Notes under the pieces: generated by a model
The model's input: the letters and a program-made list of their open reading frames with translations, nothing else
What the model was told of the DNA's origin: nothing
Database searches by the model: none
Translations under genes and position numbers: made by a program
In this document: piece by piece, positions 1-44,769 of the stretch
How the letters are laid out: each line of letters opens with the position of its first letter
How positions within the stretch are numbered: position 1 is the stretch's first letter
Source of the DNA: Candidatus Avelusimicrobium vaccinum
Lineage (GTDB): Bacteria > Elusimicrobiota > Elusimicrobia > Elusimicrobiales > Elusimicrobiaceae
DNA length: 44,769 nt
Assembly (NCBI GenBank): GCA_902794895.1
Contig: CADBIY010000011.1
Coordinates: 1-44,769 of the forward strand
Reading direction: 5' to 3'

Positions 1-1569
1 TCCAAAGATATTTGGTCCCCGGTATTATTTGAAGATGGAAAAGGAAATGGCGGAGCATCCAGCCATATTGCACTAGAAGGGGAAGAAGAAACTAATCAGA
101 AAAAACTTTCCTTCTGGGACGATTTAAAGCAGAAAATTCACAAAGAAGTGGTACATACGCTGGAAATTGAGCATATCGTTATCAGTGATGAAAGTTCAGC
201 CAGTGCCCAAACCCGCAAACGTGTGGCAGCCATTGTAGATGATATTTTGCAAAAACAGCCTAACTTGCAATTCTCGCGCGACCAACGTACTCGCTTTACT
301 TCGGAATTGTTGGATGAAATTTTAGGGTTAGGGCCGCTGGAAGTACTCATGCGGGATCCGGCCGTTACCGAAATTATGGTAAATGCCTTTGATAAAATCT
401 TTATCGAACAAAAAGGTAAATTGACGTTAACCAAATACAAATTTAGAAATAACGAACAGGTCGTTCAGGTTATTAAACGTATTGTGGCTCCGTTAGGCCG
501 ACGTATTGACGAATCCGTACCGCTCGTGGACGCGCGTTTGAAAGACGGTTCCCGTGTAAACGCAATTATTGCACCGTTGGCTGTGTCGGGCCCCACCTTA
601 ACGATCCGCCGATTTTCATCGAAACCTTTCGGACCGGAAGATTATTACCGTTTTGGCACGATTAGTCCGGAATGTATGGAATTTATCAAAAAATGTGTCA
701 AAATCCGCAAAAATATTATTGTTTGCGGAGGTACCGGTACCGGTAAAACAACGTTCTTAAATGCAATTTCCGGTTATATTGCAGATGACGAACGTATTAT
801 TACAGTCGAAGATACGGCCGAACTTCGTTTACAACAGCCGCACTGGGTGTCCCTGGAAAGCCGTCCGCCAAACGTGGAAGGAAAAGGGGCAATTACCATT
901 CAAGATTTAGTAAAAAACTGCTTACGTATGCGTCCGGACCGTATTGTAGTAGGGGAGTGCCGCGGCGGCGAAGCTTTAGACATGTTACAGGCCATGAACA
1001 CCGGGCACGAAGGTTCATTGACTACTATTCACGCGAATACGCCGCGCGACGGTTTATCCCGTTTGGAAGCCATGTGTATGCAAACCGGGGCTGATTTGCC
1101 GATTTTTGCAATTCGCGAGATGATTTCTTCAGCCGTAAACATGATTGTCCAATTATCCCGTTTTTCGGATGGTTCACGTAAAGTGACCTATATTACGGAA
1201 ATGCACGGCCAAAAAGACGGACAAATTCAATCTACAGATTTGTTCCGTTATGTGCAGACCGGCGTGGACGAAAACGGGAAAGTGCAAGGGGTCTTTGCCC
1301 CTACCGGGAATTTGCCTACGTTTTATGAAGAGTTTGCGGCTAAAGGCCAACCGGTTGATGAGGAAGTTTTTACCAAAGGGGCTGTTCCGTTAGATGAAAA
1401 TGGGGAACCCGATCTGGCGGCTGTGAAAGAGTTACAGCATCAGCATGTTCCTCCAGTGCCGCCTGTGCCGGTTGAACCGAGTGCTCCTACGGCTGCCCAA
1501 GGCCCGGAAATTCCGCCTCCGCCTGCTCCACAAGGGCCGGAAGTGCCACCTCCGCCGCCTGCAGCATAG
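1..1569 (+). CDS. cpaF: CpaF/TadA-type pilus assembly ATPase (5' end outside window)
   Basis: Secretion ATPase of the type II/IV GspE superfamily, which powers Tad (Flp) pilus assembly from the cytoplasmic face of the inner membrane. The frame is open from base 1 without a stop, so the gene is cut by the window edge; a GTG at 148 is only an internal codon. Visible motifs are Walker [10 protein letters not shown] (near base 728), the Asp/His-box region [13 protein letters not shown], the Walker B region [16 protein letters not shown], and HANTP. The N-terminal helical part [16 protein letters not shown]-like and [16 protein letters not shown] is typical of CpaF. Unusual is a C-terminal tail of about 40 residues rich in Pro-Pro-Val and Pro-Glu runs, absent from ordinary CpaF proteins. 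Followed after 13 bases by the TadB-like gene. Family assignment is firm; the role in a Tad pilus follows from the neighbours. Confidence 0.93.
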
Positions 1570-1582
1570 TGAGAGTTAAAAA

Positions 1583-3211
1583 ATGACGACAATTAAACGA
1601 GTTTTATTTGTACTACTTACCCTGTTCCTACTGTTCGCTGGTAATATACCAGTTCGGGCGCGTGCTCTGTCGTCGAATGACCGGATTCGGATTCAATGTA
1701 CCCGCGAAAAAATGCGGATTTTAGCAGATATTTTTGAACCTAAAAAACCGCTGGCGGAAAAAGAATATCAGTTACCGGCGGAATGCTCCGGCGGTAAAGC
1801 ACGTACTTTGAAGGCACCCGGCTGGATGGAAGAAGAATTGGACCGGCTTGAAAAAAATAAAGTCCTCTATGTGAAAGATGAAGGAACCTATAGTGAGGCG
1901 GATTTATGGCGGCAGGCTTTTGCCAATCTCTATATGTATTTGGATCAAGTGGATAAATCTCTGGATCCCAATCAACCCATTGTTTTAAGTCAACTTTCCC
2001 GTGAATTTATGCGGTTGCGGTTAAGGCTTACTCTATCTATAGACCGTTTGAATAAAGAGTTTGTCCGCGGAAAAGAATTGGTGGTTATGAAAGATTCTTT
2101 GGGCGGACGGGCACGCAATATGTTGTCTACCATGGAATTGATCAATAGCGAAATTTTCAGTACGATTGAATCTTTTTCCAGCCCTATTTCCCAACGTGAA
2201 AACAAATACCGGCAAGCAGCTACTGCGGTTGTTATTTTAAGTAACCATTTATTCCGGGAATTTTTCATGAAGGAGCCCATTCCGGTTTATCCGCCGGATC
2301 CTAAAATTTATGTCACCACCCGTGCGGACCGGGCGTTTAGTTTATTTCTGTTGCTTTTGGGATCGGCCTTGGCCGGATTTGCTGTTTATTTACTCTTAGA
2401 TAATAAGCGGGAAAGTATTTTAAAGGTATTTGCAGATTATAAAGAAAAAAGTTCTGTATGGGCCGAAGATTTTAACCGCCAATTTGTTACTATTGACGTA
2501 AAATACATTGTGTTAGGCACTATTGCTGTATTTGCCTTGGCCGGGCTTGCTTTTGGCTTAATGGTAGGCGGTTTTGGCGGCGTATTTTTATTCTTACTCA
2601 TTTTATTCTTGGGTGCCGTGATCAGTGTAAGAATGCCAATGGCTGTGTTGGACTCTCTTAAGAAAAGCCGCGGTAAAAAAGTAAATGCCCAGTTGATGGA
2701 TGCCCTGATTTTGCTTTCCAACTCGTTACGTTCGGGGATGGATATTGTACAAGGTTTTGAAATGGTTTCCCGCGATTTGCGTCCGCCGATAGCGGATGAA
2801 TTTGGTTTGGTGGTGAAAAATTACCAATTAGGTACTCCGTTTGAAAAGGCCTTAGACGGGATGACTGACCGTGTAGAAAGCCGCATGCTTTCATACATTA
2901 TTAAAGCAATTATTATTCAACGCCAGGTAGGGGGAAACTTAACGGTTATTTTCTCCCGCTTGGTAGAAAATATCCGGGAAGAAAGTAAACTGGAAGAAAA
3001 ATTACAGGCTATGACCGCTCAACAAAAGATTCAATCTATTGTGGTTAGTATCATGCCGTTTGTAATGATGATTGTTATGTTTATTTTCAATCCTTCCCAA
3101 ATGATCTCCTTCTATACCAGCCCGGTAGGTATTTTTGTATTTGTATTCTGTGTAATTTGGATTGGGATCGGTATGAAAGTATTACAGAAAATGGGTGAGG
3201 TACGGGTCTAG
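1583..3211 (+). CDS. tadB: TadB-like inner-membrane platform protein with extra exported N-terminal domain
   Basis: The C-terminal half (about residues 365-540) is a type II secretion F (T2SSF) domain, the platform that couples the ATPase to pilus assembly. It contains the conserved stretch LLSNSLRSGMDIVQGFEMVS and ends with two membrane segments. Membrane segments are also seen near residues 251-272 and 307-350. What is unusual is the N-terminus: a signal-peptide-like segment (residues 5-27, ending VRARA) followed by about 220 residues of mostly helical, charged sequence that should lie outside the cytoplasm. Normal TadB is about 300 residues, so this protein is nearly double length. ATG 1583 follows a GAGAG sequence. 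It is 2 bases from tadC. T2SSF assignment is sure; the job of the N-terminal domain is unknown. Confidence 0.85.
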   Translation: MTTIKRVLFVLLTLFLLFAGNIPVRARALSSNDRIRIQCTREKMRILADIFEPKKPLAEKEYQLPAECSGGKARTLKAPGWMEEELDRLEKNKVLYVKDEGTYSEADLWRQAFANLYMYLDQVDKSLDPNQPIVLSQLSREFMRLRLRLTLSIDRLNKEFVRGKELVVMKDSLGGRARNMLSTMELINSEIFSTIESFSSPISQRENKYRQAATAVVILSNHLFREFFMKEPIPVYPPDPKIYVTTRADRAFSLFLLLLGSALAGFAVYLLLDNKRESILKVFADYKEKSSVWAEDFNRQFVTIDVKYIVLGTIAVFALAGLAFGLMVGGFGGVFLFLLILFLGAVISVRMPMAVLDSLKKSRGKKVNAQLMDALILLSNSLRSGMDIVQGFEMVSRDLRPPIADEFGLVVKNYQLGTPFEKALDGMTDRVESRMLSYIIKAIIIQRQVGGNLTVIFSRLVENIREESKLEEKLQAMTAQQKIQSIVVSIMPFVMMIVMFIFNPSQMISFYTSPVGIFVFVFCVIWIGIGMKVLQKMGEVRV

Positions 3212-3213
3212 TT

Positions 3214-4104
3214 ATGAACAGCATGTTATTTACGGTAGGACTTAATATTCTGTTGGCGATTGGGATGTTCGCCACTTTCTTAGCGATATTTGGATTATTA
3301 GCGCCCAAAGAGAAAAAAGAAAGTGTCATGGATGTTTCTGTCCAACAGTTTAAATCCACTTCCAGTTTTGCCCGTTTAAAACCGGAAGAAAAATTTATGG
3401 ACCGGTTGGCCGTATTTTGCTTGCGCACTTTTAAGTTAGAAGATTCGCTGGAAGAAATGCATATGCAGTTAGGAAGTCCGGATAATCCGCAACCGGTAGA
3501 TATCTTATATACCAAAGTGATTGCATCCTTGGCCATTCCGGCGGCGTTGATGTTGTTATTTCAAGGATTTTGGCCGGTATTTTTAGTTCCGTTGTGCTTT
3601 TATATTCCGGACGTATTGATTAAATCAAAAATTCAAAAACGTCAGGCGGAAATTTTAGGGAACTTCTCTACGACCGTTGATTTGGCGGCTTTGATTATTG
3701 AATCCGGGTTGGATTATTTAACGGCTTTTGAACGTATTATTAAAATTGCCAAAGAAAAAACGATTTTGGAAGAAGAATTGGAACAAACCATTAACGAAAT
3801 TAAGTTAGGGTATTCCCGGCGTGAAGCCTTAGAGCATTTTGCGGCCCGTACCGGGGTGCAGGAAGTACGTTCTTTGGTGGGATTGATTATTCAGTCGGAC
3901 GAATTAGGAACCAGTTTGGTAGATTTACTGCGTAATTTCTCGTCGGATTTGAGATCCCGTCGTCTAAGCCGGGCAGAAAAGTTGGCGGCCCAGGCTTCTA
4001 CGAAAATGTTATTTCCGTTATTTATGTTCATTTTCCCGACGATTTTTATTTTAATTTTAGCCCCCATGATTATGGGCCTTGTTCAAGGCGGCATGGGATT
4101 TTAG
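3214..4104 (+). CDS. tadC: TadC-like inner-membrane platform protein
   Basis: A 296-residue T2SSF-domain protein, the usual size for TadC, the partner of TadB in the Tad pilus inner-membrane platform. Membrane segments lie near residues 6-28, 95-130 (VIASLAIPAALMLLFQGF and following) and at the C-terminus (MLFPLFMFIFPTIFILIL). The T2SSF core carries ADLAALIIESGLDYLTAFERI-type sequence (FSTTVDLAALIIESGLDYL) and ends with a hydrophobic helix followed by a short Gly-rich tail. The start lies 2 bases after the tadB stop, so the two are likely translated together. CpaF-TadB-TadC order is the classical Tad core, which supports all three calls. Confidence 0.9.
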   Translation: MNSMLFTVGLNILLAIGMFATFLAIFGLLAPKEKKESVMDVSVQQFKSTSSFARLKPEEKFMDRLAVFCLRTFKLEDSLEEMHMQLGSPDNPQPVDILYTKVIASLAIPAALMLLFQGFWPVFLVPLCFYIPDVLIKSKIQKRQAEILGNFSTTVDLAALIIESGLDYLTAFERIIKIAKEKTILEEELEQTINEIKLGYSRREALEHFAARTGVQEVRSLVGLIIQSDELGTSLVDLLRNFSSDLRSRRLSRAEKLAAQASTKMLFPLFMFIFPTIFILILAPMIMGLVQGGMGF

Positions 4105-4117
4105 AGGAATTAAACCT

Positions 4118-5584
4118 ATGAAAAAACACATTGTTTTGGGTATGATTTTTTTCGCCGCGGCCATGCCTGTATTGGCTGCCCAGCAGGCCGCTTCGTTCCG
4201 TAAAGAAATACCGGTCCGGCAACATGGCAAGGAAGAAGGTATGCTATTGGATTTGGGTAAGATTTCTTTGGGTACGCTCAATGACGTGGAAGAAAAGAAA
4301 CAATATCTTTCCACCGTCCAGTTGGAAAAACAACGTATTCAAAATTATACGTTGCGTATGGTTTATGAAAATGCCTACCAACTCTATAAAATGGGGGATT
4401 ATCAACGGGCACAGGAAATGGCGCAGACGATTTTAAGCATTGACCCCAATTTTAAGCAGGCACAAACTTTGGCCAAACAAGCCCAGCATATGGGGACGTA
4501 TGGTACTACTTCGGAGGCCCAAGTCATTGAGGCAAAATTTCAGGAAACTCTGAATTTGTATGATAGCGGCCGGTTGGTAGAAGCCAATGATAAGTTAAAT
4601 GAAATTTTAACCATTCAACCCGGCAATGCTAAAGCCCAATCTTGGAAACGTAAGATTGATGCCGATATTGCACAGGAATATGCCCGCCGCGGTGAAGTGG
4701 CTTATGAAAAAGAAGACTACCAAGCCGCCTTGGATGCTTGGTATAATTCGCTCCTGATGCGTAAAGATGATCCCAAATTGGTGTCCAAAATCGCGGAAAC
4801 AGAAACCAAATTGCGTAAACAACAAGTGGAAGATTACATGCGCCAAGCACTTGATTTTTATAATAAAGGCCAGTATGTGGAAGCCTATTCCGTCTTTGAA
4901 CGGATTACCAAAATCCAACCGGGGGATGCCCGCGTGGAAAAATATATGTCGCAGTTGAAAAATGAAATTGCGGCCGGATATTATAATGCCGGGGTAACTT
5001 CTTATAATTCTGCCCGCTTTGACCAGGCAATTTCTTATTGGAATAATGCAAAAAAATGGGGAGCAGATACTACTACGATGGACGACCTTGTCAAGCAAGC
5101 CCGGAATGCCAAAGAAAACTATTTGCGTACGGCGCAAAGACAGCGTCAAGAACAAATTGCTTTAGCACGGGAAAGATTACAGCAGGAACAATCCTCCAGT
5201 GCAGTGGCGGGCACCACCCAAACTCCGGGAGAAAATACGGATGAACAACCGGAAACCATTGAAACGGTGGAAGTATCCGGCAATGTGCCCGGCATGACGG
5301 CGATTCCCGGGTCCGGTGCTACGCAGCCGGGTACCGGCGGAACCGGAACGATTAATCCGTTAGATCCTAATGAAGTGCTTCCTACTATAAATAATGGTAC
5401 GATGACTCGGGTTTCAGCGGAAGCCAGAGCCGCTTCCCGTTCTAAATATATTGAAGGGTTGGATGCCTTTAACCAAGATGATTATGAACGGGCCCGTGCC
5501 GCATGGATTGTGGCGAAACAACTTGATCCCGGAAATAGTGATGCTGATTTAGGATTGCGTAAATTAGAAGAATTAATGAAATAA
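4118..5584 (+). CDS. Exported TPR-repeat protein, TadD-like
   Basis: A 488-residue protein with a signal peptide (MKKHIVLGMIFFAAAMPVLA, then A|QQAAS) and several tetratricopeptide repeats. Clear units are AYQLYKMGDYQRAQEMAQTI, LYDSGRLVEANDKLNEIL, AYEKEDYQAALDAWYNSL, ALDFYNKGQYVEAYSVFERI, SYNSARFDQAISYWNNAKK and, after a low-complexity Gly/Thr/Pro linker, a last one near the C-terminus (LDAFNQDDYERARAAWIVAK). The ATG at 4118 is preferred over a longer upstream start because AGAGGA precedes it and the signal peptide begins there. Tad loci encode a TPR protein, TadD, that helps secretin assembly; this gene sits where such a protein is expected, but it is longer than TadD, so the equivalence is an inference. 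Confidence 0.8.
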   Translation: MKKHIVLGMIFFAAAMPVLAAQQAASFRKEIPVRQHGKEEGMLLDLGKISLGTLNDVEEKKQYLSTVQLEKQRIQNYTLRMVYENAYQLYKMGDYQRAQEMAQTILSIDPNFKQAQTLAKQAQHMGTYGTTSEAQVIEAKFQETLNLYDSGRLVEANDKLNEILTIQPGNAKAQSWKRKIDADIAQEYARRGEVAYEKEDYQAALDAWYNSLLMRKDDPKLVSKIAETETKLRKQQVEDYMRQALDFYNKGQYVEAYSVFERITKIQPGDARVEKYMSQLKNEIAAGYYNAGVTSYNSARFDQAISYWNNAKKWGADTTTMDDLVKQARNAKENYLRTAQRQRQEQIALARERLQQEQSSSAVAGTTQTPGENTDEQPETIETVEVSGNVPGMTAIPGSGATQPGTGGTGTINPLDPNEVLPTINNGTMTRVSAEARAASRSKYIEGLDAFNQDDYERARAAWIVAKQLDPGNSDADLGLRKLEELMK

Positions 5585-5596
5585 TGGGGAAACTAC

Positions 5597-6709
5597 ATGA
5601 AATTGACAGCGAAATGGATCCTTTGGTTTGTACTGGTAACGGTGTACGCATCGATTATCGGCGGATTGTTCTATTATAACCTGTTTAAATTTGTATTTGA
5701 CAAAAAACTGCAAAATGAAATGGTGGAAATGGTCCGTTACCGGGCGCCTTCATTAGTGCAGTGGTTAGCCTCCCGCCCCAAAGGGGAAGCCACTTTCCGC
5801 GAAGCAGAAATTATGAAGGGGCTCGTGCGTAATGATGACCGAATTAAAAGTTTGGTATATTTGAACTATGACGGCTCTATCCGCTGGCATGAAAATACCA
5901 AATTTTTGGGTATGTCTTACTCGGATTACAATACGTCGGTTGGTTTTGATACCAACGTGGTGGTGCAAGCCATTCGAGACCGTCTTCCCCGTGCGATTAT
6001 GTTCAATAACGGTAGCGACTATGATATGGCTATTCCGTTACTGGCTAAAGACAATATGGTTGCCGGGGTGGTCAATGTTACCGTGTCGCGGGAGAATGCT
6101 AAAAAATTAATTCACGCTTCCATGGTCCGCTATGCGTTCGGGGCGCTGATTATGGTGTTATTGATTGGCGGCGTTTTGTATTTATTCTTATTACTTAAGA
6201 TTATTCGTCCGCTAGGGGTTTTAAAAGATAGCATCGATTCGATTTCTCTGAATAATTTATTCTTGTCTTTTCCGGAAAGAAAAGATGAAATCGGAGCTGT
6301 AGGAGCAGCGGTGTCGGGCCTGTTAACCAAACTGCGGGAAGATTTAAAAGGCCGTGAAAATGTGGAAATTATGTCCTTGGAAAAGGAGCAACGTTGGTGG
6401 AAAACGATTTTGGCGGTTACAGTGCCGAAAGGTTCCCGCGCCTTAGTTGTTGACGAGAATAACAATATTCTGTACACTAATTTTGAGTTAAATGTGCCTG
6501 GAAAAGAAACGGTACACTTGTTGGATATTTTTGACGGCAGACAACAGGAAATTATACAAGTAGTCGGGGAAGCCTTGGAAAATCCGACAAAAGTTTTGCG
6601 CAGTTCTGTAGATAACAAAGATGTGCAATATTTGGTAAAAGCGGTTCAATTGCCGGATGATGCGGGTAAAAACCGTATTGTATTAGTGCTGGAACCAAAA
6701 AAATCGTAA
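5597..6709 (+). CDS. Membrane sensor protein with HAMP-like region but no kinase domain
   Basis: A 370-residue protein with two membrane segments (about residues 7-29 and 178-200) around a periplasmic domain of about 145 residues. The second segment is followed by a HAMP-like region (KIIRPLGVLKDSIDSISL) and a helical linker. The C-terminal part (about 270-370: SRALVVDENNNILYTNFELN) resembles a PAS-type fold. No His-kinase, cyclase or methyl-accepting domain is visible, so it may sense a signal and pass it on by protein contact, possibly to the kinase encoded downstream at 8030. It lies 12 bases after the TPR gene and shares its operon. Domain reading by eye; the signal is unknown. Confidence 0.65.
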   Translation: MKLTAKWILWFVLVTVYASIIGGLFYYNLFKFVFDKKLQNEMVEMVRYRAPSLVQWLASRPKGEATFREAEIMKGLVRNDDRIKSLVYLNYDGSIRWHENTKFLGMSYSDYNTSVGFDTNVVVQAIRDRLPRAIMFNNGSDYDMAIPLLAKDNMVAGVVNVTVSRENAKKLIHASMVRYAFGALIMVLLIGGVLYLFLLLKIIRPLGVLKDSIDSISLNNLFLSFPERKDEIGAVGAAVSGLLTKLREDLKGRENVEIMSLEKEQRWWKTILAVTVPKGSRALVVDENNNILYTNFELNVPGKETVHLLDIFDGRQQEIIQVVGEALENPTKVLRSSVDNKDVQYLVKAVQLPDDAGKNRIVLVLEPKKS

Positions 6710-6731
6710 ACATTTGTTGCAGGGAGAAAAT

Positions 6732-7004
6732 ATGAAAGTTGAAATAAAAAAAATAAGCATTATGACGGTCTTGTTTTCAGTGTTTCCGCTGGCTGTATTT
6801 GTAATTATGCTGATTAGTGGTTTTTTGGAACTTTTTAATCCGGATGTAACCCTCAGCATGAATTATTTGATGAGTTTAGTCATGCGTGCCATTCAAAGCA
6901 CTATTTTGTTTTTGGTATCTACGGTGTTCTTTTTGTTGGCGTACAATTTGTTGTGTGCGTTAGGAATTAGAGGGGTACGCGTGGTTTTGGAAGATAAAGA
7001 GTAG
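6732..7004 (+). CDS. Small two-pass membrane protein of unknown function
   Basis: A 90-residue protein with two hydrophobic segments (about residues 10-33 and 55-78) and a short charged C-terminus ending LEDKE. ATG 6732 is chosen because AGGGAGA lies just upstream; the frame can be extended to an upstream TTG at 6714, which lacks a ribosome site. It sits between the sensor and the thioredoxin-like gene with short gaps on both sides. I do not recognise the family. Its position suggests a helper of the pilus platform or of the sensor, which is an inference only. Confidence 0.6.
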   Translation: MKVEIKKISIMTVLFSVFPLAVFVIMLISGFLELFNPDVTLSMNYLMSLVMRAIQSTILFLVSTVFFLLAYNLLCALGIRGVRVVLEDKE

Positions 7005-7015
7005 GAGTTGAAAAT

Positions 7016-7948
7016 ATGAAAAAAATTGTAGCACTATTAGTTTTTTCAATCGTAGCTAGTAACTTGTTGGCAGCACAGCCCCAAAAAGCTGCTGCTAAAA
7101 AAACAAAAGCCACCTTTGTAATTGTGGAAGATGAAAATTATCCCGCCGGAAAAGAAGATAAAGGATTAACAGCCGGTTTAGCTGAATTTTTAGGAGTAGT
7201 GCCGGAAGTAACTCATATGCCTTATTCCGTAGCCAAAACTAATGAAAAGTTGACGGGATTGGATTATAGTTTTCTACCGCTCTATTTAATCAAAAAGACG
7301 CCGGACATTCGTTCTAAGATGGAAAAGCATATTCAGTATGGGTACGTGTTGGAAAATGACGAATATGTAATTTTGCCACATCAAACTCGTACCGGTGTTT
7401 ATACAGGCAAAACGGCGAAACCGGGGATTATGGAAATTTTTGTTATGTCGCAATGCCCGTATGGGGTAATGGCTGAAAATGCCGTGATTAAAGCCCAAAA
7501 AGAAGGCAAATCTCCCAAAGCCAATGACGTGCGCCTCCGTTATATTGTGGATTATAATGATGCTAAAGGTTTTAGCAGTTTGCACGGATCCGGAGAATGG
7601 GAAGAGGATGTCCGCCAATTGTTAATTGCAAAATACTATCCGGGAAAATTGTGGAAGTATTTGGAAATCCGCAATAAAGACTATCGTTCCAGCCGTTGGG
7701 ATAAAGCAATGGAAGATGCCGGTATTAACGTTAAGAAAATTATGAAGAAATTTGATAGCGAAGGCTTGGAACTTTTAAAACAAGAAGCCGCTTATGGCAA
7801 GGAATATGGCGTAAATGCATCTCCTACCTTCTTATGGGAAGGAAAAGTGCAAATGGATTTTGGTTCCGCCTCGCAGGTAGAAGGCTTTGAATTCTTAAAT
7901 CCGAACGCCGCAAAACCGGATGCCCAAGCCCCGGTAGGAAGTTGCTAA
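7016..7948 (+). CDS. Secreted thioredoxin-fold protein with CPYG instead of CxxC
   Basis: A 310-residue protein with a signal peptide (residues 1-20, ending NLLAA). The second half is thioredoxin-like: MEIFVMSQCPYGVMAENAV carries Cys147 at the end of a beta strand, and ASPTF near residue 265 matches the cis-proline loop of DsbA-like proteins. The usual second active-site cysteine is glycine (CPYG). The only other cysteine is the final residue, Cys310 (PVGSC). Such a protein cannot run the ordinary CxxC disulfide chemistry alone; it may act by a single cysteine or use the C-terminal one. The exported proteins encoded downstream contain many cysteines, which makes a folding role attractive but unproven. 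Last gene before a terminator. Confidence 0.7.
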   Translation: MKKIVALLVFSIVASNLLAAQPQKAAAKKTKATFVIVEDENYPAGKEDKGLTAGLAEFLGVVPEVTHMPYSVAKTNEKLTGLDYSFLPLYLIKKTPDIRSKMEKHIQYGYVLENDEYVILPHQTRTGVYTGKTAKPGIMEIFVMSQCPYGVMAENAVIKAQKEGKSPKANDVRLRYIVDYNDAKGFSSLHGSGEWEEDVRQLLIAKYYPGKLWKYLEIRNKDYRSSRWDKAMEDAGINVKKIMKKFDSEGLELLKQEAAYGKEYGVNASPTFLWEGKVQMDFGSASQVEGFEFLNPNAAKPDAQAPVGSC

Positions 7949-7975
7949 CTTTTAGTTTCAGAAAGGTTATACAGT

Positions 7976-8008
7976 GAGGGATGGGGGGTGTCCCGTCCCT
8001 CTTTTTTT
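7976..8008 (+). terminator. Rho-independent terminator after the thioredoxin-like gene
   Basis: GAGGGATGGG (7976-7985) pairs with CCCGTCCCTC (7992-8001) with one G-T pair, a six-base loop, and seven T directly after. The next ATG is only about 25 bases downstream, so the kinase gene at 8030 must rely on read-through or on a promoter overlapping this hairpin. Confidence 0.85.
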
Positions 8009-8029
8009 AGAAGGAACTCTTAAGAATAT

Positions 8030-9913
8030 ATGATGAAAACCAAGCGCTTGCGTGGCTTATTTTTTAAGGCAGTTTTCGTTCTGACATTGATTTCATTGGT
8101 GCCGGTTGGTTTAATTGGTTTTCATGTACTTCGTGTAAATAGTCGTTTATTGCAGCGTGAAATTGTTCAAAGGCAACAAAATGTGGCGCGCCGGTTATCA
8201 TCTGTAGCGGAGTCGTATTTAACCCATCTTTCCCAATTCTTTATTGTTTTTACGGATTTACATACCGATTTTGGTGGCCATAATTTTTTGGATCTGGAAG
8301 ATTTAGATTATTTAAGGCAACGTGAACCGGTTATTACTTTTCTTACTGCGCTGGATTTAAAAGGGAAGCCGGTGGTTTCTTCGGGCAAACAGGAAGCAAA
8401 GGCCTTACAGGAAAGTGAATTGTCTGTAATTCTGCAAACTTGTGTGCGGGAACAACATCCGTATATAGGACCTGTTTTTAGACAACCGGACGGAAAGGCC
8501 GGCATGTTATTAGCCTTTCCCATACGGCATCAAGTGAACAGTACACAGATTTTAGGGGTGTTACTTGCCGAAATCGCACTGACGGATCTGGACCATATGT
8601 TAGCGCAAGCCTATCCGTTAGAGATGGAAGCCCTTTTAGTAGATGCTTCCGGTAAAATAATCTCTTATAACGGTTCCCCGGAAGGAAGTTTAGGCGAAAT
8701 TTCTGCGGAATTAACCAAACAGTTGCAGTATATCCGGCAGCAGTTAAATGGTAAGAATTGGGGGAAAGTGATCATTCCGCAAGAGCAAAATTTATTAGTG
8801 GCTTCGGCTAATTTGCTTTTGACAGATTGGACGGTTTATGTATTCCAACCTGCCAATATTGCTACCCAGTTGTTTAAAGAAAGCACCTTCCAATCCGGGT
8901 GGGATGTTTTGTTAATGGTTGGATGTGTGATTTTATTTTTAATTGGGGTTAGTTATATAGTTATTATCCCGATCACGCGCCCGATTGAACGTTTGCGGAC
9001 AGCCGCCTTAAAATTACGCGAAACCGAAGATTATGTGATTAAACAGGAGGAGGTAGAAACCCCTAATAATGAAATCGGTGATTTGAGTAAAACCATCGTG
9101 GAAATGTCTCAAGCCCTGCATGCACGTCGGGAAGCCTTGGCTTCTGCGAATCAGGATTTGGAAAAACGGGTCGAGGAACGGACACGGGAACTTAAAGAAA
9201 CCACGAATGAATTGGTGCGTGTAGAGCGCTTGGCCTCTATTGGTCAAATGGCTTCCATTATCAGCCATGAAATCCGTAACCCGCTGGCTGTTATTAGTAA
9301 TTCCACCCGTTTGATTAAATTACTGATTCCTGCCCAAGAACCGAAACTTACTAAACAAATCAATATTATTGAAGCGGAAATTAAACAAGCAAACAGTATT
9401 ATTAGCGAAGTGTTAGGCTATGCCCGTACCCGGGAACTGATGTTAAGTACCATTGATTTAAATAGTTATTTGCATGATTTAGTAACGGTCTATTCTTTTC
9501 CGGCTAATATTCAACTGGTGGAAGAATTGGAAGCCGAAAGCGTGCGTATTAAAGTAGATGCCGAAGAAATTAAACAGGCCTTGCGCAATGTGATTTCCAA
9601 TGCGGTAGATGCCATGCAGCCGCAGGGCGGAACATTGCGGATAGGAACCAAAATCGGCCGCCGTTTAGTTTGTATTTATATTGCGGATACAGGTCCCGGT
9701 ATCTCCCCGGAAGTGCGTAAAAAAATGTTTGCTCCGTTTTTTACAACCAAAGCACGCGGGACAGGGCTTGGCCTTGCGGTGGTAGGTAAAGCGGTTAGCC
9801 GCCATAAAGGAAAATTATTTATTTTCAGTGAACCGGGCAAGGGTTCCTGTTTTCAGATTTATTTAAAAATTTACAAAAAAACCGGAGATACAAATTATGG
9901 AGAAGCAAGTTAA
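8030..9913 (+). CDS. Membrane-bound sensor histidine kinase
   Basis: A 627-residue sensor kinase. The N-terminus has a membrane segment (about residues 11-32), then about 250 residues of periplasmic sensor domain (Cache-like by its layout), a second segment (about 286-312), a HAMP region (PITRPIERLRTAALKL), a coiled coil (LEKRVEERTRELKETTNELV), a HisKA domain with the phospho-acceptor His413 in ISHEIRNPLAVI, and a HATPase_c domain with the N box (VISNAVDAMQP), DTGPGIS and GTGLGLAVVGKA. ATG 8030 and ATG 8033 are both possible; AAGGA precedes them. The 3' end overlaps the next gene by 17 bases, which implies coupled translation. The natural partners are the two regulators that follow. Kinase call is certain; the stimulus is not visible. 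Confidence 0.92.
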   Translation: MMKTKRLRGLFFKAVFVLTLISLVPVGLIGFHVLRVNSRLLQREIVQRQQNVARRLSSVAESYLTHLSQFFIVFTDLHTDFGGHNFLDLEDLDYLRQREPVITFLTALDLKGKPVVSSGKQEAKALQESELSVILQTCVREQHPYIGPVFRQPDGKAGMLLAFPIRHQVNSTQILGVLLAEIALTDLDHMLAQAYPLEMEALLVDASGKIISYNGSPEGSLGEISAELTKQLQYIRQQLNGKNWGKVIIPQEQNLLVASANLLLTDWTVYVFQPANIATQLFKESTFQSGWDVLLMVGCVILFLIGVSYIVIIPITRPIERLRTAALKLRETEDYVIKQEEVETPNNEIGDLSKTIVEMSQALHARREALASANQDLEKRVEERTRELKETTNELVRVERLASIGQMASIISHEIRNPLAVISNSTRLIKLLIPAQEPKLTKQINIIEAEIKQANSIISEVLGYARTRELMLSTIDLNSYLHDLVTVYSFPANIQLVEELEAESVRIKVDAEEIKQALRNVISNAVDAMQPQGGTLRIGTKIGRRLVCIYIADTGPGISPEVRKKMFAPFFTTKARGTGLGLAVVGKAVSRHKGKLFIFSEPGKGSCFQIYLKIYKKTGDTNYGEAS

Positions 9914-11018
9914 GATTTTGGTGGTAGATGATGATAATAACCTGCGGGAAACGCTGGTGGATTTATTGGAAATTGAAGGATATAAGGTGTATCAAGCCGG
10001 TAATGCGGCGGAGTGTTTGGATATTTGCGCCAGTGAATTTTTTCAGATTATCCTGATGGATTATAACTTGCCCGATAAAAACGGGATGGATTTGATTCGT
10101 GAAATCCGGTCTTTTAACCAAGATTCGCAAATTATTATGATTACAGCGTACGCTTCTTTAGGTGCTATTATGGAAGCCATGCAGGAATCGGTATACGATT
10201 TTTTGATGAAACCGGTAGATTTTGATTATTTAAAACGGACGATTAACCGCGCCTTAGATAAATACTTTCTGGAAGAAAGCAACCGGGAGTTGGTGGCCGA
10301 GTTGAAAACCCGTAATGAAGATTTAGGCCGCTTGAATAATATGAAATCTAAGTTTTTCTCGATGGTGTCGCATGATTTGTCCAACTCGTTGATGACACTT
10401 AAAATGAGTTTTGATATGTTCAAAAAGAAATTTACTCCTACGGATGAACAACAACAAAAAATGATGTTCATGAGTGAATCAATTAACCAAATTGAACACT
10501 TGATTAAAGATTTAGTGGATTGGGCTGCCATTGAAAAAGGCAAGTTGCGCATTGATAAAACTTATTTTGAACTGACGGAGAGTTTAAAGAAAACGGCCGA
10601 AATTTTTAAAGTCAAGGCCCAAAAGCGTAATATTCAAATATCCTTTGAAAGTGCGGGAGCCATTTCGGTGCTGGCGGACGAAAAACGTATTCGGCAAGTC
10701 ATTTCTAACCTGTTGGAAAACGCGGTCCGGCATACGCCGGATAACGGCACCATTGAAATAGTAGTTAGCAAAACAGATGAAAAAAATGCTAAAGTGTCGG
10801 TAAAGGACTCTGGGGACGGTATTGATCCGGCCACTGCGCCCAGTTTGTTTACCAGTTTTATGCAAGTAGGTACGAAAGAAAAAGTCGGCCGTTTGGGGCT
10901 TGGCCTTTCTATTGCTAAAGAAATTATCGTCAATCACGGCGGGCGTATTTGGGCCCAAAGTGAGGGGCTTGGAAAAGGGGCCACCTTTAATTTCACATTG
11001 CCGGTGGCAGGAAACTAA
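9897..11018 (+). CDS. Receiver-histidine kinase hybrid (REC-HisKA-HATPase)
   Basis: A soluble 373-residue signalling protein. Residues 1-120 form a receiver domain with the acidic pocket VVDDDNN, phospho-acceptor Asp55 in LMDYNLPD and Lys105 in FLMKPVDF. After a coiled linker, residues 150-215 form a HisKA domain with His159 in MVSHDLSNSL, and residues 255-373 a HATPase_c domain (NLLENAVRHTPDNGT, DSGDGIDP, GRLGLGLSIAKEI). Putting the receiver before the kinase suggests a relay: the upstream membrane kinase may phosphorylate Asp55 and so switch this kinase, which in turn may act on the LuxR-type regulator. The order of events is inferred from gene order. It overlaps the upstream kinase gene by 17 bases. 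Confidence 0.92.
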   Translation: MEKQVKILVVDDDNNLRETLVDLLEIEGYKVYQAGNAAECLDICASEFFQIILMDYNLPDKNGMDLIREIRSFNQDSQIIMITAYASLGAIMEAMQESVYDFLMKPVDFDYLKRTINRALDKYFLEESNRELVAELKTRNEDLGRLNNMKSKFFSMVSHDLSNSLMTLKMSFDMFKKKFTPTDEQQQKMMFMSESINQIEHLIKDLVDWAAIEKGKLRIDKTYFELTESLKKTAEIFKVKAQKRNIQISFESAGAISVLADEKRIRQVISNLLENAVRHTPDNGTIEIVVSKTDEKNAKVSVKDSGDGIDPATAPSLFTSFMQVGTKEKVGRLGLGLSIAKEIIVNHGGRIWAQSEGLGKGATFNFTLPVAGN

Positions 11019-11039
11019 AGGAACACTTTACGGGAGTTT

Positions 11040-11735
11040 ATGATGAATAAGAAAAAAATAACGGTATTGATTGCAGACGATCAGACACTTTTCCGCGAAG
11101 GGATTAAGGATGTGCTGAGCGGTGAAAAGTGGATGCAGGTGGTAGGGGAAGCGGCCGACGGTGTAGAAGCCGTTGCAAAAGCCAAAAAACTGAAACCGGA
11201 TGTGGTGCTGATGGATATTAAACTGCCCAAATTAGACGGTATTAACGCAACCCGCCAAATTCGGGAATCTTGCCCGACGGTCAACGTGCTTATGTTATCC
11301 AGTTTTGAAGATGAAGCCCACGTATTAGATGCAATTCAAGCCGGTGCCAATGGTTATTTATCAAAAATGTTGCCCGCAGTGGAACTGGTTAATTCCATTA
11401 AAACTTTTACCAGCGAAGGGTTGATGATTCCCCAACAACTCATGGGTAAACTGTTACACGGGTTGCGCAAAATGGGGGATGGCGGTATGCCGTCGCAAGC
11501 CATGCTTACCAAGACGGAAATTAAAGTCATGGATTATTTAGGTAAAGGGCTTAGCAATAAAGAATTAGCGAAAGAACTGGGTTGCAGTGTAAAAACTATT
11601 AAAAACCATTTGAACAGTGCCTTTCATAAATTAGGGGTAAGCAGCCGGACCGAAGCCGTGGTAAAGGCTATCGAAAAAGGGCTGATTTCTTCCGAAGGAA
11701 CCACCATTCCGGACGAAGACGAATACGAGGGATAA
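11040..11735 (+). CDS. NarL/LuxR-family DNA-binding response regulator
   Basis: A 231-residue regulator. The receiver domain has the acidic pocket LIADDQ, phospho-acceptor Asp59 in VVLMDIKLP and the conserved Ser in VLMLSSFED. The C-terminal LuxR helix-turn-helix (about residues 153-215) shows LTKTEIKVMDYLGKGLSNKE, followed by ELGCSVKTIKNHLNSAFHKLG. It should bind DNA when phosphorylated. ATG 11040 and ATG 11043 are both possible behind GGGAG. It lies 21 bases after the hybrid kinase and 2 bases before the small pilin gene, so control of pilus genes is a reasonable inference. Its targets may include the promoter at 14000, but no binding site was recognised. Confidence 0.92.
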   Translation: MMNKKKITVLIADDQTLFREGIKDVLSGEKWMQVVGEAADGVEAVAKAKKLKPDVVLMDIKLPKLDGINATRQIRESCPTVNVLMLSSFEDEAHVLDAIQAGANGYLSKMLPAVELVNSIKTFTSEGLMIPQQLMGKLLHGLRKMGDGGMPSQAMLTKTEIKVMDYLGKGLSNKELAKELGCSVKTIKNHLNSAFHKLGVSSRTEAVVKAIEKGLISSEGTTIPDEDEYEG

Positions 11736-11737
11736 AA

Positions 11738-11917
11738 ATGTCCGTCCCAATGGGAAAAGTGCGGCAATTTGTTACGCGAAAAAAAGGCCAAGCCACAGTG
11801 GAATATATCTTGATGTTATCTTCCATCGTGGTGATACTTTCGGCTTTTTTAACGGCATTTCATACGCATATTGTTCGTTTCTTTTTTCAGTTTGTGGGCA
11901 GACTATTGGCCTCTTGA
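11738..11917 (+). CDS. Small Flp/TadE-like prepilin (59 aa)
   Basis: Starts with ATG 11738, 2 bases after the regulator's stop, and ends with TGA at 11917. The product begins with a short basic leader and has KKGQATVEYILMLSS, the class III / Flp prepilin signature (Gly followed by Gln-Ala-x-x-Glu-Tyr), then one hydrophobic helix (about residues 24-41) and a short basic/hydrophobic tail ending GRLLAS. Mature size, about 42 residues after cleavage at the Gly, matches Flp major pilins. It is too short for a 60-residue cut-off and would be missed by routine gene calling. Within a Tad locus it is the best candidate for the major pilin, although a minor pilin is possible. Confidence 0.8.
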   Translation: MSVPMGKVRQFVTRKKGQATVEYILMLSSIVVILSAFLTAFHTHIVRFFFQFVGRLLAS

Positions 11918-11926
11918 GTAAACACG

Positions 11927-13093
11927 ATGCGACGAAACTTTTGGATAGGAAAGTTAAAAGAACGGCGGGCGCAAATTTTGCTACCGTCGGTCCTTTTGGC
12001 GCCTATTTTTATTTTAGTGATCTATCTGTTGTTTGAAACGGCCAAAGTATCTATGACCAAAGTCCGCCACCAGTTCGCATTGGATAATGCCGCCTATTCG
12101 CAAGTATCTTCCGCCAGCACTTACTTAAACGCTGTAGCTATGGTAAACGGACCGTTGCCGTTTCGTGTCATGCGTTATTATGGAAGCACGGAAAAATTAC
12201 AATATAAAGCAAGTGCATCTGGGTTGCAAGATATTACTATTTTTGAATTATTTTATAAGAGCGGAGCCGTGCCTTCTTTGTTAGGGGATCAAGACGGGAC
12301 GAAGGCCAATTTGAGTCCGGCTCAGCAGTCCGTGGATTGGCAAGTCCATTATGTGTCTGCGCCCCCGAAAGGGGAACCGGCTAACGTAGTCCAGGGGCAA
12401 GAAAGCGGGGATCCCGCTATTATTTCCCGTAAAGACTGGGAAAAGGAATTGCCGACTCCTCCGGGGGATAACATCGTACGGTTACTCAGTTATCAATTAG
12501 TTCACAACTACCATTTCCCGGCGGGAAAACTGGGGATTCCGGTACTATCGCAATATTTAACTACCTATGTGTATGACGGTTCCATTTACAAATCGCAGGA
12601 TTATGTGTATAAAGAAGTTACAAAAAATGAAGTGATGTTCCGCGAAGGATATTGGCTAAACGTTAGCAATTGTAAAAAATCGGAGTGTGCCCGGGAGAGT
12701 GCGGCTAAACTCCGTCCGTTTTTAAACATAAGAACTAAACCGTTTGAAATTGAAAACATGGAAGTTTTCTTTTCGGACGGCGGCCCTAAACGGGGGGATA
12801 CGCACGGTGGAGCGATGGGCACCGTTTTGAAAGCGACGCAATTATTGAATGGTCAAAAGTTATTTCAATTTGCGTATTTGGATCCTTCCAGCCGTGGCCG
12901 TTTGCGGTCTTTACAACGGGGAGTTTTGCTGAAACAAAAATTCAACCTGCCCCGCAATCATTTTAATATTAATTTGGAACAAAAATATAAACCGTATGTG
13001 CGTACTAAAGTATCGTTGGCTTGCCCGCGCAACAGTAATAACTGCGTATGGCCGAACCCGTTACCTAAGTACAACGTAACATTAGATCCATGA
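11927..13093 (+). CDS. TadE/TadG-like pseudopilin with large exported domain
   Basis: A 388-residue protein with a basic N-terminus (MRRNFWIGKLKERRAQ) and one membrane helix (about residues 18-40, ILLPSVLLAPIFILVIYLL) followed by KVSMTKVRHQFALDNAAYSQ, the layout of TadG/TadE-type minor pilins. The rest is an extracytoplasmic domain with two cysteine pairs (NCKKSEC and CPRNSNNC). It starts 9 bases after the small pilin gene and overlaps the next gene by 4 bases (ATGA). RRAQILLP replaces the KGQAT motif of its two neighbours, so prepilin peptidase may not cut it. Family membership is judged by architecture and context. Confidence 0.65.
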   Translation: MRRNFWIGKLKERRAQILLPSVLLAPIFILVIYLLFETAKVSMTKVRHQFALDNAAYSQVSSASTYLNAVAMVNGPLPFRVMRYYGSTEKLQYKASASGLQDITIFELFYKSGAVPSLLGDQDGTKANLSPAQQSVDWQVHYVSAPPKGEPANVVQGQESGDPAIISRKDWEKELPTPPGDNIVRLLSYQLVHNYHFPAGKLGIPVLSQYLTTYVYDGSIYKSQDYVYKEVTKNEVMFREGYWLNVSNCKKSECARESAAKLRPFLNIRTKPFEIENMEVFFSDGGPKRGDTHGGAMGTVLKATQLLNGQKLFQFAYLDPSSRGRLRSLQRGVLLKQKFNLPRNHFNINLEQKYKPYVRTKVSLACPRNSNNCVWPNPLPKYNVTLDP

Positions 13094-13638
13094 GGCGATT
13101 AAACATTACTTTATTTCGTTCCCGTAAAGGGCAGGCTACCACGGAAGTAGTACTGTTGTTTCCGCTTTTTGTTATTTTTATTTTATTTATTATTAAAATT
13201 TTCGGGCTACTGGTATTAAGCCAAAAAATGGAAATTGCCGGATATTATGCGGCCCGGCGATATCAGTTGCAATCGCACGAAACGGATTATTATCACCGCA
13301 CCTGGGACCGCCGATTCCTCATGAAAGACATTCAAAAAAAAGTAGAAAATTATTTAGGTTTTGATAATCCGGGTATGAAGAAATTTCTCAGTTTGCGCCG
13401 GGTAAAGGTGGATATTAATCCCAGCGGTAGTTGGACGAAAGTGGTCATCACGGCTCAAACCAAACCGCCCATGATTCCCTTTTTGTGTAAATATAATAAA
13501 GACCAAGTCTGCGACCGGGACGATTACTGTTTAAAAGGCTATGCCTTTTTATGTGAAACAGGCGGGGAAGTGGTGGTCAATAAATATGTAGGTCACAACG
13601 AACGCCCGGCCCCGTATATGCGTCCGGAAGGGAAGTAG
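13090..13638 (+). CDS. TadE-like minor pilin
   Basis: A 182-residue protein with the prepilin motif RKGQATTEVVLLFPLFVIF, the same KGQAT-x-E signature as the 59-aa pilin encoded at 11738. One membrane helix covers about residues 20-42. The exported domain contains four cysteines in about 25 residues (CKYNKDQVCDRDDYCLKGYA and a later Cys), suggesting two disulfide bonds. TadE family proteins are pseudopilins processed by the Tad prepilin peptidase. The start overlaps the stop of the upstream gene (ATGA), so translation is coupled. It is the last gene before a terminator. Confidence 0.75.
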   Translation: MRRLNITLFRSRKGQATTEVVLLFPLFVIFILFIIKIFGLLVLSQKMEIAGYYAARRYQLQSHETDYYHRTWDRRFLMKDIQKKVENYLGFDNPGMKKFLSLRRVKVDINPSGSWTKVVITAQTKPPMIPFLCKYNKDQVCDRDDYCLKGYAFLCETGGEVVVNKYVGHNERPAPYMRPEGK

Positions 13639-13663
13639 TATAGTGTTCTTAAATTTTGGGGTC

Positions 13664-13694
13664 ATCCCGGCAGTTTTTTAGCCGGGATTTTTTG
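13664..13694 (+). terminator. Rho-independent terminator at the end of the Tad-like operon
   Basis: ATCCCGGC (13664-13671) pairs perfectly with GCCGGGAT (13681-13688), followed by a run of T. It separates the pilus locus from the unknown operon that starts at 14116. Confidence 0.85.
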
Positions 13695-13702
13695 TGTGAG
13701 AA

Positions 13703-13726
13703 AACCCCCTAGCCAGGCATGGGGTT
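13703..13726. repeat. Short hairpin AACCCC...GGGGTT
   Basis: AACCCC (13703-13708) and GGGGTT (13721-13726) are inverted, 12 bases apart, directly after the terminator. There is no T-run after it. It may be part of the same intergenic repeat element as 13767-13870; function unknown. Confidence 0.4.
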
Positions 13727-13766
13727 CCGTTAAGATTCTACCGATGAACCGGTTGTTAAGATAAAT

Positions 13767-13870
13767 CATCAAGTCATCCTGAACTTGATGCAGGATCTTC
13801 AACGAATGTTGTGGTAGTTACGAAACAGCAACGGCAAAAGCGGAAGATTCCAAATCAAGTTTGGAAGGAC
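13767..13870. repeat. Pair of inverted 28-bp palindromic units (MITE/REP-like)
   Basis: Unit A at 13773-13800 and unit B at 13843-13870 are homologous when B is read on the - strand: both begin GTC, share AACTTGAT in the middle and end ATCTTC. Each is itself a palindrome with different arm bases (ATCCTG/CAGGAT in A, TTCCAAA/TTTGGAA in B), so arm changes are compensated. An extra 8-bp pairing, CATCAAGT (13767-13774) with ACTTGATG (13783-13790), overlaps unit A and would make a pseudoknot in RNA. Similar AACTTGAT-centred palindromes are known as dispersed intergenic repeats in several bacteria (recalled, not searched). Confidence 0.7.
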
Positions 13871-13999
13871 GTTTTATTTATAAAAACAGCAAGAACAAAG
13901 CGTGGGGATGTTTATTATACCATAAGAGGCAGAGGCCGGATAGAGAAATTCCGGCATAACCTACTTTGTTTATTTTTCCTTTTTTTCTCAAAAAGGTCC

Positions 14000-14028
14000 T
14001 TGACAATCCGTTCATTTCTACTTATACT
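14000..14028 (+). promoter_or_regulatory. Sigma70-type promoter of the unknown operon
   Basis: TTGACA at 14000-14005 and TATACT at 14023-14028 with an ideal 17-base spacer. The 5' leader to ATG 14116 would be about 80 bases. The rest of 13639-14115 contains no convincing gene; it holds the terminator and repeats listed separately. Confidence 0.85.
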
Positions 14029-14115
14029 GTAAATAGAAGCAACAGGAACTCTGTGTTTGAGTGGTTGAAAAACCAGGTCAACAAGAGTAGTTTTTATTTA
14101 TGTAAAGGGGTTTGT

Positions 14116-15609
14116 ATGTTTAAATTAAAAACCGGGAATGTTATTCAAAAACTTAACAAAATGGATCGCAAACAGGCTTACACCTTGGCTGCGATAGTGG
14201 TGGTATGTTTTATTGCGCTGCTTTCACTTGCTTCCTTTTTAGGGGGTGCGGATGATACTTCTTTTGACGGAATGACCACCCGCGGGTATGATTTAGCCCA
14301 AATGCCGTTTGTGAATGACGAAGCCGAATCCTATCTGCTGGCCTCCAAGTATCCGGATATGCAAAACAACGGAAGTTCGCTGTTGTATTCGCCGGAAGAA
14401 AAAGAAGCCCGCCAGGAAGAAGATGCGGCAAAGGCCGAAGAGGATGAAGAAAGTACTTCCGGTTCTTCCGGCCGGGAAGATTCTTATTCCGGGAGAGGCT
14501 ATGGCGGCCGGGGGTATGGCTCGGGCCGCGTCGGATCCAGAGGATCCACCACCGTGGGGCAATTGGGCCAAGCCAGTGTCAAAGGCGCCGGCGGTAGCGG
14601 TATGACGGGCACTTTTGGGGCTCCGCGTGGGGACTTTTCGCCGTATAAAAGCCAGGATAAAGGAACGGAAATTGCGCCGCAGTTAAAAAATACAGATGCT
14701 AAAAAAGCGCTTTCCCAATTTGCGCAGACTAGCCGTGCCGCAGCCGGACTGAAAGACGGTAAAGGCGGCAACGCGAAAAAAGCGTTAATGGGGGGAAATA
14801 TTAAAGGGAGTGAAGCCTTTACCGATAAAGGGGTAGATTTAAGTAAATCGGGCGGACTCGCTCTGGATACCAACGCCCCGGTAACTTCGGCAGACCTTAG
14901 CAACTTGGAAGATAAATTAGATGATGCCGCCAAAGAAGCCAAAGAGGAAAACGACCAAATACAAGAAGATATGTGGGACCGCCTGCGGGAGCAATTATTT
15001 TCGGGGATGATCAATATGGTGCTTAATTTAGCAGGCCAGGCTGCTAGCAACTTATTAGATAAAGCCATGTACGGAAGTACAACCAAGGCTGCCAGTAAAG
15101 AAGTAATGCAACAGCAGTTAGGGGCAACTTATGATCCTAAGAATCCAGATGGAAATAAATTGGCCCAACTTCAACTGTGCGGTAGCACGAAAGGCTGTGA
15201 TGCTTACGACAAGTGGATGACAGGAGGAACCGTGGCGGATGCAGCTAAGAGTTATGGTGTAAGTAATAGAGATATGCGTCTTAATGTAAAACACAATGCC
15301 GGGCAATTTTCGTATGGTACAGGAACTTTGGCGGATGTGTATAGCGGAAAGAGCATGCAAGTGGGTTCCTCAAGTGGTAACGAAACTCCAGATTTAATGC
15401 GTGTTACGGAAGGAAAGAATTTTTCGCAGAACCCAGACCCAACTAATCAAAATTATTACCACTCACTAAGGAGAGATAACTCATCAAATGGGGGAGCATC
15501 CGCTTGGACACCGTGGGGAGGACAACAAAATAGTAACAATACAACCACGCAGACGGGAGAGTGCCCTCCGGGGACGACTTGGATGGCTCCTAGCGGAAGG
15601 TGTCAATAA
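14116..15609 (+). CDS. Membrane-anchored low-complexity protein, first gene of unknown operon
   Basis: A 497-residue protein I cannot assign to a family. A short basic N-terminus precedes one membrane helix (about residues 21-43). Outside it are an acidic stretch (EEKEARQEEDAAKAEEDEES, about 94-113), a Gly/Ser/Arg/Tyr-rich segment (118-170), an Ala/Lys/Gly-rich segment, a long charged helix (258-295) and an amphipathic/hydrophobic helix (296-312). The C-terminal part has two cysteine pairs: Cys355/Cys361, and Cys483/Cys496 in the last residues (ECPPGTTWMAPSGRC). ATG 14116 is chosen for the AAAGGGG ribosome site; an upstream in-frame ATG at 13966 lies before the promoter and is unlikely. Layout resembles the 1299-aa protein encoded at 20950. 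Base composition shifts from the low-complexity 5' part to a more AT-rich 3' part. Confidence 0.75.
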   Translation: MFKLKTGNVIQKLNKMDRKQAYTLAAIVVVCFIALLSLASFLGGADDTSFDGMTTRGYDLAQMPFVNDEAESYLLASKYPDMQNNGSSLLYSPEEKEARQEEDAAKAEEDEESTSGSSGREDSYSGRGYGGRGYGSGRVGSRGSTTVGQLGQASVKGAGGSGMTGTFGAPRGDFSPYKSQDKGTEIAPQLKNTDAKKALSQFAQTSRAAAGLKDGKGGNAKKALMGGNIKGSEAFTDKGVDLSKSGGLALDTNAPVTSADLSNLEDKLDDAAKEAKEENDQIQEDMWDRLREQLFSGMINMVLNLAGQAASNLLDKAMYGSTTKAASKEVMQQQLGATYDPKNPDGNKLAQLQLCGSTKGCDAYDKWMTGGTVADAAKSYGVSNRDMRLNVKHNAGQFSYGTGTLADVYSGKSMQVGSSSGNETPDLMRVTEGKNFSQNPDPTNQNYYHSLRRDNSSNGGASAWTPWGGQQNSNNTTTQTGECPPGTTWMAPSGRCQ

Positions 15610-15636
15610 TTTGTTAATTTTTACGGAGGTAAATTT

Positions 15637-17259
15637 ATGAATATCTTACAATGGCTCAAAGACTGCGGCGGCAAAATGGCCCTGTCTGCGTTGCAGACGG
15701 CAGGGCTTGCCACCGTGGTAGGGGTAGCCGGGCTCGGAGCGTACAGTTTTTTAAGTGCTCCGGCGGAAGACCCCGCTCTTTCTCCTTCGTCCTACAATCC
15801 GGGCGAAGTGGTGTATGTGGCCGGGAACCCCAATAGCGGCAATTACCAAAGCGGGGCGTATGTGTCCGCACAGGATAGCGGCTCCGCGCTGAACGAATCC
15901 TCGGTGCGTATTTCTGCCAAGACGCTCAACCGTCTAAATGAGGCAGACCGCCGGGATCAGGCTTTTGATGAGATGGAAGAACAACAATCCGCCAACTATT
16001 CGGCTCCGGTCGGTCCTGCTTATAAAGGCGGCGCCACGGAAGGGCTCGGCATGGGGGCCAACGTCGCTAACGAAATGGGCCTGAACGCGGAAGGCCTGGG
16101 TGGAAACGACCCGATGGCGGCGGTTTCCGGCATGATGGGCAATATGCAAGGGATTATGAACCAAGCCCAGCAACAAGCGCAAAACGCGGCCCAAGGCAAA
16201 CCGTCCGCGGACGAAAAAGGGAATGCTCCCGGATTAGCCGGTTTAAAATCTTCCGGGATGGCTACTGCCCCGAGTATAGGTGGGGCCGCTAATGGCGGGG
16301 GAAACGGATTTAATGCCTCTTTTACCGTACAAAACAGCGGTAAAAATAAAGGCGGTGCCGGGAATGCTAACATGCCGGATATGGGGAACGTAATGGCCTC
16401 GGCCCAACAGCAAATGTCTTCTGTGATGGACGGGATGCGCCGCATGCAGGCCAAAGCCTCTTTTGGAAAAGAGGAAGGCCTGGGCAGTAGCCGCGATGCG
16501 GACATCATGAATGTGAATAACACCAAAGGCGGCAAAGAGTTGAAACTGATGATGAAACAATCCGCCCAGGTGGCCAAAAACAAAAACCGTGCCGCTAACG
16601 ACGGAAGCGATCCGTTCTTGTCCGATACAAAAGTTTCCGGCGGCATGCAGATTTCCGCGGAAAATGTAACCACCGGGCAAGGTCAGGGCTCTAAAGATTT
16701 TGAAACGGATGCAAACTCAAGTTTACGCGGTATCCAATCCTGGGGCGACGATGCGCAATTGCATGAAGATAAAGTGAAAGCCGCGCGGGACCGTTTACGT
16801 CAAATGATGTGGACGGCTATTCCGACTGTTTTGGCATTATCCGTTGCAATTGCAGGGTTTCTTATGATCGCCCGATCTGGTTTTTGGGGATGGTGGGCTT
16901 ATGCTGTTGCTGCTGGATTGACTGTGTTGGCATTGGTTACTTGTGCGCTCTTAATTACTACGGCTGTGCAATATATTAAAATCAGGGGCTCCGGGTCCAG
17001 TTTATCCACGTGGGGTATTGTTACCGGAGGGGTGCTGATTGCCATTACAGGTGCGGCTTGGATTCCCGGATTTGCAATTGCAAAAAAGAAATTGCAGGAT
17101 ATGGCATTGAAAAAGTTGATTCCTCTATTTGCTACATTAGCGGGTCTTGGGGCGGTTGGAGGTGCCATGTCCGCTATACAAGGTGGAAATGCGGTTAAAG
17201 AAGGTAGTAGGGATATTAAAGAACTTAAAAACACCGAATTGGATTCTGATTCTAAATAA
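15637..17259 (+). CDS. Polytopic Gly/Ala-rich membrane protein, paralogue A
   Basis: A 540-residue protein. One hydrophobic helix lies at about 21-39 (TAGLATVVGVAGLGAYSFLS), followed by about 340 residues rich in Gly, Ala, Asn, Ser, Met and Gln, and then four hydrophobic segments near 392-412, 417-446, 458-481 and 494-514. It shares with the 511-aa protein encoded at 17551 the element GLGMGAN (137-143), a Lys/Asn-Arg-Ala-x-Asn-x-Gly-Ser block (KNRAANDGSDPFLSD), a SGGM-I motif, and the helix ending ARDRLRQMMW just before the membrane part. Strong ribosome site ACGGAGG. Not recognised; the Gly/Ala-rich polytopic layout vaguely recalls TrbL/VirB6-like secretion channel proteins but no shared motif was seen. 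Confidence 0.75.
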   Translation: MNILQWLKDCGGKMALSALQTAGLATVVGVAGLGAYSFLSAPAEDPALSPSSYNPGEVVYVAGNPNSGNYQSGAYVSAQDSGSALNESSVRISAKTLNRLNEADRRDQAFDEMEEQQSANYSAPVGPAYKGGATEGLGMGANVANEMGLNAEGLGGNDPMAAVSGMMGNMQGIMNQAQQQAQNAAQGKPSADEKGNAPGLAGLKSSGMATAPSIGGAANGGGNGFNASFTVQNSGKNKGGAGNANMPDMGNVMASAQQQMSSVMDGMRRMQAKASFGKEEGLGSSRDADIMNVNNTKGGKELKLMMKQSAQVAKNKNRAANDGSDPFLSDTKVSGGMQISAENVTTGQGQGSKDFETDANSSLRGIQSWGDDAQLHEDKVKAARDRLRQMMWTAIPTVLALSVAIAGFLMIARSGFWGWWAYAVAAGLTVLALVTCALLITTAVQYIKIRGSGSSLSTWGIVTGGVLIAITGAAWIPGFAIAKKKLQDMALKKLIPLFATLAGLGAVGGAMSAIQGGNAVKEGSRDIKELKNTELDSDSK

Positions 17260-17270
17260 AGGGGCATACT

Positions 17271-17540
17271 ATGGCACAAAAACAAGAATTTGTACCGGGA
17301 CCAAAGTTAATTTGGCTGTTCCGTATCGTGTTATTGGTGCTCTTTGTGGTGTGGGTGGCGGGTGCTATTCACTTGCACCAAGTTGTTAAGGCCGACGAAG
17401 CCGCCATTGCCCAACGCGAACAGGTGCTCCACCAACAGGAAGAACGGGCGCGCCGGGCGGCCGCTTACGAAAGGAGCCGTTTGCAAGAGCAAGTAGACCG
17501 TAACACCAGTAAAAACGTAGTAGACGGTTTTAAACGTTAG
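17271..17540 (+). CDS. Small membrane protein with coiled-coil tail
   Basis: An 89-residue protein with one membrane helix (about residues 13-34, LIWLFRIVLLVLFVVWVAGA) followed by a charged helical tail of about 50 residues with heptad-like spacing (REQVLHQQEERARRAAAYER). Ribosome site AAGGGG. It sits 11 bases after paralogue A and 10 bases before paralogue B, which suggests that it works together with both, for example as a stoichiometric linker. No family recognised. Shape is similar to small bitopic division or secretion accessory proteins such as FtsB/L, but no specific similarity is claimed. Confidence 0.65.
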   Translation: MAQKQEFVPGPKLIWLFRIVLLVLFVVWVAGAIHLHQVVKADEAAIAQREQVLHQQEERARRAAAYERSRLQEQVDRNTSKNVVDGFKR

Positions 17541-17550
17541 GAGAATAGTT

Positions 17551-19086
17551 ATGAAATGGTTATCCATCTTAAAAAATAAAGCGGGTAAATTTACCCTCGG
17601 TATTCCGCAAATGGTCGGGATTGCCGGAGCCGGTATGTTGCTTACCTACGGAGCGTTTCAAGCCGATAACGCCATGGACCAAAAAGGTCCGGTTCGCTCC
17701 TTAACTTCCATTTCCGATACGCAAAATTATAGCGGAATGGACCGGACTTCAACCGGGCAATTAACTTCCATGAAAATTAAGGACGGCCTGAACCAGGTTG
17801 CCACCCGGGAAGAACGGGAACGTATGGAAGGCGGACGTTCTTCAAACGATTTCGGTTTAAGCGGCGTGGACGGGATAGAAGGGCGGATGTCTGCCGGCTC
17901 TTACGGTCCGGCGGCCCCCACCGGTGCCAGTGACGGGCTGGGAATGGGTGCGAATGCGGCCGTAGAAACCGGAAATACTTATATTGCCGCTTCCCGGGCT
18001 TCCGCTGGATCTGGTGTAGCCGGATTGAATGCCGGTGGAAATGGAAACGGCGGGACTTCCGGAGCAAACGGCGCTCAAGCCTCGTCCGGCTCTTCCTTGG
18101 GTTCTGCCTCCATAGCGCGTGCCTCGGGGAGTGCTTTTAATGCCGCGGCGGGTGCTGTTGCCGGTGGCAAAATGGGGGGAAGTGCCTCTAACGGACGTTC
18201 CGGGGCCACCCATGGCGGTGCTTCCGGGGACGGATACCAATTTTCGGGGGCTATGCCGGGCAGCAGCAGTGCGGTGGCTTCCTTGGCGGATGGCGGCCGT
18301 GCTCATGGATCGGCGGCATCCGGTTTTATGGCAAGCAGCCGCCGCGGTTCAGCGGGGCGTGCCACCCGTTCTAACAGTCAAGGGGATTTGAAAGATATTT
18401 CCAAACGTTCTGCTGATGCAGCCAGAAACCAACACCGGGCCACAAACGAAGGCAGCCGCGCTTTTTTGGCTTCTTCCCAAAATTCCGGCGGTATGACCAT
18501 TGAAGGCGGTGTGGAAACGGAATCCACCGGTTCAGCCGATTTTGAAGCCCCGGCTACCAATTCCCTCAAAGGGTTAGGCGATTGGCAAAAGAAGGCGGAA
18601 GATAAAGATAAGGAACAACAAAAGGCCCGCGAACGCTTACAGTGGATGATGATTGCTATGATTGCCGGAACTTTCATTGCCATGCGACTGGGATTCTCCC
18701 TGATTCAGAAAGGTAAAAAAGCGGGTTTATTTGGATGGAGTTTTATCGCTTGGGGTTGGACAGTATTAGGTATTGGGATGGCCTATGCCGCTGTGGTAAT
18801 GGGATTTGCAATAGACTATATGACAAAATTCAATGGTCTCTTTATGCCGATTACGGCACTCGTATTAGGTGCAGCCGCCGTTACCGCGTTGGCTATTACC
18901 GGTGCTAAAGCCATGGCTGCAATTGGTCAATCAGCAGCAGAACTTGAAAAAAATAAATTCGCTGCATTTACCAAAGATGCATTTAAACAAGTTGCTATGA
19001 CGGGCGCTACGACGGGTGCCTCAATGGTCATGGAGGCGGGTAACAACGCGGATAGCAAGGCGATGGAAAATCCGCACAATAAATAA
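17551..19086 (+). CDS. Polytopic Gly/Ser/Ala-rich membrane protein, paralogue B
   Basis: A 511-residue paralogue of the protein encoded at 15637. It has an N-terminal hydrophobic helix (about 19-36), about 325 residues very rich in Gly, Ser and Ala, and three hydrophobic segments (about 364-384, 393-421, 430-456). Shared landmarks are GLGMGAN (129-135), HRATNEGSRAFLASSQNSGG versus KNRAANDGSDPFLSD in paralogue A, NSLKGLGDW versus SSLRGIQSW, and the helix ARERLQWMM before the membrane part. The C-terminus differs, with about 50 soluble residues. Ribosome site AGGAG. Long antisense frames in this gene are a by-product of its base composition. Function unknown; the duplication suggests a hetero-oligomeric membrane assembly. 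Confidence 0.75.
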   Translation: MKWLSILKNKAGKFTLGIPQMVGIAGAGMLLTYGAFQADNAMDQKGPVRSLTSISDTQNYSGMDRTSTGQLTSMKIKDGLNQVATREERERMEGGRSSNDFGLSGVDGIEGRMSAGSYGPAAPTGASDGLGMGANAAVETGNTYIAASRASAGSGVAGLNAGGNGNGGTSGANGAQASSGSSLGSASIARASGSAFNAAAGAVAGGKMGGSASNGRSGATHGGASGDGYQFSGAMPGSSSAVASLADGGRAHGSAASGFMASSRRGSAGRATRSNSQGDLKDISKRSADAARNQHRATNEGSRAFLASSQNSGGMTIEGGVETESTGSADFEAPATNSLKGLGDWQKKAEDKDKEQQKARERLQWMMIAMIAGTFIAMRLGFSLIQKGKKAGLFGWSFIAWGWTVLGIGMAYAAVVMGFAIDYMTKFNGLFMPITALVLGAAAVTALAITGAKAMAAIGQSAAELEKNKFAAFTKDAFKQVAMTGATTGASMVMEAGNNADSKAMENPHNK

Positions 19087-19094
19087 TTCTCACA

Positions 19095-19121
19095 CGCAGG
19101 GGAGATACAGTCTCCCCTGCG
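19095..19121 (+). other. Perfect 11-bp hairpin between two genes of the unknown operon
   Basis: CGCAGGGGAGA (19095-19105) pairs perfectly with TCTCCCCTGCG (19111-19121) around a TACAG loop. It is not followed by a T-run, so it is unlikely to be a strong terminator. It could protect the upstream mRNA 3' end or set the ratio between upstream and downstream genes. Confidence 0.75.
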
Positions 19122-19144
19122 CTTTATAATTGTTAAGGAATTTT

Positions 19145-20740
19145 ATGCCAGAATCACGAGAACAAGAACAAGGACAAGTTTCCAAGGAATCGCAAGCAGA
19201 GAATGCTACGGCTCCCTTGGATATGGCTAAGCAAAAAATGAAAGATATTTTGCGCTCAAAGCGGGCGTGGGGTATGTTAGCCGTGATTTTGTTCTTGCTG
19301 GCGGGGGGGACGTTGGTTCCCGTGGGGCGGATTCCACTCCTGCGCAATTTAGTCTATGCCATGGGATATACGCCGGAAGAAACCTTGCGCTTATCCCTTT
19401 TTCAAGCCTTGTTTTCCTGGAATGAACACCAAAAAATTTTAAGAGGGGAAATTCCGGACCCGAATGAACTGGATGTATTTGGCTCGGCTGAGGCTGCCAC
19501 CCGCGCCGCTGAACTGGCCGCCCGGAAAGAGGGACGTTTGAAAGATGCGTTAATTAATATGGGGGCTGTGAATGCATCCCTGCGCCGCCAGGGACGCGGA
19601 GCCGAACAAGTGGCCGGATCTTCCGGCGGAATTGATGCAGACCGCGAAGACGGCGCGCAAGTCGTTCTCAATAATTCAAATGCTTCTACAAATACCGAAT
19701 CTAACGCCGCCCAAGTAAGTGATGTCTATTTTGGTGCGGATGTCAATGGAGTCCGCCGTGATAAACGAGACGGTTATGACTCGGTAAACTCTTTAAAGAA
19801 AGCCGCTTCTCCCATTCGGGGAGCCAGCGGGTCTTCCAATACTGATTGGGTGGTCCAAATGGCCGATAAGGCCACTAGGCAAGATGCACAACTTAGCGGT
19901 ATTAATGATAATTTAGAGGCTAAGGGATTATCGGCCGGGCTGGGCCAGGTGGAAAAAGTGGGCAAAGATAAAGCGCGGCGCGATTTATATTGGGCTTGGT
20001 TAACCGGACGTGCGGCCCGGCGGACGCCACAGGTAATACTCAAAAAAACGCTTGCCTCTTCCAGTTTTGACGGGGCCGAATTGCCGAAAACAGTCTTTAT
20101 GTCTTCGGGTTTTTCCGGCATTGGGGTCAATCCGGATGATGTCATTGCCGATATGAGCAGTGTCAAAAAGTATTTGGAATTGGATGAAAAATGTAAAGAA
20201 CTCTTGGAAACAGAATTTAATGATGACTATGAAAACCAACTCAAAGAAATGCGTAAAGAAATTGCGGAGATAGGGGACTCCTTCCCGAAAAATTGTGAGG
20301 ATAGTAAGAATACCACTTTTACTCAACATCTTACCTCTGTTAAAAATACCTGTAATACCATTCGGGCAAAATATCAAAAATTGAATAACAAGTGTTCGTC
20401 GAATCCTGTTTCTAACAGTGCGGACCAGTGTTATGAACGCGAAAAATTAACGAACCTAAGAAATAATTTTGAAAGTTATTGTGATAATCTGTACGAAGAA
20501 GCAAGAAAATCATGTGCTGATGCTGCAGATTTTAATGCCTGTTATGATCCTAAGAAAGCAGAAATTGACGGGAAAAAAGTACAAGATAGCGATGTTGACG
20601 ATAAAGATATCGATGTACAGAATGAAGTGAACCAAGGATATTTCAAGGATGGCGACCCGGAGCAAGGACTTAACAACAGTTATTTCCCGACGGCAGATTT
20701 GGGCAATAGTTTGTGGGTAGATGAAAATGCTATTGATTAA
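19145..20740 (+). CDS. Membrane-anchored protein with cysteine-spaced helical C-terminus
   Basis: A 531-residue unassigned protein. About 40 cytoplasmic residues precede one membrane helix (about 41-58, AWGMLAVILFLLAGGTLVPV). The outer part has Ala/Arg-rich helices (AEAATRAAELAARKEGRLKD), a Ser/Asn/Gly linker, and from about residue 345 a helical, charged domain with eight cysteines at rather even spacing (EKCKELL, KNCEDS, KNTCNT, NKCSS, DQCYE, SYCDN, KSCAD, NACYD). An even number fits disulfide bonds formed outside the cytoplasm. The end is acidic (DVDDKDIDVQNEVNQ). ATG 19145 is preferred over TTG 19130 because AAGGAA lies between them. The cysteine-rich tail makes it a likely client of an exported disulfide system. 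Confidence 0.72.
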   Translation: MPESREQEQGQVSKESQAENATAPLDMAKQKMKDILRSKRAWGMLAVILFLLAGGTLVPVGRIPLLRNLVYAMGYTPEETLRLSLFQALFSWNEHQKILRGEIPDPNELDVFGSAEAATRAAELAARKEGRLKDALINMGAVNASLRRQGRGAEQVAGSSGGIDADREDGAQVVLNNSNASTNTESNAAQVSDVYFGADVNGVRRDKRDGYDSVNSLKKAASPIRGASGSSNTDWVVQMADKATRQDAQLSGINDNLEAKGLSAGLGQVEKVGKDKARRDLYWAWLTGRAARRTPQVILKKTLASSSFDGAELPKTVFMSSGFSGIGVNPDDVIADMSSVKKYLELDEKCKELLETEFNDDYENQLKEMRKEIAEIGDSFPKNCEDSKNTTFTQHLTSVKNTCNTIRAKYQKLNNKCSSNPVSNSADQCYEREKLTNLRNNFESYCDNLYEEARKSCADAADFNACYDPKKAEIDGKKVQDSDVDDKDIDVQNEVNQGYFKDGDPEQGLNNSYFPTADLGNSLWVDENAID

Positions 20741-20763
20741 AAAAGATTTTTTTAAAAACCCCC

Positions 20764-20791
20764 TTGAAAAAATACAAATTATTGGTATAAT
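20764..20791 (+). promoter_or_regulatory. Promoter upstream of the 1299-aa gene
   Basis: TTGAAA at 20764-20769 and a perfect TATAAT at 20786-20791 with a 16-base spacer. It gives the last gene of the block its own transcription start with a leader of about 150 bases. Confidence 0.7.
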
Positions 20792-20809
20792 AGTAATATA
20801 TACCAGTAA

Positions 20810-20944
20810 GTTGTTACAGAGTGGGGGACCATCTCTGAACAACGGCTTTTTATTATGGTAATGAAGTGATTTTGGGGAGATGTACCCTACATCTTTCCAA
20901 CGGGGGCAACCCCTGACAAAGCAGTTTTTTATTTTCACAGGAGG
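20810..20944 (+). promoter_or_regulatory. Structured two-part leader with terminator-like hairpin
   Basis: GTTGTT-A-CAGAG (20810-20821) pairs with CTCTG-AACAAC (20833-20843) with a single bulged A, then GGC and five T (20847-20851), which looks like an intrinsic terminator or attenuator. A second part holds AGATGT/ACATCT (20878-20883 with 20889-20894) and GGGG/CCCC (20903-20906 with 20910-20913), then six T (20925-20930). The two halves resemble each other (GGGGG..., CTGA-CAA..., T-run, ATT). AGGAGG for the 20950 gene is at 20939-20944. No known riboswitch consensus was recognised. Confidence 0.6.
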
Positions 20945-20949
20945 CTCTT

Positions 20950-23900
20950 ATGCCAGAGGAAAAAGAAGAAAAGAAAGCAACCCCTTTTTTTGTACCTGCT
21001 AATAAAGAGGGCAAGAAAAAGGAAAGCTTTACCTTTAGCGATAAGATTAAGAACAGCAAACCGGCTCCTTCTAAATCTTTTGCTAATCGTCCTTCCTCTA
21101 AAATCGGGAGCGACGGCAAACCGCGTCAAACGCTTTTTGAGCGCACGAAACGGGATGCGCCGTTCTTTATTGCGGCCTTAGTGGCCCTTCTTTTACTGCC
21201 GTTCTTGTATAAATATAGCGGCAACGTAAACGAAGAACCCACGATGGTTACTCCCGGTTATGAGGATTCCGCCTTTAACCCGGAACGTTCCGGGTTTGAT
21301 GGTTTTGCTGCTGACCCGGATGGGCAAATCGCCCAATTGGCCGGACGGGATTCTATGTCCTTAATTCTTCCGTATGGTGCTAAAAGCACGGACGAAGAAG
21401 AAACGGACGAAGAATATGATTCCCGCAGCGCTTATATGGGGGAAGGGTCTTCTGCTTCGCACAGTTTAGATGAACAAGACGAAGAAGAAAATACCACCAA
21501 TATTTATAAATACCGTAAAAAAGCCCCGGCGGCAACCCGGGCGGCGTTTAAACGTGCTGCTACGAAAATCGGCCGTTTAGGCAATGCCGGACGCGCAGGC
21601 GCAAACGGTAGTAAATTAGGCATTGGAATGTGGGGCGGCGGCATGAAAACCGCGGCTAACAAAGTGCGTGGCAAAGCACCGGAAAGTGCTCCTAAGCCCG
21701 TATCCTTGCAACCGTTACAAGCGGCCGGGAAACCTTCCCGCTCGTACTTCGGGCAAGGGCCTGCACGTGAAGCGGCCCGCTCTAAAGATGCCATGTCCAA
21801 AGGAAACGCTATGCAGGCTTTGATGGACGCTCAAATGAAACCTGTGGAACCCGGCAAAATCGGCGGGATCCTGGGCGGAGATTTTGGCGGCCCGGGCGGC
21901 GGTAATGGCGACCTGAAACGGGAATTTGCCTTCAGTGGTAAAGAACCGTGGTGGTGGGACATGATGAAACAGCGATCCATGATGGAATGGCAGAAAGAGT
22001 TTGAATACAAATGGGGCTGGATCAACTGGGCCACCGATTTAGCCAAAAACATCTTAGGCGGCGTGTTGAATTGTTTAATTACCGGTAATGATAACGGCGA
22101 TATGGGCCATATGTTTGGTGCCGTAGCAGGCTCCGGTAAAAAAGACGAATGCTGTGGTATGGATGAAGATAAGTTTAAGGGAGCCGCTCCTGGAGTAGAA
22201 TTTAGCGAAAAGGCTTGTAAAGGTTGGGTGACGGCGCATCCGGAAGTAAAGTGTTCTACGAAGTGGGTAAGCGGTCATAAAGCCTCTGCTAATTTAGGAT
22301 TCTTTGGTTCCCGCATGGACTGTTTAACCAACGGTTTGTGGGCTGGTCGCCAAGCGAAAAGAGCCGGATATGGTGTTGTAACTGAAGCGGACGACTGCAC
22401 CACCTTCTATCAAACCGGGCGTTATAAAGCGGAAGTAGGCGGTCCGAAACGGACTATGTTCCACTATGTGGTAGGTATTCCGTTTGATAAAGTGGAAGCC
22501 TTTTTCAAGGAGAATAATGCTGATAAACGCAGAGAAATGTTACAAATTGCCTATTTTGGCAAAGGTGGCAGCTTTGCGGTAGACAGCACCGAAGCCCAAC
22601 AGACAATCAATAAAACGAAATTTGTACCGTTGTTTATTGAAACGGTTGCCATTAAAAATAGAAAATTAAATAAAAAGACTGCCGGTAAGAATGGATATGA
22701 ATTCTCCGAAATAGAGGGGGGTTCCGAAGCATTCCTTACTGCTGGCAAAGAGTCCAAAATTGGCATGCCTTATACGGAGTTCTTAAAACGTTTATCTGAC
22801 GGCGGGGTTGTGGTTACTACAGAACCTGGTGCAACTCCCATCATGTCGGCCAAGGGCAGTAAAGAAGGCAAAAGTTGGAGCACGGGAGCGCGTTGTGCCT
22901 ATCCGATGGCGTTTATCTCTTGCCGCAATAATGCATTATCGGTCAACGGACAACCACAAGAAGGTGTGATTGTAGGTACTCCGGCGGCATTTATTAAGTT
23001 GCCGAATTTAACGGGCAAAGTCGGGGCTGCACGTCCTTCCCAAGCAGAACTTGATAAGTTAACGCCGCACTTCTCGGTAATGTATGAAATTCAAGGTGCT
23101 GACCAAAATGCGGCCACGGGGTTATCCACCTCTACCAATTCTGCTACGGGGCGCATGTACTTTGCCAATGTACATCCCTCTAATGCAGGGTATGAGGATC
23201 CGAGCATTACCAATGATCATGGTATTACCTTTCAACCGAATGATGGTACTTATACGGTCAAGGTGGCAGGGGATGCCCTAAGAGAATTAAAACAATTACG
23301 GGTAGGCCCGGACGGTGAAAACCGCGCGGTGATTACGTGGACGGTCCGCCAAAACTATGATCCGGATGAACCCTGGGCGATTGCACACGCGATTGCGGAT
23401 GGTCATGGCGGCGGGAACACAGTTTCCGGCGACAAAGGCGCTGGTGGTTCCGGTGCGAAGGCCCCCGGCCAAATTGTCAGCCAAGCAACTTGTGTGTACT
23501 TTGATGACGATACGGAGCCAGCACCACTGGATCCTCACTCTTGCAGCGATGGAGAAACTCGGACGAATAGCGAAGGATGTGAAGAAGAGTGTAAAAACAA
23601 TGTTTGGGTAAAAAAAGATCCCGACTGTCCTAATCGTCGTATTCCGGATCCGGTTCCTCCTTTGCCAATTAACTCAAATCCGGGACCAAATCCGGTACCA
23701 AATGCCGAACAAAAGGTGGAGTTTTATAGAACCTTTAAATCTATGACGGAAGATCCATTAAATGATAAAGACTCTGGGCGTCCGCTGTTGACTCGCAATA
23801 CAGAGCCGAAGAAATGGAACACCTGTCAAATTGATAATCTATCGGCAGTATTGTTGGATTATGATCAAGATAGCGAAACCCAAGCTTATATGAAAGCGGC

Positions 23901-24849
23901 CACAGATGCCTATACGAAGGCGAAGGCTGACGGAAAAGCGACCAAAGCAATGAAGCCTTATGGGGTAAGTCTTGAGCAAGGCGGGCAAGTGTCCGACAAA
24001 CATCCGACATTAGCCCAAGTGGTAGATGCCATGCGTATTAGCCAGTCCTTGGGAATAACGAATGTTCCGAAAAACACTGTGTGTGCGATGGCTAGAACGA
24101 TTGGTATTGCTTCTAAAGATCCGCATTCGCCCAACATGAGTAATATGTTTGGTGCATTTGCCGCATATATCGATTACGATTCTTCGTTCTTCCCAACAAT
24201 GCGCGTGACAGATACCTCTAGTGGGGTAGGAATTGATCGGCGTTTTCATGGATGTTATGACCGAAGACGCTCTAATCAACAAGTCTTGGCTCAGGTAGGT
24301 CAACGAATGCAACAAGACCGTGTAAATCAGGCTGGGCAAGGCTGTGGAGAAACTCGTAATGGAGCGGCAGGAAAGAATGAATGTTCCGCTTTCCACTATG
24401 GTCACTACAACTGGAACGAAAAAACGATCGGCGATTTGGCTCCGGGGAGCGGCTGTGTGGATCGCTCAAAGAAAAAATGCTTGCAACGAGATCGTATCCC
24501 TTATGAGCAGATGATAGGTCTAACTCGTCGAAATATCTGGGGTAAATTTCCGTTACGAGAGTTATCTACAAAAAACGGAGTGAAAATTTTTGTACGGGAA
24601 GAAGGCCCAGTGACTAGCACTCAAACGCGTAATGGGACGATAGATTCCTATAACCGTAAGAACTATCATAAGGCATACAATAAAATATTCCACGTGAGCG
24701 GAGAGAGTTGCGGTTATGGTTCCTCCGACATGATGCCCGTAGATAAGGCTTTGGAATATATTGATAACTTGTGTCAAAATGGCATTACGAACAAGCCAAG
24801 TAATGGTGCTCGAATTCCCTGTGAACACCACTACTTAGCAGACTTCTAG
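20950..24849 (+). CDS. Giant membrane-anchored modular protein (1299 aa) of unknown function
   Basis: About 68 basic cytoplasmic residues precede one membrane helix (about 70-87, APFFIAALVALLLLPFLY). The outer part starts with an acidic stretch (STDEEETDEEYDSR, about 155-170), a basic Ala/Gly-rich segment, and a Trp-rich helical block (EPWWWDMMKQRSMMEWQKEF, then KWGWINWATDL). Then come a large domain with several cysteine pairs (starting DECCGMDEDKF), a Gly-rich linker, a small cysteine cluster (SCSDGETRTNSEGCEEEC), a Pro/Asn-rich linker (PDPVPPLPINSNPGPNPVPN) and a C-terminal domain of about 390 residues with about ten cysteines. Strong AGGAGG ribosome site. TM, acidic stretch, Gly-rich linker, amphipathic block and Cys-rich end follow the same order as the 497-aa protein at 14116. 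Likely an extracellular structural or adhesive protein; no family recognised. Confidence 0.75.
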   Translation: MPEEKEEKKATPFFVPANKEGKKKESFTFSDKIKNSKPAPSKSFANRPSSKIGSDGKPRQTLFERTKRDAPFFIAALVALLLLPFLYKYSGNVNEEPTMVTPGYEDSAFNPERSGFDGFAADPDGQIAQLAGRDSMSLILPYGAKSTDEEETDEEYDSRSAYMGEGSSASHSLDEQDEEENTTNIYKYRKKAPAATRAAFKRAATKIGRLGNAGRAGANGSKLGIGMWGGGMKTAANKVRGKAPESAPKPVSLQPLQAAGKPSRSYFGQGPAREAARSKDAMSKGNAMQALMDAQMKPVEPGKIGGILGGDFGGPGGGNGDLKREFAFSGKEPWWWDMMKQRSMMEWQKEFEYKWGWINWATDLAKNILGGVLNCLITGNDNGDMGHMFGAVAGSGKKDECCGMDEDKFKGAAPGVEFSEKACKGWVTAHPEVKCSTKWVSGHKASANLGFFGSRMDCLTNGLWAGRQAKRAGYGVVTEADDCTTFYQTGRYKAEVGGPKRTMFHYVVGIPFDKVEAFFKENNADKRREMLQIAYFGKGGSFAVDSTEAQQTINKTKFVPLFIETVAIKNRKLNKKTAGKNGYEFSEIEGGSEAFLTAGKESKIGMPYTEFLKRLSDGGVVVTTEPGATPIMSAKGSKEGKSWSTGARCAYPMAFISCRNNALSVNGQPQEGVIVGTPAAFIKLPNLTGKVGAARPSQAELDKLTPHFSVMYEIQGADQNAATGLSTSTNSATGRMYFANVHPSNAGYEDPSITNDHGITFQPNDGTYTVKVAGDALRELKQLRVGPDGENRAVITWTVRQNYDPDEPWAIAHAIADGHGGGNTVSGDKGAGGSGAKAPGQIVSQATCVYFDDDTEPAPLDPHSCSDGETRTNSEGCEEECKNNVWVKKDPDCPNRRIPDPVPPLPINSNPGPNPVPNAEQKVEFYRTFKSMTEDPLNDKDSGRPLLTRNTEPKKWNTCQIDNLSAVLLDYDQDSETQAYMKAATDAYTKAKADGKATKAMKPYGVSLEQGGQVSDKHPTLAQVVDAMRISQSLGITNVPKNTVCAMARTIGIASKDPHSPNMSNMFGAFAAYIDYDSSFFPTMRVTDTSSGVGIDRRFHGCYDRRRSNQQVLAQVGQRMQQDRVNQAGQGCGETRNGAAGKNECSAFHYGHYNWNEKTIGDLAPGSGCVDRSKKKCLQRDRIPYEQMIGLTRRNIWGKFPLRELSTKNGVKIFVREEGPVTSTQTRNGTIDSYNRKNYHKAYNKIFHVSGESCGYGSSDMMPVDKALEYIDNLCQNGITNKPSNGARIPCEHHYLADF

Positions 24850-24873
24850 TAGAGATTAAAAAAACAGTAGTTG

Positions 24874-24908
24874 ACCAAGGCACTTTATTAAGGTGCCTTG
24901 GTTTTTTT
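24874..24908 (+). terminator. Rho-independent terminator ending the unknown operon
   Basis: ACCAAGGCAC (24874-24883) pairs perfectly with GTGCCTTGGT (24893-24902), followed by a run of seven T ending at 24908. It cleanly separates the block from the TPR-rsmA genes. Confidence 0.92.
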
Positions 24909-24933
24909 AGTTCCTTTTTGTTTCTGTTTTTTC

Positions 24934-24939
24934 TATTAT
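24934..24939 (+). promoter_or_regulatory. -10 box six bases before the TPR gene start
   Basis: TATTAT at 24934-24939 ends six bases before ATG 24946, and no Shine-Dalgarno sequence lies in between. Transcription would start at or next to the ATG, giving a leaderless mRNA. No clear -35 box is visible. Confidence 0.45.
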
Positions 24940-24945
24940 ATATCT

Positions 24946-26643
24946 ATGAGGAAGAATGGATTTTTTCTATTTATTTTGACAGTAGGTTTTCTTTGCACTA
25001 CTGTGCCCGTGCAAGCGGGTTTTCCGTTTTCCTTCCGTAAACCTACTATCAAGACCGATTATTCCCAAACGGTGTGGGACCAAATCATGCAGGAACAAGC
25101 CATGGGCGATATGCGCCGCGGCATGTTGGAAATGAGCCAGTCCCGCTATAACGAAGCCACTAATAGTTTTGCGAAAGCCGTTGTTAAAAATGCTAAAGAT
25201 CCGATGGGGTATTTACTTTTTGGGGCGGCGTTGTATTGGTCAGGTAAAGTGGATGATGCAATTAGCGAATATCACGAGGCCTTGCGGCTGGATTCCAAAA
25301 ATCCGATGGCGTACCAACTGTTGGGCATTGCTTCCGGCTGGAAAGGAAAATTTCAAGAAGCGCAAGATTATTTTTTAAAAGCCAATGAACTGGATCCCAA
25401 CAAAGCCGATACACATATGAATTTAGGGTCTACTTATGCGGTGCAAAATAATTTGGATAAAGCATTAGAACATTTCCGCCGCTCTACCGAACTTGCCCCG
25501 CGTGAGCCGCTGTACCATTACCAACTCGGTACGCTGTACGAAGCCTTAGGGCGGGATGAACAAGCGGAAGAATCCTTCAAAAAGGCCTTGCATTATTTTT
25601 CAGCATATGAAGATGCCCAACTTGCGTTGGCCGCATTGTATGAAAGTTTGGGCCGCAGCGAGGATGCCTTAAAATATTATAAAAAAGCAGTCAAAACCAA
25701 GCCGGGGGATTATGTGGCGCGTTTACGGTATGCCTTCTTATTACTTCGGCATGGGCAAGAAACCAAAGCGCGCGAAATAATAGAAGAGGCCTTTTCGATC
25801 TCGCGTTTTAAGGAAGACGGGCTTGCGTTAAATGCGGTGTATAGCGCCAGCGGAACCGCTGTTACCACCTTTGAAAATCAAATCCGCGCTTTTGGGGAGA
25901 ATTTGTCAAAAGTGGCTCCAAGCAAAGCGATCGAGGTGGAAGTTTCCCTGGAATTTGAGCCCGAACAACCGTTGCAAACAGATACTGCTACTTCTCCCAA
26001 AAATACATTTGAGCGTGCTTATGAACAACTGCGCGGTGCCTCTTCTGCGGGTAGTGAGATGCCCAAACGTTTGTTTAAACGGAAGTTTACCTTACCGGCT
26101 ACCGATCAAAAAACACGCGAAGAACAAATTAAAGCATTCGGGGAAGGATTGCGCCAAGCGGTTGCTTCTGCCGGAGAAAAGGAACGCATCCATTTATCCT
26201 TACAGGGCCGCACAGCAGATTATAACTCGGCCTATGCGGTAGGGCAGAATCGGGCCGCACCTCCCAAGGCGGTCTATGATCCGCGAATCGTGGGGAATGA
26301 TATGGGCCTGTGGGTGATGGGGAAAAATTGGCTTAAATTTGTAGAAGATGCCGTGGAAGATTTGCAAGAATACCGGCCGCATTGCCCTACCGGAACCACG
26401 TGCGATTTATTGGCCGGGCTTGCCGAATTAGCGCGGGGTAATAGTGCGCAAGCGCAGTCGGCTTTTCAAGCGGTATTAGTCAAAAATCCGCAAGAGATGT
26501 TGGGCTTGCTCGGAGCAGGTACTGCGGCTGTTATTTCCGGCGAAGATGAAACAGCGTTGCAATACTATCGGCGCGCACTTACCGTAGCGCCTGGCAATAA
26601 AACGGCGGCGCGTAATATCGCGGTACTGACGGACGACGAATAA
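24946..26643 (+). CDS. Exported TPR-repeat protein
   Basis: A 565-residue protein with a signal peptide (MRKNGFFLFILTVGFLCTTV, ending PVQA|GF) and many tetratricopeptide repeats between about residues 55 and 270 (SRYNEATNSFAKAVVKNAKD, ALYWSGKVDDAISEYHEALR, GKFQEAQDYFLKANELDPNK, NNLDKALEHFRRSTELAPRE, GRDEQAEESFKKAL, GRSEDALKYYKKAVKTKPGD). A middle region lacks repeats and two more occur near the C-terminus (GNSAQAQSAFQAVLVKNPQE, EDETALQYYRRALTVAPGNK). The ATG at 24946 is chosen for the signal peptide. It lies right after the terminator of the unknown operon and is followed without a gap by rsmA. TPR arrays bind proteins; the partner is unknown, a cell-envelope assembly role is possible. Confidence 0.85.
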   Translation: MRKNGFFLFILTVGFLCTTVPVQAGFPFSFRKPTIKTDYSQTVWDQIMQEQAMGDMRRGMLEMSQSRYNEATNSFAKAVVKNAKDPMGYLLFGAALYWSGKVDDAISEYHEALRLDSKNPMAYQLLGIASGWKGKFQEAQDYFLKANELDPNKADTHMNLGSTYAVQNNLDKALEHFRRSTELAPREPLYHYQLGTLYEALGRDEQAEESFKKALHYFSAYEDAQLALAALYESLGRSEDALKYYKKAVKTKPGDYVARLRYAFLLLRHGQETKAREIIEEAFSISRFKEDGLALNAVYSASGTAVTTFENQIRAFGENLSKVAPSKAIEVEVSLEFEPEQPLQTDTATSPKNTFERAYEQLRGASSAGSEMPKRLFKRKFTLPATDQKTREEQIKAFGEGLRQAVASAGEKERIHLSLQGRTADYNSAYAVGQNRAAPPKAVYDPRIVGNDMGLWVMGKNWLKFVEDAVEDLQEYRPHCPTGTTCDLLAGLAELARGNSAQAQSAFQAVLVKNPQEMLGLLGAGTAAVISGEDETALQYYRRALTVAPGNKTAARNIAVLTDDE

Positions 26644-27399
26644 ATGCAAAAATACGGACAACATTTTTTAATAGATGAAAATATCATCACGCAAATTGTG
26701 GATGCGGCACTATTACTTAAAGCCGAAAACGTCGTGGAAATCGGGCCCGGCAAAGGTGCGCTGACATGCAGGTTGTTGGCGCGCGGGGTTAACCCATTAA
26801 CGGCGGTAGAAATTGATCCGGCAATGGTGGCTTATTTACAGCAACATGTATCGGCTACTCATTTAAATATCATACAGGAAAACTTTTTATCCTTTGATTT
26901 AAAACGTCTGCCCAATATACCGACTACTTTTGTCAGTAATCTTCCTTATATTGATGCGGCCGCTATTTTGGATAAAGTGCTGGCATGGCCTTGTTTTAAG
27001 ACGGCTGTTTTTATGTTTCAAAAAGAACAGGCCCAAAAAATACGGGCCAAAGTGGGGGATGAGTTGTATGGGCCTTTGAGTATTTTTTCACAACTGCGCG
27101 CGCGAATCAACCCCATTTGTAAAGTAGGCCGTGGTTGTTTCGCTCCGCCTCCAAAAGTGGAAAGTGCCGTGCTTGCTTTTGAAAAAATCCCCGCGCCGGA
27201 TGTGGATTGGGGTAAACTTTACCGAGTGGTTACAGCTGCGTTTTTGCACCGGCGCAAGACGCTTTTTAATGCACTTGTTTTGGGCGGATTTGAAAAAGAG
27301 AAAGTCGCCGTAGCTTTGGAAAAGTGCGGGCTAAAATCAACCATCCGGCCAGAGGAAATTACGCCAGCTCAATATATTGCTTTGGTATGTTGTTTATAA
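26644..27399 (+). CDS. rsmA: 16S rRNA (adenine1518/1519-N6)-dimethyltransferase
   Basis: RsmA (KsgA) dimethylates two neighbouring adenines near the 3' end of 16S rRNA, using S-adenosylmethionine, late in small-subunit assembly. The 251-residue product begins KYGQHFLIDENIITQIVDAA, the family N-terminus, has the SAM-binding motif VVEIGPGKGALT, the second acidic residue in AVEIDPAMV, and the catalytic SNLPY motif, then CFAPPPKVESAVLAF and FLHRRKTLFNAL. It is slightly shorter than the E. coli enzyme (273). The ATG directly follows the TAA of the upstream gene, so translation is probably coupled. Confidence 0.96.
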   Translation: MQKYGQHFLIDENIITQIVDAALLLKAENVVEIGPGKGALTCRLLARGVNPLTAVEIDPAMVAYLQQHVSATHLNIIQENFLSFDLKRLPNIPTTFVSNLPYIDAAAILDKVLAWPCFKTAVFMFQKEQAQKIRAKVGDELYGPLSIFSQLRARINPICKVGRGCFAPPPKVESAVLAFEKIPAPDVDWGKLYRVVTAAFLHRRKTLFNALVLGGFEKEKVAVALEKCGLKSTIRPEEITPAQYIALVCCL

Positions 27400-27418
27400 A
27401 TGGTTTTTATGCTATTAT
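27390..27418 (+). promoter_or_regulatory. Promoter upstream of the 27441 gene
   Basis: TTGTTT (27390-27395) and TATTAT (27413-27418), 17-base spacer. It overlaps the 3' end of rsmA and precedes GGAGG and ATG 27441. Confidence 0.6.
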
Positions 27419-27440
27419 AAAGAGGAAAGGGAGGTGCACT

Positions 27441-28094
27441 ATGAAAAAGACAATAAAAATAATGATTTTGATGGGAATTTTGTTGTTCCCCTTGGAAGTG
27501 TTTTCTCAAATAGAACAGTACAAATCAGTGAATTCAGTTTGTGTGGTAGAAAAAAAAGGAGATGGATATTTCTTTTTTAACGGGAATGAAATGAGGGCAC
27601 GCCAAGGAGAAATTTTTGGGAAAGCGACCCGCGATAAGTTTGAATGGTTTTATATTTACAAAACAGATCCGCAAGACCTGTATTACCTCATTAAAGCCAA
27701 AGTCTATCCACAAATGCGGGATGCTATCATTGATTCTCCCAGTGAAGAAATGAAAGTGATGGTTCAGCCTTGTGCACTTACACAGGAAAATCAACGTTTA
27801 GCAGCTACGGTAACGTATGAATATGTTTCCAAAGATAGAATATGTGCTTGTTTGAAGGAAAAGGGGAAAATAAATTGTCGGATTTCTGCTCAAGATCTGC
27901 GTACCGCTCCCTATGAGAAGTGGGTTACTTTTTTTGAATCGGGTGGATGGCCTGCTGTTATTATAGGAGTGGTTCCTAAAATTGTTTTTAAAGCAATTTG
28001 GGAATTGCCGCAAGATTATCATCAAAAAATAACTCCCTGTGATAATAATACAAGCAACGAAAGTATTATTAAAGAGTATGAACAGTCCTTATAA
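27441..28094 (+). CDS. Exported hypothetical protein
   Basis: A 217-residue protein with a signal peptide (MKKTIKIMILMGILLFPLEV, ending FSQ). ATG 27441 is chosen because GGGAGG lies 7 bases upstream and the signal peptide starts there. The rest is a soluble domain with aromatic and Lys-rich segments, containing CACLKEKGKINC (three cysteines) and a few more cysteines (SVCVVEK, QPCAL, TPCDNN). I do not recognise a family. It is probably transcribed from its own promoter at 27390 and ends 13 bases from the convergent ftcD gene; no terminator was recognised between them. Confidence 0.65.
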   Translation: MKKTIKIMILMGILLFPLEVFSQIEQYKSVNSVCVVEKKGDGYFFFNGNEMRARQGEIFGKATRDKFEWFYIYKTDPQDLYYLIKAKVYPQMRDAIIDSPSEEMKVMVQPCALTQENQRLAATVTYEYVSKDRICACLKEKGKINCRISAQDLRTAPYEKWVTFFESGGWPAVIIGVVPKIVFKAIWELPQDYHQKITPCDNNTSNESIIKEYEQSL

Positions 28095-28107
28095 TTGGGA
28101 ATACCGA

Positions 28108-29058
28108 TTATAGATGATTTTCTAATATCCGCTCGTGCAAAATAAATGGGCGGATTTTGTTTAGTAAAAGTTCGGTGGCAGCCCGTTGAAGTTGGGCATC
28201 TCCCACTAGTTGCGGGGCATAAAATGCTCCGGCAGCACGTAATGCTTCTTCGGGAAGAAGGCCGATTAGTTCCCCGGCCGTTACTTGTATGTTGCGTTTT
28301 TGGGCCTCTTGTTTACATGCTTCAAACACCGTAGCAAGCCCGGACTTGTGAAAATCAACTATATTAAACGAAACTTGGGCACATTGATAATGTGGCATAT
28401 ACCACCCGATGGCTTTTACTCCGGGAAGGCCTCCGTTTTTTTCGCGCAGTACAGCGGCAATTTCTTGAGCCACCGTAACGTCTGTTGTGCTTAGCGAAAT
28501 ATTAAATGCGATTAAAAAATTCCGCGCACCGATTACACTTGCACCAGTTTTAGCGATACGTTCGGAAAAAGTCTGCGGACCAAAATCCGGCGGCAAATTT
28601 TTTAATTTCTCCGGTAAATTTTCATATTCGCCTTTGCGTAAGAAAGCCAAATTTTTCCGTTGGGAAGTAGTTGCATTTTCTTCATACAAATAAACGGGAA
28701 TTTTTAACTGTTTGCCCACAAATTGTGCGAGTTGTTCCGCTATTATTGCCGTTTCTTGCAGGGTGATATTTCGTATCGGTACGAGTGGACAAACATCCAC
28801 GGCACCTAACCGGGGATGCGCCCCATGATGCATGCGCATGTCAATTTCTTGGGCAGCAGATTGATATAAGATTTGCAAACTCTTGAGGACCTGTTCCGGT
28901 GTTCCGGCAAGTGTAAGAACCGTGCGGTTAGCATCTGGGTTTCCGTCCACATATAACAGCCGTACTACTTGCGCTTGTTGCAGCGCATGCAAAATTTTTT
29001 GGCAAGCCGCACTGCTTGGTGCGGCAGAAATATTGGGAACGGCTTCTATCAATTTCAT
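28108..29058 (-). CDS. ftcD: Glutamate formimidoyltransferase
   Basis: Transfers the formimino group of N-formimidoylglutamate to tetrahydrofolate (EC 2.1.2.5), the last step of one histidine breakdown route. The 316-residue product covers the N- and C-terminal formiminotransferase subdomains: EAVPNISA at the start, VDGNPDANRTVLTLAG, MHHGAHPRLGAVDVCPLVPI with the catalytic histidine region, and SERIAKTGASVIGARNFLIAFN plus VSFNIVDF. The cyclodeaminase half found in the bifunctional animal enzyme is absent, as usual in bacteria. No other histidine-degradation gene is nearby, so it may serve folate one-carbon supply. The start has no Shine-Dalgarno sequence and has TATAAT six bases upstream. Confidence 0.93.
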   Translation of the reverse strand: MKLIEAVPNISAAPSSAACQKILHALQQAQVVRLLYVDGNPDANRTVLTLAGTPEQVLKSLQILYQSAAQEIDMRMHHGAHPRLGAVDVCPLVPIRNITLQETAIIAEQLAQFVGKQLKIPVYLYEENATTSQRKNLAFLRKGEYENLPEKLKNLPPDFGPQTFSERIAKTGASVIGARNFLIAFNISLSTTDVTVAQEIAAVLREKNGGLPGVKAIGWYMPHYQCAQVSFNIVDFHKSGLATVFEACKQEAQKRNIQVTAGELIGLLPEEALRAAGAFYAPQLVGDAQLQRAATELLLNKIRPFILHERILENHL

Positions 29059-29064
29059 TTTATT

Positions 29065-29070
29065 ATTATA
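29065..29070 (-). promoter_or_regulatory. -10 box six bases before ftcD
   Basis: On the - strand, TATAAT (29070 down to 29065) is followed by six bases (AATAAA) and the ftcD ATG. There is no ribosome site in between, so the mRNA may be leaderless. No clear -35. Confidence 0.5.
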
Positions 29071-29103
29071 AATTTTATTACGTTAAAATGTGAATCAAAA
29101 GAT

Positions 29104-29134
29104 TTGTGCCAATTTGAAATATTTATAGTATAAT
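29104..29134 (+). promoter_or_regulatory. Promoter of the cold-shock gene
   Basis: TATAAT at 29129-29134 with TTGTGC at 29104-29109 (19-base spacer) as the best -35. The leader before ATG 29194 would be about 50 bases and contains the hairpin at 29141. Confidence 0.55.
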
Positions 29135-29140
29135 AACTAT

Positions 29141-29164
29141 AGGTACTTACGAAAGTAAGAACCT
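29141..29164 (+). promoter_or_regulatory. Leader hairpin of the cold-shock mRNA
   Basis: AGGT-A-CTTAC (29141-29150), a GAAA tetraloop, and GTAAG-A-ACCT (29155-29164) form a nine-pair stem with one A-A mismatch. It lies at or near the start of the mRNA, where it could control stability or temperature response, as known for other csp leaders. Confidence 0.6.
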
Positions 29165-29193
29165 AAATATTTAGAAAAGGAAGTATTTGTAAA

Positions 29194-29397
29194 ATGCCTA
29201 AAGGAAAAGTAAAGTGGTTTAACGACCAAAAAGGTTACGGTTTTGTAACCCCCGAAGACGGTTCTAAAGATCTCTTTGTACACTATCAGGAAATTCAAGG
29301 CGACGGATTCAAAACCTTGGCCGAAGGTCAAGAAGTGGAATTCGAAGTTGTAGAATCCGAAAAAGGCCCGAAAGCCGTTAAAGTCGTCAAACTATAA
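29194..29397 (+). CDS. Cold-shock domain protein (CspA family)
   Basis: A 67-residue single-domain nucleic-acid chaperone that binds single-stranded RNA and DNA. It has the family start [19 protein letters not shown] with RNP1 (KGYGFV) and RNP2 (DLFVHYQEI), and ends [12 protein letters not shown]. Length is typical. Ribosome site AAAAGGAAG. The promoter and leader hairpin lie upstream and a terminator follows directly, so it is probably a single-gene unit, with read-through possibly feeding the MATE gene. Confidence 0.96.
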
Positions 29398-29417
29398 GTT
29401 TTGAAAGACTTTTTAAA

Positions 29418-29443
29418 GGGCCCCGGTAACGGGGCTCTTTTTT
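29418..29443 (+). terminator. Rho-independent terminator after the cold-shock gene
   Basis: GGGCCCCG (29418-29425) pairs with CGGGGCTC (29430-29437) around GTAA, with one G-T pair, followed by six T. Confidence 0.9.
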
Positions 29444-29458
29444 GTGGAGAATTTGTGT

Positions 29459-30820
29459 ATGCGTAAAAAAAATTCGGCTTCATTAAAAGAATTATGGACA
29501 CTCTCTTATCCGCTGATTGTTCTAATGGGCGCGCAGATGGTGATGCAATTTGTGGACCGGATGTTTTTGGCTTGGTATTCCGCAGATGCATTAGCGGCGT
29601 GTGTGCCGGCCGGACTGCTCGCCATGACGTTTGCCTCTCTTTTTATGGGGCTTGCCGGATATACCAGTGTTTTTATTTCCCAGTTTTCCGCAAAGAAAAA
29701 ACGGGCCTCGGTTACCCTTTCCTTATGGCAAGGGGTGCTTCTTTCTTTAATTTCAGCGGGCCTACTGGCCGCGCTTACTCCGCTTGGAAGAGGACTGATT
29801 TATTCTTTTGGTCATGAGTCGGCAGTCCTCAAATTAGAACTTACCTACTTTACGATTTTGAATATTTTTGGCGGTTTTGCAGTTACCAATAATGCGCTGG
29901 GCAGTTTTTTTAGCGGACGCGGCAATACAAAAATTCCTATGTATACGGCGTTGGCGGGAATTGTGCTTAATGTGGGGCTGGACTATGTGCTTATTTTCGG
30001 CAAGTTGGGTTTTCCCGCAATGGGTATTCGCGGCGCGGCATGGGCGACTGTGATTAGTTGTGCATTTTCTACATTGATTTTCTGTCGGCTGATTGGAACA
30101 CGGAATAATCAATATACATTCAAAGTTTCCCGTTTGGCCGGATTTTATAAACCGATTTTTGTGCAAATGGTGCGTTATGGAGTTCCCAACGGTTTTGGCT
30201 TTTTGATGGACGTATTATCCTTTACGTTGTTTACATTTATGATCGGTAATATTGATACGGTTTCCTTGCAAGCCAGCAATATTGTGATGTCCATGCAACC
30301 GGTAGTGTTTATGGTCATCTTGGGTATGGGGGGCGGTATCCAAATTTTAGTTAGTAAATACCAAGGTATGAAAAGGCCGGATTTAAGTGTGCAAGTTGTT
30401 AAAAATGCCTGCAAATTAGGTTATTCATATGCAGGACTGGTGTCTGTATTATTCTTTTTCGGAGCCCCGCTTTTCCTACATTTGTTTATTCCTGTACAGA
30501 CGGAAAATGCGCCGCAGTTAATGGCGGTTACCTTACCGCTGATGAAACTGGTGAGTTGTTTTGTGCTGATGGATGCTACCTATCTGATTTTTGGCGAAGC
30601 ATTACGCGGTGCCGGTGATACCAAATTTTATATGTATGTGATGGTGTTTTGTGCATGGGTGCTTTTAGTGCCCGGCACATGGGTTTTGGTCTACCAACTT
30701 CACGCCTCTGTATTTTGGGTATGGAGTTGGCTGACGTTTTATGCCGGGCTGACCGCCGTGTTTATGCTCGTGCGTTTTTTGCAAGGCAAGTGGAAAAACA
30801 TAGAAGTGACCCAATCCTAA
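29459..30820 (+). CDS. MATE-family multidrug/toxin efflux transporter
   Basis: A 453-residue polytopic membrane protein with about twelve hydrophobic segments, the MATE layout. Typical features are SLKELWTLSYPLIVLMGAQM, FVDRMFLAWYSADALAACVP near the N-terminus, GRGNTKIPMYTALAGIVLNV between segments 4 and 5, and the matching GAGDTKFYMYVMVFCAWVLL of the second half. MATE proteins export cationic compounds using a Na+ or H+ gradient. ATG 29459 is preferred to an upstream in-frame GTG at 29444. It starts 15 bases after the cold-shock terminator and has no evident promoter of its own. Substrate unknown. Confidence 0.93.
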   Translation: MRKKNSASLKELWTLSYPLIVLMGAQMVMQFVDRMFLAWYSADALAACVPAGLLAMTFASLFMGLAGYTSVFISQFSAKKKRASVTLSLWQGVLLSLISAGLLAALTPLGRGLIYSFGHESAVLKLELTYFTILNIFGGFAVTNNALGSFFSGRGNTKIPMYTALAGIVLNVGLDYVLIFGKLGFPAMGIRGAAWATVISCAFSTLIFCRLIGTRNNQYTFKVSRLAGFYKPIFVQMVRYGVPNGFGFLMDVLSFTLFTFMIGNIDTVSLQASNIVMSMQPVVFMVILGMGGGIQILVSKYQGMKRPDLSVQVVKNACKLGYSYAGLVSVLFFFGAPLFLHLFIPVQTENAPQLMAVTLPLMKLVSCFVLMDATYLIFGEALRGAGDTKFYMYVMVFCAWVLLVPGTWVLVYQLHASVFWVWSWLTFYAGLTAVFMLVRFLQGKWKNIEVTQS

Positions 30821-30825
30821 ACCGT

Positions 30826-30854
30826 TTGTACAATTTGAATCGATATTGTACAAT
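30826..30854 (+). promoter_or_regulatory. mtnP promoter with repeated TTGTACAA
   Basis: TTGTAC (-35, 30826-30831) and TACAAT (-10, 30849-30854) are 17 bases apart. Both boxes lie in copies of the palindrome TTGTACAA (30826-30833 and 30846-30853), 20 bases apart centre to centre, that is on nearly the same face after two helical turns. AAGGAGG precedes ATG 30878. Confidence 0.6.
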
Positions 30855-30877
30855 ACTACTAATTTAAGGAGGTCGTT

Positions 30878-31696
30878 ATGGAAATATTACACAAGGCAGA
30901 CATCGGCGTTTTTGGCGGTTCCGGATTTTATAGTTTTTTAAGCGATATTGAAGAAATAAAAATCGATACCCCTTTTGGCCCGACTAGCGACCATGTTTTT
31001 ATCGGTACGATTGGGGCACATAAAGTGGCTTTTATGCCGCGCCACGGCCGGGATCATTCCATTCCGCCGCACCAAGTCAATTACCGTGCTAATGTGTGGG
31101 CTATGAAAAAATTGGGCTGCACGCGCGTATTTTCGCCATGTGCTGCGGGCAGTTTACAAAAAGAAAATAAACCGGGAGACTTTGTGATTTGTGATCAATT
31201 TGTGGATTGGACCGACGGACGTAAAAATACGTTTTTTGAGCGGCCGTTTTTGTTTGAAGGTCCGTCCGTTCAGCACCCTTCTCCGGCGGAAACGTATTGC
31301 CCGGAGTTGCGTAAATTAGCGGTGGAAACAGCCCGCGAACTAAATATCCCGGTGCATGAAAAAGGGACCGTGGTCGTTATTAACGGACCTCGTTATTCCA
31401 CTAAAGCGGAATCGGCCTTTTTTACGCGCCAAGGGTGGGGGGTAATCGGGATGACGTCGTATCCGGAAAATTATCTCGTCAAGGAACTGAATATGTGCCC
31501 GCTTAATATTGCGCTTATTACGGATTATGATGCCGGGCTGGTGGGGGATTTGCCGCCGGTTTCGCACGAAGCGGTATTAAAAGTATTTAACAGTAATATC
31601 GAAAAGTTAAAAGCACTCCTCTTTAGAATGATTGAAAAAATTCCGCAAGAGGAAACTGGGTGCGAATGTAAACATTCAACGAAAATTTGCTTCTAA
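30878..31696 (+). CDS. mtnP: S-methyl-5'-thioadenosine phosphorylase
   Basis: Cleaves methylthioadenosine with phosphate to adenine and 5-methylthioribose-1-phosphate, salvaging the by-product of polyamine synthesis and other SAM reactions. The 272-residue product has the phosphate loop IGVFGGSGFY, the signature MPRHGRDHSIPPHQVNYRAN, SPCAAGSLQ, NGPRYSTKAES and GMTSYPENYLVKELNMC, with ITDYDAG near the base site. Length is typical. A closely related activity (inosine or other purine nucleosides) cannot be excluded by eye. It has its own promoter and terminator. metK, which makes SAM, lies about 10 kb away in the window. Confidence 0.9.
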   Translation: MEILHKADIGVFGGSGFYSFLSDIEEIKIDTPFGPTSDHVFIGTIGAHKVAFMPRHGRDHSIPPHQVNYRANVWAMKKLGCTRVFSPCAAGSLQKENKPGDFVICDQFVDWTDGRKNTFFERPFLFEGPSVQHPSPAETYCPELRKLAVETARELNIPVHEKGTVVVINGPRYSTKAESAFFTRQGWGVIGMTSYPENYLVKELNMCPLNIALITDYDAGLVGDLPPVSHEAVLKVFNSNIEKLKALLFRMIEKIPQEETGCECKHSTKICF

Positions 31697-31707
31697 CACA
31701 CATAAAA

Positions 31708-31740
31708 ACACCCCGAAGAATAAGTATTCGGGGTGTTTTA
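31708..31740 (+). terminator. Rho-independent terminator after mtnP
   Basis: ACACCCCGAA (31708-31717) pairs with TTCGGGGTGT (31727-31736), followed by TTTTA. Confidence 0.88.
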
Positions 31741-31757
31741 TGTTCTTAACAAAAGGC

Positions 31758-31786
31758 TTGACTGTCTTTTTTTTTTTTGATACACT
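31758..31786 (+). promoter_or_regulatory. Promoter of the 191-aa pilin gene
   Basis: TTGACT (31758-31763) and TACACT (31781-31786) with a 17-base spacer that includes a run of T. AAGGAGAG precedes ATG 31822. Confidence 0.65.
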
Positions 31787-31821
31787 GCTTGTATTATGAT
31801 ACGAAGATACAAGGAGAGAGT

Positions 31822-32397
31822 ATGCAATATAGTAATAGAGAACAGTTAGGGTTTACGTTGATCGAATTGTTGGTTGTTGTGCTGATTATTGGGATTTTAG
31901 CTAGTGTGGCACTACCGCAATACAAGATGACAGTTTGGAAAGCACGCATGAGTGAATGGCATGCCACAACACGTGCTTTGATACGTGCGATTGATGTATG
32001 GTGTTTAGAAAATGATCAACCTTCAACTACCGTGCGGTTTGTGGGGACTTCTGCCACAGGTGAATTAGATATAGATTTTCAGTGGGATAGTTGCGGTAGA
32101 GATTATTGTTCCAATAAATTAGGAAAATGGTATGTGATGTGTAGTTCTTCATTGTGTCGTATAACGCTTATAACTCCTACTCAAAGTAGTGGTAATGCAT
32201 GGTGGCCCAATAGTTCATATCCAGGCTTTAGTGTGTCAAAGAGCCCAACAGATAAAAATTGGAAAATTGGCATAAACAATTATAGCGGTTCTTCAGCACA
32301 AGGGGCTCTTTTAGCTTGTAGATATTGGACGGATATTTATGGAAAGAAGGCTGAAAATGTAACAGGGACCTGTAAAGATGCCATGTCGCAATACTAG
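31822..32397 (+). CDS. Type IV pilin-like protein
   Basis: A 191-residue prepilin. The leader MQYSNREQLG precedes the type IV prepilin cleavage site G|FTLIELLVVVLIIGILASV, with Glu at position 5 of the mature helix. The helix runs into VALPQYKMTVWKARMSEW. The globular part has cysteines in CGRDYCSNKLGKWYVMCSSS and near the C-terminus (LLACRYW, GTCKDAM), typical of the disulfide loop of minor or variable pilins. ATG 31822 is chosen for its AAGGAGAG site over an upstream TTG. It is monocistronic with its own promoter. No assembly genes for this class of pilus are nearby, so it must depend on genes elsewhere. Confidence 0.88.
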   Translation: MQYSNREQLGFTLIELLVVVLIIGILASVALPQYKMTVWKARMSEWHATTRALIRAIDVWCLENDQPSTTVRFVGTSATGELDIDFQWDSCGRDYCSNKLGKWYVMCSSSLCRITLITPTQSSGNAWWPNSSYPGFSVSKSPTDKNWKIGINNYSGSSAQGALLACRYWTDIYGKKAENVTGTCKDAMSQY

Positions 32398-32438
32398 TGT
32401 GTAAATAAGAGCATCTTATCGTGTGGATCAGGTAAGGG

Positions 32439-33929
32439 TTATTGTATAGTAGAAGATGATTGCGGAAGTTGCAGTAGTTGTTTAATAATATCTTCGTGCG
32501 TGCGGAATAACGCTTCGTCTTTTTGAGCGAGGTTATTGGCCATCATGACAAACGCAATCAATCGTCCGTTTTGATCCCGGGTGTAGCCGGCACCGGCTTT
32601 GACACTATCAATCGTGCCGCCTTTAATGCGGACTTCCTTTACCTTCTTTTGTGGTTTTAAGAAACGTCGCAGAACCAGTAAATCCCCACGGTCATCCGGG
32701 GTGGCAAGCGAATTGTAATAATAGGAAAAATAAGGGCTCTTGCTCATATAAATAAGCGTCTTCAGTAATGCATGGGGCGTTACCAAGTTATCGCGGGAGA
32801 GTCCGCTTCCGTCATATAACACCACTTCATTGGGTTTTACTAAATCATGCTTGCGTAGAAATGTAACCAGTTCGTTAAGGCCATTTTGCAAACTTCCTTT
32901 CTTCCCGGCGGCTACTGCTAAATTACGCAGTAACATTTCTGCATACAAATTAAAACTGCGTTTGTTTACAAGGATAATAATATCTTTCAGTGCTGGTGAA
33001 CGGTAGGTGTGAAGTTTTACAAAAGACGTATAATCCGGTGCTTGTAACGAAGTTTGAGCCGTTCCCTGTACGTCAATTTCATCTTGGAGGAGTTGCCGCC
33101 GGAGTGATTGGGCGGCAAATAAGGCCGGGTCCGGCATAGCCCCTTTAATTTTAAATCCGGTAGCATGTGGAGGAATCGTTCCAAAAATTTTGAGTTGGTT
33201 TTGTCCGGGAGCCCCATAAACAAAGGCATTATCTTTTCTGTTTTTTGCATCTGTGGTTACAAAACTTTGAAAAGTAAGTTCAGGGATCTTTGGGATGGTT
33301 TTTGCAACAGAAACAGGCTGGTTTCCTTGTGTTTGCGGCGTAAAATAAATTTCAAATAAATTGTCGTTTATACATAACGGGCTGGCAGGTGCGGCATAAT
33401 AATTGCCCATATTTTCCCAATTTACTTTGGGTGGCACAGCAGGTCCTTCAAATAAAGAAATATCTGCATAAATATTTCCGGTAATTTTTTTAATGCCGCT
33501 GTTTTTAATGGCCTCTTGCCATTTTTGAAGAACAGTCGCTAAACTTTCCGCCCCGGGAACACGGGTGGAGCCTAAGGTAGGATCTCCGCCGCCGCGAATC
33601 CACAAATCTCCCTGTAAGACACCGTTTTCATCCGGGGAAGCAGAGGCATATAATTCGGTGGTGAAACGGTGTAGCGGGCCCCAGGTTTCCAAGGCGGCGG
33701 CAGTCGTTAGAAGTTTTAAGGTGCTCGCCGGAGTGAATCGGGTATCGGCTTGCACGCTAAATAGCGGTTCTTGCGGATGTTGAGTGTCTGCCGCAATCCC
33801 TCCCCATAAACTTCCTTGCAAAATGGGAATGTTTATTTTTTGAAGCACAAAATTTTGCAAGGGTTGGGCAGTGACCGGGCCTGAAAACAATAAAGAGAGG
33901 AAAAAAATACAAAGGCGGGTGTTTATCAT
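32439..33929 (-). CDS. dacB: D-alanyl-D-alanine carboxypeptidase / endopeptidase (PBP4 family)
   Basis: Peptidase S13 family enzyme that trims or opens peptide cross-links of peptidoglycan in the periplasm. The 496-residue product has a signal peptide (residues 1-21), the SxxK motif in TPASTLKLLTTAAALE (Ser69, Lys72), the DGSGLSRDN motif of the second active-site loop, and a third motif KGGT in RIKGGTIDSVKAGAGY, where the family normally has KTG. The Thr-to-Gly change is conservative in position but worth noting. Domain II and III insertions of PBP4 type are present between the first two motifs. It starts 4 bases after the stop of the upstream gene, without a clear ribosome site, so translation is likely coupled. 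Confidence 0.9.
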   Translation of the reverse strand: MINTRLCIFFLSLLFSGPVTAQPLQNFVLQKINIPILQGSLWGGIAADTQHPQEPLFSVQADTRFTPASTLKLLTTAAALETWGPLHRFTTELYASASPDENGVLQGDLWIRGGGDPTLGSTRVPGAESLATVLQKWQEAIKNSGIKKITGNIYADISLFEGPAVPPKVNWENMGNYYAAPASPLCINDNLFEIYFTPQTQGNQPVSVAKTIPKIPELTFQSFVTTDAKNRKDNAFVYGAPGQNQLKIFGTIPPHATGFKIKGAMPDPALFAAQSLRRQLLQDEIDVQGTAQTSLQAPDYTSFVKLHTYRSPALKDIIILVNKRSFNLYAEMLLRNLAVAAGKKGSLQNGLNELVTFLRKHDLVKPNEVVLYDGSGLSRDNLVTPHALLKTLIYMSKSPYFSYYYNSLATPDDRGDLLVLRRFLKPQKKVKEVRIKGGTIDSVKAGAGYTRDQNGRLIAFVMMANNLAQKDEALFRTHEDIIKQLLQLPQSSSTIQ

Positions 33930-33933
33930 GGGG

Positions 33934-35562
33934 TTAGTTGAACCAAGGATACCATTTATCCCGGTCGCGGATATTAATTAAAAGCGATACCACTAATAAA
34001 TCGCGGGCATTGAGTGCCTGCGGTTTATCGATGTGACAGGTAAACCGGTCCAAAGCAGTGTGTGCATTTTGTAAAGTGCCGCTGCAGTCCATTTGTCCGG
34101 AGATGGTGTAATCGGTACGTAAGATCCCCCAGCAATGACCAAACAGTTTACGTAAGGCGGCTTTGAATGCGGAAATTTCGGTAAGTTCGGCCAATAGTTG
34201 CCCTTCACGGGTATACATGTGCCAATTCCTACGCCAGGAAAAACGCTTGCGGGTAGCCAATACCACTTCTTTGGAACGTGCAAAATAAATTTCATAACGT
34301 TCTTGGAAAAGCCCAAATCCTTTTTGTAAGACGATGGCCACTTTGTTACCTTTATGGTTGAAAAGTGCGATTTCCCGTAAAACCAATTGGCTCCAAATTA
34401 TTCCGCACGCCACAAATACAAATCCAATCGGTATAAATAGGGAGTAAGCCGCATACAGCGTATTATAAGCAAACGCGGACAAAGGTAATAAATGATTATT
34501 TTGAATAAATCCGGTGATGGCTAATGCAATTAACGTACAAACAACGGTTAAAATTCCAAGCAACAATAACAAACTGTCCCAACGGGATGAAAGCGAGATG
34601 AGGACATTTCCCTGGTTGTCTTTGGCTCGAAAGATTAAAGAGGGCGTTCCATAGAGCCGTACAAATTGGATGGGGTATAAAGAATTAGGATTAGCGTTGG
34701 AAAAATCAAAACGGGCCGGCTTGATCAGTTGGATTAATCCCGTAACCAGTTGTATTAAAGCAAACAGAATGATCAGCCCGACCAACACATCAAATCCATG
34801 CCCTAAATGACGAATATACGGGGGCATATCAGGTGCCAAAAGTTGTAGTTTAATATGGGTAAAGCGCTTTTTAATAAAGCGTAATTTGGCTTTTAAGCGG
34901 GACGGTTTTGCAACGGCGGTTGGAGCAGAGACCTTTGCGGTAGCGATATTTTCTTGCGGTGCTTGTAGAGTTTCTTCCTCTACGGAAGGAACGGCTGCAA
35001 TATCATAAGCCCGCGGATCTTGCATGTTTACTTCTAACTCAACAGGTTCTTCCGAAATAGTGGCAGCCCCGGGGCTCTGTTTGGGGGAGATAAACGAAAA
35101 AATTAAATCTGTTTCCGCATAGGATAAATCACGGGCGAGAATAGAATAAGCCTTGGAATTAATTAAAAAATATCCGGCCCCAAAATCATTTTTAGAGGAA
35201 AAGAAACTAATATAGAAAAAAGGTTCCCCTGTAGAAAATTCAATACGTTTAATTTCTTCTCCGGTATACGAATTACCGATTACTTGCATATTTTTCCGTT
35301 TCACTTCTACTAAATCGCTGTTAATTTTTTGCTCAATGCAAGTTTCGGTGGTGCAGGAGATGGATTTAATATCCACCCGCGAATTGCCCTTTTGCAGGGT
35401 CATTACGCTTTTGGTTGGCAAAGGGGATACCTCGCTCCAACCGGAGGGCATATCTAGCGTAAATGCATCATCCGTCGAAGTAAATGTAGCCGCCTGGATG
35501 GTTTGAAATCCGGTGAATAATATGACCCCGCACCATAAAATAAACCGTCTGCGTAATTTCAT
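33934..35562 (-). CDS. Membrane protein with exported N-terminal domain and cytoplasmic C-terminal domain
   Basis: A 542-residue protein of no family I can name with certainty. It has a signal peptide (to about residue 24, TIQA|ATF), an exported domain of about 140 residues starting DDAFTLDMPSGWSEVS, which resembles PsbP/lipoprotein-type domains, and a low-complexity linker. Membrane segments follow near 255-280 (FDVLVGLIILFALIQLVTGL), 330-355 and 365-395. The C-terminal domain (about 400-542: KRFSWRRNWHMYTREGQLLA) is soluble and faintly recalls the LURP/scramblase fold, which is speculation. Start: TATAAT lies eight bases before the ATG and there is no ribosome site, so the mRNA may be leaderless. 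Co-transcribed with dacB. Confidence 0.6.
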   Translation of the reverse strand: MKLRRRFILWCGVILFTGFQTIQAATFTSTDDAFTLDMPSGWSEVSPLPTKSVMTLQKGNSRVDIKSISCTTETCIEQKINSDLVEVKRKNMQVIGNSYTGEEIKRIEFSTGEPFFYISFFSSKNDFGAGYFLINSKAYSILARDLSYAETDLIFSFISPKQSPGAATISEEPVELEVNMQDPRAYDIAAVPSVEEETLQAPQENIATAKVSAPTAVAKPSRLKAKLRFIKKRFTHIKLQLLAPDMPPYIRHLGHGFDVLVGLIILFALIQLVTGLIQLIKPARFDFSNANPNSLYPIQFVRLYGTPSLIFRAKDNQGNVLISLSSRWDSLLLLLGILTVVCTLIALAITGFIQNNHLLPLSAFAYNTLYAAYSLFIPIGFVFVACGIIWSQLVLREIALFNHKGNKVAIVLQKGFGLFQERYEIYFARSKEVVLATRKRFSWRRNWHMYTREGQLLAELTEISAFKAALRKLFGHCWGILRTDYTISGQMDCSGTLQNAHTALDRFTCHIDKPQALNARDLLVVSLLINIRDRDKWYPWFN

Positions 35563-35570
35563 ATATAGTT

Positions 35571-35576
35571 ATTATA
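35571..35576 (-). promoter_or_regulatory. -10 box eight bases before the 542-aa gene
   Basis: On the - strand TATAAT (35576 down to 35571) is followed by eight bases and ATG 35562. No Shine-Dalgarno sequence; no clear -35. Confidence 0.5.
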
Positions 35577-35620
35577 GTAAATTACACGCTGGTTTGGACG
35601 GTTTTTTAGGGGAATTTTAA

Positions 35621-35649
35621 TTGTGGCAACGGGTAAAAAATAGTATGAT
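35621..35649 (+). promoter_or_regulatory. Promoter of the peptidase-efp operon
   Basis: TTGTGG (35621-35626) and TATGAT (35644-35649) with a 17-base spacer, about 30 bases before ATG 35680. Faces away from the divergent 542-aa gene. Confidence 0.65.
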
Positions 35650-35679
35650 ATAAAAAGCAATTACATCAGGGAAAATGTT

Positions 35680-36738
35680 ATGACAAAAAAAACCAGTTTT
35701 ACGTCCCGCCTTACTGGGATTAAGCAGTTGATGCAAACGCATCATGTAGATGCATTGGTTATTACCAATAATTTAGACCAATATTATTTATTAAATTTCT
35801 TTTTCTATCCGGAAGAAACGGTTTTGTTAATTGTGGCTGATACCGTTTTTTGTTTTACACGCGATTTATATGTGGAACCGCTCCGCCGCGAATGTCCGGA
35901 GTTAGAAGTAATCGGTTGTGAAAACCGTGTGAAGGCCGCTGTGGAAAAATTAAAGAAGTTGCAAATTAAACGTGCCGGATTTGATGCTGCTAAAGAAAGT
36001 TATATGACGGGAAAATTGATGCAAACTGCCGGGCTTAAAGAACTGCCCAGTTTAATTTCCCAACTCCGTAAAGAAAAAGATGCAGATGAAATTAAACGTA
36101 TGCGCGCTTCCAACCGGATTGCTTACTTGGCCTACGAATATGTCCGCCCGCGTATTAAAACAGGGATGACGGAGACGGAGGTAGCCGTTATGCTGGAACA
36201 ATTTATGCGTGCACAAGGCGCCAGTGCGGTTTCTTTTTTGACGATTGTGGGGTTTGGAGAAAATGCAGCCAACCCACACCATGAAACCAGCATGCGTAAA
36301 CTGAAAAATAATGAAGCCATTTTAATGGATTATGGTTGTATCTACCAAGGATATTGTTCCGATATAACCCGTTGCTGGTGGCACGGTAAAAATGAACCGG
36401 AAGAATATACCAAAGTCTGGAAGATTGTGGATAAAGCCCGTCGGGCCGGTATTAAAGCCTTAAAACCGGGGGTGGCTACCAAAGATATTGACGCAACCGC
36501 CCGCGGAATTATTGCGCAAGCCGGTTATGGCGACTATTTTACACACCGCACCGGACATGGCGTAGGCATGGATATTCACGAAGAACCTTTTAACAGTGCT
36601 GATTCTAAAGACATCTTACAAGTCGGCAATGTGGTAACGGTGGAACCCGGTATTTATTTACCCGGTAAATTTGGCGTGCGGTTAGAAGACACCCTGGCCG
36701 TCACGGAAAAAGGATCTGTTATTCTAACCCGAAAATAA
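35680..36738 (+). CDS. Xaa-Pro aminopeptidase-like protein (M24B), copy 1
   Basis: A 352-residue dinuclear-metal peptidase of the M24 'pita-bread' fold that removes residues next to proline. The N-terminal creatinase-like domain (LMQTHHVDALVITNNLDQYY) is followed by the catalytic domain with all five metal ligands: the two Asp in LMDYGCIYQGYCSDITRCWW, His in HRTGHGVGMDIHEEP, Glu in TVEPGIYLPG and Glu in VRLEDTLAV. Length is normal for this group. It is followed after 1 base by a second gene of the same family and then by efp; a Xaa-Pro peptidase next to efp is a common bacterial arrangement. Confidence 0.92.
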   Translation: MTKKTSFTSRLTGIKQLMQTHHVDALVITNNLDQYYLLNFFFYPEETVLLIVADTVFCFTRDLYVEPLRRECPELEVIGCENRVKAAVEKLKKLQIKRAGFDAAKESYMTGKLMQTAGLKELPSLISQLRKEKDADEIKRMRASNRIAYLAYEYVRPRIKTGMTETEVAVMLEQFMRAQGASAVSFLTIVGFGENAANPHHETSMRKLKNNEAILMDYGCIYQGYCSDITRCWWHGKNEPEEYTKVWKIVDKARRAGIKALKPGVATKDIDATARGIIAQAGYGDYFTHRTGHGVGMDIHEEPFNSADSKDILQVGNVVTVEPGIYLPGKFGVRLEDTLAVTEKGSVILTRK

Positions 36739-36739
36739 T

Positions 36740-37804
36740 ATGACTGTCAAACTGTTATCTTCCCAACGTATGAAAGATTTCCGGAATGTGTTAAAACAAT
36801 CCGGGTTGGGGGGATATTTGACGGTATCTTCCTTAGAACAGCGGTATTTGTCCGGTATTGAACTGTCGGATGGAGAAGCCGTTTTTCTAATTACCCCTAA
36901 ACAGGCTTTTTGCATTACCAAAAAATTGATTGTCAGCAAAATGACCGCGGCAAAATCTTTTCTCAAAACAGAGGACGTTCCCTACGGAAGCATGTTAGCG
37001 GGTGCACTCACCAAAATTAAGAAAATGGGTCTTAAAAAGGTGGCCTTTGATCCGGCTTGTGTGGATTTTGAAACCGGGAACATGTTGGAGCAAGCCAAAC
37101 TGGTGCACGTGGACGGACTGGTGCGGGAAATGCGCCGTTCCAAATATCCGGATGAACTTTTCAAGTTGCGTAAAGCGTGCAAAATTGCCTGGGAATCTTT
37201 TGAAGAAGTAAAACCGAAAATTAAAACGGGTATGACGGAAGAAGAGGTGCGTATTTTAATGGCGCTGGCGATGACCAAGCGCGGTGCGGACAGCATTCCG
37301 TTTAATATTGTGTGTTTTGGGGAAAATACTGCGGATGCACATCATACTCCTTCCAAAACGCGCCGGCTCAAAAAGAACGAAGCCGTACTGATGGATTTTG
37401 GTTGTTTTTATGAAGGATATACGTCGGATATGACGCGTAGTTGGTGGCATGGTGATCGGGAACCGGCCTTCTATACACAGATATGGCAAATTGTTCATAA
37501 GGCGTATTTAGCCGGTGTAAAAGCAGTTCGCCCGGGGGCAACTTCCGGCGAAGTGGACCGGGCCGCACGAGAAATTATTGAAACTTCGGGCTATGGAAAA
37601 GAATTTTTTCACACCACCGGCCATGCCATTGGCTTAGAAGTGCATGAAGCCCCAATTTTGCGCGCCTGCACGCCCGATTTGTTAGAAGAAAATTTTGTAG
37701 TAACGGTGGAACCCGGCATTTACTTTAACGGTAAATGGGGGATCCGCTTAGAAGATAGTTTTCTGGTAACCTGTAAGGGTGCCAAAAAATTGACACAGAA
37801 ATAA
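36740..37804 (+). CDS. Xaa-Pro aminopeptidase-like protein (M24B), copy 2
   Basis: A 354-residue tandem paralogue of the protein encoded just upstream. Metal ligands are kept: LMDFGCFYEGYTSDMTRSWW, HTTGHAIGLEVHEAP, TVEPGIYFNG and IRLEDSFLV. Differences include AIGLEVHEA in place of VGMDIHEE and a diverged N-terminal domain (LKQSGLGGYLTVSSLEQRYL), which shapes substrate choice. One base separates the genes, so they are expressed together and may form a heterodimer or have different substrates. Both copies look intact. Duplication within an efp operon is unusual. Confidence 0.9.
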   Translation: MTVKLLSSQRMKDFRNVLKQSGLGGYLTVSSLEQRYLSGIELSDGEAVFLITPKQAFCITKKLIVSKMTAAKSFLKTEDVPYGSMLAGALTKIKKMGLKKVAFDPACVDFETGNMLEQAKLVHVDGLVREMRRSKYPDELFKLRKACKIAWESFEEVKPKIKTGMTEEEVRILMALAMTKRGADSIPFNIVCFGENTADAHHTPSKTRRLKKNEAVLMDFGCFYEGYTSDMTRSWWHGDREPAFYTQIWQIVHKAYLAGVKAVRPGATSGEVDRAAREIIETSGYGKEFFHTTGHAIGLEVHEAPILRACTPDLLEENFVVTVEPGIYFNGKWGIRLEDSFLVTCKGAKKLTQK

Positions 37805-37808
37805 ATCC

Positions 37809-37824
37809 CGGACGTTTACGTCCG
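37809..37824 (+). other. Small hairpin before efp
   Basis: CGGACG and CGTCCG pair perfectly around TTTA in the 39-base gap before efp. No T-run, so not a terminator; AAGGAG follows at 37829-37834. It could affect mRNA processing or efp translation. Confidence 0.5.
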
Positions 37825-37843
37825 AAATGAAGGAGTAGTAAAC

Positions 37844-38410
37844 ATGTTGAGCACAACAGAATTTCGCGAAGGGCTGATTTTTGAAGATGAAAACGGCCAA
37901 TTAGTGGAAATTATCGAATTCCAACACCACCGCAAAAGCCAGGCCCGTGCCGTTGTACGGGTAAAACTCCGCAATATCAATACGGGTTCTGTTATTGAAA
38001 CTGCGTATCGCCCGGAAGATAAATTCAAAGAAGTGGAAGTAGAAAAACGTCCGTTTACGTATTTGTATACCTCCGGCGATATGGCTACGTTTATGAATGC
38101 GGAAACGTATGATCAAGTGGAAGTGGCTGTAGCCAAATTGGGAGATTTGGCAAAATATTTAAAAGATAATATGGATGCCACCGGTATTTATATCAATGAC
38201 CAACTTTTCAACGTGGAATTACCGATTAAGGTTCCGTTGAAAATTGCATCTACGGTTCCCGGTGTGAAAGGGGATACTGTTGCCAATACCACGAAAGAAG
38301 CCACCTTGGAAACAGGAGCCGTTATTAAAGTGCCGTTGTTTATTAATGAGGGAGATACTGTACTCGTAGATACCCGTACCGGTAACTATGTGGAACGTGT
38401 CGCCGCTTAA
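37844..38410 (+). CDS. efp: Translation elongation factor P
   Basis: EF-P relieves ribosome stalling at polyproline. The 188-residue product has the KOW-like domain I (LSTTEFREGLIFEDENGQLV), OB domain II (EKRPFTYLYTSGDMATFMNA) and domain III (GDTVANTTKEATLETGAVIK, VPLFINEGDTVLVDTRTGNY). The conserved loop between the strands of domain I, normally KPGKGxA with a modified Lys (or Arg), reads HHRKSQARAV here: a Lys (Lys31) is kept, but Pro-Gly is replaced and the loop appears two residues longer than in E. coli. Ribosome site AAGGAG. Genomes with polyproline-rich proteins, such as the CpaF tail in this window, need EF-P. Confidence 0.95.
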   Translation: MLSTTEFREGLIFEDENGQLVEIIEFQHHRKSQARAVVRVKLRNINTGSVIETAYRPEDKFKEVEVEKRPFTYLYTSGDMATFMNAETYDQVEVAVAKLGDLAKYLKDNMDATGIYINDQLFNVELPIKVPLKIASTVPGVKGDTVANTTKEATLETGAVIKVPLFINEGDTVLVDTRTGNYVERVAA

Positions 38411-38413
38411 TAT

Positions 38414-38869
38414 ATGGCTTTATGTAGGCGTACCTTATGGATGTTAATGATTTTTTTCCCGTTCAACGGGTACGCCTTCGATGTTGTTTATGGATCTTTT
38501 TTTATAGTACCTAAGGTCTCTATACAAGCAGACAGGCCCATATTGCCTCTTACGGGCGGTAAATATGCTAACGTACGGATTTTAAATAAAGAGACCTTTC
38601 ATTGGCTGCGTGCCTGCACGGAAGCAACGTGTTCCCAACCCGGAACAAAAGGAAATACGGAAATACAAACCATGCGGGCGGCTAATACGCGGCCTAATAT
38701 GTGGATTGCGCAGGTAGCGGTAGATCAGCGTTGGCTGCTGACTTTTTTGATTTTTCGGGAAGAATCTGCTGTCTATCGTGTTGTAGAGCCGGAGACGGTT
38801 CGGTTTACAGATGGAAAATGGTTAGAAAATATTAAAAAACAGTTAATGGTACGTGCGATTAACTGGTGA
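38414..38869 (+). CDS. Exported hypothetical protein
   Basis: A 151-residue protein with a hydrophobic N-terminus ending in an AFD-type cleavage region (MLMIFFPFNGYA|FD), so probably exported. The rest has a single cysteine pair (ACTEATCSQPG) and mixed beta-type sequence. It starts 3 bases after efp without a clear ribosome site and ends 13 bases before the DUF192 gene, so it belongs to the same transcription unit. I do not recognise the family; DUF192 neighbours give no clear hint. Confidence 0.6.
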   Translation: MALCRRTLWMLMIFFPFNGYAFDVVYGSFFIVPKVSIQADRPILPLTGGKYANVRILNKETFHWLRACTEATCSQPGTKGNTEIQTMRAANTRPNMWIAQVAVDQRWLLTFLIFREESAVYRVVEPETVRFTDGKWLENIKKQLMVRAINW

Positions 38870-38882
38870 GAAAGAGAAGAAT

Positions 38883-39233
38883 ATGCAATGTAGTGTGCGC
38901 CGAAGTGGGGAAGTGATTGCTGTAAAGGTAGAGGTGGCAAATACCTTTTGGAGCCGTTTGAAAGGGTTAATGTTTCGGGATAATTTGCCATCCGGGTCCG
39001 CCCTGTTGTTAGATCCATGCCCTCAAATTCATACCTGTTTTATGCGTTTTGATATTGATGCGGTATTTTGCGATAAAACAGGCAAAGTATTGTATGTCAG
39101 AGAGCATATGCAACCTTGGCGCTGGGGAAAATTTGTTCACAAAAGCCGTTATACCTTGGAATTACCGGGGGGAACTTTAGCGGGTCGTGTAAAAGAGGGG
39201 GACGAACTAGTGTTCGCCGATCATTTTAATTAA
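38883..39233 (+). CDS. DUF192 family protein
   Basis: A 116-residue protein of the DUF192 (UPF0127) family, whose function is not established. Family features: TFWSRLKGLMFRDNLPSGSA, the central CFMRFDIDAVFCDKTGKVLY with the M-x-F-x-I/L-D pattern, and a C-terminal GRVKEGDEL. ATG 38883 is preferred because GAGAAAGAGAAG precedes it. No signal peptide, unlike the second DUF192 protein of this window, encoded at 44239-44676 on the other strand. The next gene starts directly after its stop. Confidence 0.88.
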   Translation: MQCSVRRSGEVIAVKVEVANTFWSRLKGLMFRDNLPSGSALLLDPCPQIHTCFMRFDIDAVFCDKTGKVLYVREHMQPWRWGKFVHKSRYTLELPGGTLAGRVKEGDELVFADHFN

Positions 39234-39260
39234 ATGTATAATTGGGAGAAAACGAAAAAA

Positions 39261-40028
39261 ATGAAAAAATTGGTAGGAATTACACTCATTTGTTTATTGG
39301 CTATTTCTAGTGCGCATGCCTCCCGTCAGTGGGACGATTTCGGCAGTCATGTAACGGCCAAGAATGTGCGTGCTTTTACAAAAGATCTAGGCGGCCTTAT
39401 CGGTTCCGGTACATATACGACCGGCCGTATTTTGGGTTGGGGCGGATTTCAAATCGGTCCTCGGGCCGGCATGATTTTTAAAATGAGCCAAGGATTAGGA
39501 GATACAGAAGCCGAACGCAATCAAACGGCCTTGGGGGATCGTGATGAAGTGGGGTCCGTTTTTAGCCCCTGGTTGCAAGCGGATATCGGAATGCCGTTTC
39601 GCATTGATGGTTTTATTCGTGCCAGCAGTTATGAAGGGCTAACAATTGCAGGCGGGGGATTACGTTGGGGGGTTACACGCCCGAGTGAAATTTTGGGTTC
39701 TTTACAGCCTATGTTGGTGGTAGCAGCACACAGTGCCAGCGCACAAGATTTTTCCGCTACGCATTATAATGCCAGTTTGGTTTTATCTATGAAATTTAAA
39801 TATTTTGTGCCGTATATTGGTGGAGGGGTGGATTATACTACGCTCAATATTGGTAACGGGATAGGGCCACAAGCCATTGATTTACGCGGAAGCCGCGAAC
39901 ATACCACCACCGCCCGGGCGACGGCCGGTTTTAATTTCAAATTGCCGTCTTATTTGGACTTAAGTTTGGCTGCTAATTATGCGTATTATGGTTTGGGTGC
40001 GGAAGCATCGCTTTCGTTTCGGTTTTAA
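39261..40028 (+). CDS. Probable outer-membrane beta-barrel protein
   Basis: A 255-residue exported protein: signal peptide MKKLVGITLICLLAISSAHA, then mature SRQWDD. The second half alternates polar and hydrophobic residues with frequent aromatic and Gly residues (FVPYIGGGVDYTTLNIGNGI, YLDLSLAANYAYYGLGAEAS) and ends in SLSFRF, with a C-terminal Phe as is usual for outer-membrane barrels recognised by BamA. An in-frame ATG at 39234 immediately follows the DUF192 stop and would add nine residues; ATG 39261 gives a normal signal peptide. Function unknown. Confidence 0.7.
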   Translation: MKKLVGITLICLLAISSAHASRQWDDFGSHVTAKNVRAFTKDLGGLIGSGTYTTGRILGWGGFQIGPRAGMIFKMSQGLGDTEAERNQTALGDRDEVGSVFSPWLQADIGMPFRIDGFIRASSYEGLTIAGGGLRWGVTRPSEILGSLQPMLVVAAHSASAQDFSATHYNASLVLSMKFKYFVPYIGGGVDYTTLNIGNGIGPQAIDLRGSREHTTTARATAGFNFKLPSYLDLSLAANYAYYGLGAEASLSFRF

Positions 40029-40035
40029 AAGATGG

Positions 40036-40063
40036 TTGTAAAATAAAAAATTTAAATTAAACT
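40036..40063 (+). promoter_or_regulatory. Possible promoter of the 165-aa pilin gene
   Basis: TTGTAA (40036-40041) and TAAACT (40058-40063), 16-base spacer. Both boxes are imperfect. A strong AAGGAGGT ribosome site follows before ATG 40092. Confidence 0.35.
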
Positions 40064-40091
40064 ATTAGTATCTTTGGAGGAAGGAGGTCTT

Positions 40092-40589
40092 ATGCAGAAA
40101 GGTTTTACTTTAATTGAATTATTAGTGGTAGTGCTTATTATTGGCATCTTAGCGGCGGTTGCTTTGCCCCAATACGAAAAGGCTGTGATGAAATCTCGTA
40201 CGACGGAAATTGTTACATTTGCTTCCAATGTAACACGGGGTATTGAGATTGCTATGCTGGAGTCCGGAGGGGTTCCTGCGGGATTGAAATTAGAGGATTT
40301 AACGCTTGATTATAGTAATTCAGTAACTTGTTCCAGTTTAAATTGTACCGCAAAAAACGGCAAGTGGAGTGCCATATTGCAGTCATATGCGCCAGTGATG
40401 GAGGTATGGCAATTACTTATTACACCGTCTGCTGACACCTTTGGGACTGCAACGATGGGGGTTGCCTATATGCCGGGCGGAGTGATGACCTTCCAATGTG
40501 AATATGGTAAAAATTCTTCTAAGGGGAAGACCTTTTGCGATGCGGTGCACTCACTGGATAGCCGGTATACGTTAGTACAGGGAAACTAA
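40092..40589 (+). CDS. Type IV pilin-like protein
   Basis: A 165-residue prepilin with a very short leader (MQKG) and the cleavage site G|FTLIELLVVVLIIGILAAV, followed by VALPQYEKAVMKSRTTEIVT. The globular domain has cysteines in TCSSLNCTAKNGKW and FQCEYGK...FCDAV. The N-terminal helix is nearly identical to that of the other pilin (31822), while the globular parts differ, the pattern of a family of minor or variable pilins spread over the genome. AAGGAGGT precedes the ATG. Ends before a bidirectional terminator. Confidence 0.9.
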   Translation: MQKGFTLIELLVVVLIIGILAAVALPQYEKAVMKSRTTEIVTFASNVTRGIEIAMLESGGVPAGLKLEDLTLDYSNSVTCSSLNCTAKNGKWSAILQSYAPVMEVWQLLITPSADTFGTATMGVAYMPGGVMTFQCEYGKNSSKGKTFCDAVHSLDSRYTLVQGN

Positions 40590-40602
40590 TAGTTTTCTAT
40601 AG

Positions 40603-40635
40603 AAAAAAGCCCCGGATTTTCCCGGGGCTTTTTTA
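40603..40635. terminator. Bidirectional terminator between convergent genes
   Basis: AAAAAAGCCCCGG (40603-40615) and CCGGGGCTTTTTT (40622-40634) form a perfect stem with an A-run on one side and a T-run on the other, serving the pilin gene (+) and the DJ-1/PfpI gene (-, which ends at 40633). Confidence 0.92.
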
Positions 40636-41169
40636 TTTGTAATAAATACTTTTTTTCACTTCATCTGCTTTGGCCTTACCCAATAATTTTTCGACAATTG
40701 CAAAGGCAAAATCAATGGTTGCTGCGGCGGACTGTCCCGTGATAATGCTTCCATCCGTTTGGGCATAACCATCGGTAAAGGTTCCGCCGAAATCTTTGTT
40801 CATCGCCGTAAAGCAGGTATATCTTTTCCCTTTTAAAAAACCTTTTTCGCCTAAAATTGTAGGGGAGGCACAAATGGCAGCGATTACTTTTCCTTCCTTG
40901 TTAAATGTTTCCAACAACTGTGCAACGTGTGCATTTGTTTTCAAAACCTGATAACCGGGTCCGCCCGGCAACACAAGCGCTGCATAGGCGGACGGTTCAA
41001 GTTGGGTAAAAGGTTTAAGGCGGGTACAGGTTACACCAAACCGTCCCGTAGTATCCTGATCTGATACTGCAAATAAATCTACGTCCAGGCCGGATCTTTT
41101 TAAAATAGCATAAGTGCCCAGGGCTTCTATTTCTTCAAATCCGTCTGCCAGTAATAAACAAACTTTCAT
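40633..41169 (-). CDS. DJ-1/PfpI (ThiJ) family protein
   Basis: A 178-residue protein of the DJ-1/PfpI superfamily, reported in other bacteria as chaperone, glyoxalase-like or deglycase-type stress proteins. It has the N-terminal LLADGFEEIEALGTYAILKR with the acidic residue, VLPGGPGYQVL, and the nucleophile elbow VIAAICASPTILGEKG with Cys100. Length and motifs fit the YajL/DJ-1 branch. Ribosome site AAGGAGAAAA. A terminator lies between metK and this gene, so it may have separate or read-through expression. Substrate unknown. Confidence 0.9.
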   Translation of the reverse strand: MKVCLLLADGFEEIEALGTYAILKRSGLDVDLFAVSDQDTTGRFGVTCTRLKPFTQLEPSAYAALVLPGGPGYQVLKTNAHVAQLLETFNKEGKVIAAICASPTILGEKGFLKGKRYTCFTAMNKDFGGTFTDGYAQTDGSIITGQSAAATIDFAFAIVEKLLGKAKADEVKKSIYYK

Positions 41170-41181
41170 TTTTCTCCTTTA

Positions 41182-41207
41182 TAAAAACGCCCCACCGGGG
41201 GGCGTTT
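41182..41207 (-). terminator. Terminator of metK
   Basis: On the - strand AAACGCCCC and GGGGCGTTT (arms 41199-41207 and 41185-41193) form a hairpin followed by T-rich sequence (TTTTTAT), 3 bases after the metK stop. Confidence 0.85.
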
Positions 41208-41209
41208 AA

Positions 41210-42370
41210 TTATTTAATTGCTTTTTTTAAAACTTCTATTTTGTCGGTCTTTTCCCAGGGGAACTCTTTACGGCCGAAGTGCCCGAAAGAAGCCGTTTGC
41301 AAATAAATAGGCGCGCGTAATTTAAAATGCTCAATAATTCCGCGCGGTGTAAGCGGGAAGATTTTGCGGGCCCACGCGGCTAATTGCTCATCCGGAAGCA
41401 CTCCGGTTTCATGCGTATCCACATAAAAACCGACGGGTTCTTCGCGTCCGATCGCATAAGCAAGTTGAACGGTGCATTCTTGGGCCAGTTTGGCTGCTAC
41501 AATATTTTTGGCAATATAGCGTGCCATGTAAGCGGCGGAGCGGTCCACTTTTGTAGGATCTTTCCCCGAGAAGGCACCTCCTCCGTGCGGGCAGCGGCCT
41601 CCGTAAGTGTCTACAATAATTTTGCGACCGGTCAGCCCGGTGTCGGACTGCGGCCCCCCGATTACAAATTTACCGGTAGGATTGATATAAATTTTGGTAT
41701 TTTTATCAGCCCAATCTTTAATAATCGGCCAGATAGCGGCATCGGCGATTTGTTTTTTAGATTTTTCGGTAATTTGGTTGCCGGTTTTATCTAAAATGGC
41801 TTCAGTGTGTTGGGTGGAAACTACCACGGTGTCTACCCGCAAGGGCTTGCCGTCTTGATATTCTACGGTTACTTGGCTCTTAGCATCCGGCCCTAAATAA
41901 GGAAGAATTTTTTTTGTGCGGACGGTTTCCAATTTTTTCAAAATCTCGTGTGAAAGCACCAAGGAAAGCGGCATAAATTCTTTCGTTTCGTTAACGGCAT
42001 AACCTACCATCAGCCCCTGATCTCCGGCCCCACCGATATCTACGCCCTGGCTGATATCCGGGGATTGCTTGCCGATTACATTAACCACAGCACAAGTATT
42101 TCCGTTGAAGCCGAATTGGGCGTTATCGTAGCCGATATTTTTAATTACATCCCGGGCAATTTGTTCTACATCTACCCACGTACGGGTGGTAATTTCACCG
42201 CCGACAATTACTAAACCGCGTGTGATGTACGTTTCACAAGCAACACGGGCCGTTTTATCTTTTTTTAAGATTTCATCTAAAATAGCGTCGGAAATTTGGT
42301 CGCATACTTTATCCGGGTGGCCTTTAGATACGGACTCGGAGGTAAAAAAACATTTTCCTTGTTTAATCAT
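41210..42370 (-). CDS. metK: S-adenosylmethionine synthetase
   Basis: Makes S-adenosylmethionine from methionine and ATP (EC 2.5.1.6). The 386-residue product has [20 protein letters not shown] at the N-terminus, the signature [12 protein letters not shown], the phosphate-binding [20 protein letters not shown], and the conserved end REEFPWE-like [12 protein letters not shown]. Length is standard. It supplies SAM to methyltransferases such as RsmA and feeds methylthioadenosine to MtnP. ATG 42370 follows AGGAG; the leader is about 30 bases from the TATAAT at 42406. Confidence 0.97.
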
Positions 42371-42405
42371 GTAAAAACTCCTAAAGGGGAACTTATAATT
42401 ACCCT

Positions 42406-42411
42406 ATTATA
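42406..42411 (-). promoter_or_regulatory. -10 box of metK
   Basis: TATAAT on the - strand (42411 down to 42406), about 35 bases before the start codon. TTGTGA upstream is a possible -35 but at a long spacing of 20 bases. No S-box or other SAM riboswitch is visible in the short leader. Confidence 0.5.
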
Positions 42412-42456
42412 TCATTTTATTCTTCTTTACTTCACAAGATAGAAGCGCAAAAGAAA

Positions 42457-42762
42457 TTATTTTGTTTTTTTAGCAGGTTTTCGAACACGGATTTTTTTAG
42501 TTTTACGGCATTTGTCGCAAAACAGATGATGTCCGCTTATTTCACGCGGTAATTTTTTCCCGCATTCAATACAAAAGTAATCTTTCCGTTTTTTAGCATA
42601 GCGAACTTTTGCTTTCTTCAACACTTCTTCTTTGTGTTCTGCGTAATAATTGTTCGCATAAGCCAGTAAGCGTTTGCGGTTTTTGCGGTAAAATGCCTGT
42701 TGGGCCTGTTTAATTTCCGCTAAGGTTTTTTTCGTTCTGGTTTTGGTTGTTTTTTTCGGCAT
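42457..42762 (-). CDS. Small zinc-ribbon protein, very basic
   Basis: A 101-residue, Lys/Arg-rich protein with one Cys4 knuckle pair: Cys64-x2-Cys67 and Cys82-x2-Cys85 (CIECGKK, FCDKC). The N-terminal half is helical with many aromatic residues (RLLAYANNYYAEHKEEVLKK). Basic and zinc-binding, it probably contacts nucleic acid or the ribosome; no family name is claimed. AAGGAG precedes ATG 42762. The gene starts inside the last 53 bases of the upstream M20 peptidase gene in another frame, so the two overlap and are translationally linked. Confidence 0.7.
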   Translation of the reverse strand: MPKKTTKTRTKKTLAEIKQAQQAFYRKNRKRLLAYANNYYAEHKEEVLKKAKVRYAKKRKDYFCIECGKKLPREISGHHLFCDKCRKTKKIRVRKPAKKTK

Positions 42763-44242
42763 AAGTTTCTCCTTGTTGTGGTAAAGTAGAAAAATCGGTT
42801 TCGGTTGCTGTTCGGGCTAAACTGGGGAAAGACAGTAAATCTTTTCCGTAAGCAAAATTGAAAACAATCCCTGCAATAAAACGGACTTGACGGAAGAAAT
42901 CTTCTTCCCGGATAAATTCATTAGTCATATGGGCTGTATTTTCCGCCATAGGGTTCATTTCCGGCCCCAAGCCATAGGTGATTACGCCTAAGCGCCGTAA
43001 AAATTCGTTATCGCCGGAAGCGGGGCTCAATCCGGGAACGGTAATGGCCCCGGGCCATAATTTTTGGGCAGTCAGTTCAATAGAAGCAAATAACTCGTCC
43101 GTTCCGTCCATGGGAGTAGGGAAAGGAAGTTGGGGCCGTTCGACCATTTCCAAAGTAATATGGGGATCTTCTTTAAATAAATCGGATAAATTCGCAAACA
43201 ACTCATCCGGGTCGGAATTCGGTAATAAGCGTATATTAATCAAGGCACTTGCATGGGCGCTGGTAGAACTGGCATCCTGGCTGCTGGCGGATAACAAGGT
43301 GGGGGATAGCGTATCTTTCAGTTGAGAACGGAAAAAAGGATCCTGGGCCATTACTTGAGCCGCTGCTTGGAGGTTTTGTTCGGAACCGTCTAATAAAAAC
43401 CGGATCGTGGTTTTCCCGTCCTCATCTTGTAAGGGAAGAATGGCCTTAAAGAAGGCACGGGCTGGTGCGGTTAATTTCGCAGGCGGGTCGTAGGATTCAA
43501 TTTTCGCCAGGGCTTGGGAAAGTACGTAAACGGCGTTTTCCTGAACCGGAACAGAGGTATGTCCTTCTTGTCCATGAGCGGTTATTTTTACGTCCATATA
43601 CATTTTGGTAGAGGCTTCCGCAAAAACAAGGGGAGTCCCTTCGTCTGTGCGGATAATACCACCCCCTTCGTTGAGTGCATATCCGGGGGCGATTTTATTC
43701 CAATAGGTGTCTTCCAGCCAACGCAAGCCGGCTTCACTACCGGATTCTTCGCCGGATGTGGCCAAAAAGATAATATCACGCTCCGGGCGTTGGGGTTGCC
43801 CGGCCAGCCAAGTGAATAACGATAAATAAGCGGCTGTATAGTTTTTTGCATCCGTGGCCCCTAAGCCGTAAATACGGCCTTCTTGCTCGGTGGCTTGAAA
43901 AGGCGGAAAGGTCCAACCTTCCGCAGGGGATACGGTGTCCAAATGGGAAATGAGTAACAACGGCTTTTTATTGGGATCTGTCCCCGGGATGCGCGCCATT
44001 AGGTTGGCACGGCCTTTGACCGGAATGAATATTTCCCAATCTATTTTGTGTTTGTTAAATTCTTTATAAATATACCGCGCGGCCTTTAATTCTTGCGGAT
44101 TAGGCATAGAAGTATTAATGCCGATTAAACGCATCAAATGGGTTTTGGCTTGTTGTTCTATTTCTTTCCAAGCCGATTCTTGCGCTTGGAGGGGTCCAAT
44201 CGCCGCGGCTAAAAAGACAAGTACGAAAATCCAATTTTTCAT
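42710..44242 (-). CDS. Exported M20-family metallopeptidase
   Basis: A 510-residue zinc peptidase of the M20/ArgE/DapE/carboxypeptidase group. After a signal peptide (MKNWIFVLVFLAAAIGPLQA|QE) come the metal ligand motifs LLISHLDTVSP, YGLGATDAKNY, the catalytic and ligand glutamates in ATSGEESGSEAGL, a dimerisation domain (ITAHGQEGHTSVP), and the last histidine in ENTAHMTNEF. Export is unusual for soluble amino-acid-metabolism members and suggests peptide digestion in the periplasm. ATG 44242 overlaps the stop of the upstream DUF192 gene (ATGA); GTG 44251 is a possible longer start. The last 40 residues are polar (QNQNEKN) and overlap the zinc-ribbon gene. Confidence 0.9.
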   Translation of the reverse strand: MKNWIFVLVFLAAAIGPLQAQESAWKEIEQQAKTHLMRLIGINTSMPNPQELKAARYIYKEFNKHKIDWEIFIPVKGRANLMARIPGTDPNKKPLLLISHLDTVSPAEGWTFPPFQATEQEGRIYGLGATDAKNYTAAYLSLFTWLAGQPQRPERDIIFLATSGEESGSEAGLRWLEDTYWNKIAPGYALNEGGGIIRTDEGTPLVFAEASTKMYMDVKITAHGQEGHTSVPVQENAVYVLSQALAKIESYDPPAKLTAPARAFFKAILPLQDEDGKTTIRFLLDGSEQNLQAAAQVMAQDPFFRSQLKDTLSPTLLSASSQDASSTSAHASALINIRLLPNSDPDELFANLSDLFKEDPHITLEMVERPQLPFPTPMDGTDELFASIELTAQKLWPGAITVPGLSPASGDNEFLRRLGVITYGLGPEMNPMAENTAHMTNEFIREEDFFRQVRFIAGIVFNFAYGKDLLSFPSLARTATETDFSTLPQQGETYAEKNNQNQNEKNLSGN

Positions 44243-44676
44243 TCGTTCCACGTAAAACGGAGTTCTGCGCCCTGCGTAACCCCGTGCCGTTGGGCAGTTT
44301 TGGCAGCAAGTTCTAATACGTATTTACCGTATCCGGCGGAATAAGCCACCTCGCTGTCGGGCGTATAAGTGTACGAGTGGGGCACTTGCGGGTCTACTAA
44401 AATAACCCGTTTATCGGCTCCCAGATACACAATATCTAAATCGACCAGCGTGTTTTTCATCCAAAATAATTGGTCAGTTTCTTCTTCAAATGGAAATAAC
44501 ATCCCTTCGTTTTCGGGCAAATGTTTAACAAACATCAGTCCGCGTTGTTGTTTTTGCGGAGTGTCGGCCACGCGTGCTTGCACGGTAAATCCGTCCGGCA
44601 GTGTAACCGGAACTGTTTTGTAGGAAGTGCATCCAACCAGGGTAAGTAATAAAAATACCGGAAAAAAATATTTCAT
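44239..44676 (-). CDS. DUF192 lipoprotein
   Basis: A 145-residue DUF192 (UPF0127) protein with a lipoprotein signal peptide: MKYFFPVFLLLTLVGC with lipobox LVGC and Cys16 as the lipidated residue. The domain has TPQKQQRGLMFVKHLPENEG, the central FWMKNTLVDLDIVYLGADKR and the end TQGAELRF. It is a second DUF192 gene in this window; the first (38883) lacks a signal. The M20 peptidase gene follows with an ATGA overlap. The start lacks a ribosome site and has an extended -10 box six bases upstream, so the mRNA may be leaderless. Confidence 0.9.
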   Translation of the reverse strand: MKYFFPVFLLLTLVGCTSYKTVPVTLPDGFTVQARVADTPQKQQRGLMFVKHLPENEGMLFPFEEETDQLFWMKNTLVDLDIVYLGADKRVILVDPQVPHSYTYTPDSEVAYSAGYGKYVLELAAKTAQRHGVTQGAELRFTWNE

Positions 44677-44682
44677 ACAACC

Positions 44683-44691
44683 AGTGTAGCA
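44683..44691 (-). promoter_or_regulatory. Extended -10 promoter six bases before the DUF192 lipoprotein gene
   Basis: On the - strand TGCTACACT (44691 down to 44683) is a TGn-extended -10 box. Six bases (GGTTGT) separate it from ATG 44676. No Shine-Dalgarno sequence lies between. Confidence 0.5.
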
Positions 44692-44756
44692 TTTTTACAA
44701 AAAAAAGAAAAGTATGTTTTTCTTTTTTAAAAAAGTTTAGTCGGTAAAAAAAGGGC

Positions 44757-44762
44757 TTGACA
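44757..44762 (+). promoter_or_regulatory. Possible -35 box cut by the window edge
   Basis: TTGACA at 44757-44762 on the + strand, seven bases from the end. The matching -10 would lie outside the window, for a gene to the right. Confidence 0.35.
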
Positions 44763-44769
44763 GGTTTTT

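Follow-up and report, generated by a model that had tools for sequence, protein, structure and literature searches.

An inverted pair of short palindromes lies between a tadE-like gene and the promoter of the next operon in Candidatus Avelusimicrobium vaccinum, raising the question of what kind of element it is and how it came to be there. The window, which is the whole 44,769-nucleotide stretch that was analysed, is contig C11 of a genome of 1,450,640 bases in 30 contigs (98.88% complete). The pair is very probably a CGTC-type REP heterodimer that rides as cargo in an element derived from an IS200-type (IS200/IS605) insertion sequence (IS) and devoid of a transposase. The parts are of known kinds. 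Their nesting, together with the palindromes found in prepilin signal peptides, is unusual.

The REP units and their arms

Unit A occupies positions 13773-13800 on the forward strand, and unit B, inverted, occupies 13843-13870 on the reverse strand. The sequence itself confirms the two 28-bp units in opposite orientation reported by the first-pass annotation, and a free-arm pattern search and arm statistics also support both units. Each is composed of the tag GTC, an 8-bp stem enclosing the loop CTTGA, and the tail CTTC. The stem arms are ATCCTGAA and TGCAGGAT in unit A and CTTCCAAA and TTTGGAAT in unit B. Seven of the eight stem pairs hold in each unit, the broken ones being an A-G in A and a C-T at the stem base in B. 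The base before the tag is variable (A or C in the window; A, C or T in other copies), and the stem consensus of CTTGA-loop units is AT plus 6 bp. The spacer between the units (13801-13842) aligns with the spacers of the other copies in the genome. Dimers of genome G011 mostly have spacers of 28-30 nt with the complementary ends TCACC and GGTGA.

The first-pass annotation held that the arms are conserved as structure rather than as sequence, and the congeners agree. All five tested arm positions are complementary in 142 of 149 congener units, with 12 different fully complementary arm sets; this count leaves out one mis-entered row of the 150 listed, which the pair totals include. Over the 150 rows, 738 of 750 arm pairs are complementary, and 2000 shuffles of the 3' arms gave a mean of 454 and a maximum of 499. 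At the loci that include the window's own genome, 105 of 115 units have fully complementary arms. Of 37 pairs of neighbouring congener units, 33 are inverted (+-), and in these the two sides never carry the same arms (0 of 33; 7.3 expected; 0 of 20000 shuffles). With the own genome included, 46 of 51 neighbouring pairs are inverted and 0 of 46 are homotypic (12.25 expected) in a set of hand-picked regions whose own-genome copies are related by descent; like all the arm and pairing statistics, these figures come from related sequences that are not independent and show a pattern, not a probability. Compensating changes in the arms keep the REP stems palindromic, and the differing arms of the two partners would prevent the formation of one long 98-bp hairpin.

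The units occur far beyond chance. Allowing up to 3 mismatches, the free-arm pattern is found at 54 places in the own genome (27 forward and 27 reverse, 29 of them exact), mostly as inverted pairs, and a reversed-pattern control gives 0. A single-copy sequence is thereby ruled out. A fixed-core, free-arm pattern has matches in 26 of 61 genomes of the genus, with 0 for the reversed pattern in all 61. With a stricter pattern, a collection of genome contigs yields 60 stretches, and fully complementary arms are present in 75 of the 83 matches within them. Eight of these stretches belong to other groups (three Bacteroidales, two Treponema/Treponemataceae, Sulfurimonas, Cyclobacteriaceae and Patescibacteria), so the unit type is not private to the genus. 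Matches at query 355-389, seen in several genomes and often near contig ends, were not counted as copies, since each is a short match to either the right-end hairpin or a terminator hairpin.

The REP-like character first proposed for the units is supported by their CGTC-type tag, stem and loop. In the available text of Di Nocera et al. 2013 (PMC3733652), CGTC REPs share with the units here the GTC tag, an AT-initial 8-bp stem, a 5-nt loop, the arrangement as inverted dimers, frequent heterodimers, complementary spacer ends and a location behind genes. Their tail, according to the same text, fits CCA in most cases, not all, whereas the units here end in CTTC. The class assignment rests on the unpaired CGTC/TGTC/CCTC-like tag beside the stem, the AT-initial stem of 8-9 bp with a loop of 4-5 nt and the mostly inverted dimers, all of which were found; the CCA tail, which was not, is not counted as defining. 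A further difference is that the dimer here rides inside an IS200-derived element. The string 'Elusimicrobi' is absent from the text of PMC3733652. Later literature on CGTC REPs was not found among the matches listed, and a full-text search with the motif letters returned only titles on human biology.

A probable IS200-derived carrier

The first-pass annotation took the 98-bp pair to be the mobile unit, and this does not hold. BLAST of window positions 13740-13900 against the own genome gave 37 matches at E<=10. Fifteen of them, the window copy included, are near-complete, with >=140 of the 161 query bases aligned at 79-100% identity. When 18 BLAST loci were aligned with their flanks, similarity ran past the 98 bp on both sides. 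The repeat is an element of ~330 bp with IS200 ends, present in full at, for example, L032-L034 and L037. The window copy spans ~13694-13916 (~223 bp) and is missing the greater part of its right end. The copies in this genome have diverged, with a median pairwise identity of 83% and a best pair of 98%, and the alignment shows several to be truncated.

All carrier parts of the window copy are placed on the forward strand. The left end (13694-13747) has a hairpin, AACCCC...GGGGTT, at 13703-13726 after GAAAA. It is conserved in other copies and is 80% identical, over 13687-13747, to the left end of a complete IS at locus L094 of the congener G032. Between this end and the dimer is an A/T-rich flank (GTTGTTAAGATAAATCATCAA, 13748-13772) that is present in most own copies and recognisable in L183, an element of G032. 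The A/T-rich right flank of the dimer (13871-13893), defined by alignment of the own copies, is followed by a right-end remnant at 13894-13916, in which AACAAAGCGTGGG is joined to GGGGATGTTTATT. The remnant was identified against the right ends of L032-L045 and the IS right ends ...GGGGGATATTTATT; at ~23 bp, it is too short for testing alone. Other copies have a right end of ~150 bp; the window copy lacks the bulk of it and apparently keeps the tail GGGGATGTTTATT.

At L094, a Y1_Tnp locus, tnpA is flanked by the repeat's left end on one side and its right end on the other. The IS query taken from it (L094:1320-2040, minus strand) has tnpA at query 151-642 (163 codons). The encoded TnpA matches Pfam Y1_Tnp, scores 143.4 bits against NF033573 (IS200/IS605; cut-off 55) and 36.9 against REP_Tyr_transpos, below the cut-off of 80; the ISHp608 transposase is one of its relatives in the PDB. 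Searched against the own genome, this IS gave left-end matches at query ~7-70 and right-end matches at 593-717, with a best E of 4.8e-32. The tnpA interior gave only matches of <=24 bp at E>0.2 in this genome. Among the 15 near-complete copies, the left end was matched in 10, the right end in 13, both in 9 and at least one in 14; the C10 copy matched neither, and the window copy matched by its left end alone. The right-end match starts at query 593, ~50 nt before the tnpA frame ends, and its inclusion of the tnpA 3' end points to internal loss of tnpA, not to borrowed ends. The REP dimer occupies the place of the missing tnpA interior. Read from its sequence, the repeat is composed of the IS ends and the last ~50 nt of tnpA, with the rest of tnpA replaced by the REP dimer and the left end toward the T-run of a terminator. 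G032 carries both the IS and L183, a transposase-free REP-dimer element, and the left ends of the two are near-identical.

The idea of a non-autonomous, MITE-like element is upheld by the IS200 ends and the lack of a transposase gene. With ends and sub-terminal hairpins common to IS200/IS605 IS and no transposase gene, the element also answers to the description of IS200-derived MITEs and of PATEs, as known from Haloquadratum. In the available portion of PMC3119063, PATEs likewise have no transposase, a deleted core and sub-terminal palindromes common to IS200/IS605-type IS; they derive from IS605-type transposons, and other small elements are found inside them. One PATE-like case in Halanaerobium appears in the available portion of PMC7290912. 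The element here differs from PATEs, as they appear in that portion of PMC3119063, in having a REP heterodimer as cargo, multiplied along with the carrier, and a host bacterium of another phylum. The likeness to the IS200/IS605 family (ISHp608 type) lies in the TnpA family, a hairpin near each end, a length of ~700 bp and a single tnpA in L094. The element differs from that family in being without tnpA and in its strong preference for insertion behind terminators.

Could the 98-bp pair instead be an autonomous REPIN moved by a RAYT, with the flanking similarity incidental? Two inverted, tagged hairpins are a REPIN-like architecture, congeners often have solo dimers that lack IS ends, and REPINs/RAYTs and BIMEs are, like this pair, intergenic, multi-copy and built of paired inverted hairpins. 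Their tag is GTAG, however, and here it is GTC with no RAYT partner found. The matching RAYT-type transposase suggested by the first-pass annotation did not materialise. Y1_Tnp was not found in the own genome (98.9% complete), though within the genus 11 of 61 genomes carry such genes. A scan of 66 genomes of the genus gave a single RAYT above the cut-off (L145, G026:C50:1-2600). It is flanked by GTAG-type REPs (GTAGGTCAGGC...GCCTGAC), and no exact-core GTCAT unit is present in this 2.6-kb stretch. Moreover, the IS200 end in 14 of the 15 near-complete copies means that the pair moved together with IS ends in this genome. The REPIN explanation is therefore unlikely.

Under the preferred reading, that of an IS200-derived carrier with a REP dimer as cargo, an IS200-like TnpA acting in trans would have recognised the sub-terminal hairpins and mobilised the element in single-stranded form, by excision or by copying. 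Insertion would have occurred 3' of T-rich target DNA, supplied by terminators, and the REP dimer would have multiplied with each transposition. Because the own genome is without a transposase, we infer mobility from the copies, and their divergence (median 83%) implies that the movement is mostly old. The window copy is probably immobile now, as most of its right end is lost and the genome has no TnpA.

The available text of PMC3733652 gives CGTC REPs no dedicated transposase and leaves their mobiliser open. The nesting of a REP dimer in an IS200-ended element is a partial answer to that question in one lineage. It offers a concrete route, as cargo of an IS200-derived carrier, with a dimer multiplied in one genome and a congener that holds both IS and element. 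It also supplies two sequences for assays of TnpA binding and cleavage.

Several side observations concern the IS200 copies and right ends. By eye, the tnpA start region of IS200 copies L092-L098 has a possible hairpin, CTCCTTTTGT...ACAAAAGGAG, that would mask the ribosome-binding site. Positions 1-420 of L098 (G045) contain tandem ~101-bp repeats, each with an inverted pair of the GTC-tagged, CTTGA-loop REP type, with an IS200 copy ~1 kb away. At L106 (G000:C1:171891-171978), a lone right end of the element lies beside a GTC-tagged palindrome with other arms and a longer loop (GTCATCCCCGA...TCGGGGATCTCC).

Insertion sites and the downstream promoter

An intrinsic-terminator-like hairpin (ATCCCGGC/GCCGGGAT; stem 9 with one mismatch in the terminator test) with a T-run lies at 13664-13693 on the forward strand, and the insertion point is directly behind it. 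Of 16 own copies, 15 have such a hairpin with a T-run <=24 nt to the 5' side of the hairpin in the left end; the L034 copy has no terminator at its left. The same test was positive for six of seven congener elements (six IS and one element), against a background of 299 of 4612 positions. The seventh, L183, has by eye a T-run behind a longer inverted repeat. An IS200-derived element would be expected to insert 3' of a fixed tetra- or pentanucleotide without duplicating its target. The sequence GAAAA precedes both end hairpins. According to the available text of PMC6006769, a guide tetranucleotide 5' of the hairpin foot pairs, in the IS200/IS605 family, with the target flanking the left end. An A-rich guide and a T-rich target would explain the preference for terminators.

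These placements bear on a further explanation, in which the element is no transposition leftover and has been retained at the 3' ends of genes for its action as a bidirectional terminator or insulator. By a mechanical ORF call, 10 of the 15 near-complete copies sit between convergent genes, and the end hairpins with their flanking A and T tracts read as terminators. However, nearly all insertion points (the 15 of 16 above) are already behind a terminator, making a second one unneeded, and divergence and truncation of the copies also argue against retention. Intergenic and convergent placement is expected from tolerance as well. Retention as a terminator or insulator is decidedly unlikely.

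The IS200-derived carrier is absent from this position in the relatives inspected. A 2-kb query with both neighbours of the window copy has a match in 64 of 66 genomes. At the junctions of 12 relatives, the tadE-like gene is followed within ~20-120 nt by a conserved TTGACA-17-TATACT promoter, and the element is absent; the comparison covers relatives that show the conserved leader, and locus L143 lacked the search motif. The nearest relatives are ~79% identical at the window locus, where the empty site is not readable to the base. In the window, the promoter-like site is at 14000-14028 on the forward strand, bearing out the position just upstream of the operon's promoter that was first claimed. 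An inherited regulatory part of the downstream operon is ruled out by the orthologous promoter regions of relatives without the element. The present effect of the window copy is likely passive: a longer gap between the tadE-like gene and the next operon's promoter, plus hairpins.

The first-pass annotation also raised a pseudoknot. The overlapping 7-bp stem, CATCAAG/CTTGATG, is indeed possible in the window copy; it is not conserved, for of 16 aligned copies one has it at 7 bp and three more at 6 bp. That a structured RNA with this pseudoknot regulates the downstream operon is highly improbable, for although the window copy can form the stem and lies upstream of a real-looking promoter, the stem is so rarely complete, the element is upstream of and outside the operon transcript, relatives have the promoter region without it, the window has no Rfam match at gathering thresholds, and the DNA fold of the window copy is only moderately better than shuffles (z -1.89).

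A separate 5' leader hairpin, ACTCTGTGTTTGAG-[variable stem]-GGTCAACAAGAGT, is present at window positions 14047-14090, just before the first ATG of the operon. By eye, 12 congener loci have the same frame with differing self-complementary inner stems. This hairpin is possibly a regulatory RNA.

REP dimers in prepilin leaders

In type IV pilins, the prepilin peptidase removes the leader. Congener REP dimers that lack IS200 ends are found immediately at pilin genes, and their presence inside prepilin leaders is the most surprising part of the finding. The dimer is in frame within the prepilin leader, upstream of the motif FTLIELLVV, in 20 of 39 loci (38 picked as pairs or near-pairs from the free-arm search of the genus, plus L183). 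In nine others a unit or dimer precedes the motif without such an in-frame leader reading, nine more have no motif nearby, and L183 has the motif elsewhere. The motif is within ~60 nt in 20 of 22 inspected G011 dimers. The own genome has two leader genes with a dimer, at C7:36287-36354 (L054) and C2:175073-175142 (L056).

Together with these two, 22 leader genes with an in-frame dimer were inspected (the others being from L146-L175 of G011, G054 and G037), and their leader peptides are 38-81 aa long. A Shine-Dalgarno-like motif precedes the ATG in 21 of the 22. Twelve leaders have no ATG within or after the dimer, and six have no ATG, GTG or TTG there, so these six are producible solely by translating the dimer. 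The dimer is found in either orientation relative to the pilin gene, which implies at least two insertion events; pilin gene duplication may explain many of the leader copies. N_methyl matches number 62 in the own genome and at least 150 in G011, where 150 of 238 candidates were scored. Pilin genes are abundant, yet the 150 nt before them are a small fraction of the genome.

A broader proposal, which is tentative and more doubtful than not, is that the GTC-tagged REP heterodimers of Elusimicrobiaceae are mobilised in trans by an IS200-type TnpA and have two safe harbours, IS200-derived carriers behind terminators and in-frame prepilin leaders. If this is true, the prepilin peptidase would cut away the dimer-encoded peptide before pilin assembly, and a DNA parasite would stay harmless through host protein processing. 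The prepilin-leader dimers would then be a testable case of mobile DNA neutralised by proteolytic processing. Among the matches listed, a literature search found no report of REPs in prepilin leaders or in Elusimicrobia. The nearest likeness is to the Rickettsia palindromic elements, of which RPE-4 and RPE-6 are equated with CGTC REPs in the available text of PMC3733652. Those are in-frame palindromes within protein genes, as is the REP family here in prepilin leaders; the difference is that here one kind of place, the prepilin leader, is used repeatedly in several genomes.

What the first reader, a model, noticed from the sequence alone, without database searches (positions are those of the whole stretch)
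14116..24849. Six-gene operon of large unassigned membrane-anchored proteins behind a Tad locus
Seen: six consecutive + strand genes with strong ribosome sites. Five encode proteins of about 500-1300 residues with a membrane helix near the N-terminus and long Gly/Ala/Ser-rich regions, and one encodes an 89-residue membrane/coiled-coil protein. None shows a motif I can link to a known family. Inference: together they form a membrane-spanning surface or secretion assembly that works with, or is regulated together with, the neighbouring Tad pilus and its two-component genes. This is the strongest candidate for a new system in the window.
Basis: partly seen in the sequence, partly recalled or inferred. 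Interest (0 to 1): 0.85.

Follow-up and report, generated by a model that had tools for sequence, protein, structure and literature searches.

The report
RNA-led envelope genes beside Tad pilus
Gut Elusimicrobia carry a fast-changing set of six membrane-anchored proteins of unknown family next to their pilus machine, switched on from their own promoters through a previously unlisted folded RNA leader, and probably bracing the cell envelope around that machine.

Summary
The six genes (O1-O6) are real and have no relatives in Pfam, NCBIfam, PADLOC or the PDB. They lie in conserved order behind a complete Tad locus in essentially every genome of this Elusimicrobiaceae genus; relatives occur in three or four sister genera. 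In one complete sister genome (E. minutum-sized) the set is scattered over three sites, yet a full complement is kept, so it behaves as one functional unit. The sister family has the same Tad locus with only one Gly/Ala-rich anchored protein there. O6 of two sister genera ends in an OmpA-like peptidoglycan-binding domain, placing it in the periplasm. My reading: an inner-membrane-anchored periplasmic scaffold of the Tad machine (inferred, about 45%).

The strongest new result is a structured RNA in the O1 leader (14047-14099): 16 pairs, strong covariation, no Rfam family. It occurs in 73 of 79 family genomes, before O1-type genes and, where O6 is unlinked in one sister genus, also before O6. 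A second hairpin precedes O6 in the window's genus. "One operon" is doubtful: O1-O5 and O6 look like separate transcription units.

The parts
13664..13688 (+). terminator-like hairpin with T run after E2, separating the Tad-side genes from O1
   Evidence: found in 1 of 8 relatives by the same strict scan, so not general
14000..14028 (+). sigma-70-type promoter of O1 (TTGACA-17-TATACT, 11/12)
   Evidence: the same 11/12 site in 9 of 10 relatives
14047..14099 (+). structured RNA leader R1 (16-pair imperfect hairpin with conserved unpaired bases, then a U-rich tail)
   Evidence: no Rfam family
14116..15609 (+). O1, 497 aa, N-terminal membrane anchor; conserved to about residue 270, variable C-terminus
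15637..17259 (+). O2, 540 aa, Gly/Ala-rich with 3-4 C-terminal membrane helices; paralogue of O4
17271..17540 (+). O3, 89 aa, one membrane helix then a charged helix
17551..19086 (+). O4, 511 aa, paralogue of O2
19095..19121 (+). 12-bp perfect hairpin in the O4-O5 gap; strong hairpins at this place in all 10 relatives examined
19145..20740 (+). O5, membrane anchor plus helical C-terminal domain with six conserved cysteines
20764..20791 (+). promoter of O6 (TTGAAA-16-TATAAT, 11/12)
   Evidence: in all 15 relatives checked
20807..20856 (+). structured RNA leader R2 of O6 (14 pairs)
20950..24849 (+). O6, 1299 aa, cytoplasmic tail, membrane anchor, conserved N-terminal third, Cys-rich variable C-terminal part
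24873..24903 (+). intrinsic terminator after O6
148..13638 (+). neighbouring Tad locus: tadA (cut by contig end), tadB, tadC, TPR, sensor, two-component genes, two TadE-like genes

Best explanation
O1-O6 form one lineage-specific accessory set of the Tad (type IVc) pilus machine of gut Elusimicrobiaceae. Shown: the genes, their conservation, their absence elsewhere in the sampled phylum, their retention even when scattered, their own promoters, and a conserved structured RNA leader on O1 (and on O6 where O6 stands alone). Inferred: the proteins sit in the inner membrane with most of their mass in the periplasm, are braced by disulfides, and O6 ties the set to the peptidoglycan layer, giving a scaffold around a Tad machine whose secretin is reduced to little more than the pore domain. 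The RNA leaders, at the 5' end of each messenger, are probably recognised by a regulator (protein, small RNA or ligand) that sets the amount of the set separately from the pilus genes.
For: Conserved order E2-O1..O6-TPR2-ksgA across the genus. O6 in 57 of 58 same-genus genomes; the one miss, G003, has O1-O5 on a contig that ends just after O5. In G088 the set is split over three sites, all apart from Tad, but O1, O2, O3, O5 and O6 remain. The sister-genus O6 C-terminus matches OmpA-like domains by profile (best E 1.9e-8, many OmpA, Pal and YfiB chains). N-terminal anchors with positive residues on the N side and conserved cysteines beyond them. Secretin of 240-260 aa that is almost only the pore domain. 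R1: 98% of cells paired, 9 of 16 pairs changed on both sides, far above slid versions. 73 of 79 family genomes have R1, and 63 of 65 aligned copies were placed before O1 (61) or O6 (2) genes; the other two are the window's own O1 leader and a contig end.
Against: No experiment and no solved relative. The window's own O6 C-terminus does not match the OmpA-like profile, so the peptidoglycan link is shown only for sister genera. Tad is near-universal in the order, so co-occurrence says little about dependence. In G088 and G030 the set is not next to the Tad genes. The very fast divergence would also suit exposed proteins. Disulfides are inferred from conserved cysteines only.
Confidence: 0.45

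Rival explanations
1. O1-O6 are surface-exposed or pilus-tip proteins (adhesins), and their fast evolution reflects contact with host or competitors.
For: O1-O6 are the most diverged genes of the locus (median bit-score ratio 0.18-0.33 against 0.52-0.91 for the other genes that could be measured at near-full length); C-terminal parts vary most; weak Ig-like sandwich matches of the O6 model.
Against: Inner-membrane signal anchors, no outer-membrane or sorting signal recognised, an OmpA-like periplasmic domain at the end of sister O6; none of the Foldseek hits is significant.
Confidence: 0.2
2. The set is an independent envelope structure (for example a wall-anchoring or division-related scaffold) that merely lies next to Tad.
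For: Own promoters and leaders; unlinked from Tad in G088 and G030.
Against: Adjacent to E2 in most genomes of the window's genus and several of genus g12; Gly/Ala-rich anchored proteins occupy the same place in the sister family and in g16.
Confidence: 0.3
3. It is a diverged known system (type IV, type IX or type II secretion, or conjugation).
For: Membrane-anchored large proteins beside a secretion-type ATPase; an FlgD_ig/CHU_C giant and a PorV/UPF0164-like protein lie upstream in relatives.
Against: No family hit for any of the six; no ATPase among the six. SprA_N was not found, but the control genomes rang in none, so that test is inconclusive.
Confidence: 0.05

Closest known systems
Tad / Flp (type IVc) pilus locus
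   Same: TadA, TadB and TadC, RcpC/CpaB, secretin, TadE-like minor pilins and Flp-like small pilins in one locus
   Different: TadZ-like domain fused to TadA, secretin almost only the pore domain, and six extra anchored proteins plus RNA leaders. For P. aeruginosa Tad, PMC12307814 reports that apart from RcpC and the RcpA periplasmic domains no other locus-encoded protein is predicted in the periplasm.
Inner-membrane proteins with an OmpA-like peptidoglycan-binding end (MotB/PomB, TssL with OmpA domain)
   Same: Sister-genus O6: N-terminal anchor, long periplasmic part, OmpA-like end
   Different: O6 is much larger, its N-terminal part is unrelated to any family found, and the OmpA-like end is not detectable in the window's genus
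Cis-regulatory leader RNAs (riboswitches, protein-bound leaders) in Rfam
   Same: R1 is a conserved 5'-leader structure with covarying helix and conserved unpaired bases
   Different: No Rfam family at gathering score, and no credible one at relaxed thresholds; tied to one gene set in one family

Membership tests
Tad (type IVc) pilus locus (neighbouring genes) | TadA-type ATPase and two TadB/TadC platform proteins | tested here: met
   T2SSE 2.7e-61; T2SSF 4e-17 and 3.1e-15
Tad (type IVc) pilus locus (neighbouring genes) | RcpC/CpaB and secretin | tested here: met
   in relatives, upstream of the window's contig edge: RcpC 5e-19, Secretin 2e-42
Tad (type IVc) pilus locus (neighbouring genes) | TadE-like minor pilins | tested here: met
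   TadE 8.1e-11 in a relative; the window's E2 1.5e-4 and 22.3 bits, just under the 22.9 cut-off
Tad (type IVc) pilus locus (neighbouring genes) | Flp major pilin | tested here: inconclusive
   small class III-like pilins, Flp_Fap E 0.006-0.04, below cut-off
Known Tad component families (O1-O6) | profile match to any Tad protein family | tested here: not met
   no match above cut-off
OmpA-like peptidoglycan-binding proteins (O6) | C-terminal OmpA-like domain | tested here: inconclusive
   met for genera g12 and g13 (E 1.9e-8; Pfam OmpA in 4 of 9 members, sub-threshold); not met for the window's genus
Type IX secretion | SprA translocon | tested here: inconclusive
   none found, but the control rang nowhere
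Known RNA family (R1) | match to an Rfam model | tested here: not met
   none at gathering; only implausible hits at E up to 10
Riboswitch (R1) | ligand binding changes gene expression | not testable with these tools
   needs in-line probing and reporter assays

The most novel reading that the evidence does not exclude
A trans-envelope scaffold unique to Elusimicrobiaceae that anchors their Tad machine to the peptidoglycan layer, with its level set by a dedicated, previously unlisted regulatory RNA (R1) that senses a protein or small molecule.
Probability: 0.3. Interest if true: 0.8.

Novelty: new variant of a known kind. Interest (0 to 1): 0.6.

Why it matters
It gives a widespread, little-studied gut lineage a conserved, testable envelope module: six proteins without known relatives, kept together even when their genes scatter, plus a covariation-supported leader RNA dedicated to them. 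If the scaffold reading is right, it shows how a Tad machine with a minimal secretin can be braced across the envelope. If only the RNA holds, it is still a new cis-acting RNA class with a clean regulon of one or two copies per genome.

Tried and rejected
Pfam, NCBIfam and PADLOC for O1-O6: nothing. Profiles of O1, O2/O4, O5 and O6 against PDB sequences: nothing meaningful. Foldseek of the O5 and O6 models: no significant match. A phage DNA search and a plasmid protein search: no match. Common ancestry of O1, O2/O4 and O6: weak local profile similarity (about 82-89%, absent from reversed controls) limited to short Gly/Ser-rich stretches, so left open. Homology of the sister-family Gly-rich protein to O5: too weak to claim. 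A proton-channel (MotA/ExbB-like) reading of O2/O4: dropped, since I saw no conserved acidic residue in their membrane helices in the alignment. R3, a third hairpin before O6 in the subclades without R2: covariation only modest. R1 hits in two f15 genomes: marginal (E 0.005-0.01), treated as chance. Literature: no paper found on Elusimicrobium Tad pili or such an RNA in the open library.

Full report
Setting. The window is contig C11 of a 1.45-Mb, 98.9% complete genome; related loci are named uncultured Elusimicrobium or Elusimicrobiaceae gut MAGs. The contig starts at window position 1, so tadA (148-1569) is cut. Relatives show the full locus: FlgD_ig/CHU_C giant protein, PorV/UPF0164-like protein, small Flp-like pilins, TadE, RcpC/CpaB, a 260-aa secretin, a TadZ-like-TadA fusion, TadB, TadC, TPR, membrane sensor, two small genes, histidine kinase, hybrid regulator, LuxR-type regulator, two TadE-like genes (E1, E2), then O1-O6, a TPR protein and ksgA.

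The genes. O1-O6 are coding: ribosome sites, conserved order in nearly all relatives examined, and strong conservation blocks. O2 and O4 are paralogues (profile-profile 100%), with a further copy in one subclade genome (L031). None matches a curated family or a PDB sequence or fold. They are the fastest-evolving genes of the locus, mostly in their C-terminal halves.

Distribution. O6 is found in 57 of 58 same-genus genomes and in genera g12 and g13 of the same family, with a marginal hit in g16 and none elsewhere in 295 genomes of the phylum. O5 and O1 add genus g14; missing members there coincide with contig ends. With deeper profiles, g16 shows an O5-like and an O6-like gene at the end of its own run of Gly-rich anchored proteins. 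The sister family keeps the Tad locus (marker x5597 in 97 of 101 order genomes) but has a single Gly/Ala-rich anchored protein downstream of E2; its relation to O5 is only hinted at. In G088 (1,643,562 bases, one contig) the Tad genes lie at 1.29 Mb, O1-O2-O3 at 0.71, O5-TPR-ksgA at 0.77 and O6 at 0.65 Mb. In G030 the set lies about 200 kb from Tad. Retention despite scattering is the best evidence that the set works together.

Topology and domains. Anchors: O1 24-42, O3 13-31, O5 48-66, O6 69-87, all with more positive residues on the N side; O2 and O4 have a weak N-terminal segment and several C-terminal helices. O5 has six cysteines conserved in at least 97% of orthologues in a confidently predicted helical domain without a PDB match. 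The O6 model is of middling confidence (mean pLDDT 70.6, pTM 0.48). The C-terminal region of g12/g13 O6 matches OmpA-like domains at E 1.9e-8 (single sequence 1.2e-4). The window-type C-terminus shows no similarity to it, so this end has been exchanged or has diverged beyond recognition.

Transcription and RNA. The Tad side and O1 are separated in the window by a terminator-like hairpin. O1 has a TTGACA-17-TATACT promoter and O6 a TTGAAA-16-TATAAT promoter, repeated in relatives. Just downstream of the first lies R1. On 29 distinct sequences 98.5% of cells are paired, 9 of 16 pairs change on both sides, and the covariation score is 0.395 against 0.06-0.12 for slid structures. On 65 matches fitted to the model the picture is the same (that alignment leans to the structure). 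A covariance model finds it in 73 of 79 family genomes: once per genome in the window's genus, twice in several g12 genomes (before both O1-type genes), and in both g13 genomes searched before O1 and before the now separate O6. It is not found in g15, g16 or the sister family. Of 65 aligned copies, 61 precede O1-type genes and 2 precede O6; the other two are the window's own copy, 16 bases before the O1 start, and one at a contig end. No Rfam family fits. R2, before O6 in 38 of 66 genomes of the window's genus and almost always the only copy, is supported by less variation; its model's second-best, non-significant hit in the window falls on R1. The O4-O5 gap holds a strong hairpin of ever-changing sequence in all ten relatives examined.

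Reading. The safest conclusions are the lineage-specific gene set, its retention, and R1 as a real structured leader. The scaffold role is inference from topology, the sister-genus OmpA-like end, the reduced secretin and position. What R1 responds to is unknown; it does not obviously cover the ribosome site, and its conserved unpaired bases suggest recognition by a partner.

Noticed in passing
L040:14513-16876 (relative of window 148-1569): TadZ-like (CbiA/MinD) domain and TadA ATPase are fused in one 770-790 aa protein across the family and in sister-family genomes.
   Followed up: partly
L040:13727-14509; L104:8322-9044: The Tad secretin is only 240-260 aa and is nearly all pore domain.
   Followed up: no
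L040:5502-12026: A 1460-1813 aa FlgD_ig/CHU_C protein and a PorV/UPF0164-like outer-membrane protein sit directly upstream of the Flp-like genes; SprA was not found, but that search had no positive control.
   Followed up: partly
window 5597-6709: Membrane sensor resembling a histidine kinase input half without a kinase domain, among the best-conserved genes of the locus, present in 97 of 101 order genomes.
   Followed up: no
O6 leaders of L024, L030, L037, L122, L124 and others: Subclades without R2 carry another hairpin (R3) whose loop resembles the D arm of class II tRNAs; covariation modest.
   Followed up: partly
window 7016-7948: Exported protein with a weak DsbA/thioredoxin-like hit and a single CPYG cysteine, next to genes for Cys-rich periplasmic proteins.
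   Followed up: no

What the first reader, a model, noticed from the sequence alone, without database searches (positions are those of the whole stretch)
15637..19086. Paralogous pair of polytopic proteins flanking a small bitopic protein
The 540-aa and 511-aa products share GLGMGAN, an R-A-x-N-x-G-S block, SGGM-I, an S-L-x-G-x-x-x-W element and an A-R-x-R-L-x-x-M-M helix just before the C-terminal membrane segments, in the same order, although the Gly-rich middle is free to vary. The 89-aa gene between them keeps 10-11 base gaps. This points to duplication around, or insertion of, a shared partner and to a hetero-oligomer.
Basis: partly seen in the sequence, partly recalled or inferred. Interest (0 to 1): 0.7.

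Follow-up and report, generated by a model that had tools for sequence, protein, structure and literature searches.

The report
Duplicated membrane-protein pair in pilus operon
Two related membrane proteins with a small partner between them form part of an undescribed gene cassette that sits beside the adhesive-pilus (Tad) genes in a group of gut and environmental bacteria, and that has repeatedly duplicated the same gene, which suggests a membrane complex built from unlike copies.

Summary
A (540 aa) and B (511 aa) are true paralogues: blastp E 8e-21, still about 8e-18 with low complexity masked, profile-profile E 3.8e-49. With the 89-aa protein s they belong to a cassette Z-A-s-B-C-D behind tadE of a Tad (type IVc pilus) operon in an Elusimicrobiota genome. 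In the genus, 64 of 66 genomes have the family; A and B are two deep clades.

The small protein also has two orthologous groups, sA (behind A) and sB (behind B): 36 genomes show sA only, 17 sB only, 5 both, and these states are three clades with two changes. So an [A-s] unit was duplicated, and a different s was then lost in each branch. Elsewhere in the phylum there are 1-4 polytopic copies, duplicated independently. 169 of 181 genomes with the family also have TadE.

Most likely A, B and s are an inner-membrane hetero-complex of an accessory Tad module. Physical contact and function are inferred, not shown.

The parts
148..1569 (+). tadA/cpaF ATPase, cut by the start of the window
   Evidence: PF00437 207.7 bits; in a relative (L111) the full gene is 767 aa with an N-terminal CbiA/ParA-like domain
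1583..3211 (+). tadB (T2SSF)
   Evidence: PF00482 62.8 bits
3214..4104 (+). tadC (T2SSF)
   Evidence: PF00482 56.7 bits
7016..7948 (+). DsbA-like thioredoxin-fold protein
   Evidence: PF01323 17.9 bits, E 0.0028, below the curated cut-off
11927..13093 (+). TadF/TadG-like pilin-like protein
   Evidence: weak TadE hit, E 0.22; conserved next to tadE
13090..13638 (+). tadE-like minor pilin
   Evidence: PF07811 22.3 bits, E 1.5e-4, just under the cut-off 22.9
14116..15609 (+). Z: signal-anchored Gly/Ser-rich protein, first gene of the cassette
   Evidence: one N-terminal hydrophobic segment 18-47; orthologues before A in relatives
15637..17259 (+). A: polytopic paralogue 1
   Evidence: AF2 confident only at about 354-500: long helix 354-412, then helices 418-450, 455-473, 483-501
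17271..17540 (+). s (sA type): 89-aa bitopic coiled-coil protein
17551..19086 (+). B: polytopic paralogue 2
19130..20740 (+). C: signal-anchored protein, conserved after B
   Evidence: g1C against f2C E 1.3e-7
20950..24849 (+). D: about 1300-aa signal-anchored protein with invariant cysteines
   Evidence: g1D against f2D E 3.4e-10; invariant Cys columns
24898..26643 (+). TPR protein following the cassette, possibly part of it
   Evidence: Pfam TPR; follows D in most relatives

Best explanation
A, B and s are subunits of one inner-membrane complex that belongs to an accessory module (Z-A-s-B-C-D) of the Tad (type IVc) pilus machine in class Elusimicrobia. Shown: A and B are paralogues; the ancestral arrangement in the genus was most simply two units, A-sA and B-sB; one small gene was lost in each main branch; the module lies behind tadE in 51 of 53 genus genomes where both are on one contig; the family occurs almost only in genomes with TadE. 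Inferred: each polytopic protein has its N-terminus inside, one membrane helix, a long flexible Gly/Ser-rich periplasmic loop with short conserved docking motifs, then a long helix and 3-4 membrane helices. A and B form a hetero-oligomer, s caps or bridges them with its periplasmic coiled coil (either sA or sB suffices), and the loops tie the platform to Z, C and the large, probably disulphide-bonded D, which would be assembled, anchored or displayed with the pilus.
For: Paralogy. Both paralogues kept: every genus genome with a readable A-B-C interval has both. Tally by hand over the 64 genus genomes with the family: 36 sA only (one, G009, ends before C), 17 sB only (including G023), 5 both, 1 partly readable (G033), 5 not readable or not fetched. 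sA and sB: two clades at 100/100, 63 rows; homologous by profile, E 1.6e-9, score 53.5 against a maximum of 40.5 in 100 column shuffles. Three states = three clades, two changes, 55 genomes. Linkage: of 62 genus genomes with a TadE hit, 53 have tadE and A on one contig, 51 of them within about 3 kb (hand tally). In 6 of 10 class-level loci examined a tad gene lies upstream on the same strand. Co-occurrence: 169 of 181 family-positive genomes have TadE, 131 of 340 have neither. Independent tandem duplications elsewhere. The operon holds a DsbA-like gene and D has invariant cysteines.
Against: The module is not needed for a Tad operon: 28 of 197 TadE-positive genomes gave no family hit (some may be missed), among them a single-contig 1.64-Mb genome of the same family with an intact tad operon and no cassette. 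It is unlinked from tad in the f2 loci examined and in two genus genomes, G030 and G081. Co-occurrence is not corrected for phylogeny. Residual distance correlation is no higher for A-B (0.55) than for A with the TadF-like protein (0.76), and is 0.01 for B-s. No fold or family match supports any function. f2 genomes have two copies but no s.
Confidence: 0.5

Rival explanations
1. The cassette is an independent envelope complex (for export or surface anchoring of D-like proteins) that only shares regulation or neighbourhood with Tad.
For: Stand-alone Z-A-B-C-D operons in f2; separate Z-A-s-C loci in g15 genomes G109, G110 and G120; a tad operon without the cassette in G102; two genus genomes with the cassette far from tadE.
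Against: 169 of 181 positive genomes also have TadE; docking behind tadE/tadF in distant families of the class argues for an old tie.
Confidence: 0.3
2. The cassette encodes a pilus tip or adhesin set comparable to the exchangeable KilLMN tips of the Myxococcus Tad-like Kil pilus, with D as the variable tip and A/B/s as its assembly partners.
For: Position behind tadE/tadF, large Cys-rich D, fast divergence (mean identity 38-49% for Z, A, s, B, C, D against 64-92% for TadE, TadF-like, HK, RR-HK, LuxR-RR and DsbA-like, up to 12 genomes); the tip concept was read in passages of PMC12075869.
Against: Those tips are pilins with a prepilin leader; none of Z, A, B, C, D shows a G-xxxx-E leader by eye, and A/B are polytopic. 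D has no significant fold match.
Confidence: 0.12
3. Similarity of A and B reflects only shared composition (Gly/Ser/Ala-rich) and hydrophobic segments, not descent.
For: Parts of both proteins are low-complexity (96 of 540 and 123 of 511 residues masked); the membrane C-termini alone do not align.
Against: E 1e-16 to 8e-18 after masking; a non-Gly-rich block alone gives 2.9e-18; shuffles reach only 27.7 bits.
Confidence: 0.01

Closest known systems
Tad / type IVc pilus system (TadA, TadB, TadC, TadE, RcpC, secretin)
   Same: The operon holds TadA, TadB, TadC and TadE-like genes; relatives show RcpC/CpaB and a secretin upstream. Tad systems in Elusimicrobia are noted in one passage of PMC6668835.
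   Different: Z, A, s, B, C and D match no Pfam or NCBIfam model above its cut-off, and I know of no such genes in described Tad loci (recalled).
Kil (Tad-like) apparatus of Myxococcus xanthus with exchangeable tips and an associated T3SS*
   Same: A Tad machine with additional lineage-specific parts encoded in separable clusters (passages of PMC12075869).
   Different: Kil tips are pilin-fold proteins; A/B are polytopic membrane proteins and s is a bitopic coiled coil.
Rz-like spanins (small bitopic coiled-coil proteins)
   Same: s has the same plan: N-terminal membrane helix then a charged coiled coil (PHROG hits E 0.00036 to 0.0097).
   Different: Generic resemblance; I looked for no lysis genes beside it, and the host operon is Tad.

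Membership tests
Tad (type IVc) pilus operon, for the surrounding locus | TadA/CpaF-type ATPase | tested here: met
   PF00437 207.7 bits
Tad (type IVc) pilus operon, for the surrounding locus | Two adjacent T2SSF platform proteins (TadB, TadC) | tested here: met
   PF00482 62.8 and 56.7 bits
Tad (type IVc) pilus operon, for the surrounding locus | TadE-type minor pilin | tested here: inconclusive
   Window gene 22.3 bits against a cut-off of 22.9; a second TadE-like gene in relative L112 scores 42.3
Tad (type IVc) pilus operon, for the surrounding locus | RcpC/CpaB and secretin | tested here: met
   Not in the window, which begins inside tadA; met in relatives L111 and L112
Tad (type IVc) pilus operon, for the surrounding locus | Flp-type major pilin | not tested
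   Not looked for
Known Tad proteins, for A, B and s themselves | Match to a described Tad family model | tested here: not met
   No Pfam or NCBIfam hit above cut-off for A, s or B
One paralogous family A/B | Significant similarity after masking low complexity | tested here: met
One paralogous family A/B | Shared fold | not tested
   Only A was folded (mean pLDDT 60.6)
Prepilin / Kil-tip-like minor pilins, for A and B | Prepilin leader (G-xxxx-E type) before the hydrophobic helix | tested here: not met
   Read by eye in the translations; no predictor was run
VirB6/TrbL or ExbB/TolQ/MotA type membrane proteins | Family profile or fold match | tested here: inconclusive
   No such Pfam hit; PDB fold search of A gave no match at E <= 0.001 and only generic helical bundles

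The most novel reading that the evidence does not exclude
Z-(A/B-s)n-C-D is an undescribed envelope-spanning machine of class Elusimicrobia with its own membrane platform built from unlike copies of one polytopic family, able to work docked to the Tad pilus or apart from it, much as a second apparatus works with the Tad-like Kil pilus in Myxococcus.
Probability: 0.25. Interest if true: 0.75.

Novelty: new variant of a known kind. Interest (0 to 1): 0.5.

Why it matters
Tad machines are usually seen as a fixed core plus variable tips. Here a lineage carries a conserved extra membrane module in which one gene family duplicated again and again in tandem, while its small partner was lost from one place or the other. 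That gives a natural experiment on which subunits of a membrane complex are exchangeable, in a phylum whose surface machinery is little studied (my assessment).

Tried and rejected
Tried without result: Pfam, NCBIfam and PHROG scans of A, s, B and neighbours; PDB sequence search with the A/B profile (4 hits, best E 0.1); PDB fold search of A (only generic helical bundles) and of D from about residue 321 on (none at E <= 0.001; model mean pLDDT 62.5). An absent fold match does not exclude a known fold. VirB6/TrbL-like, ExbB/MotA-like and spanin readings were considered and not supported.

Rejected: one shared ancient A/B duplication for the genus and f2. Holding g1A with f2A, or with f2B, together costs 148 log-likelihood units each. 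Rejected: insertion of s between existing genes as the origin of the trio, given the sA/sB orthologue groups. Weak point: the sA and sB of the both-type genomes, compared only with each other, are not detectably similar. The longer small proteins of genus g15 show no profile similarity to s, so they are positional analogues only.

Inconclusive: distance-correlation test (the script crashed before its permutation step, so there are no p-values; 55 genome pairs usable).

My s detector missed sA in G089 and sB in G090; both were read by translating the gaps and are not in the s tree. It also flagged short ORFs outside the A-C interval, which I ignored. Left out of the tree although they carry the family: G005, G022, G033 and G087 (A or B split or on two contigs) and the unreadable G006, G017, G036, G074 and G080. 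Loci L034, L035, L037 and L040 are the same contigs as others and were left out of the tree. Co-occurrence and linkage tallies use handles and coordinates that I copied by hand.

Literature: searches (listings read); passages read only of PMC12075869 and PMC6668835. None of the listings named this cassette; most subscription papers are not held.

Full report
The observation. A and B align at E 8e-21 over 296 residues. After masking of low-complexity sequence the match stays at about 1e-16 to 8e-18; a block that is not Gly-rich (A 286-392, B 256-366) gives 2.9e-18 on its own; the best of 200 locally shuffled versions of A reached 27.7 bits against 82. Profiles of 33 A and 35 B orthologues match at E 3.8e-49 over 423 columns. 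The final membrane segments alone do not align by blastp.

What it lies in. The window is one whole contig of a 1.45-Mb genome. A search with B in a collection of named genomes found 8 loci, 5 titled Elusimicrobiales or Elusimicrobium and 3 'uncultured bacterium'. Upstream are tadA, tadB, tadC, a TPR protein, a HAMP protein, a DsbA-like protein, two-component genes, a TadF-like and a TadE-like gene. In two relatives the operon has RcpC/CpaB and a short secretin before tadA, and in the one tested TadA is fused to an N-terminal ParA/MinD-like domain. Behind tadE come Z, A, s, B, C, D and a TPR protein; this order is kept in relatives.

Within the genus. 64 of 66 genomes carry the A/B family. Of the two misses, G002 has a contig that ends about 440 bases after its tadE match and G095 is 75% complete. 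In a tree of 73 proteins A and B form two clades. Small proteins with one membrane helix and a coiled coil sit behind A, behind B, or behind both. By hand, for the 64 genomes: 36 have sA only (in one, G009, the contig ends before C), 17 have sB only (G023 among them, with A-B-s-B'-s'-C), 5 have both (G073, G089, G094, G100 on one contig; G005 across a contig break inside B), G033 shows sB with A on another contig, and 5 could not be read or were not fetched. sA and sB are separate clades at 100/100 over 63 rows and are homologous by profile comparison: E 1.6e-9, above all 100 column shuffles. On an A+B tree of 55 genomes the three states are three clades, with only two changes. The simplest history is one duplication of a unit [polytopic gene + small gene], then loss of sB in the window's branch and of sA in the other. 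Against this, the sA and sB of the both-type genomes do not resemble each other when compared alone.

Outside the genus. In genus g15 of the same family, 17 of 18 genomes (G106-G123) have the family: in the loci read, a single A with a longer small protein behind it, either inside the Tad operon (G118, G121, G111) or apart (G109, G110), or A-s-A'-s' (G120). In family f2, 52 genomes gave a hit and 47 of them two or more matches; in the f2 loci read, the set Z-A-B-C-D stands alone, without s, and f2A resembles f2B at E 2.9e-33. C and D of the genus match C and D of f2 (E 1.3e-7 and 3.4e-10). In other families of the class up to four polytopic copies stand in a row, and in 6 of 10 such loci tad genes lie upstream on the same strand. 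In a 58-row tree the genus A and B are each other's nearest kin (100/99), f2A groups with the g14 pair and f2B apart. Forcing g1A with f2A or with f2B costs 148 log-likelihood units each. So the pair in the window arose independently of the f2 pair; the g14 pair, the third f2 copy in G137 and the extra B-s of G023 are further tandem duplications. The root of this tree is not known.

Tie to Tad. Over 340 genomes of the phylum, 181 have the family by three profiles, 197 have a TadE hit, 169 both, 12 the family alone, 28 TadE alone, 131 neither. This is not corrected for kinship. Of 53 genus genomes with tadE and A on one contig, 51 have them within about 3 kb; G030 and G081 do not (hand tally). 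A single-contig 1,643,562-base genome of the same family (I recall that Elusimicrobium minutum has this size) has the tad operon up to tadE and no cassette. The cassette is thus separable but keeps company with Tad.

How it most likely works. The N-termini carry positive charge before the first helix, so by the positive-inside rule the long Gly/Ser-rich part lies in the periplasm; the model of A is confident only for a long helix 354-412 and the helices after it. I take A and B to form a mixed ring or cluster in the inner membrane, with s as a bitopic coiled-coil partner that either paralogue can serve, and with loops that hold Z, C and the cysteine-rich D (invariant cysteines) at the Tad machine. 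The duplication, loss and linkage steps rest on calls; contact, topology and function are inferred. The cassette proteins diverge faster (mean identity 38-49%) than the tad-operon proteins measured (64-92%; up to 12 genomes). A distance-correlation test did not single out A-B or B-s.

Novelty. No library used here has a model for A, B or s above its cut-off (weak generic spanin hits for s), and the papers listed by five searches did not name the cassette; PMC6668835 mentions Tad systems in Elusimicrobia in one passage. I rate it a new variant of a known kind: a Tad locus with an undescribed accessory membrane module.

Noticed in passing
L111:6213-8513, L112:6513-8876: TadA is about 770-790 aa; in L111 an N-terminal ParA/MinD-like (CbiA) domain stands before the ATPase, apparently a TadZ-TadA fusion.
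   Followed up: partly
L109:12506-19155: In G049 (f2) a protein of at least 2216 aa lies a little downstream of tadE, where the genus has the cassette.
   Followed up: no
L088, L102, L103: In genus g15 the Z gene itself is duplicated in tandem (Z-Z'-A-s).
   Followed up: no
L092:15396-16463, L096:2484-3623: A deoxyhypusine-synthase-family gene lies beside the stand-alone cassette in two f2 genomes.
   Followed up: no
window 31777-32397 and 40074-40589: Two lone genes with a type IV pilin N-terminus (FTLIELLVVVLIIGILA) lie outside any pilus operon in the window.
   Followed up: no
L039 2084-3576 and L143: The B gene is split into two frames (325 + 171 aa) in this genome; intact copies exist in relatives.
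   Followed up: no
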